Of a stretch of 64,000 nt of DNA, positions 1 through 64,000 are shown in pieces (position 1 is the stretch's first letter; each line of letters starts with the position of its first letter). Origin of the DNA: Nitrospinota bacterium (GTDB taxonomy: Bacteria; Nitrospinota_A; UBA7883; JACRGQ01); contig JAOUMJ010000006.1 in the NCBI GenBank assembly GCA_029881495.1, positions 1 through 64,000 on the forward strand. Reading direction: 5' to 3'. The notes under the pieces were generated by a model. That model was not told the DNA's origin and ran no database searches. It worked only from the letters and a program-made list of their open reading frames with translations. Both the position numbers and the translations under genes were made by a program.

Positions 1-2
1 CC

Positions 3-1409
3 CATGTGCAGGATGGGAAGCCGGTCGGGAAGTTCTGGCTTTCGCTTACTTTCTCGATGATGATGACTATTACGGCCCTTTGTTATTTTGTCCAGCGAAA
101 CCCGAGAAAGAACAGGAGTTACGCCGTGCCGCTCATGATATCGAAATCGGCTTCGGCCCTGTCGGCTCTTTTTTTCTACCTCTTCGCCGCAGAAGTGGAA
201 AAATATTTTGCATACATAGTTATATTTATTGTCGATGGTTCTCTTTTCTGGATGACTTTGTTTTTTTATTTGAGGACATATAAGGCATGGTTTGAGAGCC
301 AAATCACAATTTTCAGGAAAGAGGCGAAAGACCCAAAAATCACCCCCCCCACAACTGTCATTGCTCTTAAAGGCGATGACAAGTTTAAATTGCTCGAGGA
401 TGTAGTCAAGCAGACTGGATTTATAGATGTCTTGAACGACCATTTCAAAAAATCGGGAAAAACTGATAAAAATAATTTTTCTGTGGTTATCAAACCCAAT
501 TTTATGTTTTTACACCATATAAAAGATTATTCAACCTATACCGACCCGGAGCTTGTTGAAGCTCTTGTAGATAAGATCCACTATGAGGGATATACGAACA
601 TTACCATCGTTGAAGCGCAGAGCACTCTGGGTAACTACTTTAACAACAGGGATGTGCTGTCGGTGGCGAAGTACGTCGGATATTCTGAAAACAAAAATTA
701 CAAAATAGTCGACCTGACGAAAACCATGGTCGAATACGATTACGGCGGTAGACTCGGCAAGCACTGCGTGGGACCGGCGTGGCGGGATGCCGACTTCAGG
801 ATATCCTTTGCGAAAAACAAAACCCATGTGTTTTGCAACTACACACTCACTCTTAAAAATATATATGGCACACTCCCAATGCAGAACAAGCTGAAGGAAT
901 ACCATACGAAACGGGAGTACGACTGGCCGACGATAGAATCTATGAAACATTTTTGGGTGCACTTCGGTTTTATAGACGCCTTTTCCAGCGCTGACGGCCA
1001 GTTTGGAGTTATAGTGGATCCAAAACCGAATCACACAAAAACGATTATCGGCGGCGAAAACCTTATTGCTGTTGATTGGGTAGGAGCAAAGAAGATGGGC
1101 CTCGACCCGGACGACCCCAATGTTGGGCGTTTTCTACCGCTCGCAGTTGAAGCCTTCGGGAAACCGGAAGAAATCAAATGGGTCGGCGATAAATCAGTTT
1201 ACCAGCCGTGGGAAAATGTAAGTGAGGTTTTCATCAGATCACTCGACCTACTAGAGGAGGCTTACCATTTCAGCAACTTCTTCTTCTCTGGCGTAGCCGC
1301 TATGGATAAACATTTCAGTTATAAGGTTACGGCTTTGCCGAATCTTTTGCTACGAAAATTCCTGATTCCTTTCAAAAAGATTTTTTATAAATATGATCAC
1401 TTAGGCTAG
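3..1409 (+). CDS. DUF362 domain protein with N-terminal membrane segments (5' end cut by window)
   Basis: The frame is open to the left edge, so the true start probably lies outside; the first in-window start codon is a GTG at 6. About 467 residues are visible. Three hydrophobic segments lie near residues 11-30, 43-62 and 68-90, followed by a soluble domain from about residue 125. That domain has the features of DUF362: a VIKPNF core near residue 160, a region concerned with 'TDPELVEALV', and a late GG-x-NLIAVDWVGAKKMG stretch. DUF362 proteins are of unknown function and some carry ferredoxin domains; this one has few cysteines and no cluster motif. The next gene is convergent. A membrane-tethered cytosolic enzyme of unknown reaction is the most that can be inferred. 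Confidence 0.75.
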   Translation, partial: HVQDGKPVGKFWLSLTFSMMMTITALCYFVQRNPRKNRSYAVPLMISKSASALSALFFYLFAAEVEKYFAYIVIFIVDGSLFWMTLFFYLRTYKAWFESQITIFRKEAKDPKITPPTTVIALKGDDKFKLLEDVVKQTGFIDVLNDHFKKSGKTDKNNFSVVIKPNFMFLHHIKDYSTYTDPELVEALVDKIHYEGYTNITIVEAQSTLGNYFNNRDVLSVAKYVGYSENKNYKIVDLTKTMVEYDYGGRLGKHCVGPAWRDADFRISFAKNKTHVFCNYTLTLKNIYGTLPMQNKLKEYHTKREYDWPTIESMKHFWVHFGFIDAFSSADGQFGVIVDPKPNHTKTIIGGENLIAVDWVGAKKMGLDPDDPNVGRFLPLAVEAFGKPEEIKWVGDKSVYQPWENVSEVFIRSLDLLEEAYHFSNFFFSGVAAMDKHFSYKVTALPNLLLRKFLIPFKKIFYKYDHLG

Positions 1410-1465
1410 AAGATCTACTGAAATGTAAAATGTTTTTACAGATAAAGATAAGGCTAGAAAACAGC

Positions 1466-1900
1466 TTAGGCTGCTTCTTGGATTCCTTGTTCTTTGAGAC
1501 TTGGAGCATGGGCGATCTTTATCGCAGGCAGCATTCCTGTTTGAGTAGTTATGTAATTAACGTAGCCCTCCTGCGTTTCAGGCGAATCACCATCGGTATA
1601 TCTCTTTACCGCTTCCTCAATTGCCAGATCCAGATATGATCTTTTTCGCAAAAGTGCCTCATGTGCCTTATACCCGGTTTCATAGTCGGGAAAGATTGCG
1701 ACTCCGCCTTCATCACAGCCGACGGACTTTAGATATTTCTTCACATGGTGCGAACATTGAATATTACCTGGATTATTATTTCGCCATGCCTTTGTTCCGC
1801 CGAGATTGTATGAATCGGTACCGTCAGAATAAATATATCTTATGTAATCTTCTCCTGTTTTCGTATCAGTTCCCCACTCAACATTTACGACTTCTTTCAT
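1466..1900 (-). CDS. Small phage-like protein with RNNNPGNI motif
   Basis: This 144-residue protein starts with ATG at 1900 behind a good Shine-Dalgarno (AAGGAG, seven bases upstream). Residues 40-47 read RNNNPGNI, followed by a GGVAIFPDYETGYKAHEALL stretch and an EEAVKRYTDGDSPETQEGYVN region. This order (NPGN, 'FPDYETG', 'Y...E.YVN') is typical of a family found in phage structural/peptidoglycan-degrading proteins related to PRD1 P5-like annotations and in some effector proteins. There is no signal peptide and no other phage gene nearby. It may be a remnant of an integrated element, given the tRNA-Gly gene less than 1 kb away. Exact activity unknown. Confidence 0.6.
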   Translation of the reverse strand: MKEVVNVEWGTDTKTGEDYIRYIYSDGTDSYNLGGTKAWRNNNPGNIQCSHHVKKYLKSVGCDEGGVAIFPDYETGYKAHEALLRKRSYLDLAIEEAVKRYTDGDSPETQEGYVNYITTQTGMLPAIKIAHAPSLKEQGIQEAA

Positions 1901-1971
1901 TAGCGCTCCTTTTTAGGATTTTTTCCATAGCATCTGCCATGCCAACAGAGGCTAGTTGGACGACATAATAT

Positions 1972-2448
1972 TTAGGGGGAAACCGCTTCTTCAGGATAAA
2001 TATCTTCTACTGTAATCAAAACAGGCGTCCGGTGATGTGCTGTGTGTGCCTCCCAAAGAGTTCCAGTTACAAACACCCTTTTTTGCATAAGGTGTCCAAA
2101 TTTTTTATGCATGTCGCCTCTCAATACCAACATGATTTCCTTAATATCTTTTTTGATGAATTTGATCCACGATTCCTCTTGAGAGGTTATTGCCACACAA
2201 ACAGGGGCATCTAGTTTCAATATCCAATAATTCTCACGCCTGTCGCCTTTTTCAACACTTTCGTAATTAGGCGGTCCGGGAAAAACTTTCTCATATATTT
2301 TCCCGGAGATTTTCACGACGGTTGGCTCACTATCCAGACACTCAAGAATCTCATCTGAATTTACTGGTTGCGGAAAAATGAGAATCGACGAAACCGCTAT
2401 TATCACAAATACCGCCCCCAACATGGCGATACGTTTATCAGAATTCAT
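1972..2448 (-). CDS. Secreted or membrane-anchored DUF4431-like protein
   Basis: 158 residues with an N-terminal hydrophobic segment (about residues 8-25) that is either an uncleaved signal anchor or signal peptide. The mature part has an FPGPPNYESVEKGD stretch, then a WILKLDAPVCVAI strand and a C-terminal 'RVFVTGTLWEAHTAHHRTPVL' type segment, which I recognise as the pattern of DUF4431, a small periplasmic domain of unknown function. ATG start at 2448. It sits alone between the phage-like gene and the tRNA and reads in the same direction as both. Function not known. Confidence 0.6.
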   Translation of the reverse strand: MNSDKRIAMLGAVFVIIAVSSILIFPQPVNSDEILECLDSEPTVVKISGKIYEKVFPGPPNYESVEKGDRRENYWILKLDAPVCVAITSQEESWIKFIKKDIKEIMLVLRGDMHKKFGHLMQKRVFVTGTLWEAHTAHHRTPVLITVEDIYPEEAVSP

Positions 2449-2660
2449 GACTGCATTACACCGAAAATATACCGAAAATCAACTGTTTTTTTTCGACTGG
2501 AAATAGTATCTAGACTCAGGCCTACTGATCTAGCCTTGTACTTATCGTGACTTTTTAAAAAGCAGAACTCTGCTGAGAAAAACAGTGAAAGGATAGCCCG
2601 GAACCAGCTGCCCGTAGCGACTTTATTTCGGGTGTTTCTGAAGTTATTTGAAGGAAAAAA

Positions 2661-2735
<75 letters not shown>

Positions 2736-2791
2736 TTAATAGGAAATAGGATTTTACTATTTTCGGGAAAAAAGTCAATCTGTTTGAATGA

Positions 2792-3304
2792 TCAGCCTGT
2801 TGATTCCCCCACATGGCGGATCTTCGTATATCGTGCTATTTCAGGGTCTATGGTTGCCAAATCTGACTGGGACAGACCGTGCTTCCCAATCCAGCCGTCC
2901 GCCATATGATGGATCATCTCCATCCCTGTCTCGATATCGTCACTCCTCCGCCGCCACGGATCGAGATAATCCTTTAATAGATGGCGCTTCTCCTCGGGAA
3001 TCTCCACATAGACTACGTCGTCACTCTCCTCTACGCGGAAAATCTTCACGCTGTCGAAAGGATTGTTAGGCAATACATCGCTCTTCAGGTCGAAGTTTCA
3101 TCCGTGGAGCGGACAAACTATCTCCCCCTGCTCACCCTTCAATGTACCATCGCAAAGATGCCCCCATCTGTGAGGGCAGATGCTGTCTAACGCCGAATAG
3201 CCCTCCTTTAGCCTTACAAGCGTATTCCTCCTCCCTCCGATCTCCACTCACTTTTTCGATGAAACCGGAAGTTCTTCCCTTTCAGCTCATTTGTAGAAGC
3301 TCAT
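2792..3304 (-). pseudogene. Decayed Rieske [2Fe-2S] ferredoxin-type gene with three in-frame TGA codons
   Basis: A single uninterrupted minus-strand frame from ATG at 3304 to the stop at 2792 encodes a Rieske-domain protein of about 170 residues, broken by TGA at 3287-3289, 3248-3250 and 3098-3100. Between the stops the family is clear: SICPHRWGHLCDG is Rieske box 1 (C-x-H) and EIVCPLHG-stop-NFDLKSD is box 2 (C-x2-H). The third TGA stands exactly where family members usually have tryptophan (HGWxFDL), so a single TGG to TGA change explains it. Box 1 also has W where glycine is usual. Other genes in the window use TGA as stop, so recoding is unlikely. A 93-residue C-terminal piece (from TTG 3073) could still be translated but would lack the cluster. 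Confidence 0.8.
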
Positions 3305-3486
3305 GCCCACAATCTTTACCATCGGGAAACCACCTTCCCCCGCAGCCAAATAGAGGATAGCCATTCAAATGCCGTAACAGGTAATAAAAGAAATTTATTT
3401 GAGGTATGCTCCCTAAAGCGTTAATCTACCCGTTTTTTATGGACAGATGGAATTTCTTGCAAGGAGAGATGTAAAAATACCCAAAT

Positions 3487-5247
3487 ATGAATAAACTGAA
3501 TTTATTCGAAAGATTTTTCCCGTTCCTGAAGTGGTGGCATCTTGTAAACAGACAAACCATCTTCAGCGATCTCTTTGCCGGAATAACCAACTCTTTCATA
3601 GTCCTCCCCCAGGGGGTCGCGTTCGCGATGATAGCGGGTCTGCCGCCTGAATACGGGCTATATACCGCAATCGTCCCTCCAATAGTAGCCGGACTTTTCG
3701 GCTCCTCGCTCCACCTGATATCGGGACCTACAACAGCGATTTCAATCGTGATCTTTTCCACGGTTAGCCCGTTTGCCGAAGCGGGAACGGGGGAGTTCAT
3801 CGCGCTGGTTTTCTCTCTGACATTTCTGGCGGGGCTTATTCAGTTCCTCCTTGGGATCGCCAGGATGGGGACGATCGTAAATTTCATTTCACACACTGTC
3901 GTGATCGGATTTACGGCTGGGGCGGCGATATTAATAGCAACGAGCCAGATGAAATACTGCCTGGGCATCCCTGTTCCGCAAGGGGAAACATTCCTGCACA
4001 CATGGATATATCTCATCAAGGCGTTCCCGTCGCTGAATCTCTACGACCTTGCCATCGCGCTAATGACAATCGCGCTTATCATAGCCGTTAAAAAACTCAA
4101 TCCCCGCTTGCCGGGAATGCTTATCGCCATGATAATAGGGAGCATCGCTACGTTCCTTATCGGTGCCGCCGAACATGATATCAGGCTAGTCGGCTCCATA
4201 CCGTCGCATCTTCCACCCTTATCAAATCCGTTTCATTCGCTTGAGGCGCTGAAGAAATTATCTTCGGGCGCGTTTGCAGTCGCGATGCTCGGCCTTATCG
4301 AAGCCGTTTCGATTGCGAGGTCGGTAGCTGTGAAATCGAGACAGCGGATCGACGGCAACCAGGAGTTTATCGGGCAGGGTCTTGCGAATATCGTCGGGAG
4401 TTTCTTTTCATGCTATGCCTCTTCCGGTTCGTTCACAAGGAGCGGGATAAACTACACCGCGGGAGCAAAAACGCCGGTCTCTGCAATCTTTGCCGCGCTC
4501 TCTCTGGCGCTTATCGTGCTCCTTTTCGCCCCTATGGCCGCATACCTGCCGATAGCCGTCATGGGGGGCATCGTGCTTGTTGTCGCATACAATCTTATCG
4601 ATTTTCACAGCATCAAAATAATCATCAAGGCCGGAAAATCCGAATCGTCTGTTTTACTCCTCACGTTTCTGCCAACGCTGTTCCTCGACCTTGAGTTCGC
4701 CATTTACGTCGGCATCATGTTTTCCCTGATCCTCTATCTGCGAAAGACCTCAAAACCGAGCATGATCATGCGCGTGCCGGATCCGAACTCCGAGAGACGT
4801 CCGTTCGTTACAAACCTTGAATTGCCGAAATGTCCGCAGTTCAAAATAATCAGGATAGATGGATCCATCTATTTCGGATCGGTAAACCATATCGAGCACG
4901 GACTGGAGATGATGGGGAGTGATCCTTCCACGCATCATCTCCTTATCGTCTGTTCGGGAATCAACTTCATCGACATAGCGGGGGCGGAAATGCTGGACAA
5001 GCAGTGCAAACATCTTGCTGAATCCGGCACACAGCTCTACTTTTACGGAATAAAGGCGGGGGTGCAAAATATGCTCGATAAAACGGGACATCTGCGGGCC
5101 TGCCCTGAAAAGTTTTTCACATCAAAAGAGACAGCCATCGCCACCATCATCAAAAGGCTCGATTACGATGTCTGCGCGAATTGCACCCACAGGATATTCA
5201 TTGAGTGCAAAGATCTACCATCTCCAGGCTCGACAGGAAAAAACTAA
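3487..5247 (+). CDS. SulP family anion transporter with STAS domain
   Basis: 586 residues, normal length for bacterial SulP (SLC26-like) permeases. The N-terminal half begins with the family pattern DLFAGITNSFIVLPQGVAFAMIAGLPPEYGLY, followed by ten or more membrane segments up to about residue 425. A cytoplasmic STAS domain spans about residues 440-555. The C-terminus has a cysteine-bearing tail (CANCTHRIFIEC). The ATG at 3487 has only a weak ribosome site close by. SulP members carry sulfate, bicarbonate or dicarboxylates by proton or sodium coupling; the substrate cannot be read from sequence. It is a single-gene unit with a convergent neighbour. Confidence 0.9.
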   Translation: MNKLNLFERFFPFLKWWHLVNRQTIFSDLFAGITNSFIVLPQGVAFAMIAGLPPEYGLYTAIVPPIVAGLFGSSLHLISGPTTAISIVIFSTVSPFAEAGTGEFIALVFSLTFLAGLIQFLLGIARMGTIVNFISHTVVIGFTAGAAILIATSQMKYCLGIPVPQGETFLHTWIYLIKAFPSLNLYDLAIALMTIALIIAVKKLNPRLPGMLIAMIIGSIATFLIGAAEHDIRLVGSIPSHLPPLSNPFHSLEALKKLSSGAFAVAMLGLIEAVSIARSVAVKSRQRIDGNQEFIGQGLANIVGSFFSCYASSGSFTRSGINYTAGAKTPVSAIFAALSLALIVLLFAPMAAYLPIAVMGGIVLVVAYNLIDFHSIKIIIKAGKSESSVLLLTFLPTLFLDLEFAIYVGIMFSLILYLRKTSKPSMIMRVPDPNSERRPFVTNLELPKCPQFKIIRIDGSIYFGSVNHIEHGLEMMGSDPSTHHLLIVCSGINFIDIAGAEMLDKQCKHLAESGTQLYFYGIKAGVQNMLDKTGHLRACPEKFFTSKETAIATIIKRLDYDVCANCTHRIFIECKDLPSPGSTGKN

Positions 5248-5329
5248 AAAAGGCGATGGAAGGGAAATCCCGCTCTTTCCAATCAGGCGATATTGAATAG
5301 GAACAAAGGAAAGATCTTCGCAGGAAAGC

Positions 5330-6031
5330 TCAGGAACGTTTCATCTCTTCGTCCAGCTTGGCGGCTATCTCGGATATCTTCGCGGTAAGATCCATATCGA
5401 ACATGGTATCGACCTCAATATTGTGCTTTTCCAGCTTTGTCTTCATTTTTTCAAGATCCTTCGTCTGCTTTTCAGAAGCCTCTCTCAGCTTCATCAGCGC
5501 GAGATACGATTTTTTGATCGTATTGTAGCTGTCGCTTAGCTTGGCGTTGACCGTTTTCAGCAAGAGCTTATTGAAAGAGCGTTCCAGCCCTTCATTCACC
5601 ATCGTTATCGACCAGTCTACTTCCAGGATGGTAGCTCCACGCTCAGCGCAGGCGGTAACATCGGCAGTCCGTTCACTTTCATCGATGATCGCCATCTCTC
5701 CGAAACAGTGCCCCACCCTGTCGTATCTCTTGATGACCGTCTGTTTTCCGGCGACTGTCCCTTTTACGACAGTGTGCCCCTTCAAAAGCCAGAATACCAT
5801 CATGTCGAATTCACCCTTCTTGATGATCGCCTGCTTCGGAGGTATCTCTTTCAGCTCAATATATGGAATGCCATCGTTCCCGCAGAGATTGACCAGAAGC
5901 GGCCAGAGGTTTTTGGGAAATACCTCCTCGAAAAACGGAATGAATTTGAAAACTTCAGGATTTACCGGATTCTTGGCTTTCGTGCGCCCCTCAAGATACT
6001 CCTTTAATTTGTCTTCGAGCCTGTCAGCCAT
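5330..6031 (-). CDS. Cyclic-nucleotide-binding domain protein with coiled-coil tail, no DNA-binding domain
   Basis: Start chosen at ATG 6031, which has GGGGAG six bases upstream; an ATG at 6043 is also in frame. The 233-residue product has a cNMP-binding beta roll at about residues 50-160: the phrase VGHCFGEMAIIDESERTADVTA is the phosphate-binding cassette (GEMA..E..R.A), with serine/glutamate at the usual positions for Crp/EPAC-type folds. From about residue 165 the protein is helical and heptad-like (EASEKQTKDLEKMKTKLEK), not the winged helix of Crp. It is therefore more likely a regulatory adaptor than a transcription factor. Partners are unknown; the gene stands alone between convergent and co-directional neighbours. 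Confidence 0.75.
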   Translation of the reverse strand: MADRLEDKLKEYLEGRTKAKNPVNPEVFKFIPFFEEVFPKNLWPLLVNLCGNDGIPYIELKEIPPKQAIIKKGEFDMMVFWLLKGHTVVKGTVAGKQTVIKRYDRVGHCFGEMAIIDESERTADVTACAERGATILEVDWSITMVNEGLERSFNKLLLKTVNAKLSDSYNTIKKSYLALMKLREASEKQTKDLEKMKTKLEKHNIEVDTMFDMDLTAKISEIAAKLDEEMKRS

Positions 6032-6221
6032 GATTCTCCCCAATAATCCGGTATTAAATACAACTTTTGACTACAAAACGGACTTTCATTCTATTCCCAT
6101 GAACATCAACTTTCAAGAAAGATATAAATATCGCTAGTTTTCGATTTTCACCCTCTTGAATTTTTTAAAATGAACGAAACATCCATAATGGCTGCTTGCG
6201 AAAATGCCTTGCGAGTGACGC

Positions 6222-6722
6222 CTACTTCGCCCTGTAAATGACTGTTTCCCTGTAAAGGAGTATCCCTTCACTGTTAACAAGCGAAAAATCGCTCATGAGG
6301 TAATCGTCCTCGATGAACCACTCTCCTCTTAAAGTCCTCCCCTCGGTTTCCTGAGAGAAGGTGATCAGGTTTTCGCTGATATTTTTACCGCCGGAGTACT
6401 CCGCTATCGGATTCATATCGCTGTTATAGATTATGCTCCCGGCGGAGTTCGACGATATCGCCACCTTTATATGTATATCCGGTTTGCGTTTTCCAGAAAT
6501 GAAATTGTCGATCTGGACCACTCTCACAGCTCCGTCTGAAAAAAGACCCACCCTGCTTTTAAACCGGCTCCCTTTTATCTGCGGATCTGAATTCACGTTA
6601 TACTCCACTCCGACCGCCTCGAACTTCTTCCATGTTCCCGCATGCGACGGCACTGAAAAAAGAAGTGAAAAAACCGTGACTGAAATGAAAACCGCCCGAA
6701 TCGTGGATATCTGTTTTTCCAT
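6222..6722 (-). CDS. Secreted protein of unknown function
   Basis: The start is set at ATG 6722, where MEKQISTIRAVFIS opens a clean signal peptide ending near SHA|GTW; an in-frame ATG at 6755 would add 11 poorly signal-like residues. The mature protein is about 140 residues, beta-rich and cysteine-free, with a central IDNFISGKRKPDIHIKVAI stretch and a C-terminal RGEWFIEDDYLMSDFSLVNS segment. I do not recognise the family. It may be a small periplasmic beta protein. It diverges from pepA, with 79 bases between starts, so the two promoters must lie close together. Confidence 0.6.
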   Translation of the reverse strand: MEKQISTIRAVFISVTVFSLLFSVPSHAGTWKKFEAVGVEYNVNSDPQIKGSRFKSRVGLFSDGAVRVVQIDNFISGKRKPDIHIKVAISSNSAGSIIYNSDMNPIAEYSGGKNISENLITFSQETEGRTLRGEWFIEDDYLMSDFSLVNSEGILLYRETVIYRAK

Positions 6723-6801
6723 AGCCTTTAAATATACTATACTGCACATGTTCAAGTGAAAAATTATCCGTGAATCCTTATGAATGGAGTATTGAAGTTA
6801 A

Positions 6802-8295
6802 ATGATAAAACTTAAAGTCGAGCCGATAACATCGGAAAAAGCCGTTACCGAAGCAGTGGCAATTTTGGTCTATGAAGATGATAAGGAAGGGGCATCATAC
6901 CGTGAACTCGATAAAAAACTTGGCGGGAAGATAGCCTCCCTCATAAAACAGAAGAAGTTCGTTCCGAAAAAAATGGCGGTACGCTCCATCGACAGCATGG
7001 GAAAAATAAAGCCGGACAGCGTAATACTTGTCGGCCTTGGCAAGAAAGAGGCATTCTCCGAAGAGATTCTTAGAAGGGCTTCCGCAAAGGCGGCCTCTGC
7101 GGCCGCGGGTGTCAGGGCAAAGAGTTTGACCATAGCCATCGATCCATTCATCACCACGCAGTTCAAGGCGGAGGAGCTCGCACAGGCGATGGCGGAAGGG
7201 TTGATCCTATCGACATACTCCTTTGCCAAATACGGCAAGAAGGAAGAGGACGTAGACGACGAAAGCAAACTTAATCTCGCTGTCATCGCTCAACGCAAAG
7301 ATACCGCCAAGGGAAAGAGAGGTGTCGCCGTTGCGCAAAACGTCTGCTACGGCGTATACCTCGCGCGCGATCTGCAGAACCACGCCGGAAACATCGCTAC
7401 GCCAACGTTCATCGCCAACGCCGCAAAAAAGGAGTGTGCCAAAGCTGGCGTTCGCTGCAAGGTGCTTGGCAAACGCGAGATAGAGAAGCTGAAAATGGGC
7501 TCCTTCCTCGCTGTGGCAAAAGGGAGCGCGCAGGAACCGAAGTTCCTGATTATGGAACATATGAAAGGGCCGAAAAGCGAAAAGCCTTTCGTGCTCGTAG
7601 GGAAGGGGCTTACTTTCGACAGCGGCGGAATTTCGCTCAAACCTTCCGCAAACATGGAAGATATGAAATTCGACATGAGCGGAGGAGCCGCAGTGATAGG
7701 AACGATGGTGGCGACCGGCCTTCTGAAAACCAGGAAGAACATTGTCGGTCTTGTCCCGTTAACGGAGAACATGCCGGGGGGAAGGGCCAACAAGCCGGGC
7801 GACGTCATCACCGCTTCGGACGGACAGACTATCGAAGTGCTTAACACCGACGCCGAAGGGAGGCTTATCCTCGCCGACGCTCTCGTCTACGCGAAACGCT
7901 ACAAGCCTGCGAAGGTTGTCGACTTGGCTACGCTGACTGGGGCTATCGTCATATCGCTAGGGCATCAGGCGACAGGACTTTTCGGCAACGACCAGAAACT
8001 GATCGACAAGATAATCGCCTCTGGCGAGAAGACCGGTGAGCGCTGCTGGCAGTTCCCGATGTGGGAAGAGTATGAGGAGATGATAAAGAGCAAGATCGCG
8101 AACGTGAAAAATGTCGGCGAAAGGGGCGCTGGCTCCATCACGGCGGCTGCGTTCCTGAAGAAGTTTACCGATTACCCCTGGGCTCATCTTGATATTGCCG
8201 GTACGGCGGACAATGCGAAACCGACCGCGCCATACAATACCCCCGGAGGCACAGGTATAGGCATACGCCTCTTATTGGATTTGATTAACAAGTAG
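6802..8295 (+). CDS. pepA: Leucyl aminopeptidase (M17)
   Basis: A cytosolic M17 metallopeptidase that removes N-terminal residues from peptides. Its 497 residues match the family. The C-terminal catalytic domain has GKGLTFDSGG at 267-276 (metal ligands K268 and D273) and the family signature NTDAEGRL at 348-355 (metal-binding D and E, catalytic R). The N-terminal domain (about 1-165) is the usual macro-like regulatory part. ATG at 6802 with AGT-rich upstream sequence and no strong Shine-Dalgarno; a terminator-like hairpin follows the stop. Some homologues also bind DNA in Xer recombination; nothing here tests that. Confidence 0.95.
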   Translation: MIKLKVEPITSEKAVTEAVAILVYEDDKEGASYRELDKKLGGKIASLIKQKKFVPKKMAVRSIDSMGKIKPDSVILVGLGKKEAFSEEILRRASAKAASAAAGVRAKSLTIAIDPFITTQFKAEELAQAMAEGLILSTYSFAKYGKKEEDVDDESKLNLAVIAQRKDTAKGKRGVAVAQNVCYGVYLARDLQNHAGNIATPTFIANAAKKECAKAGVRCKVLGKREIEKLKMGSFLAVAKGSAQEPKFLIMEHMKGPKSEKPFVLVGKGLTFDSGGISLKPSANMEDMKFDMSGGAAVIGTMVATGLLKTRKNIVGLVPLTENMPGGRANKPGDVITASDGQTIEVLNTDAEGRLILADALVYAKRYKPAKVVDLATLTGAIVISLGHQATGLFGNDQKLIDKIIASGEKTGERCWQFPMWEEYEEMIKSKIANVKNVGERGAGSITAAAFLKKFTDYPWAHLDIAGTADNAKPTAPYNTPGGTGIGIRLLLDLINK

Positions 8296-8311
8296 GTCGG
8301 TTTTTTTCATC

Positions 8312-8344
8312 GGCGGCACGGACACTCCTGTCCGTGTCTCCGCC
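8312..8344 (+). terminator. Hairpin downstream of pepA
   Basis: Left arm GGCGG plus CACGGACA, loop CTCC, right arm TGTCCGTG, bulge TCT, then CCGCC: a 13-bp stem with one 3-base bulge, 17 bases after the pepA stop. No T run follows, though a run of seven T lies just before it (8301-8307), so on the minus strand an A/T-flanked orientation is possible. It may be an mRNA-stabilising or dispersed hairpin rather than a true Rho-independent terminator. Confidence 0.4.
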
Positions 8345-8435
8345 CAGTGAGAAACTTGATTATTAACTGGCGTCCCCCTTTGTCCCCTCCTTGTGCGCTT
8401 ACGCAAACAGATCAAAGCTGAATGCTCCCTTTTCT

Positions 8436-8714
8436 CCCCTCCTTGCGCGGATGCGCAATAAGGAGGGGTGCAGGGGTGGTTCACATTTCAAATCGAAAAG
8501 CAAAATTCAGGAATTCAGTGAAAAAATCGATAACCCCTCCTGCACCTCCCCTTTTGGCCTTCGGCCAAGGGGAGGAGTTTGTTGTTGGTTCCGATAGCAC
8601 CGCCTACGACCAAGGGGAGGAGTTTGTTGTTGGTTCCGATTGCACCGCCTTCGACTAAGGGAAGGAGATAGCTGGTGATTCCGAGATTCCAGCCTACGGC
8701 CAAGGGGAGGATGG
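8436..8714. repeat. Composite repeat, copy 1: strong hairpin, inverted arms and four 45-bp units
   Basis: This fills most of the 510-base gap between pepA and dapF. It opens with a hairpin (CCCCTCCTTGCGC, loop GGAT, GCGCAA, bulge TAA, GGAGGGG; 8436-8468). Next come related inverted arms GGAGGGGTGCAGGGGTGG (8462-8479) and the reverse of GGGGAGGTGCAGGAGGGG (near 8534-8551). Four units of exactly 45 bp then begin at 8557, 8602, 8647 and 8692, each starting GCCTWCGRC. The core, from the GGGGTGCAGGGGTGGTTCAC arm through to the 45-bp units, recurs at 11028-11174. Because the period is divisible by three, a minus-strand frame appears to code 15-residue repeats, but there is no sign it is translated. 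Confidence 0.8.
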
Positions 8715-8805
8715 ATAGTAATGTTTCCAACCACAGATACTCTCATCTCCTTACGCGATAGCGCAAAAGGGATGGACCGGGAGCCGACGTTCTTCCTGCT
8801 AAAGC

Positions 8806-9669
8806 TTAAATTAAAAAAGCGCCATTGAAGACCTCGACTGCGGGGCCGGTCATAAATACGCGGTTCGTCCCTTCGTCCCATCTTATCTTCAGCGTACCAC
8901 CGGGGAGGTTCACCGAAACGATCCTGTCTGAAAGATTGTTCAGCACACCCGCGACCGCGGTGGCGCACGCCCCTGTACCGCAAGCGAGGGTTGCACCCGC
9001 TCCCCGCTCCCAGACACGGAGGTTTATGCTGTTTCGCGATTCCACCTGAGCAAACTCCACGTTCGTCCTGTTCGGGAACGACGGGTGGGTTTCAAGCATC
9101 GGGCCGTCCTTCTCAAGCTCCACCTTCGCGACGTCATTCACGAAAATAACGGCGTGAGGGTTCCCCATCGAAACGGCGGTTACGCTGTAAAAACCGTTCT
9201 TGGTGTTCACCGGCTGGCTTATCATCCGCCCTTCCCTGTGCACCGGTATCTTCGGCCCGTCGAGTATCGGCTCACCCATATCGACTTCCACGAGCTTCCC
9301 TTTTATCGACGTCCTGATTATCCCCGCGCCGGTCTCTACCGCGAGGTTCGCCTTCTTCGTTATTTTCCTCTCCTTGAGGAACATGGCGAAACATCGGATA
9401 CCGTTACCGCACATCTCCGCTATCGAGCCGTCGCTGTTGTAAAGCTCCATTCTGAAATCGGCCTGAACCTCGCCGCGTGCCTTTGCCGCTTTCGACAGGT
9501 TCGAGGGTTTCCTTACAACCATGAACTGGTCGAACCCTATCCCGTAATGCCTGTCACCCAGCTTCTTTAAAAGCGCCGCGCCGAAGCGAAACTTCCCCGC
9601 GCGGTCGTCGACTATCACGAAATCGTTTCCAAGCCCGTGCCACTTCGAGAACTTTACTTCCTTTGCCAT
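8806..9669 (-). CDS. dapF: Diaminopimelate epimerase
   Basis: Interconverts LL- and meso-diaminopimelate, the step before lysine and the source of the peptidoglycan cross-linking residue. Start taken at ATG 9669 (MAKEVKFSKWHGLGNDF, 287 residues); an upstream in-frame extension to 9711 would overlap lysA and is not family-like. The two catalytic cysteines are visible: C87 in EMCGNGIRC and C230 in LACGTGACA. The internal twofold fold of DapF is complete. The gene starts two bases after the lysA stop, so the two are co-transcribed and likely translationally coupled. Confidence 0.95.
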   Translation of the reverse strand: MAKEVKFSKWHGLGNDFVIVDDRAGKFRFGAALLKKLGDRHYGIGFDQFMVVRKPSNLSKAAKARGEVQADFRMELYNSDGSIAEMCGNGIRCFAMFLKERKITKKANLAVETGAGIIRTSIKGKLVEVDMGEPILDGPKIPVHREGRMISQPVNTKNGFYSVTAVSMGNPHAVIFVNDVAKVELEKDGPMLETHPSFPNRTNVEFAQVESRNSINLRVWERGAGATLACGTGACATAVAGVLNNLSDRIVSVNLPGGTLKIRWDEGTNRVFMTGPAVEVFNGAFLI

Positions 9670-9671
9670 AA

Positions 9672-10925
9672 CTACTCCGCCAGCTTCTCCCCGCGAACAA
9701 GGTCGTCCCATGTCTCCCTTTCGCGGACTATGTAATACCTGTCACCCTTCACCATTATTTCGGGGACGCGCCTGCGCGAATTGTAATTCGACGACATCGT
9801 GAAACCGTATGCCCCGGCGCTCATCACCGCCATCAGCTCACCCTTTTTGAATTCCGGCAGAATACGCTCTTTCGCGAGAAAGTCCCCCGATTCGCATATC
9901 GGCCCTACAACGTCGACTTCCACCTTCTTCCTGCCGATCGATTCCTGCGATACCGGCTGGATGGTCTGGTGCGCGTTATATAGCGACGGCCTTACGAGGT
10001 CGTTCATGCCTGCGTCGGTAATGTAGAAATTCTTCCCTTCGTTCTGCTTCGTGTAAAGGACGCGCGAAACCAGCACTCCGGAGTTTCCGGCTATCAGACG
10101 CCCCGGCTCAAAAACGATGGTGCAGCCGCTCCCCTTGAGCACAGGGACTATCTCCTTTGCCAGCTCTTTCGGGAGCGGCGGGGCCTCATCCTTGTAAGGT
10201 ATCCCGAGCCCTCCGCCGATGTTGAGGTACTTTATCCTTATATCCTTCTCCTTCAGCTTCTCCACGAACGCCAGCAATCTTGCCAGCGCGTCGACAAACG
10301 GGGAAATTTCCGTTATCTGGCTTCCAATGTGCTGATGGACGCCGATTATCTCTATATTCTCCATCCTCGAAGCGAGGATATACTCCTCGAGCGCGGTATC
10401 TATGTTGAAGCCGAACTTGTTCGCCTTCAGCCCGGTGGAGATATACGGATGGGTCTTCGGATCGACATCCGGGTTTACCCTGAGCGCGACCTTCGCTTTC
10501 ATGCCGAGGCGCGAGGCTACCGTGTCGATAGCGAAAAGCTCCTGTGAAGATTCGACGTTGAACATCAGAACCCCGCTTTTCAAGGCGTACTCTATCTCCT
10601 CTTCGGTCTTGCCCACCCCGGCATAGACGATCTTCGACGGCGTCGCTCCCGCCTTCAACGCCCGGAAAAGTTCGCCGCCGGATACGATGTCGCATCCCGC
10701 ACCCGCCTTTATCAGTTCGTTTAGCACCGCGAGGTTCGAATTCGCCTTCACCGCGAAACAGATAAGGCGGTCGATATCCTTGAACGCGTCGTCGAAAACC
10801 TGAAAATGCCTTATGAGCGTATGCTGGCTGTAGCAGTAAAACGGGGTGCCAACCTCGTTGGCAATTTTCTCAAGGGGCACACCTTCACAATGAAGGGAAC
10901 CGTTCTTATATTCAAAATCGTGCAC
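9672..10925 (-). CDS. lysA: Diaminopimelate decarboxylase
   Basis: PLP enzyme making lysine from meso-diaminopimelate. The start is set at GTG 10925 because GGAGAAAGACT sits immediately upstream; a longer reading to 10979 adds an 18-residue tail unlike the family. The 417-residue product has the PLP lysine K60 in FAVKANSN, the glycine-rich GGGLG loop, HQHIGSQ near residue 195, and the C-terminal CESGDFLAKER motif that binds substrate and completes the partner subunit's active site. First gene of the lysA-dapF unit; dapA lies 5 kb away on the other strand. The unit is bracketed by two copies of a dispersed repeat. Confidence 0.95.
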   Translation of the reverse strand: MHDFEYKNGSLHCEGVPLEKIANEVGTPFYCYSQHTLIRHFQVFDDAFKDIDRLICFAVKANSNLAVLNELIKAGAGCDIVSGGELFRALKAGATPSKIVYAGVGKTEEEIEYALKSGVLMFNVESSQELFAIDTVASRLGMKAKVALRVNPDVDPKTHPYISTGLKANKFGFNIDTALEEYILASRMENIEIIGVHQHIGSQITEISPFVDALARLLAFVEKLKEKDIRIKYLNIGGGLGIPYKDEAPPLPKELAKEIVPVLKGSGCTIVFEPGRLIAGNSGVLVSRVLYTKQNEGKNFYITDAGMNDLVRPSLYNAHQTIQPVSQESIGRKKVEVDVVGPICESGDFLAKERILPEFKKGELMAVMSAGAYGFTMSSNYNSRRRVPEIMVKGDRYYIVRERETWDDLVRGEKLAE

Positions 10926-11378
10926 AGTCTTTCTCCATAAAAAAGCGGGAATTGGAGACGCTATTCTACACGCACGCAATATCGGTTATCAACAGGGATT
11001 GACGGCCCGCCTGGGAAGCTCCAAATCAGGGGTGCAGGGGTGGTTCACAAACCAAAGTGAAAAGTGAAATTCAGGAATTATGAAAAAAACCGATAACCCC
11101 TCCTGCACATCCCCTTACGGCCTTCGGTCATGGGGAGGAAATTGTTGATGGTTCCAAGTTTATGGTCTTCGGTCAAAGAAAAACAAAAACCGTGAGCAGC
11201 GGACCGCTTCACCGCTTACGTAAGAATACGTCTTTGCTGAAATGACATGCCATCATGGTGATGACATGCGTATGCGGACGGTCTCCCCACTCTGGCACTA
11301 AATCACCGTACCAATTTTCGCAAGTACAATTCTAGGTGGGGATGATATGCAAGGGGATAGCAGGTAAGCGAGAACAGA
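10926..11378. other. Gene-free 450-base stretch upstream of lysA
   Basis: This holds the lysA leader (10926-11000), repeat copy 2 (11028-11174) and about 200 bases with no supported gene. The latter part has a small direct repeat (ATGACATGC near 11242 and 11261) of no evident role. No riboswitch, including a lysine-type element, could be recognised upstream of lysA. Confidence 0.5.
11028..11174. repeat. Composite repeat, copy 2 (direct copy of 8436-8714)
   Basis: It begins GGGGTGCAGGGGTGGTTCAC like copy 1, followed by the same diverged AATTCAGGAATT spacer, GATAACCCCTCCTGCAC arm and then GCCTTCGGTC at 11120 with a second 45-bp-spaced unit at 11165. It is in the same orientation as copy 1 and has two rather than four 45-bp units. 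The two copies flank lysA-dapF and are about 2.5 kb apart. Confidence 0.75.
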
Positions 11379-12944
11379 TTACAGCGTGATGCCGTCTTCC
11401 TCGTGCGTATGTATTTTTCTTTTCAGGTAATTGTTCAACGCAAGGAGGATCATTATCGCAATTCCCCACTGGGTTAAACATGTACCGAGGCTCTTGACCG
11501 CGATAGGGTTCCACCACCCTTCCCCGCTAGTTGCCTCAATTGCCCACCAAGACATGAGGGCAATGAACTCCACCGGAATAATATATGTAACTACAGGATC
11601 GAACCATCCGCCGACGCTCATGTGATCGTACTTCCCAAGCCGCACCTCTTCCTTTTCGCCTATCTGAACAAGGTTGGATATTTTTTCTCCATTACTCATC
11701 ATGTGTACCGCTCTCTGCTCTTCGATCAGTTCAACGCGGAAAGCTTTCGCACCATAACCGATTATGAGCCAGGCCAGGAACATCCCCGAAATGATCAGCC
11801 CCTGACCCCATACAAAATCCTGGTTGTCGAGAAAATCGAGGCTGTACGCGGAGAGCGAACCGAACATCAGTGTCGTCAGGGCAACCAGGATAACAGACTG
11901 TTGCCGGGAATAACCGAAATCCATGACGACGCGCACCGGGAGTTCCACGAGTGATATAAGCGAGCTTAGCGCGGCGAAAATAAGCGTTAAGAAGAAGAGT
12001 GGCGCGAAGATATTTCCGTACGGCATCTTTCCAAAGAGCTCCGGCAGGGCGAAGAAGGTAAGGCCTACGCTGCTCTTGCTGAATACAGCTTCCGCTTCCG
12101 CCGATGGAAGTATGGAAAATATGGTCGGAATTATCGCCAGCGCGGCGAAAATCGACGCGATGTTGTTCCCTATCCCTGTGAAAAAAGTGTTCGTTACGAT
12201 ATCTTCGTCCTTGCTTACATAGACGGAATAGGTAAGGTAGAGGCCGAATCCCGCGCCTGTGGACCATGCCGACTGCGCCAGAGCGTTTATCCAAGTTTTG
12301 TAGTTGCCGAAATACTCCCATTTCGGCACGAACAGATATTCAATCCCCTTCATCGCGCCCGGCAGTGTGCAGGCGTAAATTGCGGCTGATATAAGGAGAA
12401 GGAAGAGTGTCGGTATCATAAAGGTATTCATCCTCTCTATCCCGGTTACGCCGCCGACGAATATCACGGCGCTGCAGATAAGAAGAGGAATAGCCATATA
12501 TACAAATTCGATGCTGTCGCCGGTAAATGCCATGAAAAAATCTGTCGCTCCCCCGCCAGCCATTTGAGAAAGGTTCCCGGAAAGCGTCTGGAAGAAGTAG
12601 TAGAAACACCATCCGGCGATAACCGTGTAGTAGAAAAGGACGCATGTCGCCACCAGGGCCATAAAGCCCCCCATCCATGCCCTGTTTTTCCCGCCGAACT
12701 TCGCGAACGAGCCTACTACACCTTCGCGGGTCTTCCTGCCGAGAGAGTATTCGGCAACCATAAGCGGTATCGACCAAAGAAACAGAAAAAGCATCCAGAG
12801 GATTATAAAGACCCCGCCTCCGTTCTCGGCGGCGATCCTTGGGAAGCGCCAGATGTTTCCGACGCCAATCGCGCAACCAAGAGAAGCGGCCAGCAGCCCC
12901 CAGCGGGATGAAAAGCGCTCCTGGGGGGTACTCCCTCCGCTCAA
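11379..12944 (-). CDS. Neurotransmitter:sodium symporter (NSS/SNF) family transporter
   Basis: 521 residues with about 12 membrane segments. The first helix carries the family hallmark GNIWRFP at residues 29-35, where unwound backbone forms the sodium and substrate sites of LeuT-type proteins. Bacterial NSS proteins import amino acids or related amines with Na+; the substrate is not readable here. The ATG overlaps the TGA of accC (ATGA), so the transporter is translated from the fatty-acid carboxylase transcript, an uncommon pairing. The last 40 residues are polar, ending in a short charged tail. Confidence 0.9.
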
Positions 12945-14278
12945 ATCTCCATATCCTCGATGAATTTTGTGTCTATGTCCCCGTTAATAAATCTTTCGGT
13001 ATGCAAAATCCTGACATGAAGAGGAATTGTTGTTTTTATTCCGGTAATGTGGAATCCCCCCATGGCGCGGCGCATTCGGGCGATCGCCTCCTCCCTGTCA
13101 CGCCCCAGCACTATCACTTTCGCTATCATCGAATCGTAATATGGCGGTATTCGGTAGCCGTTGAAGAGCGCGGTATCTACCCTGACGCCGGGACCGCCTG
13201 GAAGGTATACTTCATCCACTTTTCCGGCAGACGGCATGAATGTGACAGGATCCTCCGCGTTTATTCGGCACTCAATGCTGTGCCCGTTTATATGGATATC
13301 ATCCTGGGTAAACGAAAGTTTTTTACCCGCGGCAACCCGTATCTGTTCCTTAACCAGATCTATGCCGGTTATCATCTCGGTAACCGGGTGTTCCACCTGG
13401 ATCCTGGTGTTCATCTCCATGAAGTAATAACTGCCGTCCGAGTTGTACAGGAACTCCACCGTGCCGGCATTGTAATATCCTATCTCCCTGGCAAGCCTGA
13501 GGGCCGTATCACCCATCATTTTTCTTGTTTCCGCGTCAACCGCAACTGACGGGGCCTCTTCAAGAAGTTTCTGGTGCCTTCTTTGTATTGAACAGTCGCG
13601 CTCGAAGAGATGAACCAGGTTGCCATGCTTGTCGCCGATAATCTGGATCTCTATATGCCTCGGCTGGGTAATGTACTTTTCCATGTATATCTCGTTATTG
13701 CCAAATGCGGAAGCGGCCTCTGCCCGCACTATCTTCAGCGAATCTACTAGCTCGTCTTCGCTATGGACGAGCCTCATCCCTTTTCCACCGCCGCCGGCGG
13801 ACGCCTTGAGCAAAACCGGATACCCTATCTTGCTCGCCACATCGAGAGCCTCCTCCGGCCCCGACAAAGGACCGTCGCTACCCGGCGTTACGGGAACGCC
13901 AGCTTTTTTGGCGGTAGCCTTGGCCTGGCTTTTGTCCCCCATCAGCTGTATATGTTTTACGCTCGGTCCGATGAAATTAATGTTGCACGACTCCAAAACC
14001 TCGGCAAAACCGGCATTCTCGGATAGGAAGCCGTATCCCGGGTGAACCGCATCGCAGTCGGTAACTTCCGCGGCGGCAATCAGCGACGGGATATTCAGAT
14101 AGCTTTTCGACGCCTCCTTCGGCCCTATGCAGATCGCCTGATCGGCATACCGTACCGGCAAGGAATCGGCGTCTGCTTCCGAGTGCGCCAAAACGGAACG
14201 GACACCAAGCTCCCTGCAGGCGCGGATAATGCGCATTGCCACTTCGCCTCTATTGGCGATAAGAACCTTCTTAAACAT
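12941..14278 (-). CDS. accC: Acetyl-CoA carboxylase, biotin carboxylase subunit
   Basis: ATP-grasp enzyme that carboxylates the biotin of AccB using bicarbonate and ATP, the first half-reaction of malonyl-CoA synthesis. 445 residues, normal length. Visible motifs: N-terminal [16 protein letters not shown]-binding lysine K158 (LLKAS) and the glycine loop GGGGKGM (162-168), and [15 protein letters not shown] with metal and bicarbonate residues. ATG at 14278 follows accB by 55 bases; the stop overlaps the next gene. accA and accD are not in this window. Confidence 0.95.
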
Positions 14279-14333
14279 TTGAGGTTATAACTCCTTCCGG
14301 ATTTTTTTAGAAAATTGATGGGGGTACAACAGG

Positions 14334-14810
14334 TTATACCGGCTCAATTTTGAAGATAGCCTGCCCGTATTCAACCGGGGAACCGTTTTCAACAAGAATC
14401 GACACTATCTTCCCTTTAACGTCAGAATCTATCTCATTCATCAGTTTCATCGCTTCGATAATGCAGACAACCTGCCCCTTGTTTACAAAATCACCCTCCT
14501 TAACATAAGGCTCGGCATCTTCCGCGGGCGCTCTGTAAAATGTCCCTACCATCGGCGATTTGATCAAATGATAATTTCCTTCGTCTTCATCGACGGCTTC
14601 CGCCCCCTTGGCACCACCCTTTGACGTTTCAGCCGCCGCATGAGGCTGCGGAGCGTGAACCGGAGCGTAAGCCGCCGGATGGGGGTGATACGCCACCCCT
14701 TCAGGCGACTTGGTTATTTTTATTTTCTTGCCGTCTTCAACCACCTGGAGTTCGTTTATGTTGCTCTTCTCAACGAGCCGAACCAGTTTTTTTAGTTCGT
14801 CAAAATCCAT
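14334..14810 (-). CDS. accB: Acetyl-CoA carboxylase, biotin carboxyl carrier protein
   Basis: 158 residues. The N-terminal 35 residues form the usual helical region, a Pro/Ala/His-rich linker spans about 38-70, and a C-terminal biotinyl domain covers 80-158. The biotin attachment site is K122 in IEAMKLMNE. It carries carboxybiotin between AccC and the carboxyltransferase. The gene lies between efp and accC on the same strand; efp-accB-accC is a very common bacterial order. Confidence 0.95.
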   Translation of the reverse strand: MDFDELKKLVRLVEKSNINELQVVEDGKKIKITKSPEGVAYHPHPAAYAPVHAPQPHAAAETSKGGAKGAEAVDEDEGNYHLIKSPMVGTFYRAPAEDAEPYVKEGDFVNKGQVVCIIEAMKLMNEIDSDVKGKIVSILVENGSPVEYGQAIFKIEPV

Positions 14811-14894
14811 TTCACTTCCCCTTAAACAAGGTTATTCATTAAAACACCCGGCTAAATCGCGGCCGGAACGCGAACTAAAACTCTCTGATAAATG

Positions 14895-15464
14895 CTAACC
14901 TTTCACTCTTTCCACATACTGCCCTGTGCGCGTATCGATTTTCAGTTTGTCGCCGATATTGACAAAAAGCGGCACCAGAATTTCCGCTCCAGTTTCTACA
15001 GTGGCAGGTTTTGAAGCGCTCCCGGACGTATCCCCCTTTAGGCCCGGCTCGGTATGCGTAACCACCAGTTCCACCGATATCGGGAGCTCCATATCTATCA
15101 GCTCTCCGTTATGAATAAGAACCTGTACATTGCTGTTCTCCTGCATGAACTTCGCCTTGTCCCCCACCTGTTCCACGGAGAGAAAGGTCTGCTCATAGGT
15201 CTCGGTGTCCATGAAGTGATAACCGGAATCATCAAGATAGAGATATTGCATCTCCTTCTCTTCAAAGTCCGGAAGCTTGATGGAATCCCCCCCCTTGAAC
15301 GTCCTTTCAAGAACCTGTCCTGTTTTGAGGTTTTTAATTTTTGCCTTTACGAAGGCCTGTCCCTTACCCGGCTTGGTATGAGCAAAGGAGACAACCTCAT
15401 AGAGAACTCCATCCAGCTCGATTTTTTTACCATTTCGGATACCATTCATATCAATTGTCGGCAT
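14895..15464 (-). CDS. efp: Elongation factor P
   Basis: Relieves ribosome stalling at proline runs. 189 residues with three beta-barrel domains. The modifiable loop reads HTKPGKGQA with K34 at the tip, the site of lysylation in the EpmA type of EF-P. No epmA or epmB gene is in the window, so the modification cannot be judged. Shine-Dalgarno AAAGGA is seven bases before the ATG. It leads the efp-accB-accC-NSS run. Confidence 0.95.
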   Translation of the reverse strand: MPTIDMNGIRNGKKIELDGVLYEVVSFAHTKPGKGQAFVKAKIKNLKTGQVLERTFKGGDSIKLPDFEEKEMQYLYLDDSGYHFMDTETYEQTFLSVEQVGDKAKFMQENSNVQVLIHNGELIDMELPISVELVVTHTEPGLKGDTSGSASKPATVETGAEILVPLFVNIGDKLKIDTRTGQYVERVKG

Positions 15465-15491
15465 TTCTTTATCCTTTCTTGTGAGGAGGGC

Positions 15492-15521
15492 ATTTTACCC
15501 ATTTTTTAGCGATTTATGCAA
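15492..15521 (-). promoter_or_regulatory. Candidate sigma-70 promoter for efp-accB-accC
   Basis: On the minus strand TTGCAT (15516-15521) and TAAAAT (15492-15497) are 18 bases apart. The -10 box ends about 28 bases before the efp ATG, leaving a short leader with the Shine-Dalgarno. Box matches are 4/6 and 5/6. Confidence 0.4.
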
Positions 15522-15525
15522 ATTT

Positions 15526-15554
15526 TTGACAATTTCAGGCCAATTTTCGATATT
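15526..15554 (+). promoter_or_regulatory. Candidate sigma-70 promoter facing dapA
   Basis: A perfect -35 TTGACA (15526-15531) is followed after exactly 17 bases by GATATT (15549-15554). It points toward the small frame at 15790 and dapA at 16105, which would give a long leader. AT-rich surroundings make chance matches likely. Confidence 0.3.
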
Positions 15555-15789
15555 TTTCGCTTTTTTTCAAAAACCCGGTACTCTCCCGGAAAAACCACCG
15601 AAAACCTGCGCAACCCCTTTCGGTGAATTTTTCCAAGCCGATTTCATCATCCTCTCTTTGCGGTTTTTCCCTGAATTCCGAATACCTCAATTCCGCAAAA
15701 AGAAAGGCATTCTATAGCAGTATTACCTGAATCGTGAAAATATATTTTAGATTCAAAAACCATTGCCGGCATTCACGGGGCGATTTTTC

Positions 15790-15921
15790 ATGGAAGCCGG
15801 GTGGAGCATTGATTCGAGATATCTGCATGCCGAAAATGATTGCCCAATCTCATCGGAGGGCTACGACGCCATCCTGATTCTGGTCTCTGACTACGATGAA
15901 GAGCTCAATGACGAGAGGTGA
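15790..15921 (+). CDS. Possible 43-residue hypothetical protein
   Basis: An ATG frame of 43 codons ending in TGA, upstream of and co-directional with dapA. The translation is acidic and protein-like (DAILILVSDYDEELNDER at the C-terminus), but the only purine-rich stretch, GGGG, is about ten bases before the ATG. It might be a remnant of a larger gene. I cannot link it to any family; low confidence that it is expressed. Confidence 0.2.
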   Translation: MEAGWSIDSRYLHAENDCPISSEGYDAILILVSDYDEELNDER

Positions 15922-16104
15922 CGGGTTCCGTAAAAACCATTCAAACCGACTCCCTTAAATACTCAAGCCAGGCTCAAAAGCTGTGCAAAACGCTCTTGTA
16001 AATTTCATACAGGGACATCAACGATAATTTATTCAACGCCGCCGGTTGCGTGGCCCACTTATGCAATCTATACTGGAGCGCAATCATGAAGGAGACACTT
16101 TTCA

Positions 16105-16977
16105 ATGTTTAGAGGTTCGATAACAGCGCTGGTAACACCGTTCAAGAACGGAAAGATCGAGCAGGGGCATTTCAAGGATATTATCGAATGGCAGATAGAA
16201 AACGGAACAGATGGAATAGTCCCGTGCGGTTCCACGGGGGAATCTGCGACGCTCGACTACAAGGAGCATAAAGAGGCAATCGGCCTGGCGGTGAAGATCG
16301 CAAACGGGCGGGTAAAGGTAATTGCCGGCACCGGGAGCAACTCCACAACCGAAGCGATAGAGCTGACCTCAGCGGCAAAAGACCTCGGCGCGGACGGCGC
16401 ACTACTGCTTGCTCCCTACTACAACAAGCCTACTCAGGAAGGGACATACCTCCACTTCATGGCTATCGCCGACGCGGTGGAGATTCCGCAGATAATCTAC
16501 AACGTCCCTTCACGGACCGCTTTGAACATCCTCCCCGATACCGTGGCGAGGCTGGCAAAACATGAGAATATAGTTGGAATAAAAGAGGCGACAGGCTCGG
16601 TGGAGCAGGCATTGCACGTTATCAACCTCTGTCCGAAGGATTTCCTCCTCCTTTCAGGCGACGACGCTATTAACTGGCCATTGCTTGCCATCGGTTCGGC
16701 TGGCTCCATCTCGGTGACCGCTAACGTCGTTCCGAAAAAGATGTCTGAAATGCACACGCTTTTCTTCGATGGGAAAACCGCCGAGTCGCTGAAGATACAT
16801 TACGAACTTCTTGAACTCCACAAGGTGATGTTTATCGAAACGAATCCTATCCCGGTAAAATCCGCTCTCGCGATGATGGGGAGAGTGAACGACGAATTCC
16901 GTCTTCCGCTTACCCCTGTTTCCGACGGCGCGCGAAAAATACTTGAAAAGGCATTAAGGGATTACAAGCTTCTATAA
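16105..16977 (+). CDS. dapA: 4-hydroxy-tetrahydrodipicolinate synthase
   Basis: First committed step of the diaminopimelate/lysine pathway: condenses pyruvate with aspartate semialdehyde. 290 residues, standard. Schiff-base lysine K160 is in VGIKEATG; Y132 and R137 are in YNVPSRTA; the T43-T44-type triad is represented by CGSTGE (41-46) and a following tyrosine region. It is separated from lysA-dapF by the efp-acc block and transcribed oppositely. A NUDIX gene follows 49 bases downstream, possibly co-transcribed. Confidence 0.95.
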   Translation: MFRGSITALVTPFKNGKIEQGHFKDIIEWQIENGTDGIVPCGSTGESATLDYKEHKEAIGLAVKIANGRVKVIAGTGSNSTTEAIELTSAAKDLGADGALLLAPYYNKPTQEGTYLHFMAIADAVEIPQIIYNVPSRTALNILPDTVARLAKHENIVGIKEATGSVEQALHVINLCPKDFLLLSGDDAINWPLLAIGSAGSISVTANVVPKKMSEMHTLFFDGKTAESLKIHYELLELHKVMFIETNPIPVKSALAMMGRVNDEFRLPLTPVSDGARKILEKALRDYKLL

Positions 16978-16982
16978 CGCAC

Positions 16983-17000
16983 CCCCCGTTTCGGCGGGGG
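16983..17000 (+). terminator. Weak GC hairpin after dapA
   Basis: CCCCCG, loop TTTCGG, CGGGGG: a 6-bp GC stem five bases after the dapA stop. No T run follows, so at most it slows transcription or protects the 3' end; the NUDIX gene begins 26 bases later. Confidence 0.3.
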
Positions 17001-17026
17001 AGCGACTTCTCAAACCGGAGTGACAC

Positions 17027-17473
17027 ATGACCGCTCACAAAAAAACGGTGGAGTGCCCGAACTGCGGCGAACCGATAGAGGTTTTTAAAAATCCAAAACC
17101 GACGGTCGATATCATTATTGAAATGCCCGGCGGAATAGTTTTGATACACAGGAAGAACGAGCCGAAGGTATGGGCAATCCCCGGAGGCTTTGTCGACTAC
17201 GGTGAATCGCTTGAAGACGCGGCTGTCCGCGAAGCTAAGGAAGAGACCGGCCTCGACATCTGCGAACTCCGACAGTTCCACGCGTATTCAGACCCGGCGC
17301 GCGACAGGAGATCGCACAATATCAGCGTGGTATTCACCGCGAAGGGAGAAGGAATCCCGAAAGCCGCCAGCGACGCTGACGACATAGCGCTATTTGATAA
17401 AGAGAGTCTCCCCGAACATCTAGGCTTTGATCACCGCGACATCCTCGACGACTATTTCAGCCGCCGTTATTAA
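17027..17473 (+). CDS. NUDIX hydrolase with N-terminal CxxC knuckle
   Basis: 148 residues. The NUDIX box is complete: G54-x5-E60-x7-R68-E69-x2-E72-E73-x-G75-L, which binds the divalent metal and cleaves nucleoside diphosphate-X compounds. Residues 10-14 form CPNCG, half of a zinc ribbon, with no second pair in the protein, so zinc could only be bound in a dimer or with other ligands. The rest resembles the ADP-ribose pyrophosphatase-like branch, but the substrate is not predictable. The ATG lies in the same transcript direction as dapA. Confidence 0.85.
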
Positions 17474-17503
17474 TTCTTCCGCTAGATATTCTATTCTGGA
17501 AAT

Positions 17504-18601
17504 TCACTCGCCGACTATCTTGTCGATATTTTTTCCTTTGTCTTTTCCACCACCCTTTGCGGGTATCGACCTGATGAACTCTATCGCCATAAGCATTCCT
17601 ATCGCTAGGAGTATCATGACGATAATTGTCGTCTCCTTCGGGAAGAACGCGAGCACCCCCGCGTTTATGCCGAGATAGATACTGACAAGGTATATCATCC
17701 GGTTTATCTGTTCAGGGCTGAGACCGAGCGAAAGGAGCCTGTGGTGCGTATGAAGCTCGTCACCCTCAAAAGGATTTTTCCAGCTGAATATCCGCCTGAA
17801 GAAAGAGAAAAAGATATCGAGTATCGGGATAGCCGCCACAATAACAGGGACAAGTAGCGTGACCGTTACCGACCCTTTTCGTCGTTCAGTAATGGAGATC
17901 GCCGCAAGGACGAAGCCGAGAAAGAGCGAGCCTGTATCCCCCAGATAGATTTTCGCGGGGGGGAGGTTCTGCCCTATAAAGCCGAAGATGGATCCTACCA
18001 GTATCAGCGAGAGTGCGGCAAGTGTCGTTTCGCCGAAAATGTGGCTTATCGTAAACATCGTCATCGCGGATATAAGGCATATGCCGGACGCAAGGCCGTC
18101 GAGGCCGTCAATTATATTCACCGCATTGGTGAGAAGGAGTATCCAGCCGACCAGGAGAAGGTTGCCCCATGTGCCGAGTAACACCGATGAACCGGGATTC
18201 GTTGAGACGTGCGCGAAGGGATTTGTGAGTTTTTCCATCCCGAGACCCGACGCTACAAGTATGACCGCGGCGATAATCTGAACGAGGAGTTTCACAGCCG
18301 GCGAGGCGTGGTACAGATCGTCATACAGTCCGAGGAGCGCTATAACCATTGCGGCAACGATGAGGCCTGTAACCCTCTGATAAGTATCTCCTATCCCTTC
18401 GGGATAGAAAAATACTGAAATCGCAACTACCAGGATGAAAGAGACCGCGATGGCTATGCCGCCCGCTGTGGGGATTTTCCTTGGGAGCGATTTTTTATCG
18501 ACTATCCCGAGTTCGCTGAACCGGGCTGGAAGCCGTCTGGAAATGACCCACGATACGACAAAGGAAGCGAAAAAAAATGTAAGGTACTGAAACCAAATCA
18601 T
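17504..18601 (-). CDS. Undecaprenyl-phosphate sugar-1-phosphate transferase (MraY/WecA family)
   Basis: An integral membrane enzyme of about 11 segments that transfers a sugar-1-phosphate from a UDP-sugar onto undecaprenyl phosphate to begin a glycan. 365 residues. The catalytic motif NAVNIIDGLDGLASG, the GDTGSLFLG loop with its metal aspartate, and the HTHHRLL histidine motif near residue 280 identify the WecA-like branch rather than MraY. Start ATG 18601 overlaps the stop of the upstream glycosyltransferase by four bases. It probably starts the surface polysaccharide assembled by this cluster. Confidence 0.9.
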   Translation of the reverse strand: MIWFQYLTFFFASFVVSWVISRRLPARFSELGIVDKKSLPRKIPTAGGIAIAVSFILVVAISVFFYPEGIGDTYQRVTGLIVAAMVIALLGLYDDLYHASPAVKLLVQIIAAVILVASGLGMEKLTNPFAHVSTNPGSSVLLGTWGNLLLVGWILLLTNAVNIIDGLDGLASGICLISAMTMFTISHIFGETTLAALSLILVGSIFGFIGQNLPPAKIYLGDTGSLFLGFVLAAISITERRKGSVTVTLLVPVIVAAIPILDIFFSFFRRIFSWKNPFEGDELHTHHRLLSLGLSPEQINRMIYLVSIYLGINAGVLAFFPKETTIIVMILLAIGMLMAIEFIRSIPAKGGGKDKGKNIDKIVGE

Positions 18602-19581
18602 ACGCCTGCTTTCAACTTCTCAAATTTCCCGAAATGGATCCTAATAAACTCGACCGACTGGCGGAAAATACCTGTGTTCACTGCTATGATCGATATACCC
18701 AGATATCTTAACATTATAAGGAGAAATGCCAAATGATAACCGATACCCCCTCCGTCCCTTATCCTCTCCTTTGCGAACAAGATCAGATGCGACCTGGTCA
18801 TATGGTAGTGATAGAAAAGCCTCTTTCTGGGGGCGCTGTCAAAGCAGGCCCCGCCATGATGAACGACCTTTACATCCGGCATGTACCTGATGGCAAAACC
18901 GGCCCTGCGAAAGCGGAGAAAAAGCTCCACCTCCTCTACAAAGAGGAAGAAAAACTCGTTAAATCCCCCCGCTTCCCTTATGGTGGACGACCTTGTCATA
19001 AAGAACGAGCCTGAAAGCGCGTCAACGTCTGCCGGTTCATCGTCTGGGAGGTAGGACATGAAATATTTTCCAAACCTGCGGCTCGAAGGGAACAGTCTGC
19101 CCAGACCGAGAAGATAATAGAGGGAGGTCGCTGGATCGGGGAAACCCCTTTTGCACTGCCTCATGAAGCTCCCGTCCGAATTCAATATCCTTGGTCCGAT
19201 CGCGCCTATCTCGCGGTCTACCACAAGGGTTTCCAACAGTCTGGCAATGACAGGTTCTATGAACTCCATATCGGGATTTGCAAAAAGAACATAGTCCGAT
19301 TCCACGAAAGGGAGCGCGCTGTTATTCCCTGCGCCGAAGCCTATGTTTGCCCTGTTCTCGACAACCGTCACAAATGGAAACTCGCTTCTCAACATCTGTA
19401 CCGAACCGTCCGTTGAACCGTTGTCTGAAACTATCACCTGAAGATTCGCGCTATCCTCGAAAAGCGTCAAGCTTCTCAGCATCGTCGCAAGCGCGCCCTT
19501 CCCGTTCCAGTTCACTATGATTACCGAACAAAAGGGCTTTTCCATTTTTCTAATCATTTTCAAGCTACCATCACAAATCAA
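18598..19581 (-). CDS. Glycosyltransferase family 2 (WbbL-like)
   Basis: 327 residues, with in-frame ATGs at 19557 and 19545 as possible truer starts (fold begins CSVIIVNWNG). The GT-A fold shows VIVSDNGSTDGSVQML, then FANPDMEF at the DXD-like metal position, and a C-terminal MTRSHLILF region that resembles rhamnosyltransferases. It adds a sugar to a lipid-linked glycan or similar acceptor. Coupled to the WecA-type gene by an ATGA overlap. Confidence 0.85.
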   Translation of the reverse strand: MICDGSLKMIRKMEKPFCSVIIVNWNGKGALATMLRSLTLFEDSANLQVIVSDNGSTDGSVQMLRSEFPFVTVVENRANIGFGAGNNSALPFVESDYVLFANPDMEFIEPVIARLLETLVVDREIGAIGPRILNSDGSFMRQCKRGFPDPATSLYYLLGLGRLFPSSRRFGKYFMSYLPDDEPADVDALSGSFFMTRSSTIREAGGFNEFFFLFVEEVELFLRFRRAGFAIRYMPDVKVVHHGGACFDSAPRKRLFYHYHMTRSHLILFAKERIRDGGGIGYHLAFLLIMLRYLGISIIAVNTGIFRQSVEFIRIHFGKFEKLKAGV

Positions 19582-19654
19582 GTATAAACTGCAAAAATAT
19601 ATTCAAAACTCTTTTTGAAAGTGGGGCTTTTACACCTCATCCTGAGACAATTAT

Positions 19655-20983
19655 CTATCTACGCTCCCCCTGCCTGGCTGTCGTTAAAAATAGCGCCCCA
19701 AAGAATACCGCGGATACGGCAAGAGGGGCAACATGATAGGGAAAATTCGACAGCGCATTGATATTTATAACTGTAAATCCTGAAAAAGAGGCGAGCGCTA
19801 CCAGTCGTTTTTCATCGGGTGGACCACCATTCAGATACGTTCCGAGAAACCTGAAACATATATATAGGATTATTCCTATAATTCCGAGCAAAGGGATCGT
19901 CGATATAAGCCCCCCTTCACCCAAAAACTGCAGAAAATCGTTATGCGCCTGATGTGCCGATCTCGTCACAAGCACAGGAGGCGGATTTCCGATCCAGGCC
20001 GCGCGCCTGTACTCCACGAAATGCCTGAAATAATATCCCGGTCCCTTCCCTATGATCGGCGACTCGGTAAACATCTGGTACGACGCCTGATACTGGCTCA
20101 TTCTCTCCAGCATCGACCATTTCTTGATGGCTCTTGAATCGCTATCCATATTTACTAGCCTTTGAGTGAAAAACAGCAGAGTAACTGCAAACAGTATCCA
20201 AATTACTATCAGCTTCGAAAGCTCCAATCCTCCCCCCTTTTTAAAATGAACGGAGAGGACTATCAGAAGAAAAACAAAAACCGCTCCGAGAGAGAGTATT
20301 CCCCCCAGATTTTCTGAAAGGATCAGAGGAACAAGGACAACTGCAAGGAGGAAAAGATACGAAATAAATTCCTTTCCCATTCTTGCGTAAACAGTTTTCA
20401 GAAAAAGGAATGGCGCAATACTGCAGATTAATGGCGCGAGCATGTTCGGGCTGTCCATGAATCCGGCCACTCTGTATTTCCGGTATACCTCATGGAAATC
20501 CGCGTCAAGGCTTTCGAAAAACGGATCGTGACCCGAATATTGCGCTATACCCATGACTGCGTTTATCAAAACAGGAATTAGAAATATCTTCAGCCACCGC
20601 TCCCCTCTATCCACAGAAACGATCTTAACGAAGGAGAAAAATAGCATTATGCCGGCCATGTAATTCATCAAGGTTCTGAAGCCGTGGGGAGTATGCTCGT
20701 TCAGGAGATACGATATGCTGAAGGCAACAGCCGAGATAACCAGCAACGCCGCAATATATTTTCCGGTGCCGAGGTCATGGTATACCCTGAGAAATCCAAG
20801 ACGTTTCTCGGAAGGGAGGAGCAAATATTCGGATATAGAGCAGATGAATACGCCTAGAGCAACGATATGGAAAAATGTTTCTTTCACTTCCCTGAATTCA
20901 TCGTAGGAGTATGGCCAGAAAAGAATTGGGCCAACTGCAATCAGGAGAATGAGAAGTTTTTCTTCCAATTTTCTATAGGCCAT
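19655..20983 (-). CDS. O-antigen ligase/polymerase family membrane protein
   Basis: 442 residues with about 11-12 hydrophobic segments. The long periplasmic loop between about 285 and 350 carries PIIGKGPGYYFRHFVEYR and ARSAHQAHNDFLQFLGEGG, matching the Wzy_C domain (PF04932) of polymerases and WaaL ligases, where the loop histidines and arginines matter. It either polymerises the repeat unit or attaches it to an acceptor. Overlaps the upstream gene by 11 bases. Cell location: inner membrane. Confidence 0.8.
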   Translation of the reverse strand: MAYRKLEEKLLILLIAVGPILFWPYSYDEFREVKETFFHIVALGVFICSISEYLLLPSEKRLGFLRVYHDLGTGKYIAALLVISAVAFSISYLLNEHTPHGFRTLMNYMAGIMLFFSFVKIVSVDRGERWLKIFLIPVLINAVMGIAQYSGHDPFFESLDADFHEVYRKYRVAGFMDSPNMLAPLICSIAPFLFLKTVYARMGKEFISYLFLLAVVLVPLILSENLGGILSLGAVFVFLLIVLSVHFKKGGGLELSKLIVIWILFAVTLLFFTQRLVNMDSDSRAIKKWSMLERMSQYQASYQMFTESPIIGKGPGYYFRHFVEYRRAAWIGNPPPVLVTRSAHQAHNDFLQFLGEGGLISTIPLLGIIGIILYICFRFLGTYLNGGPPDEKRLVALASFSGFTVININALSNFPYHVAPLAVSAVFFGALFLTTARQGERR

Positions 20984-21749
20984 CCGCTATTATCCCTTTC
21001 AAATACCGGATATCTGACTGTTTAAACGTTTGCCTCACCGCGTTTTTTTCATCTTCAGTCAGCTTCAAATAGGAGTTTGACAGGATCTCTTTTACTTCCA
21101 TCCCACCTTTTTCGCCTCTTTCAGAAAACCATTCCGGCGGTGACACATTTATAAAATATTCTTCCAACAGTGTAACCGCCACAATGTTCTCCGGCGGCAC
21201 ACCACGATTAAAGGAAGAGAGCGAATTGTAAGCTATCATCATGGCAATCCCAGATGCCCCTTTTTCAAAATAATGATCCGCCGCCTCCGGGATCTTGTCG
21301 CCATGCCGAATGAGCCAATCAAGATCAGCCGGATTTTGAGAAAGAAAATAATTTATGCTGAATTGCCCGATCGCTTCGCTGATATTGCCGGTCAGCTCGA
21401 AATTTTCCGCAAGCACGCGGTGCTCAAAGCTCTCCCTCCTGATATTGATCGCCTTCAATATCTCCTTTTTTGCCTCAAGGAGGAGTATCTTCGAGCCCGG
21501 CTTATCGAGCCCCCTGTCCAGCGCCATCTGCTGCAGCGACGCCGCGAGGTAATGCCTTAAGATAAAATCATCGCCGTTCCTTTGAACTCCCGCATGGAAA
21601 ATATCGACCGCCGAGCTGTTCTTCTCCTTGTACAGCGCCAATCCGCTTTTCATGTACATCCCCGCGGAGGCCCTCCATAGCAGAAGCGACGATATCGCGA
21701 TAAATACGAACAGAGATACAGCCGCTACCGCTTTTTCACGCATCTTCAA
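20973..21749 (-). CDS. Membrane-anchored helical (TPR-like) protein of the polysaccharide cluster
   Basis: 258 residues, a single N-terminal membrane segment (about 8-25) and a helical remainder with weak tetratricopeptide spacing (DIFHAGVQRNGDDFILRHY, EAIGQFSINYFL). No enzyme motif is visible. Its stop overlaps the start of the O-antigen ligase gene, so it is probably a partner or length-control factor of that enzyme; this is inference from position. Confidence 0.55.
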   Translation of the reverse strand: MKMREKAVAAVSLFVFIAISSLLLWRASAGMYMKSGLALYKEKNSSAVDIFHAGVQRNGDDFILRHYLAASLQQMALDRGLDKPGSKILLLEAKKEILKAINIRRESFEHRVLAENFELTGNISEAIGQFSINYFLSQNPADLDWLIRHGDKIPEAADHYFEKGASGIAMMIAYNSLSSFNRGVPPENIVAVTLLEEYFINVSPPEWFSERGEKGGMEVKEILSNSYLKLTEDEKNAVRQTFKQSDIRYLKGIIADGL

Positions 21750-21931
21750 GACAGATATCCTTCGTGATCAGCTTCGTTTCTGCGCGTTTGCCTGGTAGAA
21801 CTGCCATTTCTACATATCGTCCCTTCACCGTGATATGGATACATCTTTTTGCCGAAATAGCCCCATATGATATCCCCAACATTTTTTTCATCACAAAACC
21901 ATTCCTGTTTTAGATACTATACTCTCCAATT

Positions 21932-22642
21932 ATGAAAACAAAGCTGTTGAAGATTCAAAAGAAGCTTTCCGACAGATTTGGACCAAGAAACTGGTGGCCT
22001 GCTGAGACCGATCTGGAGGTCTGCATAGGCGCTATTCTTACCCAGAATACTTCATGGAAAAACGTGGAAAAAGCGATATCGGCCCTACGCATAGAAAATC
22101 TTCTATCTATCGACGCACTTACTGCCATCGAAGAACACAAGCTCGCCTCACTGATCAAGCCTGCCGGATATTACAATCTGAAAACGAAAAGACTGAAGAG
22201 CCTGATACATTATTTATCCACTGTAAACAGCGGGGACTGGCGCCAGTTCCTTAGGAAGAGCCCGCTTGAAAAGGCGAGGGATTCGCTCCTTTCCGTATAC
22301 GGTGTAGGGCCGGAAACCGCCGATTCCATACTCCTTTACGCCGCCAACCGAAGGTCATTTGTCATCGACAAATACACCATCCGTTTCGGAGCCAGATTTG
22401 GCCTTTTCCGGGACGATATCGGCTACGAAAGGGCGCGAGCCTTCTTTATGGAACATCTCCCGAAAAGCTGGAAACTTTACAACGAATATCACGCTCTCAT
22501 CGTGGCGTTAGGTGCCACGCACTGCAAAGCGAAACCGGATTGCGTACCGTGCCCTCTTCTAGATGATTGCCCGACAGGGAGAAATAATCTGTCCATGAAT
22601 TCCGTTAGATCCAGCAAAAAGAAAAAAGGGGTGCGCCTATGA
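21932..22642 (+). CDS. HhH-GPD DNA glycosylase (endonuclease III superfamily, MagIII-like)
   Basis: 236 residues. The helix-hairpin-helix reads VYGVGPETADSILLYA and the catalytic aspartate is in FVIDKYTIRF. The lysine that makes endonuclease III a lyase (GVGRKTA) is replaced by glutamate, as in the 3-methyladenine glycosylase MagIII, so a monofunctional alkyl-base glycosylase is likelier than a lyase. The C-terminal cluster CKAKPDCVPCPLLDDC is C-x5-C-x2-C-x5-C, one residue shorter than the standard first spacing. It diverges from its left neighbour and stands alone. Confidence 0.85.
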   Translation: MKTKLLKIQKKLSDRFGPRNWWPAETDLEVCIGAILTQNTSWKNVEKAISALRIENLLSIDALTAIEEHKLASLIKPAGYYNLKTKRLKSLIHYLSTVNSGDWRQFLRKSPLEKARDSLLSVYGVGPETADSILLYAANRRSFVIDKYTIRFGARFGLFRDDIGYERARAFFMEHLPKSWKLYNEYHALIVALGATHCKAKPDCVPCPLLDDCPTGRNNLSMNSVRSSKKKKGVRL

Positions 22643-22685
22643 GATATATCCAGATCGAACAGGGAGATTGATAGAACGGAAAACT

Positions 22686-23189
22686 CTACTGGTCTATATT
22701 GCCGAAATCTTCCGGCTTTACTTCATTGAGCCACTTCTTCCACTGCTGATCTTCGCCCAGTGATGCATCCTGTGAGGTGTCGAATGATTTGGCCTCTTCG
22801 AGTACCTTTTTTTCCACGAGGATTTTCGCGTTCATCCTGAGAGCCACGGCAATAGCATCAGACGGCCTGGAATCTATCTCCAGGTTCATTTTGCCCAGCT
22901 TTACGGATATGATCGCGAAAAATGTATTGTCCTTCAGTTCGTTTACGCAGATGTAATCGACGTTTGCCACAGCCGCGTCGAATATGTTCTTGATTAGGTC
23001 GTGAGTCATTGGCCGCGGCGGACTCACCTTCTCCATCTCAAGGGCGATTGCGTTGGCTTCAAAAACCCCTATCCAGATAGGAAGCGAGCGGTTCCCTTCA
23101 AGATCCTTGAGTATCAGGATAGGCATATTTGTTACAGGATCAAGGGTAAGACCCTCAACCCGCATCTCTATTCTGCTGCCGTTTTCCAT
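22686..23189 (-). CDS. Bifunctional nuclease family protein (DUF151)
   Basis: 167 residues. The core ILILKDLEGNRSLPIWIGVFEANAIA and the later NLEIDSRPSDAIAVALRMNAKI stretch are diagnostic of the bifunctional nuclease (BFN/DUF151) family, plus an acidic C-terminal tail. Family members have been reported with DNase and RNase activity, but the bacterial role is unclear. It follows miaB by 13 bases on the same strand, a common arrangement. Confidence 0.9.
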   Translation of the reverse strand: MENGSRIEMRVEGLTLDPVTNMPILILKDLEGNRSLPIWIGVFEANAIALEMEKVSPPRPMTHDLIKNIFDAAVANVDYICVNELKDNTFFAIISVKLGKMNLEIDSRPSDAIAVALRMNAKILVEKKVLEEAKSFDTSQDASLGEDQQWKKWLNEVKPEDFGNIDQ

Positions 23190-23202
23190 TTTCTCGCCTT
23201 TC

Positions 23203-24591
23203 CTAAACCGGCTCGCCTAAAAGGTTGTACCCTGCGGCGCCGTAAATTCTGAGTTCGATCTCCTCTCCGATCAGGCCCCGTGCACCTTTGAAAACAACCA
23301 TGAAATTGTCGCGCGTTCTGCCTGAAAGGAATCCGCTGTTATCGGCAGAATGGCGCTTCATGTTTCCATTATATGTATCTTCGCACAGCACCACAACTTT
23401 TCTTCCCTTCATATCAAGATTCTTTTCGGCAATGATCGATTTGTGCAGTGTCAGCGCCGTATCGAATCTCTCCTGCGATACTTTTCTCTCTACCTGTTCC
23501 CCATACCCGGCGGCTGGCGTCCCGGAGCGTGATGAATAATTAAAAAGGAAAAGGGAATCAAACCGTACCCTCTTCATTACCTCACATGTAGAAAGAAAGT
23601 CTTCCTCCGTCTCTCCAGGGAAACCTACCATCAGGTCTGTTGAAATGGATATCCCTTCAACGGCATTCCGAATCCGCTCAACTTTGGCGAGATATTCCGA
23701 AACCGTGTACCCCCTGTTCATCCTTGCCAGCACACTGTCGGATCCGGATTGAAGCGGCATATGAAGACTTGGGCATATTTTTCTCGAGACAGCCATTTCT
23801 TCTATAAGTTCGTCGGTAATATCCTTCGGATGCGACGTCATGAACCTTATCCGCTGAACGCCGTCTATTTCTTCGACACTTCTCAGCAATTCAGGAAATG
23901 TTATCTCCGGCGTCAATCCCTTTCCGTAGGAATTCACGTTTTGCCCTATGAGGCAGATCTCCCTGTACCCCTTTCCCGCAAGATCCCTTACTTCCCCGAT
24001 GATCGAATCGGGATGACGGCTGATCTCCCTCCCCCGTGTTCCGGGAACGACGCAATATGTACAGTGGTTGTCGCACCCTTTCATGATACCGATCCACGCA
24101 ACTACGCCGCTTTTCCTCACCAATCCTTCGGGTGAATCCCAGGTTATTTCTTCCGAGAATCCGATATCCATCTGTTTTCTGCCGGAAACGAGCCTTTGGC
24201 TTATCAATTCCGGTATTTTACTTATGGAATCGGGGCCAAAAACTATGTCCAGGCCAGGCGCTTTCCTGAAGATCTCTTTCTTGTTAAACGTAGCCATGCA
24301 TCCGCCCAGCGCAATAAGGAGATTTTTATTTTTCTCTTTCAACTCTGCCAGTCTCCCTATGTACGAAAACACCTTGTTTTCCGCCTTTTCCCTTATAGAG
24401 CAGGTGTTGACGAGGATCAGATCGGCCTCCTCAGCCAAATCGACCTCCGACATTCCGTTTGATACAAGGACTCCGTTCATCTTTTCCGAGTCATACTTGT
24501 TCATCTGGCATCCGAACGTAACCAGCTTGAATGTTGACGGCATTTTTTCTTCCGCCGTCGCGGCAATATCGGCCTGTTCCTGGTAATCCAT
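23203..24591 (-). CDS. miaB: tRNA-2-methylthio-N6-dimethylallyladenosine synthase
   Basis: Radical SAM enzyme that adds the methylthio group to i6A37 of tRNAs reading UNN codons. 462 residues. The N-terminal cluster cysteines are C28, C64 and C98; the radical SAM motif C173-x3-C177-x2-C180 (CDNHCTYC) is intact; a C-terminal TRAM domain follows. Close to DUF420 upstream (3 bases) and DUF151 downstream, so it seems to be read from the oxidase/ABC transcript or an internal promoter. Confidence 0.95.
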   Translation of the reverse strand: MDYQEQADIAATAEEKMPSTFKLVTFGCQMNKYDSEKMNGVLVSNGMSEVDLAEEADLILVNTCSIREKAENKVFSYIGRLAELKEKNKNLLIALGGCMATFNKKEIFRKAPGLDIVFGPDSISKIPELISQRLVSGRKQMDIGFSEEITWDSPEGLVRKSGVVAWIGIMKGCDNHCTYCVVPGTRGREISRHPDSIIGEVRDLAGKGYREICLIGQNVNSYGKGLTPEITFPELLRSVEEIDGVQRIRFMTSHPKDITDELIEEMAVSRKICPSLHMPLQSGSDSVLARMNRGYTVSEYLAKVERIRNAVEGISISTDLMVGFPGETEEDFLSTCEVMKRVRFDSLFLFNYSSRSGTPAAGYGEQVERKVSQERFDTALTLHKSIIAEKNLDMKGRKVVVLCEDTYNGNMKRHSADNSGFLSGRTRDNFMVVFKGARGLIGEEIELRIYGAAGYNLLGEPV

Positions 24592-24594
24592 TTT

Positions 24595-25026
24595 TCAGCC
24601 TGCCGGAGGGTACATGTGATACAGCATGAAGTAGATAATAACACCGGTGAACGAAACATATATCCAAATCGGGAGGGTCCATCTCGCTATTACGGGGTGC
24701 TTCTCGAAATTCCCCCTGATGGCGTGGTACAGGGTGACAAATATCATCGGCAGCATGATGATTGATAGAACCGTATGCGTAAGGAGTATCGTGAAATATA
24801 CCTTCCTCACCCCACCTTGTCCGCCGAATTTATAGGTTCCCACATTGTAGTGATAAACAAGATAGGAAATAAAGAATATGGCCGAAGCGGCAAGCGCGGA
24901 GATCATGAATTTTTTATGGCTCTCCTTGTTTTTCATTTTAATGTTGTAATACCCCAGCGACAGGAACAGCACGCATAGCATATTCATCGATGCCTGGAAA
25001 TGAGGCAGCATTGTTATCTTTATCAT
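24595..25026 (-). CDS. DUF420 membrane protein (CtaM-like)
   Basis: 143 residues, four membrane segments, with conserved-looking histidines (HFQASMN near the start, LVYHYNVGTYKF, TLYHAIRGNFEKHPVIAR, YHMYPP). DUF420 includes CtaM, a protein needed to mature haem A-containing oxidases in Staphylococcus. Its position in a run with coxABC, ctaA and ctaB supports a related role here. The start follows the previous stop with no gap (TAG-ATG). Confidence 0.8.
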   Translation of the reverse strand: MIKITMLPHFQASMNMLCVLFLSLGYYNIKMKNKESHKKFMISALAASAIFFISYLVYHYNVGTYKFGGQGGVRKVYFTILLTHTVLSIIMLPMIFVTLYHAIRGNFEKHPVIARWTLPIWIYVSFTGVIIYFMLYHMYPPAG

Positions 25027-25800
25027 CTATTTTTCCCCTTTCTGCGAAACTATTACCGCCATGCCGAACGTTACAAGACAAAACGCCACGTTCACAACCG
25101 CGCAGAGGCCGGGTGATGGAAGCCCTTCGAATGTTCCCGGCAAAAACAAAACCTGCTGAAGCGCCGAAACAGTATACGTCAGCGGGTTTACCGTCACCAG
25201 CCAGTCCAGCCACGAAGGGACGCCGCTTTTGGGAAAGAGCGCGCCGGAGAGGAGCCACATCGGTATTAGAAACATGTTCATAACAGCGTGGAATCCCTGT
25301 GTGGAATCGAGGTTCCATGCCAGCATGAACCCGATCGCCGCAAGCGAGAACGACGCGCCGAAAAGTATCAGCATCATTTTTACGATCGAGCCGACCTCCG
25401 GGCTTATGCCGAATATCAAGCCGATAATCAGGAACGGAATTCCCTGGATGAGCGCCAGCGTCGCGCTTCCGAACACTTTCCCGAATACAACAGCAGTGCG
25501 CGAGACAGGAGCCACAAGGACCGATTGCAGGAATCCTTCATGCCTGTCTTCAATTATGGAGATCGAGGAAAAGACCGCTGTAAACAGGAATATCAGTGTA
25601 AGTATCCCAGGAAAGAAGTAGTGCATGTATGAGATCCCCTCGCCGGTGCCGGGGCGGAACGAGCCGCTGAAGCCTGTCCCTATGAATACCCAGAATATTA
25701 TCGGCGGCACAAGACCCCCTATTACCCTGCTTCTGTCGCGATAAAACCGTACAAGCTCCCTCTTCCAAAGCGTAAGAGCCGATGAAAAAAAATGTCTCAT
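25027..25800 (-). CDS. ABC-2 type transporter permease
   Basis: 257 residues, six membrane helices, with the ABC-2 pattern EDRHEGFLQSVLVAPVSRTAVVFGKV in the first cytoplasmic loop and PLTYTVSALQQVLFLPG before the last segment. It pairs with the ATPase encoded just upstream (4-base overlap). Similar exporters in oxidase operons are often linked to copper or haem handling, but the substrate here is unknown. Confidence 0.88.
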   Translation of the reverse strand: MRHFFSSALTLWKRELVRFYRDRSRVIGGLVPPIIFWVFIGTGFSGSFRPGTGEGISYMHYFFPGILTLIFLFTAVFSSISIIEDRHEGFLQSVLVAPVSRTAVVFGKVFGSATLALIQGIPFLIIGLIFGISPEVGSIVKMMLILFGASFSLAAIGFMLAWNLDSTQGFHAVMNMFLIPMWLLSGALFPKSGVPSWLDWLVTVNPLTYTVSALQQVLFLPGTFEGLPSPGLCAVVNVAFCLVTFGMAVIVSQKGEK

Positions 25801-26750
25801 TCCGTCTCCTTCTCGCCATGCAGAAATCCATGTCCGGTCTTCTGGATGAAAACATCCTCAAGCGTCGGCCTCCCGAACGTCACGCCTGTCACTTCATCTG
25901 GAAACGATTCCACTATCTGCGAAACGAACCTGTGCCCGTTCTCTTTTTCAATTCTCACCTTGCCGTTCACCAGGAGAGGCTTGTCGTTGAATTTCATGCC
26001 GTAGCTTTTCATGAACTCTTCCGGCTTATCGGCTGATACGGTGATGATATCCGCTCCAATGGATTTTTTCAGCTCTTCCGGCTTGCCGTTCACTTCCACC
26101 TTCCCGCTGTCCATTATCACGATATGGTCGCACAGCTCCGCTTCGTACATTAGGTGGGTAGTTAAAAGCACAGTCACTCCGTCTACCGTCTTCAATGTTT
26201 CAAGCATATTCCACATCGACCTTCTGGCGCGTACATCAAGTCCGGTGGAAGGCTCATCCATTATCAGAAGTTCCGGCTTGTGCATGATCCCCTTGGCTAT
26301 TTCAACACGCCGCTTTTCCCCCCCCGAAAGGGTTTCCACAAATTTGTCCCGCTTCTCCTCAAGCTGGAATTTCTCAAGAAGTTCGCCGATGCGCGCCTTT
26401 AGTTGCGCCCCCGATAATCCGTAAAGATGTCCGTGGTAGTGGAGGTTCTCTTCCACTGTGAGTTTTTTATCGAGGCTAGGGGATTGAAAAACGACCCCAA
26501 TTTTTTTCCTTACATCCGGTTTCCGCGCGGCAATATCGAGTCCGGCTATTTCGCATCTCCCGGACGTCGGCTCTATCAGCGTGGAGAGTATTTTGAACAG
26601 AGTAGTCTTCCCCGATCCGTTCGGACCCAGAAAACCGAAGATATCCCCTTTTCTTACCGAAAGGTCTACCCCTTTTAGGGCCTCGTACTCTCTGGATCTC
26701 CTTCTTGCAGGATATGTATGTCTTAAATTTTCAGCAATAACTATATCCAA
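25797..26750 (-). CDS. ABC transporter ATP-binding protein (ABC-2 exporter)
   Basis: 317 residues, TTG start at 26750. Walker A GPNGSGKTT at 42-50, the Q-loop, signature LSGGEKRRVEIAKG, Walker B LLIMDEPSTGLD and the H-loop TTHLMYEAE are all present. A C-terminal domain of about 90 residues (DrrA/CcmA-like) follows. It works with the downstream permease. The gene lies between the small 41-residue gene and the permease in the long cytochrome oxidase run. Confidence 0.92.
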   Translation of the reverse strand: MDIVIAENLRHTYPARRRSREYEALKGVDLSVRKGDIFGFLGPNGSGKTTLFKILSTLIEPTSGRCEIAGLDIAARKPDVRKKIGVVFQSPSLDKKLTVEENLHYHGHLYGLSGAQLKARIGELLEKFQLEEKRDKFVETLSGGEKRRVEIAKGIMHKPELLIMDEPSTGLDVRARRSMWNMLETLKTVDGVTVLLTTHLMYEAELCDHIVIMDSGKVEVNGKPEELKKSIGADIITVSADKPEEFMKSYGMKFNDKPLLVNGKVRIEKENGHRFVSQIVESFPDEVTGVTFGRPTLEDVFIQKTGHGFLHGEKETE

Positions 26751-26880
26751 CGTGTAAGCCCTTCCATCTTTGCAATGTATTTTTTTTCATGGATATCCCG
26801 TATTCGGTGACTTGGAGATGATAACACGCCGAAAAGGGATAAACCAAAACTCCCTCGCGGTGTTCGGGCGTGGAGATAAT

Positions 26881-27006
26881 TTACGGCCCGTAGTTGACTA
26901 TCTTGTATGTGATGCTGACATAAAGAAAGATGACCACAAGGATGAGAACCGCGGCCAAGATGGCCATGCGGATCCGGAGTTTTTTATCGTCTCCACCTTC
27001 AGTCAT
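26881..27006 (-). CDS. 41-residue single-pass membrane peptide in the oxidase operon
   Basis: The ATG at 27004-27006 overlaps the TGA of the upstream oxidase-like gene by eight bases (ATGACTGA), and the frame ends at TAA 26881-26883. The peptide is basic at residues 8-13 (KKLRIR), hydrophobic from 14 to 31, and ends YKIVNYGP. Length, topology and place match the tiny accessory subunits (CcoS/CcoQ-type or 'cytochrome oxidase small assembly' proteins) often lost by gene callers. I infer a subunit or assembly role; no family was confirmed. Confidence 0.6.
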   Translation of the reverse strand: MTEGGDDKKLRIRMAILAAVLILVVIFLYVSITYKIVNYGP

Positions 27007-28303
27007 GTTGTGTACCGCCCTTTACTTTAACATTCTTAATGATCGTCGTCCCCGCGTAAGCTACGAACATAATTCCTCCAATAACCGCAAGAAGCGTTCC
27101 AACCCCCATCAGGGAGAGGGATGCAAGTATTACGGGATTATCCGTCCAGTCAACACCGTAAGTTTTACGGGGAGCACCGAACAGACCGGAGACGAAAAGA
27201 CCGCTAATAAAAAGGATCATTCCAGCGCCGTAAACATAAGGCTGGATGCGGGCGGCCTTTTCAAAGTATATCTTCAACCCATGCTCCTTCATTAGATTGT
27301 ATCCGAAGGCCATCAGTGCGAGGGTCAACGCCGTAACCGCCCCATGATAATGGGCGGGAACGCGTGTATCGTCGCCGAATCCGCCGTAAGCGATGAATAT
27401 CCCATACAGGTAGATGAGCATCGAGCCGAGCAGAGCGACCGAGGCAGGTTCTTTCGATTTGAATTTATACTGTTTAAAGATGTTGGCGATATGGAGGAAA
27501 AGTGGAAGCCCTAGCCCGACAGCGTACACTATCTCGGAACCTATCCTCAGCGGTCTGTCCAGCGGGTCAAAAAAGAAGAGAAGACTTAAAAGAAATACAG
27601 CCGAAATGATCAAGAGCCTGTTCGCCCAGACCAGGAGCCTCGATCCCTTTGGCTCTTCTCCAGTCGTGATCTTCAACAGGGAGTACCAGACGATAAGAAG
27701 CATTGTGCCGTTAAGGAACTGCTGAATATGCCCCGGCGTCCAGAAGACTCTTTCATAATATGTGTCAAGGTTCCCACCGCCAACTAAAAGGAATGAGACA
27801 AGGACGGATGCGACAAGTACCATTGATATATACAGAGAGGTGACAACCGCGTTGCCTATCATCTCGTCCGTTGTTATCTCCTTTAACGCGAAAGCGAATG
27901 AGGCGCTTGAATTTATCACAAATGCGAAAAAGAGGAGTCCAAGTCCAAGGAAAAATACTGGATGATCGAGAACCGGGACGTAGTTGTTAAGGCTCGCTTC
28001 GCCAAAGGCGAAGATCGCCGCCAACGCGATAAGGTCAACTCCGATTACGGCAAGCCAATAGCTGTTTTGGAACAGCGCTATTTTCAGATGGTATATCCAG
28101 AGCACGATTGCGGAGAGCATCAGCCAGCAGATAATCGCCAGGTCGACATGCCCCACGAGCGCGTACTGGAAATAGTTTTCCGGCAGAAGCTTGGAAATTG
28201 AAGGGGATCTGCTCATCCCTACAACGAAAGCGAAAAAACCTCCCATGCCGAGAGCGAAAACTGAAAGCGAGAACCACTTGCCTACATTTGTATATCTCAT
28301 CAC
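26999..28303 (-). CDS. Divergent haem-copper oxidase subunit I homologue
   Basis: 434 residues, about 12 helices. Family-like histidines are at H52 (ALVGHVDLA, helix II haem ligand), H192 (FWTPGHIQQF, helix VI CuB ligand) and H318/H320 (RVPAHYHGAV, helix X haem ligands). The adjacent HH pair of helix VII, which supplies the other two CuB ligands, is not seen: the region between 200 and 317 contains no HH, only H271. It may bind haems without a full binuclear centre. Overlaps ctaB upstream and the 41-residue gene downstream. Could be a cbb3/NorB-derived accessory subunit or a haem-handling factor. Confidence 0.7.
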   Translation of the reverse strand: MMRYTNVGKWFSLSVFALGMGGFFAFVVGMSRSPSISKLLPENYFQYALVGHVDLAIICWLMLSAIVLWIYHLKIALFQNSYWLAVIGVDLIALAAIFAFGEASLNNYVPVLDHPVFFLGLGLLFFAFVINSSASFAFALKEITTDEMIGNAVVTSLYISMVLVASVLVSFLLVGGGNLDTYYERVFWTPGHIQQFLNGTMLLIVWYSLLKITTGEEPKGSRLLVWANRLLIISAVFLLSLLFFFDPLDRPLRIGSEIVYAVGLGLPLFLHIANIFKQYKFKSKEPASVALLGSMLIYLYGIFIAYGGFGDDTRVPAHYHGAVTALTLALMAFGYNLMKEHGLKIYFEKAARIQPYVYGAGMILFISGLFVSGLFGAPRKTYGVDWTDNPVILASLSLMGVGTLLAVIGGIMFVAYAGTTIIKNVKVKGGTQHD

Positions 28304-29202
28304 ACCATATCCAGAATTAATACAATGAATAGCACGCCAAGATAGGCGATTGAAAAGAAGAAGAGAAACATCTCTTTCTCTTTTTGCGAATATAGGAATC
28401 GAACAGTGAACGCAAGGTACGCCACGCCAAGCACGATAGCCGTTGCGAGATAATATATCCCCGACATCCCGGACGTATACGGCAACACGGAAACAGGGAT
28501 CAAGGCAAGCGTGTACCAGAAGAGCCTTACCTTGGTGGCCTTTACCCCCTTTGCCACAGGGAGTATCGGAACGCCTGCTTTTGCGTATTCGTTCCTGTAC
28601 TTGAGCGCCAACGCCCAGAAATGAGGCTGTTGCCAGACCACTATTATCAGAAAGAGGATAAGCGCGTGCGTATCAAGATCCCCATGGGCGGCGGCATAAC
28701 CGATTAGCGGAGGGAGAGCGCCCCCAATGCCGCCGATGTGAGTGGCCATCGGCGTCGTCCTCTTCAGGAAAAGCGAATACATTATCACGTATGTGAATAT
28801 CGCCGCACCGGTCAACAGCGTAACCAGCGTGCCTAGATAGATTTTCGTGATAAGGAGAGAGACTATTACTAATCCCGTTCCGTACATGTAGGCGAAAGAA
28901 GGTGATACTGAACCGGACGGAAGCGACCTGGCGCTCGTCCTTTGCATGACCGAATCTATGTCGCGGTCTATGAAGTTGTTCAGCGTTGCCGCGCCGGCTG
29001 TCGCAAGACCGAGGCCGAGCGTCGTCCATAGAAAATCGTAATATCTCGGTATTCCATGTGAGCCTATATACAGCCCCGTCCATCCGGCAACGAGCGAGAG
29101 CGCCACTATGCCCGGCTTTGTAATTATCAGCAGGGCCTTGAAGAATTTTCTGTCCATCGGAAATGTCTTTTCCGCCGTCGTGCTTTTTATTGTTGAGTTC
29201 AA
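28300..29202 (-). CDS. ctaB: Protohaem IX farnesyltransferase (haem O synthase)
   Basis: 300 residues with a TTG start at 29202 overlapping the ctaA stop (TTGA); an ATG at 29157 (MDRKFFKAL) is possible. The prenyl-diphosphate site reads NNFIDRDIDSVMQRTSAR, followed by RSLPSG, as in CtaB/CyoE. It adds a farnesyl group to haem B, giving haem O. Eight membrane segments. Works with CtaA and the aa3 oxidase encoded upstream. Confidence 0.95.
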   Translation of the reverse strand: MNSTIKSTTAEKTFPMDRKFFKALLIITKPGIVALSLVAGWTGLYIGSHGIPRYYDFLWTTLGLGLATAGAATLNNFIDRDIDSVMQRTSARSLPSGSVSPSFAYMYGTGLVIVSLLITKIYLGTLVTLLTGAAIFTYVIMYSLFLKRTTPMATHIGGIGGALPPLIGYAAAHGDLDTHALILFLIIVVWQQPHFWALALKYRNEYAKAGVPILPVAKGVKATKVRLFWYTLALIPVSVLPYTSGMSGIYYLATAIVLGVAYLAFTVRFLYSQKEKEMFLFFFSIAYLGVLFIVLILDMV

Positions 29203-30098
29203 GCTTTTACCTCTTTACCGGTAACGATCAAAGGCGCTGCCAGCCAGGCGCTCCAGCCAAGAATGAAAAACGCTGTTGCTCCGTGCAGAACCAGTATGGG
29301 GAGAAACATCTCCGTAAGGACAATAAGCACGCCAAGCGTTGCCTGCGCCGATACCGCCCCGAAAGTTATCGCGTCGGTGACGGCCCTGGGAGATTTCGCA
29401 TTGAGGGAAACATAAAGCTGGTACCCCGTCAAGCCAAGAATGATGTAGGCAACAAGTCTGTGAGTGTAATGCACCAGCACTTCGGGGAGGAGGCTCGGCG
29501 GGAGTATCGCCCCCTGGCAAAGGGGCCAGTCGGGGCATGCAAGCGATGAATTTGAATACCTGACAAGGACGCCGATTATCGCCTGCGTCGCGACTATTCC
29601 GAAGAGCCATAGCTGATACTTGTCCTTGGGCGGCTCTTCCGTCCCCCTGGCAATCGGACGGTATGAAATAACGAGCAGAACGAATATGAGCGCCGCAATC
29701 ACTATGTGGCTGGAAACGACGGTTATGCGCAGCAAGGTATCGAGAAATGGTGCTTCGATCAGCACTACCGCGCCCCCCAAAAGGACAACGGTGACAATTA
29801 GCACTAGCACCGCCTTCATGAAAAATTTAATCCCGCCCGACGTCCTCTTCAATATGTAAATGGAAGAAAAGATGATCAGCGTCCCTGTCACACCCCCCAG
29901 GAGGCGGTGGCTCCACTCTATCCAGATGCCTATGTTGGCTGGAGGTATCACTGTGCCGTGACATAGCGGCCAGTCGGGACAATCGAGACCGGAGCCGGTA
30001 GTTGTTACCAGATTGCCGAGCACTAAAAGCGAGTAAGTGAACAGTATAGTCAGGCCAAGCACCACTTTCGGTGTATTTTCTTTCAAACTGGAACCCAT
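29199..30098 (-). CDS. ctaA: Haem A synthase
   Basis: Start set at ATG 30098 (MGSSLKENTPK), with AAGGGG upstream; an alternative TTG lies at 30116. About 299 residues, eight helices in two four-helix halves. Each half has a CPDWPLCHG or CPDWPLCQG loop, and the haem ligands are in IEWSHRLLGG, SSHIVIAAL, HYTHRLVAY and VLHGATAFF. It oxidises the C8 methyl of haem O. Its stop overlaps ctaB. Confidence 0.93.
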   Translation of the reverse strand: MGSSLKENTPKVVLGLTILFTYSLLVLGNLVTTTGSGLDCPDWPLCHGTVIPPANIGIWIEWSHRLLGGVTGTLIIFSSIYILKRTSGGIKFFMKAVLVLIVTVVLLGGAVVLIEAPFLDTLLRITVVSSHIVIAALIFVLLVISYRPIARGTEEPPKDKYQLWLFGIVATQAIIGVLVRYSNSSLACPDWPLCQGAILPPSLLPEVLVHYTHRLVAYIILGLTGYQLYVSLNAKSPRAVTDAITFGAVSAQATLGVLIVLTEMFLPILVLHGATAFFILGWSAWLAAPLIVTGKEVKA

Positions 30099-30231
30099 CC
30101 GGCAACCCCTTAACAATTTGTTTGCATGTAATGTAAATGCCTAAAAATAATAGGCCGAATACACCTTAAAAGCAACATTTTATGCCATTCCTGTATTACA
30201 TAACGTTGTTTATTTGAATTTTTTGAGAGCC

Positions 30232-30384
30232 GTAGGGGGAGGTTTCAAACCTGCCCATTCCGAAATTAAAACAGTGCGGGCGGGTTTAAAACCCGCTCCT
30301 ACGAAAAAAATGAATTTGAATGCGAATGCCGATACTCGCCCCTGCGAAAATGAATGCGGATACGAATACCGATACCCGCCCCTA
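30232..30384. repeat. Palindromic 'GFKPA' type repeat between coxA and ctaA
   Basis: Two inverted arms, GTAGGGGGAGGTTTCAAACC (30232-30251) and a diverged reverse complement at about 30276-30302, each contain an inner palindrome (GGTTTCAAACC, GGGTTTAAAACCC). Two direct partial units starting GAATGCG follow (from about 30319 and 30350), the last ending CCCGCCCCTAC, whose CTA is the coxA stop. Translated in other frames, such repeats give the familiar AGLKPAPT/GAGFKPA peptides that appear as false hypothetical proteins. It makes up most of the gap between coxA and ctaA. Confidence 0.7.
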
Positions 30385-31965
30385 CTTACTTTTCTTCTGG
30401 TAATTGTAAGGGGTCCAGTCCGCATCCACCACGACCGGCTCCTTGAAATTCCCCGGCCCCGGAACCCCCTTAATGTGCGTCCATTCGAGCGATCTCGACT
30501 TCCACGGATTATCCGGCGCTTCCTCCCCGGCGACAGCCGAATATATCCAATTGACGAGCGTCATCCCCATGCCGAGGGCGATAATAAAAGAACCGTATGT
30601 GGCAATATGATGCGTCGTTTCGAACGACGGGTCACCGGCGAACATCGCCCAATCGTAATATCTTCTCGGCATCCCTTTGAGCCCCAATACCATAAGCGGA
30701 AAGAAGGTGATGTTTACCCCGATGAAATTTAGCCAGAAACCGGCCTTCCCGAGCCCTTCATTCGCGTATTTTCCCGTCATCTTCGGGAACCAGAAATATA
30801 CTGCGGAGAAAATGCAGAAGGTGGCGAATAGCGCCATTACATAGTGAAAATGAGCGTACACGAACGACGTCTCCCCCACATGAAGGTCGATAGCCGTCAT
30901 TGCGAGCGGAATCCCAGTAAGACCCCCTACAAGGAAGAGGAAAAACGAAGCAGAGGCGAACATCATCGCAGTGTTGTAATAGATCTTCCCGCCGTATAAC
31001 GTCCCCCAAAGCGACAGTACCAGGAGCCCCACCGGTATGGAGATCATCAGCGTGGTAACCATCATTCCGATCCTTATCCAGTCCGGCATGCCCGAAACAT
31101 ACAGATGGTGAACCCACACCTCGCCGCTGATAAGTACCGTCCCCCATACGCCTCCGTAGACAGCTACCTTGTAGTTGAAGATCGGATTTTTTGACATGGC
31201 GGCTACCACTTCAAACAGGAGGCCGAACGCCGGGATCATTATCACGTAAACAGCCGGATGCGAATAGAACCAAAAAAGATTCTGATACAGGAGCACATCA
31301 CCCCCGGCGGCAGGATCGAAAAAATGGGTGCCTAGATATTTGTCAAAAAGCAACAGTGTCATCGCCGCGGCAAGTACGGGAACAAAAACAAGCTGAAGGA
31401 CAAATGCCGCGACAGTTGTCCAGACAAACATGTTCAGCTGGTTCCACCCCATGCCTGGCGCGCGCATGTACATGACTGTTACGAGGAAGTTCACCGCGCC
31501 GAGGAGCGATGAAAAACCGAGAAGGTGCACCGTAAAGACGTAAAAGGCTGTATTCCCTTCGGTCGTCACGCTGTACGGAGGGTAGCCGGTCCACATGACG
31601 TCGGGTGGATTCGGTATCACCAGCGAGATGAGGGCAAGCATTATGGCGGCCAGAAAAAGCCATACCGAGAAAGCATTTATCCGAGGGAAAGCGACGTCTG
31701 GCGCCCCTATCATCAGCGGTAGGAGATAGTTCGCCGCGAAGCCTGTAAGTCCGGGGATAAGAAAGGCGAGGATCATCGCTGCGCCGTGAAAATAGAGCCA
31801 TGAATTGTAGGTACCGGGGTTATCCGTGATTAGCGGGCCTACGCTGTACTGCTCGATGCGTATCAGAAGCGCCATGAAACCGGCTATGGAAAACGCCGTC
31901 AGAGAGCCTATGAGATAGAGTATCCCCACCCTTTTATGGTCGGTGGTAAAAAGCCATTCTTTCAA
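30382..31965 (-). CDS. ctaD: Cytochrome c oxidase subunit I (aa3, A2-type)
   Basis: 527 residues; TTG start at 31965 behind AAGGAGG. It carries haems a and a3 and CuB, reducing O2 and pumping protons. Ligands are H60 (YFHGA), H236 (FYSHPAVY), the pair H286-H287 (VWVHHL), and H372/H374 (YAHFHYVM). The glutamate of the GHPEVY proton channel is absent; YSHPAVY is the pattern of A2-subtype oxidases. Y240 would form the His-Tyr link. TAG stop lies inside the downstream repeat. Confidence 0.95.
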   Translation of the reverse strand: MKEWLFTTDHKRVGILYLIGSLTAFSIAGFMALLIRIEQYSVGPLITDNPGTYNSWLYFHGAAMILAFLIPGLTGFAANYLLPLMIGAPDVAFPRINAFSVWLFLAAIMLALISLVIPNPPDVMWTGYPPYSVTTEGNTAFYVFTVHLLGFSSLLGAVNFLVTVMYMRAPGMGWNQLNMFVWTTVAAFVLQLVFVPVLAAAMTLLLFDKYLGTHFFDPAAGGDVLLYQNLFWFYSHPAVYVIMIPAFGLLFEVVAAMSKNPIFNYKVAVYGGVWGTVLISGEVWVHHLYVSGMPDWIRIGMMVTTLMISIPVGLLVLSLWGTLYGGKIYYNTAMMFASASFFLFLVGGLTGIPLAMTAIDLHVGETSFVYAHFHYVMALFATFCIFSAVYFWFPKMTGKYANEGLGKAGFWLNFIGVNITFFPLMVLGLKGMPRRYYDWAMFAGDPSFETTHHIATYGSFIIALGMGMTLVNWIYSAVAGEEAPDNPWKSRSLEWTHIKGVPGPGNFKEPVVVDADWTPYNYQKKSK

Positions 31966-32026
31966 TGTTCCTCCTTGCGTATCTGAAAACGCGGTTCGTT
32001 CCGTTCCGCCGCACGATATCTAAACT

Positions 32027-32758
32027 TCATTCTTCCTCCGCTTTTTCAGAGGCTATCCAGTCAGCCAGCTCCTTTTCCGGAACGGCGATTACATCCGCGG
32101 GCATTGTCGAATGTCCTATGCCGCAGTACTCCGTGCATACGGCTATCGTCTTATCCCCCTTGTGCGGCAGGAACCAGAGATGGGTCACCCTGCCGGGCAT
32201 TACGTCTTCCTTCACCCTGTACTTCGGCAGGAAAAAACTGTGTATCACGTCATCGCTTGTCATGCGGAGGACAACCGGTTTTTCCTCCGGCACCCTCATC
32301 ACGTCGCTGGTAACACCGTCGCCGTAATCGAACTCCCACCCCCACTGATACGCCTTTACTTTTATTTCATAGGCATCTTTGGGAACCTTCCTGTATATGC
32401 TCCAGACCGTCCACCCCTTGGCGGCGAGATAGAAATCATCAGCGGCAAAAATAAATGCAGGGATAAGCGCCCATCCGAGAGCCTTTGCCGATATCAGTTT
32501 CGGCGGATTCCCCACCTCGTCGAGATCGTCCGTCCTGTATTTGTACATCCAATAGATTGCGACCACGCCGAAAAGAACCCCGATAATCGTGATGTCTATC
32601 ATCATCTCGTGCCAAAGGATATCCCACTCCGCGGCGGGATCCGGGATCGGATTCACATTGTTTGCCACATTTTCTGCCGCGGTTGCCGGCAATAAAAACT
32701 GAAACAGCAGGATCAACACCGAATGCGCCCCAGCAGTTCCTATTGTTCCCCTCTTCAT
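32027..32758 (-). CDS. ctaC: Cytochrome c oxidase subunit II (CuA)
   Basis: Start at ATG 32758, giving 243 residues; an upstream in-frame ATG would overlap coxC and give a non-family leader. The protein has a signal-like N-terminus, two membrane helices (about 55-75 and 100-118) and a periplasmic cupredoxin domain with CuA ligands in the late motif CTEYCGIGHSTMP and an upstream histidine in DDVIHSFFLP. There is no fused cytochrome c domain, so an external cytochrome c or another donor is needed. Confidence 0.93.
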   Translation of the reverse strand: MKRGTIGTAGAHSVLILLFQFLLPATAAENVANNVNPIPDPAAEWDILWHEMMIDITIIGVLFGVVAIYWMYKYRTDDLDEVGNPPKLISAKALGWALIPAFIFAADDFYLAAKGWTVWSIYRKVPKDAYEIKVKAYQWGWEFDYGDGVTSDVMRVPEEKPVVLRMTSDDVIHSFFLPKYRVKEDVMPGRVTHLWFLPHKGDKTIAVCTEYCGIGHSTMPADVIAVPEKELADWIASEKAEEE

Positions 32759-32763
32759 GTCAT

Positions 32764-33519
32764 CTACCAGAAATAAACCTGCGTTACGACAAAGAACCAG
32801 ATGATGTCTACAAAATGCCAGTAGATCGCGGTGCACTGAACAAACGTCCTGTTAACTGTCCCCCCTAGCGCGGGGATAAGGACTACGATGAATGAAAAGA
32901 CGCCGATAAGGACATGAGAGGCGTGAAACCCTGTTATCGAATAAAATGCCGTGCTGTAAATGTTCGTGCTCATTCCGAATCCGATTTGAACAAGGTGGTA
33001 ATACTCGTAAATCGACATGCTGAAAAAAGTAAGGCCTAGAAGAATGGTTATGCCGAGGTTGCTCTTGAAACCGGCCATATCACCTTCATGAAGCTTGCCT
33101 TCAGCAAGATGTATCGTGAAACTGGAAGTAACCAGAACTATCGTCATAACCACAGGGAGGAGAAGGCTAATATGCGGAGTCCCCTCCGGTGGCCATGAAT
33201 ATGCGGAAAGACGCGCAAGCCAGTAGCTGGCAAACATGCTTAGAAAAATAAACGCTTCGGAAACAATGAATATCGCGATGCCGGATACCGAGTATCCGAA
33301 CTGCATATGCTTCTGCCTCAAGCCTTCGCTTGTCCATTTCGCAATACCGGCCAACAGCAATGGAACCCCTATGCCGCAGAAAATCGCTGTTAAAAGCAGA
33401 TTCTCGTATTGGAAGTTCGCGGTAAATGCCAGCGGTAAAACAAAAAAGATGCCGAATACTATTGCGGCCGGGGACCAGCTCCACTCCCAGTGATGTTCGG
33501 TTGTGATTTCCGAATTCAT
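32764..33519 (-). CDS. ctaE: Cytochrome c oxidase subunit III
   Basis: Start at ATG 33519 with GAGGGAAC just before it; a start 16 codons earlier (33567) has no ribosome site. 251 residues, seven helices, with the hallmark FHASHVLIGV and YWHFVDIIWFFV near the C-terminus. It stabilises subunit I. It is the first gene of the run, so the order is III-II-I-ctaA-ctaB, unlike the common II-I-III. Confidence 0.93.
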   Translation of the reverse strand: MNSEITTEHHWEWSWSPAAIVFGIFFVLPLAFTANFQYENLLLTAIFCGIGVPLLLAGIAKWTSEGLRQKHMQFGYSVSGIAIFIVSEAFIFLSMFASYWLARLSAYSWPPEGTPHISLLLPVVMTIVLVTSSFTIHLAEGKLHEGDMAGFKSNLGITILLGLTFFSMSIYEYYHLVQIGFGMSTNIYSTAFYSITGFHASHVLIGVFSFIVVLIPALGGTVNRTFVQCTAIYWHFVDIIWFFVVTQVYFW

Positions 33520-33710
33520 TGTTCCCTCGCCACAAAACAGAAAATCCCCGGGAATTGCCTGATGCAAATCTTGTAACAGGTCACTTACTCAGCCCTTTGT
33601 ATAGACGCAGGGTTGTACGGAAGGAAACCTGTTTTCGACAAATGATAAATAATCATTTCGGTTATATTATCAGAAAATGGGACCAAAACCTACCAGTTAT
33701 AACAATCTTG

Positions 33711-35051
33711 CTAATATATAAACAGATATCTCGCCAGGAATATGACTGCCAGAAAATGGATAATCGGGCTGGTCTTTGGAAAAGAGAAATAGCCGGTATG
33801 CAAAAGGCTGTACGAAATTATCCCGAAAGCAACCCCTTCCGTTATCGAATAGGTGAACGGCATGGCGACCATCGTAAGAAATGCCGGTATCCCTTCCGTC
33901 GGGCTTTCCCATTCGATCTTTGAAGCCAGGTTTACCATGAAGAAACCTACGATTATCAGCGCAGGCGCGATAACAGGATAGAGATATACACCTTCGCTTA
34001 TCTCGAAACCTCCGCCGACGGATTTTGCAAGCGGGTAAAGCACAAGCGAAAAGATGAAAAGTATTCCGGTAACGATCGCTGTCAGACCAGTCCTTCCGCC
34101 GCTGGCAACACCGGACGCGCTTTCAATGTAGCTTGTAACCGTTGTAGTACCGAGAAGCGAGCCGGCTACCGTTGCCACTCCGTCGGCGGTCAATGCTTCC
34201 CTTGCTTTCGGCAGGTACCCCCCTTTCATCAATCCCGCACCGGAGCAAACCGCCGTAAGTGTTCCAATAGTGTCGAACAGGTCCAGAATGAAAAATATGA
34301 AAACGACGCTTGCGATACGCGGCATGGAGAGTGCCCCGAAAACATCAAGCGATAAAAATGTCGGCATTATGGATGCCGGCAACCCAAATACGCCGTGCCA
34401 CTCCGCGTAGCCAAGAAAAAGCGATACGACAGTGGCAAAAAAAATGCCTATCAATATTGAGCCCCGTATTTCCAGTGCCATTAGTAGCGCTATAACAAGT
34501 ACCGTTATCAACACAAGCCATGCAGGTCCATGCGTGAATGAACCAAGCGAGATCATCGTGCCGGGATTTGCGACCACAATCCCCCCCCACTGCATCCCTA
34601 TCAGGGTTATGAAGAGCCCTATTCCGGCAGGTATCGCGAACTTAAGCGATAGCGGCATCGCCTGCACAACCTTGTCCCGCATGCCGAACTGGGAAAGGAT
34701 CGTCATCGCCGTTCCTGCTATCAATATCGCGCCAAGCCCCGCCTGCCAGGTAAAACCATACCCCCCCATTGAAATCGCGCCGCAAACGGTGAAAACGAAA
34801 AAAAAGTTGTGCCCCATCGCGGGAGCCTGCGCGACCGGAAGATTCGCAAGATACCCCATGAGTATCGAGCCTATGGCGGAACTGACACACGTTGCCGTCA
34901 TTACCGAGCCGAAATCCATCCCCGCGCGTGAAAGCACTGCTGGCTGTACGAATATCACATACGACATCGTTATATAGGTTGTCAGGCCGGCCAGAATCTC
35001 CGTAGAGATTGTCGTGCCATGTTCTTTCAGGTGAAAGAATTTTTCAAGCAT
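33711..35051 (-). CDS. NCS2 family purine permease (AzgA-like)
   Basis: 446 residues, about 14 segments. The start EKFFHLKEHGTTISTEILAGLTTYITMSYVIFV is the opening of the AzgA/GhxP guanine-hypoxanthine-adenine branch of NCS2. Further marks are AQAPAMGHNFFFVF, VCSGAGLMKGG and TVTSYIESASGVASGGRTGLTA. It imports purine bases with protons. Monocistronic; no purine riboswitch was seen upstream. Confidence 0.9.
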   Translation of the reverse strand: MLEKFFHLKEHGTTISTEILAGLTTYITMSYVIFVQPAVLSRAGMDFGSVMTATCVSSAIGSILMGYLANLPVAQAPAMGHNFFFVFTVCGAISMGGYGFTWQAGLGAILIAGTAMTILSQFGMRDKVVQAMPLSLKFAIPAGIGLFITLIGMQWGGIVVANPGTMISLGSFTHGPAWLVLITVLVIALLMALEIRGSILIGIFFATVVSLFLGYAEWHGVFGLPASIMPTFLSLDVFGALSMPRIASVVFIFFILDLFDTIGTLTAVCSGAGLMKGGYLPKAREALTADGVATVAGSLLGTTTVTSYIESASGVASGGRTGLTAIVTGILFIFSLVLYPLAKSVGGGFEISEGVYLYPVIAPALIIVGFFMVNLASKIEWESPTEGIPAFLTMVAMPFTYSITEGVAFGIISYSLLHTGYFSFPKTSPIIHFLAVIFLARYLFIY

Positions 35052-35258
35052 ATCGTTCCCCCAGGTTTCAAATTATACCCGATGAACGTTTTAATCGCAT
35101 TGCTCAATAACAGCTTGCGGGCATCCGCATTGAATTCATTGCTATTCGCGCGCTATGGAATGAATAATATTTTTCATAATATTGCCCATTTTTCTCTTCA
35201 TAAACATGCGGCATATATGCTATAAATATGCTAACCAGATTTCATTAACGGGGGATTT

Positions 35259-36098
35259 ATGCTTTGGAAGTTTTTACCAAGCCATAAGACTGTTGCCAGG
35301 ATAATAAAGATCATTGAGTCCGATGTGTCGCCGGCCCAGATAGCAGGGGGATTCAGTTTCGGAATGATAATAGGTATGACGCCTCTCTGGAACCTGCACA
35401 ACCTCTTCCTCCTCTTCCTTGTCCTCATCATCCGCATCAATTGGGCCATGCTTGTGGCCATATTCGGGGTCTTTTCCGCATTCTCGTTTGCCATCGATCC
35501 TTTGTATCATTCAATAGGGATGAAACTCCTCTCCGCGGAACAGCTCCATGATTTCTGGACAAGGCTTTACAACACTCCCACTGCTACATGGACCCATTTC
35601 AACAATTCGATCGTGCTTGGGAGCCTCGTTATGTCTACTGCCATTGCCGTGCCGGGCTGGTTCGGCATGCGGTGGTTCGTGATAGGCTGGCGTGAAGGCT
35701 GGCTGAAGGAGTGGCTCGAAAAGAAGTGGAAACTTGTCACGAAGATAAAAAACTCGCGCTTCTATAAATGGTACATGAAGGCAAAGGAAGACGGCATAAG
35801 CAGGGAAGAGATCAAGGATCTGGCCAAACAGGAGCTTGAGGGAAAGATCAAGGATTCGGAGTATTACAAGGAGTTCGAAAAGGCCAAAAAAGGGGTTGAA
35901 GAGGTAAAAGCCGGAGTGGAGGACGCAAAAGAAAAATACCGGGAAACAAAAGAACAGATCGAAAAGGCGAAAGAAGGATACGAAAAGATAAAAAACTACA
36001 AGGAATCAAAATATTTCAAGCTGTTCGACAAATTGAGAAACTTCAGGGAATCGGGCGCGTACAAGATCTTCGCACGAGTGAAAGGCTGGATAAGTTAA
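35259..36098 (+). CDS. TIGR03546 family membrane protein
   Basis: 279 residues. Three or four membrane segments in the first 150 residues (PAQIAGGFSFGMIIGMTPLWNLHNLFLLFLVLIIRINWAM is the family pattern, close to DUF2062), then a highly charged helical tail of about 120 residues with repeated EKAKEGYEKIKNYKESKYFK. ATG at 35259 with GGGGGA upstream. The next gene starts directly after the stop, and TIGR03545/TIGR03546 always occur as a pair in other genomes; the function is unknown. Confidence 0.82.
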   Translation: MLWKFLPSHKTVARIIKIIESDVSPAQIAGGFSFGMIIGMTPLWNLHNLFLLFLVLIIRINWAMLVAIFGVFSAFSFAIDPLYHSIGMKLLSAEQLHDFWTRLYNTPTATWTHFNNSIVLGSLVMSTAIAVPGWFGMRWFVIGWREGWLKEWLEKKWKLVTKIKNSRFYKWYMKAKEDGISREEIKDLAKQELEGKIKDSEYYKEFEKAKKGVEEVKAGVEDAKEKYRETKEQIEKAKEGYEKIKNYKESKYFKLFDKLRNFRESGAYKIFARVKGWIS

Positions 36099-38003
36099 AT
36101 GAGGTGGAAAGTTTTATTCGGAATTCTCGCTGTAGTGTCGCTTGTCGTCATCTTCTATACATTTTTCCTGGACAGTTATGCGAAAGCCAAGATAATCGAC
36201 GCTGTAAGCTCCGTGACCAGATCGAAGGTCGAGATAGACAACCTCTACATAGATATCAGGAAACAATCCGTTACCATTTCGGGATTCCATGTCGCCGATC
36301 CGAAGGATCCGTGGAAAAACATGTTCGAAATTAAATCCGCAAGTTTCGACTTCTCGCTCGGCGACGCGCTCATGGGGCATTTCGTAATTGATAATCTTTC
36401 GGCGGACACTCCTCAATGGGGAACAAAACGCGAAACATGGGGCGGCCTGAAAAAAAAGGAAACCTCTGAAAAGGAAGAGAAACCGAAAAAGGGTATTGAG
36501 TGGAAAAAATACATGCCGAGCTTCGATTTTGTAAAAGATTTCGACTTTCAGAAGCTCGCCAAGCTTGAGGATATGGAGTCGGTTAAGAAGCTCGAAGCAT
36601 CCAAAAAACTCTTTGGCGACAAAGGGGCCGATTGGAAGAAACTGACCGGCGAATACGAAACCGAACTGAAACTCCTTGCCGCCGGGCTGGCCGGGGGTGC
36701 CGTCCTTGCCATTGCAAACAGGGAGAAGCTGGATGCAGAGCTGGAAAAGGTAAAAGACTTTAAAAGCAAAATAGAAAAAGCACGGGATGACATTAAGAAG
36801 GATATTGCAGAAGCGGCCAAGATAAAGGATATCGTTGCCGACCTTCGCGATTCCGATATTAAGGGTGCCGTAAAAAAAGCGGGACTTGGCGGCGACGGAG
36901 AAGGGGGCATCACCCAAAAGATTTTGGCCGAACCGGTAAAGGAAAAGATCTCCGGAAATGCGAACATACTAAAGGATCTGACCCTCAACCTGATAGGGAT
37001 CCAGGAAGGGCCACAGCATATGGAAGGGACAACCGTGCAGTTCCCTCTTTACAATCCCCTCCCCGCCTTCTACATGAAAAAGGCGTCATTTAAGATGTTC
37101 GCCGACAGGAAGGAGGGGAACTGGTTTTCAGGCTCCATAAGCGACGTCTCCTCCGATCAGGACATCACCAAAAAACCGGCCTCGATGAATATTGCGTTCG
37201 GCTCGCAGGATATGCCGGGAGTGACCTTCGACGTAAACGGCAAATCGTATTTCCAGAAGGATAGAAAAGAGTACGACGTGACATTCGACGCCAAGGGGAT
37301 CGAAACCTCCTCCGTGCAGGAAGCGCTCGGCCCCGACTCACCCGTTGAGATAACCGGTGGCTCGGTAAAGGCATCCGGCTCCTTCAACTTCAAAGACGAT
37401 ATCGTAAGGAGCGATTTCAACGTTATCATGAGCAACATAAAGACCTCCGCCAGAAAAGATGCGATTGGCGGCCTCGACGCCGGTGTATTAAGGGTGCTCG
37501 ACAAATCGCTCTCCTCCGTTACCTACATCAACCTCAAAGGGAAAGCGGAAGGGAAGATCGACGACCTGAAAGTGAGCATCACATCTGACCTCGACAAGAT
37601 TCTCCAGAAAGTGGCCGATGACGCCGTAAGCGAAGCGAAAGCGGAGATAGAAAGGAAAATAAGGGAGGAACTTGAACGTGAAATAGGGAAACGCCTCCCC
37701 GAGGTTACCGCGATGCTCATCGACGAGAACGGCAAGCTGAAAAACATCGACGAAGAAGTTACAAAGATCAAGAAAGACCTTGAAAGTGAAATAAAGAAAT
37801 ATGAAAAACTCGCGAAAGAGGAGCTTGAAAAGAAAAAGAAAGAGGCAAAAGAAGAACTGAATAAAGCCAAAAAAGTCGTGAAAGAAAAGAAGGAAGAAGT
37901 GAAAACAACCGCCCAGGAGACGAAGAAAAAAGCGGATGACACCGCTGACAAGGCAAAGGAGCTTCAAAAGAAAGCAAAAGACCTCAAGCTGCCAAAATTT
38001 TAA
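36099..38003 (+). CDS. TIGR03545 family protein (AsmA-like, coiled-coil ends)
   Basis: 634 residues. One N-terminal membrane helix (about 4-24) anchors a large soluble part resembling AsmA/DUF748-type lipid-transfer architecture: a conserved NLYIDIRKQSVTISGFHVADPKDPWKNMFEI segment and a beta region at about 300-500. Long coiled coils lie at about 200-270 and 540-634, ending in lysine-rich repeats. ATG follows the previous stop with no gap. Probably periplasmic, working with the TIGR03546 protein; a role in envelope lipid or lipoprotein transport is inference. Confidence 0.8.
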   Translation: MRWKVLFGILAVVSLVVIFYTFFLDSYAKAKIIDAVSSVTRSKVEIDNLYIDIRKQSVTISGFHVADPKDPWKNMFEIKSASFDFSLGDALMGHFVIDNLSADTPQWGTKRETWGGLKKKETSEKEEKPKKGIEWKKYMPSFDFVKDFDFQKLAKLEDMESVKKLEASKKLFGDKGADWKKLTGEYETELKLLAAGLAGGAVLAIANREKLDAELEKVKDFKSKIEKARDDIKKDIAEAAKIKDIVADLRDSDIKGAVKKAGLGGDGEGGITQKILAEPVKEKISGNANILKDLTLNLIGIQEGPQHMEGTTVQFPLYNPLPAFYMKKASFKMFADRKEGNWFSGSISDVSSDQDITKKPASMNIAFGSQDMPGVTFDVNGKSYFQKDRKEYDVTFDAKGIETSSVQEALGPDSPVEITGGSVKASGSFNFKDDIVRSDFNVIMSNIKTSARKDAIGGLDAGVLRVLDKSLSSVTYINLKGKAEGKIDDLKVSITSDLDKILQKVADDAVSEAKAEIERKIREELEREIGKRLPEVTAMLIDENGKLKNIDEEVTKIKKDLESEIKKYEKLAKEELEKKKKEAKEELNKAKKVVKEKKEEVKTTAQETKKKADDTADKAKELQKKAKDLKLPKF

Positions 38004-38018
38004 AAGCCCGTTCGCAAT

Positions 38019-38040
38019 TTACAGCTCGGAGCTGTGTAAA
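38019..38040. terminator. Imperfect palindrome between convergent genes
   Basis: TTTACAGCT and AGCTGTGTAAA can form a stem with a two-base bulge, between the convergent stops at 38003 and 38043. It could end transcription in both directions, though no strong T run follows on either side. Confidence 0.3.
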
Positions 38041-38042
38041 GG

Positions 38043-38762
38043 CTACTTGGTGAGAGCGTAGAAAATGACCGCGGCGGCAGTGGAGACATTCAGCGAATCG
38101 ACCTTCCCCTTTACGTCAATCCGCAATATCCCATCGCACGTTTTCTTTACCAGCGGACGGACGCCGGACTCCTCGGAACCGAGGACGACCGCCATCGGGT
38201 AGCGCGGAGCAAAAGACGAAAGATTTTCCTCCCCATCAGCATCTGCTGATACAACATAAAAACCGTTCTCCTTCAGCTCTTCGATTGTTCGCGCGATATT
38301 CGTAACCCGGCAGAAATCGAGATACTCCGTCGCCCCTGCCGAAGTTTTTACCACTGTGGAATTTATCTCCGCGCTCCGCTCTTTCGGGAATATGACGCCT
38401 GCCACGCCGAACACCTCCGCCGAGCGGAGTATCGCGCCGAAATTATGCGGATCAACGATCGAATCGAGGACGGCGATGACCGGTTTCTCCCCGGAGCTGG
38501 CGCATTTTGCGATGAAATCATATATATCGAGGAACATTATCGGCGCCACCTCGACAACAACACCTTGATGCACCGCGCCGTCAGCAAGTTTACCCAACTC
38601 CTTTTTTCCTGTCGGCCTGAGCGTCACCTTTCCCGATTTCGCGAGCGTGATAATTTCCGAAAGGCGCTGTTCGCTGTCAGTTGCGTAGTGAAGCGTAAAA
38701 ACGGTGCGTCGTCCGGCGCGAAGCACCTCGCGTACCGGGTGAACACCGTAGACGATTTCCAT
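38043..38762 (-). CDS. rlmB: 23S rRNA (guanosine-2'-O)-methyltransferase RlmB-like (SpoU)
   Basis: 239 residues. N-terminal substrate-binding domain (EIVYGVHPVREVLRAG...), then a SPOUT knot with DSIVDPHNFGAILRSA (motif 1), VVLGSEESGVRPL (motif 2) and VDSLNVSTAAAVIFYAL (motif 3). Methylates G2251 of 23S rRNA in E. coli; the family assignment is sure, the exact target is likely. Starts next to the cysS stop, part of the ispF-gltX-cysS-rlmB run. Confidence 0.9.
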   Translation of the reverse strand: MEIVYGVHPVREVLRAGRRTVFTLHYATDSEQRLSEIITLAKSGKVTLRPTGKKELGKLADGAVHQGVVVEVAPIMFLDIYDFIAKCASSGEKPVIAVLDSIVDPHNFGAILRSAEVFGVAGVIFPKERSAEINSTVVKTSAGATEYLDFCRVTNIARTIEELKENGFYVVSADADGEENLSSFAPRYPMAVVLGSEESGVRPLVKKTCDGILRIDVKGKVDSLNVSTAAAVIFYALTK

Positions 38763-40199
38763 CTAAACCTTGACGGTCCAGGTGGTCCCGGTCGGAGAAT
38801 CGTTCAATACTATTCCTTTCGATGCAAGTTCGTCCCTGATATTGTCGGACTTGTGGAAATTCTTTTCCACGCGCGCCTCGTTCCGCTTTTCTATCAGATC
38901 CAAAACCTCGTCGGCCCCCATACCTATGGAGGCAAGATGTTTCTCCTTGAGCGATTCCAGGAACTCCTTCGGATCGCGGTTTAGAACGCCAAGCAATCCG
39001 CAGATCTTCTTGAAAAATGCGAGTTCGGAGGCAAGTTTTGCCGCCCCTTCCCTGTTCTTCTTTTTGAATCCGTCACAAAGGCGGTTCACGTTTCCGTCTG
39101 CTTCATTCAACAACGCTATAACTGCGGCGGAATTGAAATCATCCTCGATAGCGCTTTTCAATTTTTCGGAATAATCATCAGGGATACCTGCCTCGGCATC
39201 AAGGTCTTCCAGTAGCGATTCCGCGCGCGCGGATGCGGAGTAGAAACGGGATATCGTCCTCTCTGCTTCAGCAAGGTACGGATCGGCAAAATCTATCGGC
39301 GAGCGGTAGTGAGTGGAGAGAAGGTAATACCTTACTGCTTCCGGATCGAATTTTGAAATTACATCCTTTATCGTGAAAAAATTCCCCAGCGACTTGCTCA
39401 TCTTCTCCTTGTTGATGTTCACAAAACCGTTATGCATCCAGTAATTCACCGGAGCGCACCCCGATGCGCCGTGGGACTGCGCAATTTCGTTTTCATGATG
39501 CGGGAAAACAAGATCCTTCCCTCCGCCATGAATGTCGAATGTCTTCCCAAGGAGATCGCGGCCCATGGCGGAACATTCGATGTGCCACCCCGGTCTCCCC
39601 TCTCCCCACGGCGAAGGCCATTTCGGCTCACCGGGTTTCGCTTTTTTCCAGAGGGCGAAGTCGAGCGGATCGCGTTTCGCTTCATTAACCTCCACCCGCG
39701 CCCCTTCCTCCAGTTCGTCAAGATTCCTCTTCGAGAGAGCGCCGTAATGGGGAAAATCGCGCACTGAAAAGAAAACATCCCCTTCAGATTCGTATGCCAG
39801 CTTCCTGGCGACAAGCTCTTCTATCAGCTTTATCATCTGAGGGATGTAGAGCGTAGCCCTGGGCTCGCCGTTTGGGCGCTGAAGATATAGAGCGTCCATA
39901 TCCTCATAGAACGCCTTGATGTTTTCCGCGACAAGTTCGTCGCATGAAATACCACGTTCGTTAGCACGGTTGATTATCTTGTCATCCACATCGGTGAAGT
40001 TCCTTATATAAGTCACGTCGTAACCGAGGTGTTTGAGCGAACGAAAAACAAAATCGAAGGCGACCCCGGCGCGCGCGTGGCCGATATGGCACCTGTCGTA
40101 CACGGTAACTCCGCATACGTACATCTTAACCTTCCCCTCCTCAAGCGGAAGAAAATCCTCCTTCTTCCCGGTGAGCGTATTGAAAATCCTGAGCCCCAT
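38763..40199 (-). CDS. cysS: Cysteinyl-tRNA synthetase
   Basis: Class I synthetase, 478 residues. HIGH motif at 38-41 (CHIGHARAG), zinc cysteine C29, KMSKSLGNFF near residue 267, and a C-terminal DALR anticodon region with RNEARVEKNFHKSDNIRDEL at about 440-460. Its ATG overlaps the gltX stop by one base. ispF is two genes upstream, an arrangement seen in many genomes. Confidence 0.96.
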   Translation of the reverse strand: MGLRIFNTLTGKKEDFLPLEEGKVKMYVCGVTVYDRCHIGHARAGVAFDFVFRSLKHLGYDVTYIRNFTDVDDKIINRANERGISCDELVAENIKAFYEDMDALYLQRPNGEPRATLYIPQMIKLIEELVARKLAYESEGDVFFSVRDFPHYGALSKRNLDELEEGARVEVNEAKRDPLDFALWKKAKPGEPKWPSPWGEGRPGWHIECSAMGRDLLGKTFDIHGGGKDLVFPHHENEIAQSHGASGCAPVNYWMHNGFVNINKEKMSKSLGNFFTIKDVISKFDPEAVRYYLLSTHYRSPIDFADPYLAEAERTISRFYSASARAESLLEDLDAEAGIPDDYSEKLKSAIEDDFNSAAVIALLNEADGNVNRLCDGFKKKNREGAAKLASELAFFKKICGLLGVLNRDPKEFLESLKEKHLASIGMGADEVLDLIEKRNEARVEKNFHKSDNIRDELASKGIVLNDSPTGTTWTVKV

Positions 40200-41623
40200 T
40201 ACTTCAGGAGCCCCAGCAAAGTGTTTGTTCGCATCAACCTCTCCTCCACAGGGAGCCAGTCATAAACATGCTTCAACTCCGGCCCCCCCAGCCGCCCGGT
40301 AAGCGCGACCCTGAGCGGCATGAAGAGTTTTTTACCGGAAATCCCGGTATTGTCCTTTATCTGTTTTGTCACTTCGCCAAAATCCTCATTCGTCAAAAAT
40401 TTTAGAAATGAGTTTAACACTTCTTTGACCGGAAATTGCGAAACTTCCTTCAGGGCGCTGTCGTCCATGATGTAGTCGAAAAAAATCGATAACTGGCTGT
40501 CGAGATCAGCAAGGGTTTCAAGATTCTCCTTTACCGCGTTGATGAGGAAATGTTTCTTTTCCGTAGAGAGGTTCTTGAAATAGAGCTTGTTCTTTACTAT
40601 GAAGGAACTCCCCGCCCTTAGTATCGCTTCGGGCGCTGCGTTCCTCAATTTCCGCGCGTTGAGCCATCGCAGTTTCGTAATATCATATTTTGCGGGTCGA
40701 ACCGCGACGCGGCTTAGGGAAAACTTCCTGATTATATCCTTCGTTTCCATATCCTCTTCGCCGTCTTCCGGATTCCAGCCAATAAGTGAAAGGAAATTGA
40801 GAACGGCGTCCGGCATGAATCCTCCATCCATCAGTTCCAAAAAGGATGCTCCAGCGTCTCTCTTCGAGAGTTTTTTTCCTTCATCGGAAAGTATAAGGGG
40901 GAGATGGGCGAACGACGGCGGGTTATGGCCAATGGAGTTCATCACAAGTATCTGCCTTGGCGTGTTGCTTATATGGTCCTCGCCCCTTATCACATGTGAA
41001 ATTTTCATCATGGAGTCGTCAACTCCGGCGGCAAAATTATAGGTCACCCCTCCCGTGGAGCGTTTGACTATAAAGTCCCCGACGAGGTTCAGGTTCACCT
41101 TTATCTCACCCCGCACAAGGTCGGTGTAGGTCAGCATGTCACCCTCCACCTTGAAGCGGAGCGCGTATGGCTCGTTCTTCATCTTTTCCATACCTTCTTT
41201 GCTCCCGATCTTTCGGCACCTCCCCGTATAGACCGGCGGAAGAGACCTTCTTTCAAAATCGGCTTTATCCTTCGCGAGCAGTTCCTCACTGCAGAAGCAT
41301 GGATATATCTTTCCTTCATTAAAAAGCTGTTCCAGCACCTTTTTGTATAGTGCTTTGTGTTGCGACTGGTAATAGGGTCCTTCGTCCCAATTGATGCCAA
41401 GCCACTCAAGCGCCTCTACGGTCTGTTCCGCGTATTCGGGCTTGCTCCTTTCAGCATCGGTATCCTCTATCCTGATGATAAACTCGCCGCCGGTATTGCG
41501 CGCGAATAGCCAGTTGAATATTGCCGTTCTGATATTTCCGGCGTGAACAGGACCGGTAGGGGATGGCGCAAACCTGACCCTTATGCCGGATCTCCCTTTT
41601 TTGGCGCCGGCGGGATACTCCAT
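40199..41623 (-). CDS. gltX: Glutamyl-tRNA synthetase
   Basis: Start taken at ATG 41623 (MEYPAGAKKGRSGIRVRFAPSPTGPVHAGN); a frame upstream to 41746 overlaps ispF and gives arginine-rich non-homologous residues. 474 residues. The class I HIGH equivalent is PVHAG, and KLSKRDAG is the KMSKS loop. Zinc cysteines are suggested by PCFCSEELL. It charges tRNA-Glu, and possibly tRNA-Gln if the organism uses amidation. Located between ispF and cysS. Confidence 0.93.
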   Translation of the reverse strand: MEYPAGAKKGRSGIRVRFAPSPTGPVHAGNIRTAIFNWLFARNTGGEFIIRIEDTDAERSKPEYAEQTVEALEWLGINWDEGPYYQSQHKALYKKVLEQLFNEGKIYPCFCSEELLAKDKADFERRSLPPVYTGRCRKIGSKEGMEKMKNEPYALRFKVEGDMLTYTDLVRGEIKVNLNLVGDFIVKRSTGGVTYNFAAGVDDSMMKISHVIRGEDHISNTPRQILVMNSIGHNPPSFAHLPLILSDEGKKLSKRDAGASFLELMDGGFMPDAVLNFLSLIGWNPEDGEEDMETKDIIRKFSLSRVAVRPAKYDITKLRWLNARKLRNAAPEAILRAGSSFIVKNKLYFKNLSTEKKHFLINAVKENLETLADLDSQLSIFFDYIMDDSALKEVSQFPVKEVLNSFLKFLTNEDFGEVTKQIKDNTGISGKKLFMPLRVALTGRLGGPELKHVYDWLPVEERLMRTNTLLGLLK

Positions 41624-41627
41624 TACC

Positions 41628-42128
41628 TCAATCCCTCTCCCCGGCAACAGGCGTAAGGAGCGCAACTGCCATTGCGGCAATCCCCTCCCCCCTGCCGGTA
41701 AACCCAAGACCTTCTGTTGTTGTGGCCTTGACGCTGACAAGTTCAATGCCGATACCTGCGGAAGTAGCTATCGTCTCCCTTATCTTTTCTCTGTATGGGA
41801 TTAACTTCGGCTCTTCGGCTATTACTGTGCAGTCGAGGTTCCCTATTGCATAACCTTTCTCTCGGACCATTGAAACAACACTCTTTAGGAGTTCTACGGA
41901 AGATATTCCTTTATATTTGTTGTCGGTAGGGGGGAAGTGAACCCCTATATCCCCAAGTGCAAGCGCGCCGAGAAGCGCGTCGCAGATAGCGTGCAGAAGC
42001 ACATCGGCATCGCTATGCCCCTCCAGTCCGAGGGGATGAGGTATCTTCACCCCGCCTAGATACAGGTCCCTCCCCTTTGCGAAGCGATGAACGTCAAAAC
42101 CTGAACCTGTTCTCATTATGAATGACAT
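41628..42128 (-). CDS. ispF: 2-C-methyl-D-erythritol 2,4-cyclodiphosphate synthase
   Basis: 166 residues. The zinc site is D12-x-H14 (SGFDVHRF) with the histidine of GHSDADVLLHAICDALLGA; the CDP site is KATTTEGLGFTGRGEGIAA near the C-terminus. It makes the cyclic diphosphate of the MEP isoprenoid pathway. ispD is not in this window. First gene of the ispF-gltX-cysS-rlmB run. Confidence 0.96.
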   Translation of the reverse strand: MSFIMRTGSGFDVHRFAKGRDLYLGGVKIPHPLGLEGHSDADVLLHAICDALLGALALGDIGVHFPPTDNKYKGISSVELLKSVVSMVREKGYAIGNLDCTVIAEEPKLIPYREKIRETIATSAGIGIELVSVKATTTEGLGFTGRGEGIAAMAVALLTPVAGERD

Positions 42129-42233
42129 GATAGAACGTAACCGGAGAGCAAAACAATATACTTATTATCGGTAAATTATTTATTTCAACTCCGATTAAAA
42201 ACGAGACCGAGGGGGAAGAAGGCGGGTGAGTTG

Positions 42234-43085
42234 TTATGCGGCTGTATTGAGCAGAGAACCGATAAGCGTCTGCTGGGATTTCAAAACCTCCTGCAGAGTT
42301 TTTATACCTGCGCCGAAAAGAGCTTCATTCCTGGCGAGGCTTGAGGTCTCCTCCGCGTAGTCAAGTCCCCTTATCTGCCCTTCAGCCGCGGCAAGATTTT
42401 CCCTGTTCACCGCGAGATTGCTGATAGTGCTATCAAGCCTGTTTCCCAAAGCGCCGATGTTTGCGCGGCTTTGAGACACCTGCCCTATCGCGCTATCAAG
42501 CGCGTTCATGGCGACCCTTGCGTTCTGCGGATTGTCTAGATTCGCGCCCGACAGACCCATTGACTGCGTCGTGGCAGGTTCAACTGTCGCTACGCCTATC
42601 CTGTTGCTTTCTCCTCCGTCCGCGCCCGCCTGAATCGCCATCTGCTGAACGGCTCCGGTTCCCATCTCCCCAGTGAGGAGTTTCTGTCCGTTAAACTCGG
42701 TATTTCCTGCTGTCCTGTCGATCTCCTGCATTATCTGGCTGAATTCGTTATTTATGGTTTCGCGCTGTTGGGGCGAAAGAGTGCCGTTGCTTGCCTGAAC
42801 CGCCAGTTCCTTTCCGCGAATAAGCATATCGCTTATCTGTGAGAGCCCCCCTTCGGCAGTGCGCAACATCGCGGAACCTTCGCTTACGTTCCTGACAGCC
42901 TGGTCAAGACCCCGTACCCGGGAACTCATCATCTCGGCAACGGATAGGCCAGCCGCATCGTCTGCGGCCTTGTTTATCCTTCTGCCAGATGAGAGCTTGT
43001 TGAAATTTTCGCTCAGGGAACGGTTAATCTTGACAAGACCGCTCTGTGCGCTGTTCCCTGCCTGAGCTAGATCTGATAGTGGCAT
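42234..43085 (-). CDS. fliC: Flagellin
   Basis: 283 residues. It has the conserved N-terminal D0/D1 (LSENFNKLSSGRRINKAADDAAGLSVAEMM) and C-terminal D1/D0 (NLDNPQNARVAMNALDSAIGQVSQSRANIGALGNRL..., ending LLNTAA), joined by a very short middle, so surface domains D2/D3 are essentially absent. ATG at 43085 with a weak GGGA site. The next genes on the same strand are glycosyltransferases and a Maf-like protein, so the filament is probably glycosylated at exposed Ser/Thr. Confidence 0.92.
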   Translation of the reverse strand: MPLSDLAQAGNSAQSGLVKINRSLSENFNKLSSGRRINKAADDAAGLSVAEMMSSRVRGLDQAVRNVSEGSAMLRTAEGGLSQISDMLIRGKELAVQASNGTLSPQQRETINNEFSQIMQEIDRTAGNTEFNGQKLLTGEMGTGAVQQMAIQAGADGGESNRIGVATVEPATTQSMGLSGANLDNPQNARVAMNALDSAIGQVSQSRANIGALGNRLDSTISNLAVNRENLAAAEGQIRGLDYAEETSSLARNEALFGAGIKTLQEVLKSQQTLIGSLLNTAA

Positions 43086-43322
43086 AATTTTATTCCCATT
43101 AATGATATTTATCCAACATCATTATACAACAGACCCAAATTAAAATACAGAGCACCCCGGAACTAGCGCACAACCGGAAACCGGAAAGTAACGCATAAAT
43201 AATTTTCGCTATAAACTATTGAATTAAATATGGATACAGGAGAAACACCGTCATATCGATAGGAGGAATGTACGGCGTTATAACAACTCCTCGATGAAAT
43301 CGAAGGAAAGAAGCAAGGATAA
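43086..43322. promoter_or_regulatory. Flagellin upstream region
   Basis: 237 bases without a gene. On the minus strand TATAAT occurs at 43121-43126, 36 bases before the flagellin ATG, but no convincing -35 box at 16-18 bases. No clear sigma-28 (TAAA, GCCGATAA) or sigma-54 (GGCAC, TTGC) site was found. A transcription start here is possible but unproved. Confidence 0.25.
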
Positions 43323-44000
43323 CTAATTGTTTTTCTTGACTATAATCTCACATAAAACCGGAATGATCTCTTTCCAGTCTGAAATTATCGGTACCAGCTC
43401 GTATTCCAAAACGTCGGCCATACCGACCCAGTCACGATTTTTCTGCACCTCGTGAATCGATGCAAACACATTCAGTAGCGCTTCCTCTCTTTTACTTACC
43501 GGGGAGGAACTATGAGTTATTTCAGAAAAATCCATATTATTCAACACTTTGACTTTTGAAAGTATTTCAACGAAAGTTTGCAGGGCTTCAACCACCTGAA
43601 GAAAGTGCTGGTTTGCCACCGATTCATCCTCCAGCCGGAATTTATCAGCGCTCTCCTCAACCAGTTGCGATATTGAAGCGAGAAAATCATCCACTTTATT
43701 GAGGGTTCTCAGCGAAACAGTGACCGGCGTATCAGTCGATATGGAAATTGAATCAACTTCCGAGAGCTGTTTTCCCAGTATCACATCCTGTTTGCGGTCT
43801 TCAACTACTTCCCCGTCTATCTCCATTTTTGAGATAAACTCTTTTTGTGAAAACTTCTCAAGTCTTACCTTTTCGAGAAGGTCGCCGACTGTCGAAAGTC
43901 CGGCAGTTGATATCTCAACACCTTCACCGTTCAATAACAAATCCAAATTATAACTCCCGTCTTCAATCTCTTCTGCATACCCTATCATGCTGATGTTCAT
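43323..44000 (-). CDS. Protein of unknown function in the flagellin locus
   Basis: 225 residues, soluble, no signal. Residues 1-95 look like a small beta-grasp type domain (SYNLDLLLNGEGVEISTAG..., DGEVVEDRKQDVILGKQLSE); the rest is helical and acidic, ending in a lysine tail. It starts just after the GT9 stop and lies between the glycosyltransferases and flagellin, so a chaperone or modification role for flagellin is plausible. I do not recognise the family. Confidence 0.6.
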   Translation of the reverse strand: MNISMIGYAEEIEDGSYNLDLLLNGEGVEISTAGLSTVGDLLEKVRLEKFSQKEFISKMEIDGEVVEDRKQDVILGKQLSEVDSISISTDTPVTVSLRTLNKVDDFLASISQLVEESADKFRLEDESVANQHFLQVVEALQTFVEILSKVKVLNNMDFSEITHSSSPVSKREEALLNVFASIHEVQKNRDWVGMADVLEYELVPIISDWKEIIPVLCEIIVKKNN

Positions 44001-44001
44001 T

Positions 44002-45693
44002 CTACAAACTCCCTTTAGCCGTTTCCATTGAGTTATTTTTTCTGCTGTTGTCTCCCCATACTCCGATAATGCGAATCATCCCTGCCGTTCCCAAAAGTAT
44101 CCCCTTGTAGAGTACTTTTGTTTTGGCGAGCATTATTCCGATATCCTTGTCCACAAGGTTTTCCTTGCCGAGCTCGAAAAGACGGGTAAGTGGCCTTAAT
44201 TCGGCGTGCGCGTGACCAAGAATATCGATTTCCCTGTCAACCGCGACGATCTCCTCCCCTTTCTCCTTCACCTTCTCAATCTTCCCCTTTTTAAGATGCG
44301 CTTCCGTATCGGAGATCAGCTTCAATCCCCTGCTTGCCGCATTCGCCAATTTTCGAAATCTTTCCTGCACCTTCCCTGTCCACTCTTCGGCTTTCTCCGG
44401 CGTCCATGCGAGATAGTTTTTATTCAGCTTCTCCAGCCAGTAATTATCCTTTAGACCTCCTACCGCCTGGGAGATGAAGAAATACCTGTACATGAGTGCG
44501 AGAATATTGTGGCTTTGAGGCTCGCATTTTTTCAGCGGCCTGAACCATATGAAGTTTGCCTCGTCAAAATGCGATGCTACAACCACTTTTTCCGGAAAAG
44601 TTGCGGCGTCGATATTCAGATCCGGCCTGTCCTGAAGCTCTTCTATCATCCGCGACGCCTGCGCCACCTCTTCCGGGGTGATCTTTTCCAGACAGGCGTA
44701 GTGTGGACATGTCGTATTGTGGTAACAGGGAAAACATTCCATATCCGGCTGAAGAATAATGTTCCCCTCCGAATATGGGCCGGTCTCCGGGGCGAATGCG
44801 TGAACCAGAAACAGGCCGACGATTTTCGTCCCTGTCGCGGCGGCAATATGCATCGTTCCGGTATCGTTTGTGATAAGAAGCTCGCATCTCCTTACCAGTC
44901 CGATAAGCTCCGCTAGAGTTGTCTCCCCTACCACGTTTATATTCTTCTCCTTCATCATGGAAGATATCTGCCCGCCCAGCTCCTTCTCCGAAGTTGCTCC
45001 GAAAAGAAGCACCTTGGCCCCTCTCTCACTGGCAACAAGGTCCGCCGCTTTAGCAAATTTTTCCGGCGGCCATCGCCTGTCCTTGAGGCTGGCTCCTGCC
45101 TGGATGCCGATAACCCTGTCACCTTCCGATATCCCAAGTTTTTCCAGAAGAGGCGCAATGCTTTTGCCGTCTCCTTTCTCTTCAAGGAGCACCTTTTTGC
45201 CGGACGGCACTACCCCTCCGCCAAGCTGATAAAGGTCGACAAGGTTAAAGCTGTTGTACTTTCTGAACGCCAGGAACGCGGCGAAGTATACGAGCCATGG
45301 ATCGTTGATGATCCGGTATCCTTCGTCCGAAGAGTAAAAGCCGTGCACTTCAGGGATATCAAGCAGTCTGCTGAGCGCGGCGGAAAAGCGGGAGTGGCTC
45401 AGGTTCACCAGGATATCAAAACCGGGAGCCTTCAATTCGTCCACAAGGGTGTCAAGATACCGGTAGACATCTATTATTCTGGTCTCATTTCCATCCTGGG
45501 GGATAAACTGCTGTACGTCGAGAATTTTCAGTTTGTCGATATTGGGGGTGTGCTCGCAGACATCCGCGAATTTAACATTCCCAAGGAGTGTTATCTCGCA
45601 CCCCGGATACTTTTTCTTCAGACCTGCAAGAAGAGGGGTAGTCTGTATAAGGTCCCCCATCCGTGTATGGTTCAGCACCAGTATCTTTTTCAT
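44002..45693 (-). CDS. Glycosyltransferase family 9 (heptosyltransferase-like) with C-terminal extension
   Basis: 563 residues. The N-terminal 340 form a GT9 fold: NHTRMGDLIQTTPLLAGLKKKYPGCEITLLG, IGIQAGASLKDRRWPPEKFAKAADLV and ITNDTGTMHIAAATGTKIVGLF. The last 200 residues are helical and not part of GT9. Start ATG overlaps the previous stop. Normally such enzymes use ADP-heptose, but in flagellar loci they may use other donors. The acceptor is inferred to be flagellin. Confidence 0.85.
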   Translation of the reverse strand: MKKILVLNHTRMGDLIQTTPLLAGLKKKYPGCEITLLGNVKFADVCEHTPNIDKLKILDVQQFIPQDGNETRIIDVYRYLDTLVDELKAPGFDILVNLSHSRFSAALSRLLDIPEVHGFYSSDEGYRIINDPWLVYFAAFLAFRKYNSFNLVDLYQLGGGVVPSGKKVLLEEKGDGKSIAPLLEKLGISEGDRVIGIQAGASLKDRRWPPEKFAKAADLVASERGAKVLLFGATSEKELGGQISSMMKEKNINVVGETTLAELIGLVRRCELLITNDTGTMHIAAATGTKIVGLFLVHAFAPETGPYSEGNIILQPDMECFPCYHNTTCPHYACLEKITPEEVAQASRMIEELQDRPDLNIDAATFPEKVVVASHFDEANFIWFRPLKKCEPQSHNILALMYRYFFISQAVGGLKDNYWLEKLNKNYLAWTPEKAEEWTGKVQERFRKLANAASRGLKLISDTEAHLKKGKIEKVKEKGEEIVAVDREIDILGHAHAELRPLTRLFELGKENLVDKDIGIMLAKTKVLYKGILLGTAGMIRIIGVWGDNSRKNNSMETAKGSL

Positions 45694-47504
45694 TTCTGCA
45701 CCAGCACCTGGTTCAACATCTGGAAGATCGATTCTACCCTCGAGAGGGAACCTTCACCTTCGCCGATTTTGTCCATCACTTCACCCAGCGACAGAGGTTT
45801 TTCAGGATCGAAATTCTCAAGGAACTTTACAAGCTCACTGTTCCCTTCCGCTTCAGCAATGATATTTTTCACGATGTTCGGAGAGTCGCTCTTTCTGTTC
45901 CACCTTTCTCCCAGTGAATCGCCTTCTTTGGCGATAATGAATTGAAGCATCTCTTCCATTCTTCTCTCGAACGTGTGGTCAGCCAAAACCCTCCTGTATC
46001 CACTCTCAGCCACCTTCTCCCTCTCCGCGTCGTGAGCAAGATAGTAATCTATCTTTTCCCTCAGCTCTGAAAGCGATCTATAGGTTTCTATCTCCTTTCC
46101 CGGCTCCATAAGCGGTGAGAGTTCCCCCCTGGCGTCGACAAGCTGGAAAGCCTTGCAGGCGGCTATCTCGAAAACCCTGGGGTTCACAAAATCTCCCACC
46201 TGGTCTATCCCGAACAACTGCGTGGAGCTGTGGAGATTCAGATTGATCTTCGTCGCGTTGAAAATTTTTACATACTCTTCAGGTTTCATCCTCTGGTTGC
46301 GGTTCTGCACAAGCGAACCTACAGAGTCGCCGAGGTTCCATTCGGTTCCCCATATCTTGAAATCGTAATCCATCAGTCCTTTGAAGAACTCCTGCCTGTT
46401 CTTGTATCCCGCCCCCATGAAGGAAAGGTCAGAACAGTATTTCCCTTTTTCATCCTCCGCCACCGCGAACGGCCTGTGAACATCCGGCGACGCGGCCTGG
46501 GGGAGATAGGCGACATTATTTGCTCCGAGCTTCGCAAGTTTTTCAAAAAACTCGCCTTTCTGTATAGTGAAAAAATAGTCATAACTGGGAGCCACTCTCT
46601 CCCAGTACTTAAGAGTCCGGAAATCTTCCACGAACCAGAAAGCTACCGGTATCTTCATCCCCCTGATACGGGAGACCACGCTCGTTTCCAGAGGCGCCTG
46701 CGCCATCGCCAAAACAAGGTCCGGTTTATTTTCATCCGTAAACGCGGCTATCGATTCGCTCAACATGTTTGTGAACAACTGCCTTATCTGGCTGAGATGG
46801 ACTTCGTTCCTGGTTATCTCCGGCAGTTTCATGAATGAAGGGGCAAAAAATGTCGCGTCGAACGGGATCACTTCCACCCCTATTCTTTCAAGCGCGCGGC
46901 AAACATACCGAAATGTCGGCTCCGAGCCGCCGTATATGGGGCTCACTACCATTACTTTCAGCCTTTTTTCGCTTAGGTAGGAGCGTACCGCGAAGGAAGA
47001 CTCCAGTTTTTTGAATTCTTTTTCAAAATGCCTCATGTATGGCCTGTACGGAAAAAACACTGTGCGGGAGAGATCGCGCGCATATATTTTCTCCACGTAA
47101 TCGTCGCCGACAAATATCTCGCATTTTTCAATGAGATGCTTCAAGTCTGCATTTGCCATCGCGCTTGCGAAGATTTCCATTGAAGGTTCGACAACTACCG
47201 TCTTTTTCCCCTTATCCAGCAGGCCATTCAGATGGTAGCCGTACCCTAACCCGAATACCCAAACCTCACCTGCCTCCTCCGGCACCATTGAAAGAATTAC
47301 GCCGCTCTCTTCCAGCGGTTTGTAGGCCGAATGGTAGGCAACGCCGCCGAACTTGAAAACCGGATTGCCGGTTTTCGATACAAACGGCTCGATCCGGGAA
47401 TTGCCCTGATCCTTATCCATTTCTCCGAGCGCGGACTCGTATCGCGCGAAAAGCTCCGCGTTCACAGCTTTAAGTATCTTTTCGTTGGTCTCCCTAAAAG
47501 ACAC
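45690..47504 (-). CDS. CgeB-like glycosyltransferase
   Basis: 604 residues, GTG start at 47504. An N-terminal DUF3880-type region and a GT1-like C-terminal half (NLHSSTQLFGIDQVGDFVNPRVFEIAACKAFQLVDARGEL, then AHDAEREKVAESGYRRVLADHTFERRMEEML) match CgeB-family spore/cell glycosyltransferases. It has overlaps at both ends, so it is co-translated with its neighbours. Donor and acceptor unknown; flagellin is inferred. Confidence 0.8.
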   Translation of the reverse strand: MSFRETNEKILKAVNAELFARYESALGEMDKDQGNSRIEPFVSKTGNPVFKFGGVAYHSAYKPLEESGVILSMVPEEAGEVWVFGLGYGYHLNGLLDKGKKTVVVEPSMEIFASAMANADLKHLIEKCEIFVGDDYVEKIYARDLSRTVFFPYRPYMRHFEKEFKKLESSFAVRSYLSEKRLKVMVVSPIYGGSEPTFRYVCRALERIGVEVIPFDATFFAPSFMKLPEITRNEVHLSQIRQLFTNMLSESIAAFTDENKPDLVLAMAQAPLETSVVSRIRGMKIPVAFWFVEDFRTLKYWERVAPSYDYFFTIQKGEFFEKLAKLGANNVAYLPQAASPDVHRPFAVAEDEKGKYCSDLSFMGAGYKNRQEFFKGLMDYDFKIWGTEWNLGDSVGSLVQNRNQRMKPEEYVKIFNATKINLNLHSSTQLFGIDQVGDFVNPRVFEIAACKAFQLVDARGELSPLMEPGKEIETYRSLSELREKIDYYLAHDAEREKVAESGYRRVLADHTFERRMEEMLQFIIAKEGDSLGERWNRKSDSPNIVKNIIAEAEGNSELVKFLENFDPEKPLSLGEVMDKIGEGEGSLSRVESIFQMLNQVLVQK

Positions 47505-49383
47505 TGACGAGCCTCCTGCTTTCGGACGTATTAGTTTTCCTTTCCCATTTTTTTACCTTATTTTCCATATCTTTGGTTACCTGATACATCTCCCTGAAAA
47601 ATATCAGGAACACTTCACCCGAGATGAAACCTTTTTTACGGCTCTCGGATGATTTGAAAGCCGATCTTATCCTTTGTATTTTGTCGAGCGTGTTCTCAAG
47701 CCTCCAATGATTTATCTCCAGGAAATCGGTCTCCTTCATTATCTTCTGCATATATGCGCCGCACAGCCTGACCCTCTCGTCGAGATTTTTCTCTTCCCCT
47801 TTTTTCTGGGCCAACGCCGCTATCTCGCCGGCAACCTTTAGGCCGTGCGAACAGAGTTTTTTTATCTCCCTCGCCGACTCAACAAGCTTCATCAGCTCTT
47901 TCCCTACTTCAGATGTTGAAGCTGGCAGTTTCACCGGGATATTCTTCTTGATAACGGATTCAATATCCCTTTTCGTGCCGCAGTAGATCTTCGAAACCTC
48001 CTGCATCGTATATATCTCCGCACCTTTTATGCGCGCCCCCCCTTCGGTGGCATTGATGCAGTGTACCTTTTCCTTCTCTATCTGTATCTCAAACCAGTTT
48101 CTCCAAGTATTCATTTTTACGCTCGAGAGAAGGCGGTGGCCGAGGTTTCCTTCAAGTTCGTATTTCGCTTCAAAATCGATCGCGTCGCTATGGAGCGAAC
48201 CTTGCGGTGCATTCGACCCGAACGACTGATAAACGGATTCCTGTTTGGCGCCCCCGGCGTGAGTACGCCCTCCGCTGAACGCAAGGTCCTGCCCTGTAAG
48301 GATTATCGGCGAGCATCCCATCCTGTTCGCGAAATCGAAGGCGGATGTAGCGACCGAACCGCCGGTGGTATTGATTCCCAAATCCCCGGTAAAACGCTCC
48401 AGCCACTGAACAAGCGGCTCACTGTAACTTGTCACCATCATATCCCCTTTATGTTCGGAGAGTATTTTCGGGTATGTGACCGGGTTTACAACAAGCGTGT
48501 ATCCGCTGCTGTCCACGCCGTCGAGATGCGACCAGTTTTCTATAAGCGCGTCGAGTGATACCACGAAATGAGGGGTGATACCGTTCCTCAACAGCGTCTT
48601 CAGCGCGGTATCGACGCATATGACAACCATGGACGATTTCGCCACCTTTATCCATCGGCAGTTTTTATCGAGTGAAGGACCTGCCGACACTATGAGCGCG
48701 GGTATCCCTTTCAGTTTCCCGAAAAGGTGCGATATCCCCGGACTGCCCAGTATGTAGGAAAGGTTTGCAAGAATGTTCGTCTGCCAGAGCCCCGAGAGGG
48801 TGGTAATCGCCTGCAGGTTCGCATCCGCCATCGACTTTTGCCGTGAAAGCACCTCATCCAGTTGATGGTAATAGTCTGTATCGCACGAGACTGAGAGGCC
48901 GTTCTTTATCAACTGGAAATTGGAGCGGGTGAATACGCCGAACTCCTTCTCAAGCCGTACCATGACGGCATCGACCGGATTTTCACCGACAGATACGCAT
49001 ACGCGCGGATCGCCAAGCTCCCTGCTTAGATCAAATCCTTCAAGAAGTTTTTTAAAGTAAGCGATATTCGATTCTATGAGAAGGACGAACGCCGTCGCAT
49101 CCGCGGTTTTCAAAGTTTCAACAAGCGTCTCACCGACGCCAACCCCGGCCAGTATGATAACTTCGCTGAATCCGAAAAGATTTTTGTCCGATATCCTAGA
49201 AACGTTCGCCGGAAGCTCCTGCCTTTCAAAACGTACGGTGCGCCCCCCTTCAAGGGTCATAACCATTGCATCGCCATCCACGCTCACCCTTGGATCGTCC
49301 TTGACGGACTTCAGGCGTGAGACAAGCTCCGGCTCTTTCTCGATCAAAGCCTCGATGTTTTTTTCAAAATATCCGGTTCTCAC
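47494..49383 (-). CDS. Maf/MptE-like motility accessory (flagellin glycosylation) protein
   Basis: 629 residues, GTG start at 49383 (GTGA overlap with the upstream stop). The centre carries PALIVSAGPSLDKNCRWI and the ILTGQDLAFSGGRTHAGG stretch, which define the DUF115/MptE-like domain of Maf proteins. Maf proteins add nonulosonic acids (pseudaminic or related) to flagellin in the cytoplasm. No pseudaminic-acid synthesis genes are in the window, so the sugar is unknown. The C-terminus is helical. Confidence 0.85.
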   Translation of the reverse strand: MRTGYFEKNIEALIEKEPELVSRLKSVKDDPRVSVDGDAMVMTLEGGRTVRFERQELPANVSRISDKNLFGFSEVIILAGVGVGETLVETLKTADATAFVLLIESNIAYFKKLLEGFDLSRELGDPRVCVSVGENPVDAVMVRLEKEFGVFTRSNFQLIKNGLSVSCDTDYYHQLDEVLSRQKSMADANLQAITTLSGLWQTNILANLSYILGSPGISHLFGKLKGIPALIVSAGPSLDKNCRWIKVAKSSMVVICVDTALKTLLRNGITPHFVVSLDALIENWSHLDGVDSSGYTLVVNPVTYPKILSEHKGDMMVTSYSEPLVQWLERFTGDLGINTTGGSVATSAFDFANRMGCSPIILTGQDLAFSGGRTHAGGAKQESVYQSFGSNAPQGSLHSDAIDFEAKYELEGNLGHRLLSSVKMNTWRNWFEIQIEKEKVHCINATEGGARIKGAEIYTMQEVSKIYCGTKRDIESVIKKNIPVKLPASTSEVGKELMKLVESAREIKKLCSHGLKVAGEIAALAQKKGEEKNLDERVRLCGAYMQKIMKETDFLEINHWRLENTLDKIQRIRSAFKSSESRKKGFISGEVFLIFFREMYQVTKDMENKVKKWERKTNTSESRRLVSVF

Positions 49384-52300
49384 GCGCCCACTTCCCTCAA
49401 CTCCATGATCTTTCCCATTAGCGTTTCTGCATCGGCGTGCGCAGGGTCGAGAATGAGTATCTTTTCCACCGCATCCTTTGCATCTTCGTACTTTCTTAGA
49501 GTGAAGCAGACACCTGCCAGGCCGAAAAGGATATTTACGTTTGCGGGATGAAGATCAAGATATCCCTTAAGCGCCTTTTCTGCGACATCCAGTTTGTTCA
49601 GCGAATACGCGGCCTGATGCAGTGTCGTCACTGCGGGGAGATTTTCAGGATTGACAGACAGCGCCTTTTGCAATTGCGCGAATCCATCCTCCTTTTTTCC
49701 TCCGTAGAATAGAGCCATGCCGAGCCCGCATATCGCTCGGTCGTTTTTCGGATTCTCCTTTACCGCCCTGGCAAAATATTCCTCCGCTTCGTTGAAGCGG
49801 GAGGAGGCGAGCCTTAATGCACCCAGGCCGATATTGCCTCTTTCGTTTCCGCCGCAGCTTACAGCTTTCAGATAATGGCTTTCAGCTTTCCCCGCTTCAC
49901 CCGACTGCTGGAAGAAATCTCCCATCTTTACCAGCGCATCGGCATTATCCGGGTTGAGCGATAATGCCCCCCTTGCCGCCTGGCCGGAAGCGAGCCTGTA
50001 ACCTTCTTCCCAATATTTTTTTGCGGTATCGGCGGGATTTTTCGCAAGAAGCTTACCGAGCGCTTTCCTGTAATCGTAGACCGTTTCTACACCGTCCTTT
50101 TGAAGCACGGCAACAAAGGAGCGTCCGCGCAACAATTCCTCGATATGCACAACGCTTATCCCTTCGATAAGGGAAATGAATTTCCTGAAACCTTCAATGC
50201 TGAACCGGTGGGTCGGAGCAGGGTAAAAACCCTCGTCATCCCCGTCTTGCGCGACAAGCATTGCCAACACTCCACCATTTCTCAACATTTCAACGCATTC
50301 GTTCAACCTGCCGACAATGTCCCCTTCATACAAAAAGGCGTCGTAGGAGGTTATGTAGTCGAGATCCCATGAAGAATCAATCTCGTGGTCATGCTTTTTC
50401 AGCGCAAGCCCTTTTCCTTTTTTTACAGGGCATAGAGCTGTCCTTTCAGGATGAGCATCACCGGTGGAGTATTTCGCAAAGAGCGCTTTGCACTTCTCAT
50501 CATGTTTCCCGTCCCACCAATGTTTCAGCGCACGGAACATAAGACCGCGTCCGGCAATACTCAAACCCTCGCCAGTTTTATCGCCAGCTCGTTTATACGA
50601 GGCTTCCGCCTCTTCGAAACGTCCGAGCGCCATGTTCACGTCACCCTGCAACTGCGCCCTTGGGCCAGCTTCATCAACAAACTTCCCTGCAAACTGTTCA
50701 GCTTTGGCGACATCCCCTTGCGATAGAGCGGAAAGTGCGTCAGCAAGGAAATCGCTATCCCCTCTTCGGGTCACTCTTGTGCCTTTCAATTTTTCCTTGA
50801 ACATCTCCGGATGCCACGGCGGGTACTCCTCGGAGGAAGCTTCCTGGTTCTGTTTTGCGCGCATTATGTATTGAAATGCGAAGAATCCGGCCATCTCCTC
50901 TTTTGTGAGATTATCCACCTGCCAGCGGCCTATCCTCATCGTTCCGCTTGCGCCTTCCTTATATATGTCGTCAACGCGCTTCGAGCTTACCTCTATCTCC
51001 GTCAGGCCTACCCTCGCAAGCATCTCCTTTATCTCATGAAGTGTAAAAAACCTTAGATGCGTCCTGTCCAGCAGTCCCTCTTCACGATAGGTCCATCTCC
51101 CCTCTATAAGGGAATTCACCAGAGAGAAATGCTGTACATTCGGAATGCTCATCACTACCGCGCCGTTCGGCGACAGGAGGCGGAGATGTTTCCGCAATAC
51201 ATCCTCCGGATCGACAAGATGTTCCAGAACGTCTGCGTACACAATGCAGTCGAAATAACCTGCCGGATATGGAAGCTCAACCTTCGCCACATCACCCACA
51301 AAGACGGTATCTAAAACCTTCGCGGCTTCCTTTGCCGCATGCGGGTCGTACTCGACGCCGATTACTTCCCTCCCCTGCTTTTGCTCCTTCAGGTATCTGC
51401 CGGTCTCGCCGGAAGCGCAACCTATCTCAAGTATCCTAAGCGCGGTATCCGGTACCTGCTCAGCCACTTCCGGCCTTACATTTTTAAAATAGGAACGGCC
51501 CTCCGCCGACACACTGGCGGATGGACCGTCCTCTCGGACTTTCTCTGCGAACTCCATCATTACTTTCACTATCTTCTCCAATCGATGGCGATAGGTATGC
51601 TTCTCAAGCGCCTCGCGCATCCCTTCGTTTGCAATCCTTTCCCTCTCATCGCTGTTTTCCAGATAATACTTTGCCAGCTCTGCCACGTTTTCATCGTTAT
51701 AGATGACAAGATGTTTCCTGTCCTCGAAGAAATCTTCAAGCCCATCCGCATTATCGGTCAACAGCATCGCGCCAGAGGCAAGCGCCTCGAACACCCGCAT
51801 GTTTAAATCGAACTTTATCGCGTTGTTGAAAACTATCCTGCTCGCGCTGAAATGCCCGGCCATCTCTTCGAGGAAAAGCCGTTTTACCGACACCTCTCCG
51901 CATCTGGCCGATATTTTTTCAAGCAGGCTTTTCCTTCTCTCGTGCGTCTGCGTGAGGCTGCCGACGAAACCGACGTCATGAATGACCTCGACATCCTTCC
52001 GCCCATGCACTTCAGGATCGCACGCAAGCGGAAGCCAATGGACGTTTCGAATACCGGCTCTCTCAAACTCCGGTATGTAGGTCCGCTGGGCCAGGAATAC
52101 AACGTCGAACAGTCTTGCTACCTTCAGATGTTGATCGAAATTGATATGGGTATCTATCAGATACGCCGCTTTTGGTATTGAAAGTTTTTCTATTCCAGCG
52201 GGGGGACCGTCCAGCCCCGTATCGATCCAAAGAAAGAAGTCGGGTTTCGACTCCCTCGATACGAGGCTGTAGATAATCTCCGCGTCCCTTGCTATGCTTC

Positions 52301-53606
52301 TTGGCACATCCTGCGGCTTTATCTCCGCTTTCATGTTGTGCAAGTTCCAATGTTTGATCACTTCCGGCGTTATCGATGCTCCGCTTGTCACGACCGTATG
52401 CGGAGCCGTTATCGCTCTTTTAATATAGTGCGCCGTCGTTGCCGGATAATAGACATAATCGATCCAGATTCTTGCCGGTTTTGAAACCTCCAGTTTACCA
52501 GCCGGTTTAGGAGCGGCGGCTTTCTTCATCTCTTGAATAGGCTTTGCCATGCCACTCACCCTCGATGAGCCGGCCTTAACTGTTTCTTCAATGAGTCCCT
52601 TCCAGTTCTCAACAAACTCGGTTATCGGGAACCGGACCTTGACTGCGTCCCTGGCCGCCTCTCCAAATCTTGCCGCTTTCTTCTGATCCTCGAGAAATTC
52701 CCTCGCACGCGAGGAGAGCTCTTTCGTATCGTTGCTCACATAGCCGTCCACTCCGTCGGTGACTGGGGTTGTAGGATTATCGAGTGACAAGATCGGCATT
52801 CCTGTAGCCATCGCTTCGAGAAGCGCAAGGTTATAGCCGTCTTCATACGGCGACTTTGTTGTATTGAGAAAGACCCGGCAACTGCGGTAATGCATTTTCA
52901 GATCATCCCATCCGTTTGACAAGCGCGACCCGGGAATGGTCGGATTCTCGCCGAGTATGGTAGTCGGAAGCCCTTCGCATATTTTCTGCTGTTCCGTAAA
53001 TCCGAGCATTAGGTCCCTCTCGCGCAACAGGTTCCCCACTCTTAGTATCGTCGCGAGATTCCCTTCGTATCCGCCGTAGAGATCTGTATCTATTCCGGGC
53101 ATGATCACTCTTCCGCGCCCGAGGTTCCAATCCGCTTTCTTCGATTCCGATATGAAAACGAGTTCAGCACCTTCCAAATAGGGGCGAAGCATTTCCAGGT
53201 ATGAGATCCGTTCCGCCTCACTTTTTTTACTAAGCCCTATCTCGGTGGAAAGCTTGTTGTGAAAGACCATAATCTTCGGCAGATCTTTCCACCCGGCGAC
53301 CATTCCGAGATCCCTGGCGTTGTGACAGATCGCAAGGTCGATTTTCCGGTCGCTAACTCGTTGGGCGGCTTCTTCGCGGCCAAGGAGGCGGATGTTTTCA
53401 GGCAATGGGCGCATCCTGGTATCCCAAACGCGGGTCTTTCCAGCCGTTATTTCCGGCTCAACGACCAGAAATTCGTGTCCGGTTCCGGCAAGCATTGCCA
53501 GGTATGGCTCATGCCAGTTGAAGGAAAGAATTGTAATTCTTCCTCTATTTTTGACGCCCAATGTCACTCCATGAGGTAAAATTTTCCCAATTTCGCCTGT
53601 TTCCAA
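49380..53606 (-). CDS. Giant fusion: two glycosyltransferases, SAM methyltransferase and TPRs
   Basis: 1408 residues. Approximate order: a GT4-like GT-B domain at 24-340 (EDGYNLALLEAMATGMPIL), a CgeB-like GT at 380-690 (VFEALASGAMLLTDN), a class I methyltransferase at 705-860 with motif I LEIGCASGE (725-733), a TPR pair near 955-1010, a degenerate methyltransferase-like segment at 1075-1170, and TPRs from about 1205 to 1405. TTG start at 53606 has no clear ribosome site; TTG at 53561 with GGAG six bases upstream is an alternative (both precede the first domain). It probably builds and methylates a flagellin glycan, with TPRs binding filament protein. Confidence 0.82.
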   Translation of the reverse strand: METGEIGKILPHGVTLGVKNRGRITILSFNWHEPYLAMLAGTGHEFLVVEPEITAGKTRVWDTRMRPLPENIRLLGREEAAQRVSDRKIDLAICHNARDLGMVAGWKDLPKIMVFHNKLSTEIGLSKKSEAERISYLEMLRPYLEGAELVFISESKKADWNLGRGRVIMPGIDTDLYGGYEGNLATILRVGNLLRERDLMLGFTEQQKICEGLPTTILGENPTIPGSRLSNGWDDLKMHYRSCRVFLNTTKSPYEDGYNLALLEAMATGMPILSLDNPTTPVTDGVDGYVSNDTKELSSRAREFLEDQKKAARFGEAARDAVKVRFPITEFVENWKGLIEETVKAGSSRVSGMAKPIQEMKKAAAPKPAGKLEVSKPARIWIDYVYYPATTAHYIKRAITAPHTVVTSGASITPEVIKHWNLHNMKAEIKPQDVPRSIARDAEIIYSLVSRESKPDFFLWIDTGLDGPPAGIEKLSIPKAAYLIDTHINFDQHLKVARLFDVVFLAQRTYIPEFERAGIRNVHWLPLACDPEVHGRKDVEVIHDVGFVGSLTQTHERRKSLLEKISARCGEVSVKRLFLEEMAGHFSASRIVFNNAIKFDLNMRVFEALASGAMLLTDNADGLEDFFEDRKHLVIYNDENVAELAKYYLENSDERERIANEGMREALEKHTYRHRLEKIVKVMMEFAEKVREDGPSASVSAEGRSYFKNVRPEVAEQVPDTALRILEIGCASGETGRYLKEQKQGREVIGVEYDPHAAKEAAKVLDTVFVGDVAKVELPYPAGYFDCIVYADVLEHLVDPEDVLRKHLRLLSPNGAVVMSIPNVQHFSLVNSLIEGRWTYREEGLLDRTHLRFFTLHEIKEMLARVGLTEIEVSSKRVDDIYKEGASGTMRIGRWQVDNLTKEEMAGFFAFQYIMRAKQNQEASSEEYPPWHPEMFKEKLKGTRVTRRGDSDFLADALSALSQGDVAKAEQFAGKFVDEAGPRAQLQGDVNMALGRFEEAEASYKRAGDKTGEGLSIAGRGLMFRALKHWWDGKHDEKCKALFAKYSTGDAHPERTALCPVKKGKGLALKKHDHEIDSSWDLDYITSYDAFLYEGDIVGRLNECVEMLRNGGVLAMLVAQDGDDEGFYPAPTHRFSIEGFRKFISLIEGISVVHIEELLRGRSFVAVLQKDGVETVYDYRKALGKLLAKNPADTAKKYWEEGYRLASGQAARGALSLNPDNADALVKMGDFFQQSGEAGKAESHYLKAVSCGGNERGNIGLGALRLASSRFNEAEEYFARAVKENPKNDRAICGLGMALFYGGKKEDGFAQLQKALSVNPENLPAVTTLHQAAYSLNKLDVAEKALKGYLDLHPANVNILFGLAGVCFTLRKYEDAKDAVEKILILDPAHADAETLMGKIMELREVGA

Positions 53607-53761
53607 GCGCTATAACCTACATAGCGTGTAAAAGTGCAATTTCCATACCCTTTAACCTGCAAATAGGTTTCGTTTAATTTTCCGGGGAATATGCAATCCA
53701 AGCCCTGTTCATATATTATTATTGGCATATCTGTAAATTTACTTTAGGAGATACCGGCATT

Positions 53762-54145
53762 TTGAAATTTGTTTATATCGGCATCGGCGGGGCCATAGGA
53801 TCGATTCTTCGATACGCCGTTGCCGGGGTGGCCCAAAAGCTGGTCAACCCGATCTTTCCGTTCGGTACCCTGGTGGTCAACATGCTCGGTAGCCTTGCAA
53901 TTGGATTTTTGTGGGATGCCTTCGAGCGCACTTTGATCCCCCCCGGTTTGAGGACGTTTACCCTTATCGGGCTCCTCGGAGCTTTTACGACCTTTTCCAC
54001 CTACTCACTTGAAAGTTTTTCACTCATGAGGGACGGAGAATACCGGCTCGCGATAATAAATATTCTTGCAAGCAACATCCTTTGCCTGGCAATGGTATTT
54101 GCCGGCTTCTTTTTATCGCGGTTCATTTACGGTTTTGGAAGATAG
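53762..54145 (+). CDS. crcB: Fluoride channel FluC (CrcB)
   Basis: 127 residues, four helices. Family marks are GGAIGSILRYAV, FGTLVVNMLGSLAIGF with the channel asparagine, and GLLGAFTTFSTYSLE with the phenylalanine box. It forms a dual-topology dimer that lets fluoride out. TTG start at 53762, with AGGAG (53746-53750) eleven bases upstream, rather far; ATT three bases earlier is in frame and better spaced but rare. No fluoride riboswitch is recognisable upstream. Confidence 0.9.
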   Translation: MKFVYIGIGGAIGSILRYAVAGVAQKLVNPIFPFGTLVVNMLGSLAIGFLWDAFERTLIPPGLRTFTLIGLLGAFTTFSTYSLESFSLMRDGEYRLAIINILASNILCLAMVFAGFFLSRFIYGFGR

Positions 54146-54158
54146 GAGCTATTAGCGC

Positions 54159-54497
54159 ATGAAATTGTCAGAAAACGGGGTACTGGTTAGGATATTCATT
54201 TCCGAGAATGATACCTTGGAGGGGAAGGCGCTCTACGAACTGATAGTACTCAAGGCAAAGGAGATAGGGCTTGCCGGGGCGACCGTATTTCGAGGGGTGA
54301 TGGGTTTTGGCTACCATTCCAAGATGCACACCTCGAAAATACTGCGTCTCTCCGAGGAGCTTCCGCTTGTTGTGGAAATAATCGATTCCCGCGAAAACCT
54401 TGCCAAACTCCTCCCCTTTCTTGATGAAACCGTAAAGGAGGGGCTGGTCACAATGGAAAATGTAGAGGTGATAAAATACAGGGAAAATAAAAAATAA
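54159..54497 (+). CDS. DUF190 family protein
   Basis: 112 residues. The ferredoxin-like DUF190 pattern is clear: VLVRIFISENDTLEGKALYELIVLKAKEIGLAGATVFRGVMGFG, then HTSKILRLSEELPLVVEIIDS. It starts 14 bases after crcB and commonly accompanies it; it resembles PII-like regulators and may bind nucleotides. Exact role not known. Confidence 0.9.
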   Translation: MKLSENGVLVRIFISENDTLEGKALYELIVLKAKEIGLAGATVFRGVMGFGYHSKMHTSKILRLSEELPLVVEIIDSRENLAKLLPFLDETVKEGLVTMENVEVIKYRENKK

Positions 54498-54620
54498 CAG
54501 CCAAAAACATTCTTTAAGAATAATGGCGAAGAACGGCGGCGCACCGGCAACCGAACCATATCCAGCCCCGTTTTTTTTAAATGCATTCAATAGTTGGGTT
54601 TAAGCCTGAGAAATAATAGA

Positions 54621-55322
54621 ATGTCACAGAGGGACAAAATGAAATATAAGCACGAAAAAGACATCATCTCCCGGATGTACAAGGAATTTCCGGCTACAGT
54701 ATCGGAAATCGACATCAAGATGCTTCGAAGCATTCAAGACGAGTTCACCGCCGGATTCAAACTCCTCGCAAATCAGGGCCCTTTTGTCACAACCTTCGGC
54801 TCGGCGCGAATAAAACCTGGAGATCCTGTTTACGCTCTCGGCGTGAAACTGGGGGAAGCTCTCGCAAAGGAAGGCTACGCGGTTCTTACCGGCGGCGGCC
54901 CCGGATGTATGGAGGCGGTGAACAAGGGGGCAAAGGAAGCAAACGGGAAATCAATGGGAATCAACATATCCATCCCTATCGAGCAGAATTCGAATCCATA
55001 CGCCATCCCCTCTATTACCATGAACCATTTCTTTGTGCGGAAAGTCCTCCTGCTCAAATTCTCCACGGCATACATATTCCTCCCCGGAGGTTACGGCACT
55101 CTCGACGAGCTCTTTGAAACCATCACCCTGGTACAGAATGGAAAGATCAAGAAACTGCCGATAATTCTTATCGATACCGCATTCTGGCATGGCCTCATGG
55201 AATGGATAAACGAACGCCTGATAACAGACGGGCTGATAGGGCCCAATGATACAAAATACTTCAAGATCGTAGACACTGTTGAGGAAGCTATAGAGGTTAT
55301 AAGAACTACATTAACAGCATGA
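54621..55322 (+). CDS. LOG/TIGR00730 family Rossmann-fold protein
   Basis: Start set at ATG 54621 (MSQRDKMKYKHEKD, 233 residues); an upstream TTG at 54594 is in frame. It has GGGPGCMEAVNKGAKEANGKS and PGGYGTLDELFETITLVQ, the two signatures of the LOG family (often annotated 'lysine decarboxylase', though many are cytokinin-activating or nucleotide 5'-monophosphate nucleosidases). It overlaps the next gene by four bases. Confidence 0.88.
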   Translation: MSQRDKMKYKHEKDIISRMYKEFPATVSEIDIKMLRSIQDEFTAGFKLLANQGPFVTTFGSARIKPGDPVYALGVKLGEALAKEGYAVLTGGGPGCMEAVNKGAKEANGKSMGINISIPIEQNSNPYAIPSITMNHFFVRKVLLLKFSTAYIFLPGGYGTLDELFETITLVQNGKIKKLPIILIDTAFWHGLMEWINERLITDGLIGPNDTKYFKIVDTVEEAIEVIRTTLTA

Positions 55323-55528
55323 AATACAACATGAAAGACGGCTCCACAATATGCGGGAACTGCGGCAAACCTATTAAACCAAACAGCAGCGTCGCTGTCA
55401 TGGAAGGGGCCAAGGACCCGGTTATCTGCCACGCCGAATATGACTGCTCCCCCGCCGGCAACTGCCGGTACGGATTCTGGGGGAACGGAAAACTTGAATC
55501 GGTCTTCGGAGAGATTGAACAGTGTTGA
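55319..55528 (+). CDS. 69-residue zinc-ribbon-like protein
   Basis: The ATG overlaps the LOG gene stop (ATGA), and its own stop at 55526-55528 overlaps the kinase GTG start at 55522, so it sits inside a tight translational unit. Cysteines CGNCGKP near residue 12, then CHAEYDC and GNC, suggest one zinc site. It is too regular and too well placed to be chance. Family not recognised; perhaps an adaptor for the kinase or LOG protein. Confidence 0.65.
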   Translation: MKYNMKDGSTICGNCGKPIKPNSSVAVMEGAKDPVICHAEYDCSPAGNCRYGFWGNGKLESVFGEIEQC

Positions 55529-56700
55529 AGCAACTTGAAAATCTCCTTGCAGCCAATCGCGAAACTCTTGTGCGGGAGTGGGCAAGACTTATGCAGGAAA
55601 GTTCCGCGTCATACGGAAGCCGACCGGTCAACGAACTTCTCGAAACATGCGGTCTCGCTTTCGATGCCTACTCATCGCACATCATGGAGCATGGAAGCGG
55701 AAAGCTGGACGACTTTATCGACTACATCGTTATCAAAAGGGTAACGGCGAAATTCTCGATAAGCGAGGTGCAGCATGCATTCAGCCTTTTCAGGACCATT
55801 ACGACACCGATAATATTATCGGAACTTGACGCAAAGCAGAGCCTCGCGGCGATAGAGGCAATCGACAGATCGGTAAACCACGCGATATTCTCATTCAGCG
55901 AAAAATACCAGAAGACGATCGACAACGAGATGCTGGAGATAAACCGCACGCTAACGCAAACAATGCAAAACCTGAAAAAGGAGAAGGATACGGCAACCAG
56001 AGCGAACCTTCTAAAGGATCAGTTCCTGGCAAACATTTCGCACGAACTCCTCACCCCTCTTACGAGCATAATCGGCTACAGCAAGATGATGATCGGCAAG
56101 ATGGATATCAACTCGATTTCACGTGACAAATTCAAGGTCATATACGACCAGGGGAAAATACTGCAACACCACATAAACACGCTCATTCTTTTTTCCCAGA
56201 TAAACTCGGGGCAGGCAAAGAGGAACAACGACTCGCTCGACCTGAAAGGATTGCTGGAAAAATGCATCAACGAGGCGCTTGGATTCCTTCCGCTTAATAA
56301 CTGTAAAGTGAATCTAGTCTGCCAGGGAACTCCGCACCTCATTACAGCCGACGGGGAAAAGCTCCGGTTCGCCATATATGAGCTCATATTCAACGCTATA
56401 AAATTCTCTCATCACGATTCGTGCGTGGACGTAATATGCAGTTATGAGCCCGACATTGTACGGATATCCGTAAAGGATATAGGAATAGGGATAAATACCG
56501 ATAATCTTGAAACCATTTTCTCCCCCTTTTTTCAGGTAGACGGATCGCTGACTCGCTGTTACGGAGGGAGCGGCCTTGGCCTTGCCATGATCCGGAAGGT
56601 CGCGGAGCTGCATCAAGGCTCGATTCATGTTGAAAGCACTCCCGGCAACGGGAGCCGGTTCACGCTGGAGATCCCTTTCGTTCCGCCCCGGCATCACTGA
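55522..56700 (+). CDS. RsbRD-type sensor histidine kinase
   Basis: 392 residues, GTG start. Residues 1-135 form an RsbRD/STAS-kinase style N-terminal domain (LVREWARLMQES, FDAYSSHIMEHG), followed by a coiled coil at 130-165. The H box is FLANISHELLTPLTSIIGYS with H174; the usual arginine after HEL is leucine. N box LIFNAIKFSHHDS, G1 DIGIGI and G2 GGSGLGLAM are present. No membrane segment, so it is cytoplasmic. No response regulator gene lies near, so the target is unknown. Confidence 0.88.
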   Translation: MLKQLENLLAANRETLVREWARLMQESSASYGSRPVNELLETCGLAFDAYSSHIMEHGSGKLDDFIDYIVIKRVTAKFSISEVQHAFSLFRTITTPIILSELDAKQSLAAIEAIDRSVNHAIFSFSEKYQKTIDNEMLEINRTLTQTMQNLKKEKDTATRANLLKDQFLANISHELLTPLTSIIGYSKMMIGKMDINSISRDKFKVIYDQGKILQHHINTLILFSQINSGQAKRNNDSLDLKGLLEKCINEALGFLPLNNCKVNLVCQGTPHLITADGEKLRFAIYELIFNAIKFSHHDSCVDVICSYEPDIVRISVKDIGIGINTDNLETIFSPFFQVDGSLTRCYGGSGLGLAMIRKVAELHQGSIHVESTPGNGSRFTLEIPFVPPRHH

Positions 56701-56788
56701 CCATCCGGCAGTACTTTTCCCTTGAGACATTCAAGGATGGGATGTAAATTGTATAGTTCAGTTTAGTAAAAATAGAAGGAGTAACTCA

Positions 56789-57700
56789 TTGGCAAAACAT
56801 GAGAAATTTGTAGAAGAGGGGAGCATGATCTTCCCTTATACACTAATAATATCGGGAGCGATTCTGTGCACAATCGCCTTGATCGAAAGCTATTTGCAGG
56901 TGACCAAGTCACCCATGACCCTGCTGGAAATAGCGCATCAATACGGAGTACTGGTTCAGTACAATCACGCGCTTGAGCCAAACCGCGGGATATGGCACCC
57001 TATCGCCTGGGTAGGCTCCACATTTTTCTGCCTGATGATGCTATATTCGGTAAGGAAGCATTTCTCATTCATGTACGGCTTAGGTCCCCTCCGCCACTGG
57101 CTGAACGTACATATGTGGCTCGGCATAGTCGCTACCGTATTCGTGACTACACACACAACCTATAAGATAGGCGGCCTCGTCTCTATCTCCTTCTGGTCGA
57201 TGATCCTCGTGGCGGGTAGCGGCGTGATAGGACGCTATATCTACATACAGATTCCGCGAGGCATATCCGGAAACGAGCTAAGGGTAGACGAGATAAAGGA
57301 GATAATGACCGAAATAAACCAGGAGATAGAGCAGTATGCGCTAGAGGACCAGAACATACTCCACTATTTCGAGCAGATATCCGGCCCGAAAAAGGATCCG
57401 GATATGTGGGTTGGAAAAGCTGTTTTCCTTATGATGGCCAACGATATCGGCAACTTCTGGAGGATGATGAAGATCAGGCGTGAACTCCGCCATAACGACA
57501 ATATTGACCACCACATCAGGAAAAGGCTGATAAAGCTCATTCATGAAAAAGGTGGGCTTGTCCGCTCCAGCAACTTTTTAGCCGCTTCGCAGAGCCTCCT
57601 GCACTATTGGCACGTGTTCCATAAGCCGTTCGCAATTATCATGTTCGTCATCATGTTCCTTCACATAGGCATATATTACCTATTCCGCGCTAACGCGTAA
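56789..57700 (+). CDS. Cytochrome b-like membrane protein of the electron-transfer locus
   Basis: 303 residues, TTG start with AGAAGGAG eight bases upstream. Hydrophobic segments are at about 13-33, 68-86, 107-126, 133-151 and 277-297. Histidines suited to b-haems are in LNVHMWLG, VTTHTTYK, HYWHVFHKPF and MFLHIGIYY; a helical cytoplasmic region separates the fourth and fifth helices. It precedes the FeS-flavoprotein by 12 bases. I infer a quinone/haem b subunit moving electrons across the inner membrane; the family is not named. Confidence 0.65.
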   Translation: MAKHEKFVEEGSMIFPYTLIISGAILCTIALIESYLQVTKSPMTLLEIAHQYGVLVQYNHALEPNRGIWHPIAWVGSTFFCLMMLYSVRKHFSFMYGLGPLRHWLNVHMWLGIVATVFVTTHTTYKIGGLVSISFWSMILVAGSGVIGRYIYIQIPRGISGNELRVDEIKEIMTEINQEIEQYALEDQNILHYFEQISGPKKDPDMWVGKAVFLMMANDIGNFWRMMKIRRELRHNDNIDHHIRKRLIKLIHEKGGLVRSSNFLAASQSLLHYWHVFHKPFAIIMFVIMFLHIGIYYLFRANA

Positions 57701-57712
57701 GGGCAGGCGAAA

Positions 57713-59053
57713 ATGGACAACATACCAAAGATCCTCATCGACAACATCGTCCCGCTTACCGGGGCGGTCATGGTCATTCTATTCGTCCTCCCCTACATTT
57801 GGATGCACAACAGACATTCCAAAAAGGTGAAAGGGAGGCAGAAGGAGGCGGAGAACTTCGGCCTGCGCGAGCCTGTTAGCCTTCATCCGAAGGTGAACAG
57901 GGATATCTGCATCGGAAGCGGCGCCTGCATCAAGGCCTGCCCGGAGAAGGAGATCCTCGGCACCATCCACGGGAAGGCAGAGACGGTATTCGCATCCCGG
58001 TGCGTCGGCCACGGCGCTTGCGCGCGAGCCTGCCCTGTCGGCGCCATCGAACTGGTGTTCGGCACCGAGAAGCGCGGTGTCGACATCCCTCAGGTCTTTC
58101 CGAATTTTGAAACGAACGTCCCCCGCATATTCATAGCCGGAGAGCTCGGCGGAATGGGGCTTATCAGGAACGCCATGCTCCAGGGGCAGGAAGCCGTCCA
58201 GTACATCGCCGAGGACCTAAAGGAGTTGGGCTCTTCGAAGAAGCCCGATGTTTACGACCTGATAATCGTAGGGGCCGGTCCGGCTGGCCTGGCGGCATCT
58301 CTTCAGGCGAAGGCTTCAAATCTCAAATACATAACCCTGGATCAGGAATCCTCATTTGGTGGAGCGATACTCTCCTACCCCCGCGCAAAGATCGTTATGA
58401 CAAGCTCGGTCAAGGTTCCTTTATACGGGAACGTCAAGCTGAAAGAGATGTCGAAAGAATCGCTTCTTGATGTATGGAATGATATCGTCGACAAAACCGG
58501 AATAGTCGTTGATGGCGGAGAGAAAGTTGAAGAGGCAAAATCCGCGGACGGGAATTTCATCGTAAAGACGAACAAGCGGACGCTTAAAACGAGATTTCTG
58601 CTCCTGAGCATCGGCAGAAGAGGCTCCCCTAGAAAACTCGGAGTTCCCGGCGAAAAACTGCCGAAGGTGATGTACCGCCTCTTGGAGCCGGAAAAATATC
58701 AGAACAACAAGATTATTGTTGTGGGAGGGGGCGACTCCGCTGTTGAGGCGGCAGTAGCGCTCGGCTCGCAATTGGGCAACCAGGTAGACCTCTCCTACCG
58801 CAAGGAGAGCTTCGCGAGGATCAAGGAGGGGAACAGAACCCGCCTTAACGAAGCGGTCAAAACCGGCAAGGTAAAACTTGTCATGTCGTCCAACGTTATT
58901 GAGATAAAGAAAGAATCTGTCGTTTTGGAACAGGGGGGTAAAACTTCCGAACTGCCGAACGACTATGTTTTCGTATTTGCCGGAGGCGAACTCCCAAACG
59001 ACTTCCTCCGCAAGGTTGGCATCGAAATAGAAACGAAGTTCGGCACGCGGTAG
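57713..59053 (+). CDS. Membrane-anchored FeS-flavoprotein (ferredoxin plus pyridine nucleotide-disulfide oxidoreductase-like)
   Basis: 446 residues. One N-terminal membrane helix (12-30) is followed by two ferredoxin motifs: CIGSGACIKACP and CVGHGACARACP. Each is C-x5-C-x3-CP, so the second cysteine of the usual CxxCxxC is Ser or His. An FAD-binding VGAGPAGLAASLQA and an NAD(P)-binding VVGGGDSAVEAAVAL follow; no redox-active CxxC is seen. ATG at 57713. Likely oxidises NAD(P)H or a ferredoxin and passes electrons to its cytochrome b-like partner. Confidence 0.85.
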   Translation: MDNIPKILIDNIVPLTGAVMVILFVLPYIWMHNRHSKKVKGRQKEAENFGLREPVSLHPKVNRDICIGSGACIKACPEKEILGTIHGKAETVFASRCVGHGACARACPVGAIELVFGTEKRGVDIPQVFPNFETNVPRIFIAGELGGMGLIRNAMLQGQEAVQYIAEDLKELGSSKKPDVYDLIIVGAGPAGLAASLQAKASNLKYITLDQESSFGGAILSYPRAKIVMTSSVKVPLYGNVKLKEMSKESLLDVWNDIVDKTGIVVDGGEKVEEAKSADGNFIVKTNKRTLKTRFLLLSIGRRGSPRKLGVPGEKLPKVMYRLLEPEKYQNNKIIVVGGGDSAVEAAVALGSQLGNQVDLSYRKESFARIKEGNRTRLNEAVKTGKVKLVMSSNVIEIKKESVVLEQGGKTSELPNDYVFVFAGGELPNDFLRKVGIEIETKFGTR

Positions 59054-59069
59054 TTTATTGCCTTACACC

Positions 59070-59100
59070 CAGCCCTGCCAGCGCGGGGCTGAACCTTTTT
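59070..59100 (+). terminator. Rho-independent terminator after the FeS-flavoprotein gene
   Basis: CAGCCC and GGGCTG (59086-59091) form a 6-bp stem around a 10-base loop, followed by AACC and five T bases. It lies 17 bases after the TAG at 59051-59053, between the two convergent operons; the minus-strand gene ends at 59128. Confidence 0.55.
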
Positions 59101-59127
59101 CGAAATCCTGAGCCCGCTGCTTTACTA

Positions 59128-60384
59128 TCAGAAGCGGTAGCCGATGAGGGCGAAGACGGATGACGACCTCCACTCGTTATCGGCCTGAGCGATAAAGACT
59201 GAGTCTACGTCAAGATATTTCTCTTCCGATATCTCATAGCTGACTGAGCCGTAAAAACTTTTCCCTTTGTACCAGTTCAGCGAGCCTCCGTACATCGTCT
59301 GCCTTAGCTTGTTCGAGGCCTTGTCCTGGCTATTTTCCATGACCGTAGCGTTCACCTCGGCGCTTATGTTGGTCGATATGTCCGCGCCGAGAGAGGTGCG
59401 GTATGTGTTCGACTGCGAGGTGAAGTAGTTAATATCGTTATATGAAAAATCGAAAAAGAGATATCTGAACAGCCCGCTCTTCCTTAGACCGAGGGTATAC
59501 ATCTCCGCCGACTTGTTATCGCTCTCCCTTGTGCGGTGGTCGTACCTTGCATAAAGGTTCGTCCCCCTGCTGATATTCAGTGTTCCGTTCACTCTGTATG
59601 ATTTCTGCAGTTCGCGATTTATATCGTAATCCATCGATTCGTACAGCTGTACCGCCCTGTACTGGTAGTATGTAAATCCGAGTCTTGCCACTCGGCCTAT
59701 CCTGTAGCCGACCGTTGCAAGAAGATGCGTCAGATCGAAACCGCCATCCAGCACGTTGTGATCCCCTCTTCCCGATGCGTATACGTTCAGTTTGTCGTTA
59801 ATGCGCCAGTCATAGTTTGTGAACATGAAAGAGGAATCTTCTTTACCATTATAAATGGAAGAAGCGTATCCCCCCGAGATACCGTACTTTTTCTCCCTCT
59901 TGAAACCAAATAGGCCATACGTCACGAACTCCGACGACAGGCGATCAATGTGCGGGTCGGGCTGTGTGCCGCCGAACATGCCGAAGCCTGATAGCTCCCC
60001 CGTATAATGTTTCAGCGACACTCCGTCGATACCCGCGCCGGGAACATCCGCCACATAATGCCTCCCCAAAACAAGGTCTGTGTTCCAGAACCCTTTCTGA
60101 ATTTCAAGGTTTGCATCCCTGATCCTTGTTTCGGGGATGTTCTCGTTCAGATCGCTTTCGCCCGTTCCCCTCGTTCTCGCGTCAAGGTTGATGAACTTGT
60201 TCTCCCCCATGAACTCAGACGCAGTGAGCTTCACCCGCGTATCCCAATAGTTGTACTTGTAGGCGGACGAATCGTCTTTCAGCTCGAAGAACGAGGCGGA
60301 GAGGTTTCCGGTGACTTTCGCATGGGCAGGCCAAGCCTGTACCAGAGAGAGGAGAATGGCCGCAATAACAAATATTTTTTTCAT
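59128..60384 (-). CDS. Outer-membrane beta-barrel protein of the cytochrome locus
   Basis: The start is ATG 60384, which overlaps the cytochrome TGA (TGATG), so it is translated by coupling; a GTG/ATG reading to 60396 adds four residues. 418 residues with a signal peptide (MKKIFVIAAILLSLVQAWPAHA). The mature part alternates beta-strands rich in Tyr, Arg and Phe, ending in the aromatic residue of GYRF, the outer-membrane insertion signal. It resembles the porins that host cytochromes in extracellular electron transfer; the partner is the 42-haem protein. Confidence 0.8.
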   Translation of the reverse strand: MKKIFVIAAILLSLVQAWPAHAKVTGNLSASFFELKDDSSAYKYNYWDTRVKLTASEFMGENKFINLDARTRGTGESDLNENIPETRIRDANLEIQKGFWNTDLVLGRHYVADVPGAGIDGVSLKHYTGELSGFGMFGGTQPDPHIDRLSSEFVTYGLFGFKREKKYGISGGYASSIYNGKEDSSFMFTNYDWRINDKLNVYASGRGDHNVLDGGFDLTHLLATVGYRIGRVARLGFTYYQYRAVQLYESMDYDINRELQKSYRVNGTLNISRGTNLYARYDHRTRESDNKSAEMYTLGLRKSGLFRYLFFDFSYNDINYFTSQSNTYRTSLGADISTNISAEVNATVMENSQDKASNKLRQTMYGGSLNWYKGKSFYGSVSYEISEEKYLDVDSVFIAQADNEWRSSSVFALIGYRF

Positions 60385-63300
60385 CAGTCGTCGCAAACTC
60401 CACCGTGAAGGTCTCGCCCGTCGTCAAAATTCCTGTCCGTAACCTTGTGGCAGTCGGCGCACCAGGCGGGATCGCACCGCGGCTGGCCATTGTGTTCATG
60501 GAGGAAGTTCGTATCTTTCCTGGTCATCGCTGGATGGTTATGGCAGTCTTCGCACTGCTGTTCTAGTGTTGCGCCGGGGAACTTCAATTCGCTAGAACTT
60601 ATCAAATGGCACCGGTCACATTGGTCTTCCAATGGCACGTGGCGGCCATTGAATGTCATAGTGGTATGGCCGTAAGACGCCGGTAGCCAGCCAGATGTCT
60701 TGTGGCAAACACCGCATTCAAGATTTGTCGGGTCTGCATGCCCCAACGTGGTTGTGCTGTTGTATTCGTCCATATGGCAATCCTTGCAGATCCTTTCAAA
60801 CGTTGCCCCGGTGAACTTGGCGAGAAGATTGACGGACGCGGCCTGATGGCATTTCAGACAATCAGACTTCGCCGTCAAATGTTTTCCGGAGAATGTCATT
60901 TGAGCATGTACGTAGCCGATGGCAGTCCATGTCATCGCAGTCGTGGGATGGCACGACGCACATGTGGTGATCGCATCCGTGGCGGCATGCCCAACCTTTG
61001 AGTTATCCGACGCCGCCTCGTTATATTCGGTCAAATGGCATATGTTGCAGTCCGTAGCAAGCTCCGCGGTCAGATATATGTCGAGCAGATCGGACGATTT
61101 TGGTTTGTGACACTTATCACATGTGTCTTTTATCGGTTTGTGCGGTCCCAAAAATGTCATTGTGTTGTGACCGTAAGACGCCGGTTTCCATTGACCAAGC
61201 GTAAGGTGACACTTCATACATTGAACCGTTTCGTCCACAACGGAATGGGCGACCAGAGCAATATCCGTGTTTGCCGCAGTGAACTCGGGCTGGTGGCAAT
61301 ACTCGCATTCGGTCTCCATCGTTGCGCCTGTGAATTTGGCGAGGAGCACTAATGAGGTTTTTTCATGGCATTTTACACAGTCCTGCTCAATCGGCTTGTG
61401 ACCATTTGAGAAGGTCATCGCGATATGCCTATAGCTTATCTGTTCCCAAGTCATGGAACCTATCCCGTGACACTGACTGCAGTCTGTCGCCGCGTTTGCG
61501 ACCTGATGGCCAATAGTCGAATTATCCGATTTTGCCGCATTGTAATCCTCTGTGTGGCAGAGGTTGCAATCGGTCGGGGCCTCAGCGCCGGGCCAAAGCA
61601 CAGCCCAATTCGCCGTGTTATGACACTTTTCGCACTCTTTTTTTAGAATCCTGTGGGCACCGTTAAACGACCAGATCTCATGCGCGTGATCAGTTGCCGG
61701 AACAAACGAATAAACCTTGTGACAATCCTGACAATCGGTGCGCGACAGCGAGTGGAACATAGTCAGCTTCGGATCGAGGAACTCCTTGGCGTGACACTGC
61801 AGGCAGTCAACGGGGACATCCCTGTAAATACGGTTCTGATGGCAGTCACTGCACTTGGCGATCCTGTGCCTCCCTTCAAGACGGAAGCCGGTATTGTTAT
61901 GCGAGAAGAGTTCCGGCAGCCAGCTTTTTGCGGAATGGCAATCACCGCAATCGGTGCCGAACTGCCTGAAGTGCGGATCGGTATGACAGTACGTGCAATC
62001 GGAACCGGTGAGGCCGTCATATCTCCCTTTGACCTTGTGACACTCGGCACAACGGGCCTGTGCATGTGAGTATTTAAGCGAGAATCCGGTCATGTCGTGG
62101 AAATAGCTCTCCGGCTGCCAGTTGTAACTGTTATGACACTCTTCGCATTTTTGGCCAAACTCCCCTTTATGCTTGTCGTCCTTTTTATGACAGGCATAAC
62201 ATGTGGTCTCAAGGGGTTTCCAGACCGTCTGCTCGTTTTTCTTCATATGGCATTTTTCGCACTTGGTCTCCGCGTGTTTCCCTATAAGTGAGTATTTGCT
62301 GTCCCTGTTATGCTGGAACTTAAGCTCCTTCCACCCCTTTGCGGTATGGCAATCGTCGCACTTTTTATCCTTGAACTGGTCACCATGCGTGAAGGCCCCC
62401 TTCTCTTTCGTGTCGTGGCAGCCTTTGTTGTTGCACTCCTTTGTGTCTATCGGTTTGTAGTGAGGCTTTGTGGTTGCAGGATCGATAAGGTGGCATTTTT
62501 CGCATTTAACCTCGGCGTGCTTCCCTTCCAGCTTGTACCCCTTGTATTTGGGATTGTCATGCTTGAATGTCGGCTCCTTCCACGCCTTGGTGGTGTGACA
62601 ATCATCGCACCTCTGCCCCTTGAACTGCTCGCCGTGCGTAAGACCGCCGCGCTCCTTGGTATCGTGGCATTCTGCCGAATTACACGTCTTTGTGTCGAAC
62701 GGTTTAAATCGGGCCTGTTTTGTTGTCGGATCCGGCCTGTGGCATTTTTCGCATTTCAGTTCCGCATGCTTCCCATCCAGTTTGTACCCTTTGTACTTGG
62801 GATCCTCATGCTTGAACAGCGTCTCTTTCCACGCCTTGACCGTGTGACAGTTTTCGCACTTCTGCCCCTTGAACTGCTCGCCGTGGGTAAGGCCGCCGCG
62901 CTCCCTGGTGTCATGGCAATTTGGGGTGTTACATGTGCTTGTATCAAACGGTTTAAAGAGAACCTCCTTCGTGCCGGGGTCGGCCCTGTGGCATTTTTCA
63001 CATTTAACCTCGGCGTGCTTCCCTTCCAGCTTGTACCCTTTGTACTTTGAGTCCTCATGCTTGAATTCCGACGGTTTCCAGCCGTTGACGGTATGACACT
63101 CTTCGCACTTTCTCCCCTTGAACTGCTCGCCATGGGTGAAGAACCCGCGTTCCTTCGTGTCGTGACAGCCGGGAGCTGTGCAGGTATCGTACTTCTCGAC
63201 GGTGAATATCCCCTTGTCCTTCTGCGGATGACAAGTCTCGCATTTTGCCTTCAGGTGTTTGCCACGTAATGGATATTTTGTCTTGTCGTGATTAAAGAGC

Positions 63301-63890
63301 GTTTCCTTCCAGTCCTTTTCGGTATGGCAAGTCTCGCACTCCTTGCCGAGTTTGCCTTTATGTTTATCGTCTTTTTCATGGCAGGCAAAACAGGTTGTTT
63401 GAAGGCCAAGAAAACTTCTTACCCCTTTTTTTGTTTTGGCTGTATGGCATTTCTCACAATCAACCTTTTCGTGCTTGAAGAGAAGCTTGTAGCCGGTGGC
63501 GTTATGGTCGAATTTTTTCTGATCCCACTCTATAAGGGTAAATGCCGTCCCCTTATGGTCGGGATGGCACTCTATACACTTTTTATCGCTGACGGTCGTA
63601 TGATATCCCTTGCGCGCCTTGAGCCGCTCGTTGATATCCTTATGACAGTCCAAGCACCCTTCATTCGGTATCCCCCCCCTTAGAGCATGACATTTTGTGC
63701 AGTTTGTCAGCCCCTCCACCTCATCATGAAGGTAAGAGAGGTCGCCCGGGGAGATCAATGTACCGAGTGATTCGGCATTCGCGAGCGATGGGAAAGCGAA
63801 AATCGCCAGCAACAAGGAAATTATCACCATGAATTTCGGCAAGGCAGGTATTAAAGCCTTTGATTCAAAGTCTTTCTTTATTATGCTCAA
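60384..63890 (-). CDS. Giant multihaem cytochrome c with 42 haem-binding motifs
   Basis: 1168 residues, TTG start at 63890 behind AGAGGA. Signal peptide about residues 19-39 (ending LANA). I count 42 haem sites: 38 CX2CH and 4 CX4CH. The CX4CH sites begin at residues 237, 320, 403 and 486, exactly 83 apart, each within an 83-residue unit with two CX2CH sites. C-terminal modules of about 75-80 residues repeat three CX2CH sites. No soluble redox enzyme domain is seen. It is probably periplasmic or surface-exposed and carries electrons over a long distance. Its TGA overlaps the barrel start. Confidence 0.93.
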   Translation of the reverse strand: MSIIKKDFESKALIPALPKFMVIISLLLAIFAFPSLANAESLGTLISPGDLSYLHDEVEGLTNCTKCHALRGGIPNEGCLDCHKDINERLKARKGYHTTVSDKKCIECHPDHKGTAFTLIEWDQKKFDHNATGYKLLFKHEKVDCEKCHTAKTKKGVRSFLGLQTTCFACHEKDDKHKGKLGKECETCHTEKDWKETLFNHDKTKYPLRGKHLKAKCETCHPQKDKGIFTVEKYDTCTAPGCHDTKERGFFTHGEQFKGRKCEECHTVNGWKPSEFKHEDSKYKGYKLEGKHAEVKCEKCHRADPGTKEVLFKPFDTSTCNTPNCHDTRERGGLTHGEQFKGQKCENCHTVKAWKETLFKHEDPKYKGYKLDGKHAELKCEKCHRPDPTTKQARFKPFDTKTCNSAECHDTKERGGLTHGEQFKGQRCDDCHTTKAWKEPTFKHDNPKYKGYKLEGKHAEVKCEKCHLIDPATTKPHYKPIDTKECNNKGCHDTKEKGAFTHGDQFKDKKCDDCHTAKGWKELKFQHNRDSKYSLIGKHAETKCEKCHMKKNEQTVWKPLETTCYACHKKDDKHKGEFGQKCEECHNSYNWQPESYFHDMTGFSLKYSHAQARCAECHKVKGRYDGLTGSDCTYCHTDPHFRQFGTDCGDCHSAKSWLPELFSHNNTGFRLEGRHRIAKCSDCHQNRIYRDVPVDCLQCHAKEFLDPKLTMFHSLSRTDCQDCHKVYSFVPATDHAHEIWSFNGAHRILKKECEKCHNTANWAVLWPGAEAPTDCNLCHTEDYNAAKSDNSTIGHQVANAATDCSQCHGIGSMTWEQISYRHIAMTFSNGHKPIEQDCVKCHEKTSLVLLAKFTGATMETECEYCHQPEFTAANTDIALVAHSVVDETVQCMKCHLTLGQWKPASYGHNTMTFLGPHKPIKDTCDKCHKPKSSDLLDIYLTAELATDCNICHLTEYNEAASDNSKVGHAATDAITTCASCHPTTAMTWTAIGYVHAQMTFSGKHLTAKSDCLKCHQAASVNLLAKFTGATFERICKDCHMDEYNSTTTLGHADPTNLECGVCHKTSGWLPASYGHTTMTFNGRHVPLEDQCDRCHLISSSELKFPGATLEQQCEDCHNHPAMTRKDTNFLHEHNGQPRCDPAWCADCHKVTDRNFDDGRDLHGGVCDD

Positions 63891-64000
63891 TTTTTCCTCT
63901 GCTTATGCGTGACTTACCAAGCGGAGCAAGGATTGATTCGCTTCAATCCCGAATCTGTCTCCGTATATCTCAATAAAGGCTCAAATTAATTTATTCTAAC

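Follow-up and report, generated by a model that had tools for sequence, protein, structure and literature searches.

A 42-haem cytochrome encoded beside an outer-membrane barrel in a Nitrospinota bacterium: a candidate trans-envelope electron conduit related to PCC3

RESULTS

Two convergent gene pairs at the locus

The DNA analyzed here, referred to as the window, is the whole stretch of 64,000 nucleotides from contig JAOUMJ010000006.1 of a Nitrospinota bacterium (GenBank assembly GCA_029881495.1). It carries two convergent gene pairs separated by a gap of 74 nt (Table 1). The first is a cassette composed of a giant multihaem cytochrome and an outer-membrane beta-barrel; the second encodes an inner-membrane protein (IMP) and an oxidoreductase with Fe-S and FAD domains (the FAD protein). 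An ATG of the barrel frame overlaps the stop codon of the cytochrome as TGATG, and the barrel probably starts there rather than at the TTG. No second giant cytochrome gene lies beside the cassette within the window. The IMP/FAD pair is preceded by genes for a Lysine_decarbox/TIGR00730 (LOG-type) protein and a histidine kinase with an RsbRD N-terminal domain (54594-56700, plus strand). The IMP motifs are those described for porin-cytochrome systems, among them the putative porin-cytochrome c complex 3, PCC3 (He et al. 2017, PMC5566968).

Table 1. Features of the cytochrome-barrel locus (positions in the window)
Feature	Position	Strand	Remarks
Inner-membrane protein (IMP), 303 aa	56789..57700	+	WX3HX13H + SGXXG + WX3HX13H; di-haem-b signature of PCC3/PCC4 IMPs (PMC5566968)
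Membrane-anchored oxidoreductase, 446 aa	57713..59053	+	N-terminal hydrophobic helix, two Fer4 motifs, FAD/NAD(P) domain
Terminator-like hairpin	59070..59091	+	9 pairs and a T-run, between the convergent gene pairs
Outer-membrane beta-barrel partner, 422 aa from TTG	59128..60396	-	22 predicted strands, no plug, C-terminal Phe
Giant multihaem c-type cytochrome, 1168 aa	60384..63890	-	42 haem motifs, 14 tri-haem modules; TTG start, GAGG upstream
Sec-type signal peptide, residues 1-39	63774..63890	-	Read from the sequence; predicted cleavage between ...SLANA and ES; no lipobox Cys
Lys-rich part, modules 1-7, residues 40-586	62133..63773	-	Resembles the first ("periplasmic") cytochrome of two-gene relatives
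Modules 8-9, residues 587-725	61716..62132	-	Transitional, highly conserved, Lys content falls; candidate barrel-embedded stretch
Lys-poor, Ser/Thr/Ala-richer part, modules 10-14, residues 726-1168	60387..61715	-	Resembles the second ("extracellular") cytochrome of two-gene relatives

Haem count and integrity of the cytochrome gene

A program count over the single open frame of 1168 residues returned 38 CX2CH motifs, 4 CX4CH motifs, and no CX3CH motif. This total of 42 is the one given in an earlier note made from the sequence, and the measured density of 27.8 residues per haem agrees with its figure of one haem per about 28 residues. Two of the 86 cysteines lie outside haem motifs, and 2,000 shuffles of the same residues gave a mean of 0.5 CX2CH motifs with a maximum of 4.

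Because the sequence is repetitive and the assembly comprises 72 contigs, we considered whether the haem count had been inflated by an assembly or duplication artefact; a frameshift or duplication was also the worry voiced in the earlier note. The longest DNA repeats inside the gene span 300 nt at a spacing of 249 nt and are 70-73% identical, so collapse or expansion of reads is of no concern. Moreover, uninterrupted homologues are encoded in independent genomes of the phylum; they are 774-1147 aa long and have 30-43 motifs. Repeat identity of at most 73% and intact homologues elsewhere together rule out an artefact, to which we assign a negligible chance. In genome G002 (L078, 1785-4500), the giant gene reads as two overlapping frames that have 14 and 20 haems, owing to a frameshift or to a genuine split.

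A chain of fourteen tri-haem modules

The 42 haems are arranged three by three, with none left over, in 14 consecutive c7-like modules of roughly 66-105 aa; each module follows the pattern [aromatic]xH ... H ... CX2CH ... C(X2/X4)CH ... H ... CX2CH. The earlier note had recognized three-haem repeats in the C-terminal part; these are present, but confinement of the modularity to that end is rejected, as the modules span the whole protein. The CX4CH sites are located in the Lys-rich modules 3-6. Modules 4-6 are mutually 63-75% identical, compared with ∼19-55% for other module pairs. Outside the motifs, 11 modules have exactly three histidines, two have four, and the last has six, which is enough for a predicted bis-His ligation of every haem; with at least three such residues in each module, His-Met ligation would be unnecessary.

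In Pfam, the cytochrome matched the Cytochrome_C7 (3.7e-37) and c3 families. A phmmer search of the single cytochrome and barrel sequences against the PDB gave nothing useful, and matches for the cytochrome required a profile of its family: the best was the dodecahaem "nanowire" GSU1996 (3ov0), and MtrA (6r2q_A) was also retrieved. The match to MtrA was weak, and so was that to DmsE-family decahaems, the DmsE model scoring 69.7 of 192.2 bits. AlphaFold2 on 14 sequences gave a model with a pLDDT of 39 and a pTM of 0.25, which was discarded; as such, the extended shape considered below rests on homology to GSU1996.

The earlier note had suggested a search for homologues; those in the phylum range from 30 haems to 43 or more. 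Of 13 homologues, 11 have a haem number divisible by three (30, 33, 36, or 39), which suggests that length changes by whole modules; the two exceptions are G021, with 32 haems, and G006, whose 43 haems are cut by a contig end. Additional cytochromes with 8-12 haems are encoded just upstream of the giant gene in G013, G007, G016, and G017 (L070, 13498-14481; L071, 7745-8692; L076, 6911-8798; L079, 4430-5467).

A compact barrel that travels with the cytochrome

AlphaFold2 modeling of the barrel from 17 sequences produced a 22-strand barrel without a plug (pLDDT, 85.4), and the C-terminal Phe is invariant in the family. The protein had no match in Pfam, NCBIfam, or PHROGs. A Foldseek search with the model retrieved only generic barrels at low TM-scores, ushers first, and no barrel family was assigned from matches of so generic a kind. 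Within the phylum, the cytochrome and the barrel occur in exactly the same 20 of 24 genomes, and the two genes adjoin in the loci inspected.

Related barrels were also found in other lineages. Those of Marinimicrobia (L012) and Bacteroidia (L013) are homologous to the window barrel by hhalign (97.6% and 89.2%, respectively), whereas profile comparison detected no homology for the barrel beside a giant cytochrome pair of Pseudomonadota (L011). The comparison with barrels of PCC3-like sets covered these three. The L011 contig has a 68-motif cytochrome frame of 1837 aa (1712-7225) that follows a 26-motif one (3-1835) and precedes a 739-aa putative barrel; the locus is possibly a proteobacterial PCC3.

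Two parts that appear to match two separate cytochromes

Near residue 590 of the cytochrome, the Lys content drops from ∼15-22% to 4-8%, and a similar drop is seen at the corresponding place in homologues. To evaluate a possible fusion, residues 35-586 and 726-1168 were each scored against cytochrome 1 and cytochrome 2 of the two-gene loci L011-L014, with 100 shuffles in which each C and H retained its position. The N-terminal part preferred cytochrome 1 in all four loci (summed bit difference, -479, versus -13 with a standard deviation of 26 for the shuffles), and the C-terminal part preferred cytochrome 2 in all four (+96, versus +30 with a standard deviation of 22). In L012 and L013 the latter preference was stronger than in any of the 100 shuffles, which was not the case for L011 and L014. 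On these scores, the predicted assignment of the N-terminal part to cytochrome 1 is strong and that of the C-terminal part to cytochrome 2 is moderate.

On one contig each of Marinimicrobia (L012) and Bacteroidia (L013), the genes are ordered IMP, FAD protein, cytochrome 1, cytochrome 2, and barrel, L012 with an additional 10-haem gene. Three genomes from other phyla (G032, G048, and G056) have the order IMP, cytochromes, barrel, and the sole barrel match in each adjoins the cytochromes. The order of these two-gene relatives equals that of the PCC3 of Sideroxydans ES-1, numbered IMP-cyt_p-cyt_e-porin (PMC12016527), in a system whose extracellular cytochromes are described as rich in Thr, Ser, Ala, and Gly (PMC5566968). 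Given the preferences of the two parts, the Lys drop, this compositional description, and the gene order, fusion is the best reading: the window protein appears to join a PCC3 "periplasmic" to a PCC3 "extracellular" cytochrome. Behind the conserved modules 8-9, the Lys-poor tail is short in most relatives (30-36 haems); several extra Lys-poor modules are present in the window protein, G001, and G006.

Inner-membrane neighbors and host metabolism

The IMP signature is exact in the window protein and in all 17 homologues examined. The IMP and FAD genes occur together in 14 genomes of the class and are linked to the cassette in G000 (the genome of the window), G001, G002, G004, G006, and G007; in many relatives the two genes lie apart from the cassette, or IMP matches were weak or absent (G011, G012, G019, and G021). 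Both ferredoxin motifs of the FAD protein (residues ∼65-112) are without the second Cys, which is Ser in the first and His in the second (C-X5-C-X3-CP). This absence is conserved in its homologues except in Marinimicrobia L012, where the Cys is present in the first motif. The altered motifs may reflect unusual Fe-S ligation or 3Fe-4S clusters.

Further genes bear on the metabolism of the host. Contig C3 of G000 (L148, 549-12357) has a Dsr cluster with DsrEFH, DsrAB, a DsrL-like NAD(P)-binding protein, DsrC, and probable DsrMKJOP. The combination of DsrEFH with DsrAB, a DsrL-like protein, and DsrC is of the oxidative type. The window itself encodes subunits I, II, and III of an aa3-type cytochrome c oxidase together with COX15-CtaA and a UbiA-family protein (26999-33567, minus strand), as well as a further weakly COX1-like membrane protein (27095-28279). 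Contig C5 of G000 (L098, 9358-15521) carries a separate Mtr-type locus that encodes a 10-haem MtrA/DmsE-like protein, an MtrB/PioB barrel (PF11854), and an 8-haem MtrC-like protein of 925 aa, followed by a peptidyl-prolyl isomerase. Other large multihaem proteins of G000 have 13, 11, and 18 haems (C20, L099), 18 (C9, L102), 12 (C25, L100), and 9 (C11, L101).

DISCUSSION

A probable conduit and how far it may reach

In the reading that we consider probable, the cytochrome serves as the wire of an electron conduit across the envelope, and this conduit is a variant of PCC3, itself a predicted porin-cytochrome system. The description of the protein as a very dense haem wire, made in the earlier note, is supported by its 27.8 residues per haem, the spare histidines, the tandem c7-like modules, and the matches to GSU1996 and MtrA; as such a wire, the cytochrome would conduct electrons. 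Most of the interpretation turns on the partner barrel, the neighboring redox pair at the inner membrane, and the relation to PCC3, none of which the earlier note had mentioned. The sequence itself shows the haem count, the 14 modules, a sufficient number of ligands, the barrel partner, the IMP signature, and conserved linkage; where each part lies, the threading of the barrel, the electron path, and an external partner are what we infer. Electrons would be exchanged between an NAD(P)H or ferredoxin pool and the FAD/Fe-S protein, and from there with the two b haems of the IMP across the inner membrane. The b haems would in turn exchange electrons with the Lys-rich modules, which would cross the periplasm to modules 8-9, held in or near the 22-strand barrel. 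The Lys-poor C-terminal modules would then lie at or beyond the cell surface, in contact with an external donor or acceptor. The FAD/Fe-S oxidoreductase suggests an entry or exit point of electrons in metabolism. In a sulfur-oxidizing, oxygen-respiring host, the conduit could take electrons in; the NAD(P)H-linked flavoprotein would rather suggest that electrons are sent out.

According to a reference cited in PMC10138318, GSU1996 is 12 nm long with four modules. If the window cytochrome were extended in the same way, its 14 modules could reach up to ∼40 nm, and by the same extrapolation modules 1-9 could measure ∼27 nm, similar to the periplasm. More tentatively, and at less than even chances, a single polypeptide of 42 haems (∼40 nm if extended) may run from the inner-membrane haem-b protein through the periplasm and the 22-strand barrel to the outside. 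It would have arisen when the two cytochromes of a PCC3-like ancestor fused, and its length would have been adjusted as whole tri-haem modules were gained or lost. We know of no direct precedent for folded haem modules passing through a 22-strand barrel. If true, one molecule would form an unbroken wire across an envelope of two membranes, and electrons would not have to hop from protein to protein anywhere outside the inner membrane. The one-gene and two-gene versions would also permit clear experiments on how cells span the periplasm.

Within the conduit explanation, the wire might instead end inside the barrel as in MtoAB/PioAB, with the non-plugging modules periplasmic and nothing protruding. 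MtrA is a secondary PDB match, and most relatives have only a short Lys-poor tail past modules 8-9, as this version would have it; we still think it rather unlikely, since the extra Lys-poor modules of the window protein, G001, and G006 exceed what is needed to plug a membrane-thick barrel.

Two further explanations give the barrel a different role. The cytochrome could be a periplasmic protein for electron storage, like the "nanowire" cytochromes GSU1996 and GSU2210, and the barrel would then serve another purpose. It shares the tri-haem-domain architecture of proteins described as periplasmic capacitors (PMC10138318), its best PDB match is one of them, and it has no lipobox or surface anchor. 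However, the coupling of its gene to that for an outer-membrane barrel across 20 genomes and the IMP and FAD neighbors speak against storage, as does the division into Lys-rich and Lys-poor parts, which corresponds to the two cytochromes of PCC3-like sets; storage seems improbable to us. Still harder to credit is a secreted or cell-surface nanowire that extends tens of nanometers outside the cell and uses the barrel only as exporter or anchor. The extrapolated length of up to ∼40 nm and a signal peptide without a lipobox would suit it, but the Lys-rich modules resemble the IMP-adjacent cytochrome of two-gene relatives, which is predicted to be periplasmic in PCC3 (PMC5566968). A conduit of the PCC3 type remains our preferred reading. 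Against it count the C-terminal preference that stays within the shuffles in two of four loci, the relatives in which the IMP/FAD pair is unlinked or weakly matched, the L011 barrel for which no homology was detected, and the behavior of PCC3 on Fe(II) in Sideroxydans ES-1 described below. That these parts are also linked in Marinimicrobia, Bacteroidia, and other lineages suggests that PCC3-like conduits are widespread beyond the Proteobacteria in which they were named; our literature search found no paper joining PCC3 with these phyla, which does not in itself prove that there is none.

Comparison with known systems

The role of PCC3 in extracellular electron transfer is itself a prediction (PMC12442390), and growth of Sideroxydans ES-1 on Fe(II) did not induce the system (PMC8788666). 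PCC3 shares with the window locus an outer-membrane barrel gene next to a giant cytochrome, cytochromes with 22-39 aa per haem and a predicted periplasmic site (PMC5566968), and an IMP of ∼300 aa with two WX3HX13H motifs and SGXXG. PCC3 has a separate extracellular giant cytochrome and porins of up to 42 predicted segments, whereas the window encodes one chain, a small 22-strand barrel, and an extra Fe-S/FAD oxidoreductase paired with the IMP. Moreover, the PCC3 systems described are proteobacterial (PMC5566968; Gallionellaceae survey, PMC10734462), in contrast to the phylum studied here.

The earlier note had held the protein to be larger than the characterized outer-surface cytochromes. It is larger, but precedents exist in GSU2210 of Geobacter, with 27 haems (PMC10138318), and in PCC3 cytochromes, which reach 85 (PMC5566968); with 68 motifs also found in one frame at L011, the haem number cannot be called a record. 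The Geobacter proteins GSU1996 and GSU0592 (12 haems each) and GSU2210 likewise string c7-type tri-haem domains together in a single linear polypeptide. GSU1996 has four modules and one His-Met haem per domain, whereas the window protein has 14 modules, three spare histidines per module as predicted ligands, and a barrel partner.

MtrAB, MtoAB, and PioAB also combine an outer-membrane barrel with a multihaem periplasmic cytochrome, although there the cytochrome has 10 haems rather than 42 and the MtrB/PioB barrel is larger. PF11854 (MtrB/PioB) had no match in the 422-aa barrel, the sole match in the genome being the genuine MtrB of the separate locus (C5:62707); this result, the 42 haems, and the partial DmsE score led us to reject membership in MtrAB. 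PCC_1 of Candidatus Manganitrophaceae, reported as restricted to that family, likewise pairs a predicted porin with a multihaem cytochrome in organisms labeled Nitrospirota (PMC9040806); its cytochromes are described as dodecahaem. Relative to these known systems, the one found here stands out for its single chain, its compact barrel, the FAD protein linked to it, and its spread across lineages.
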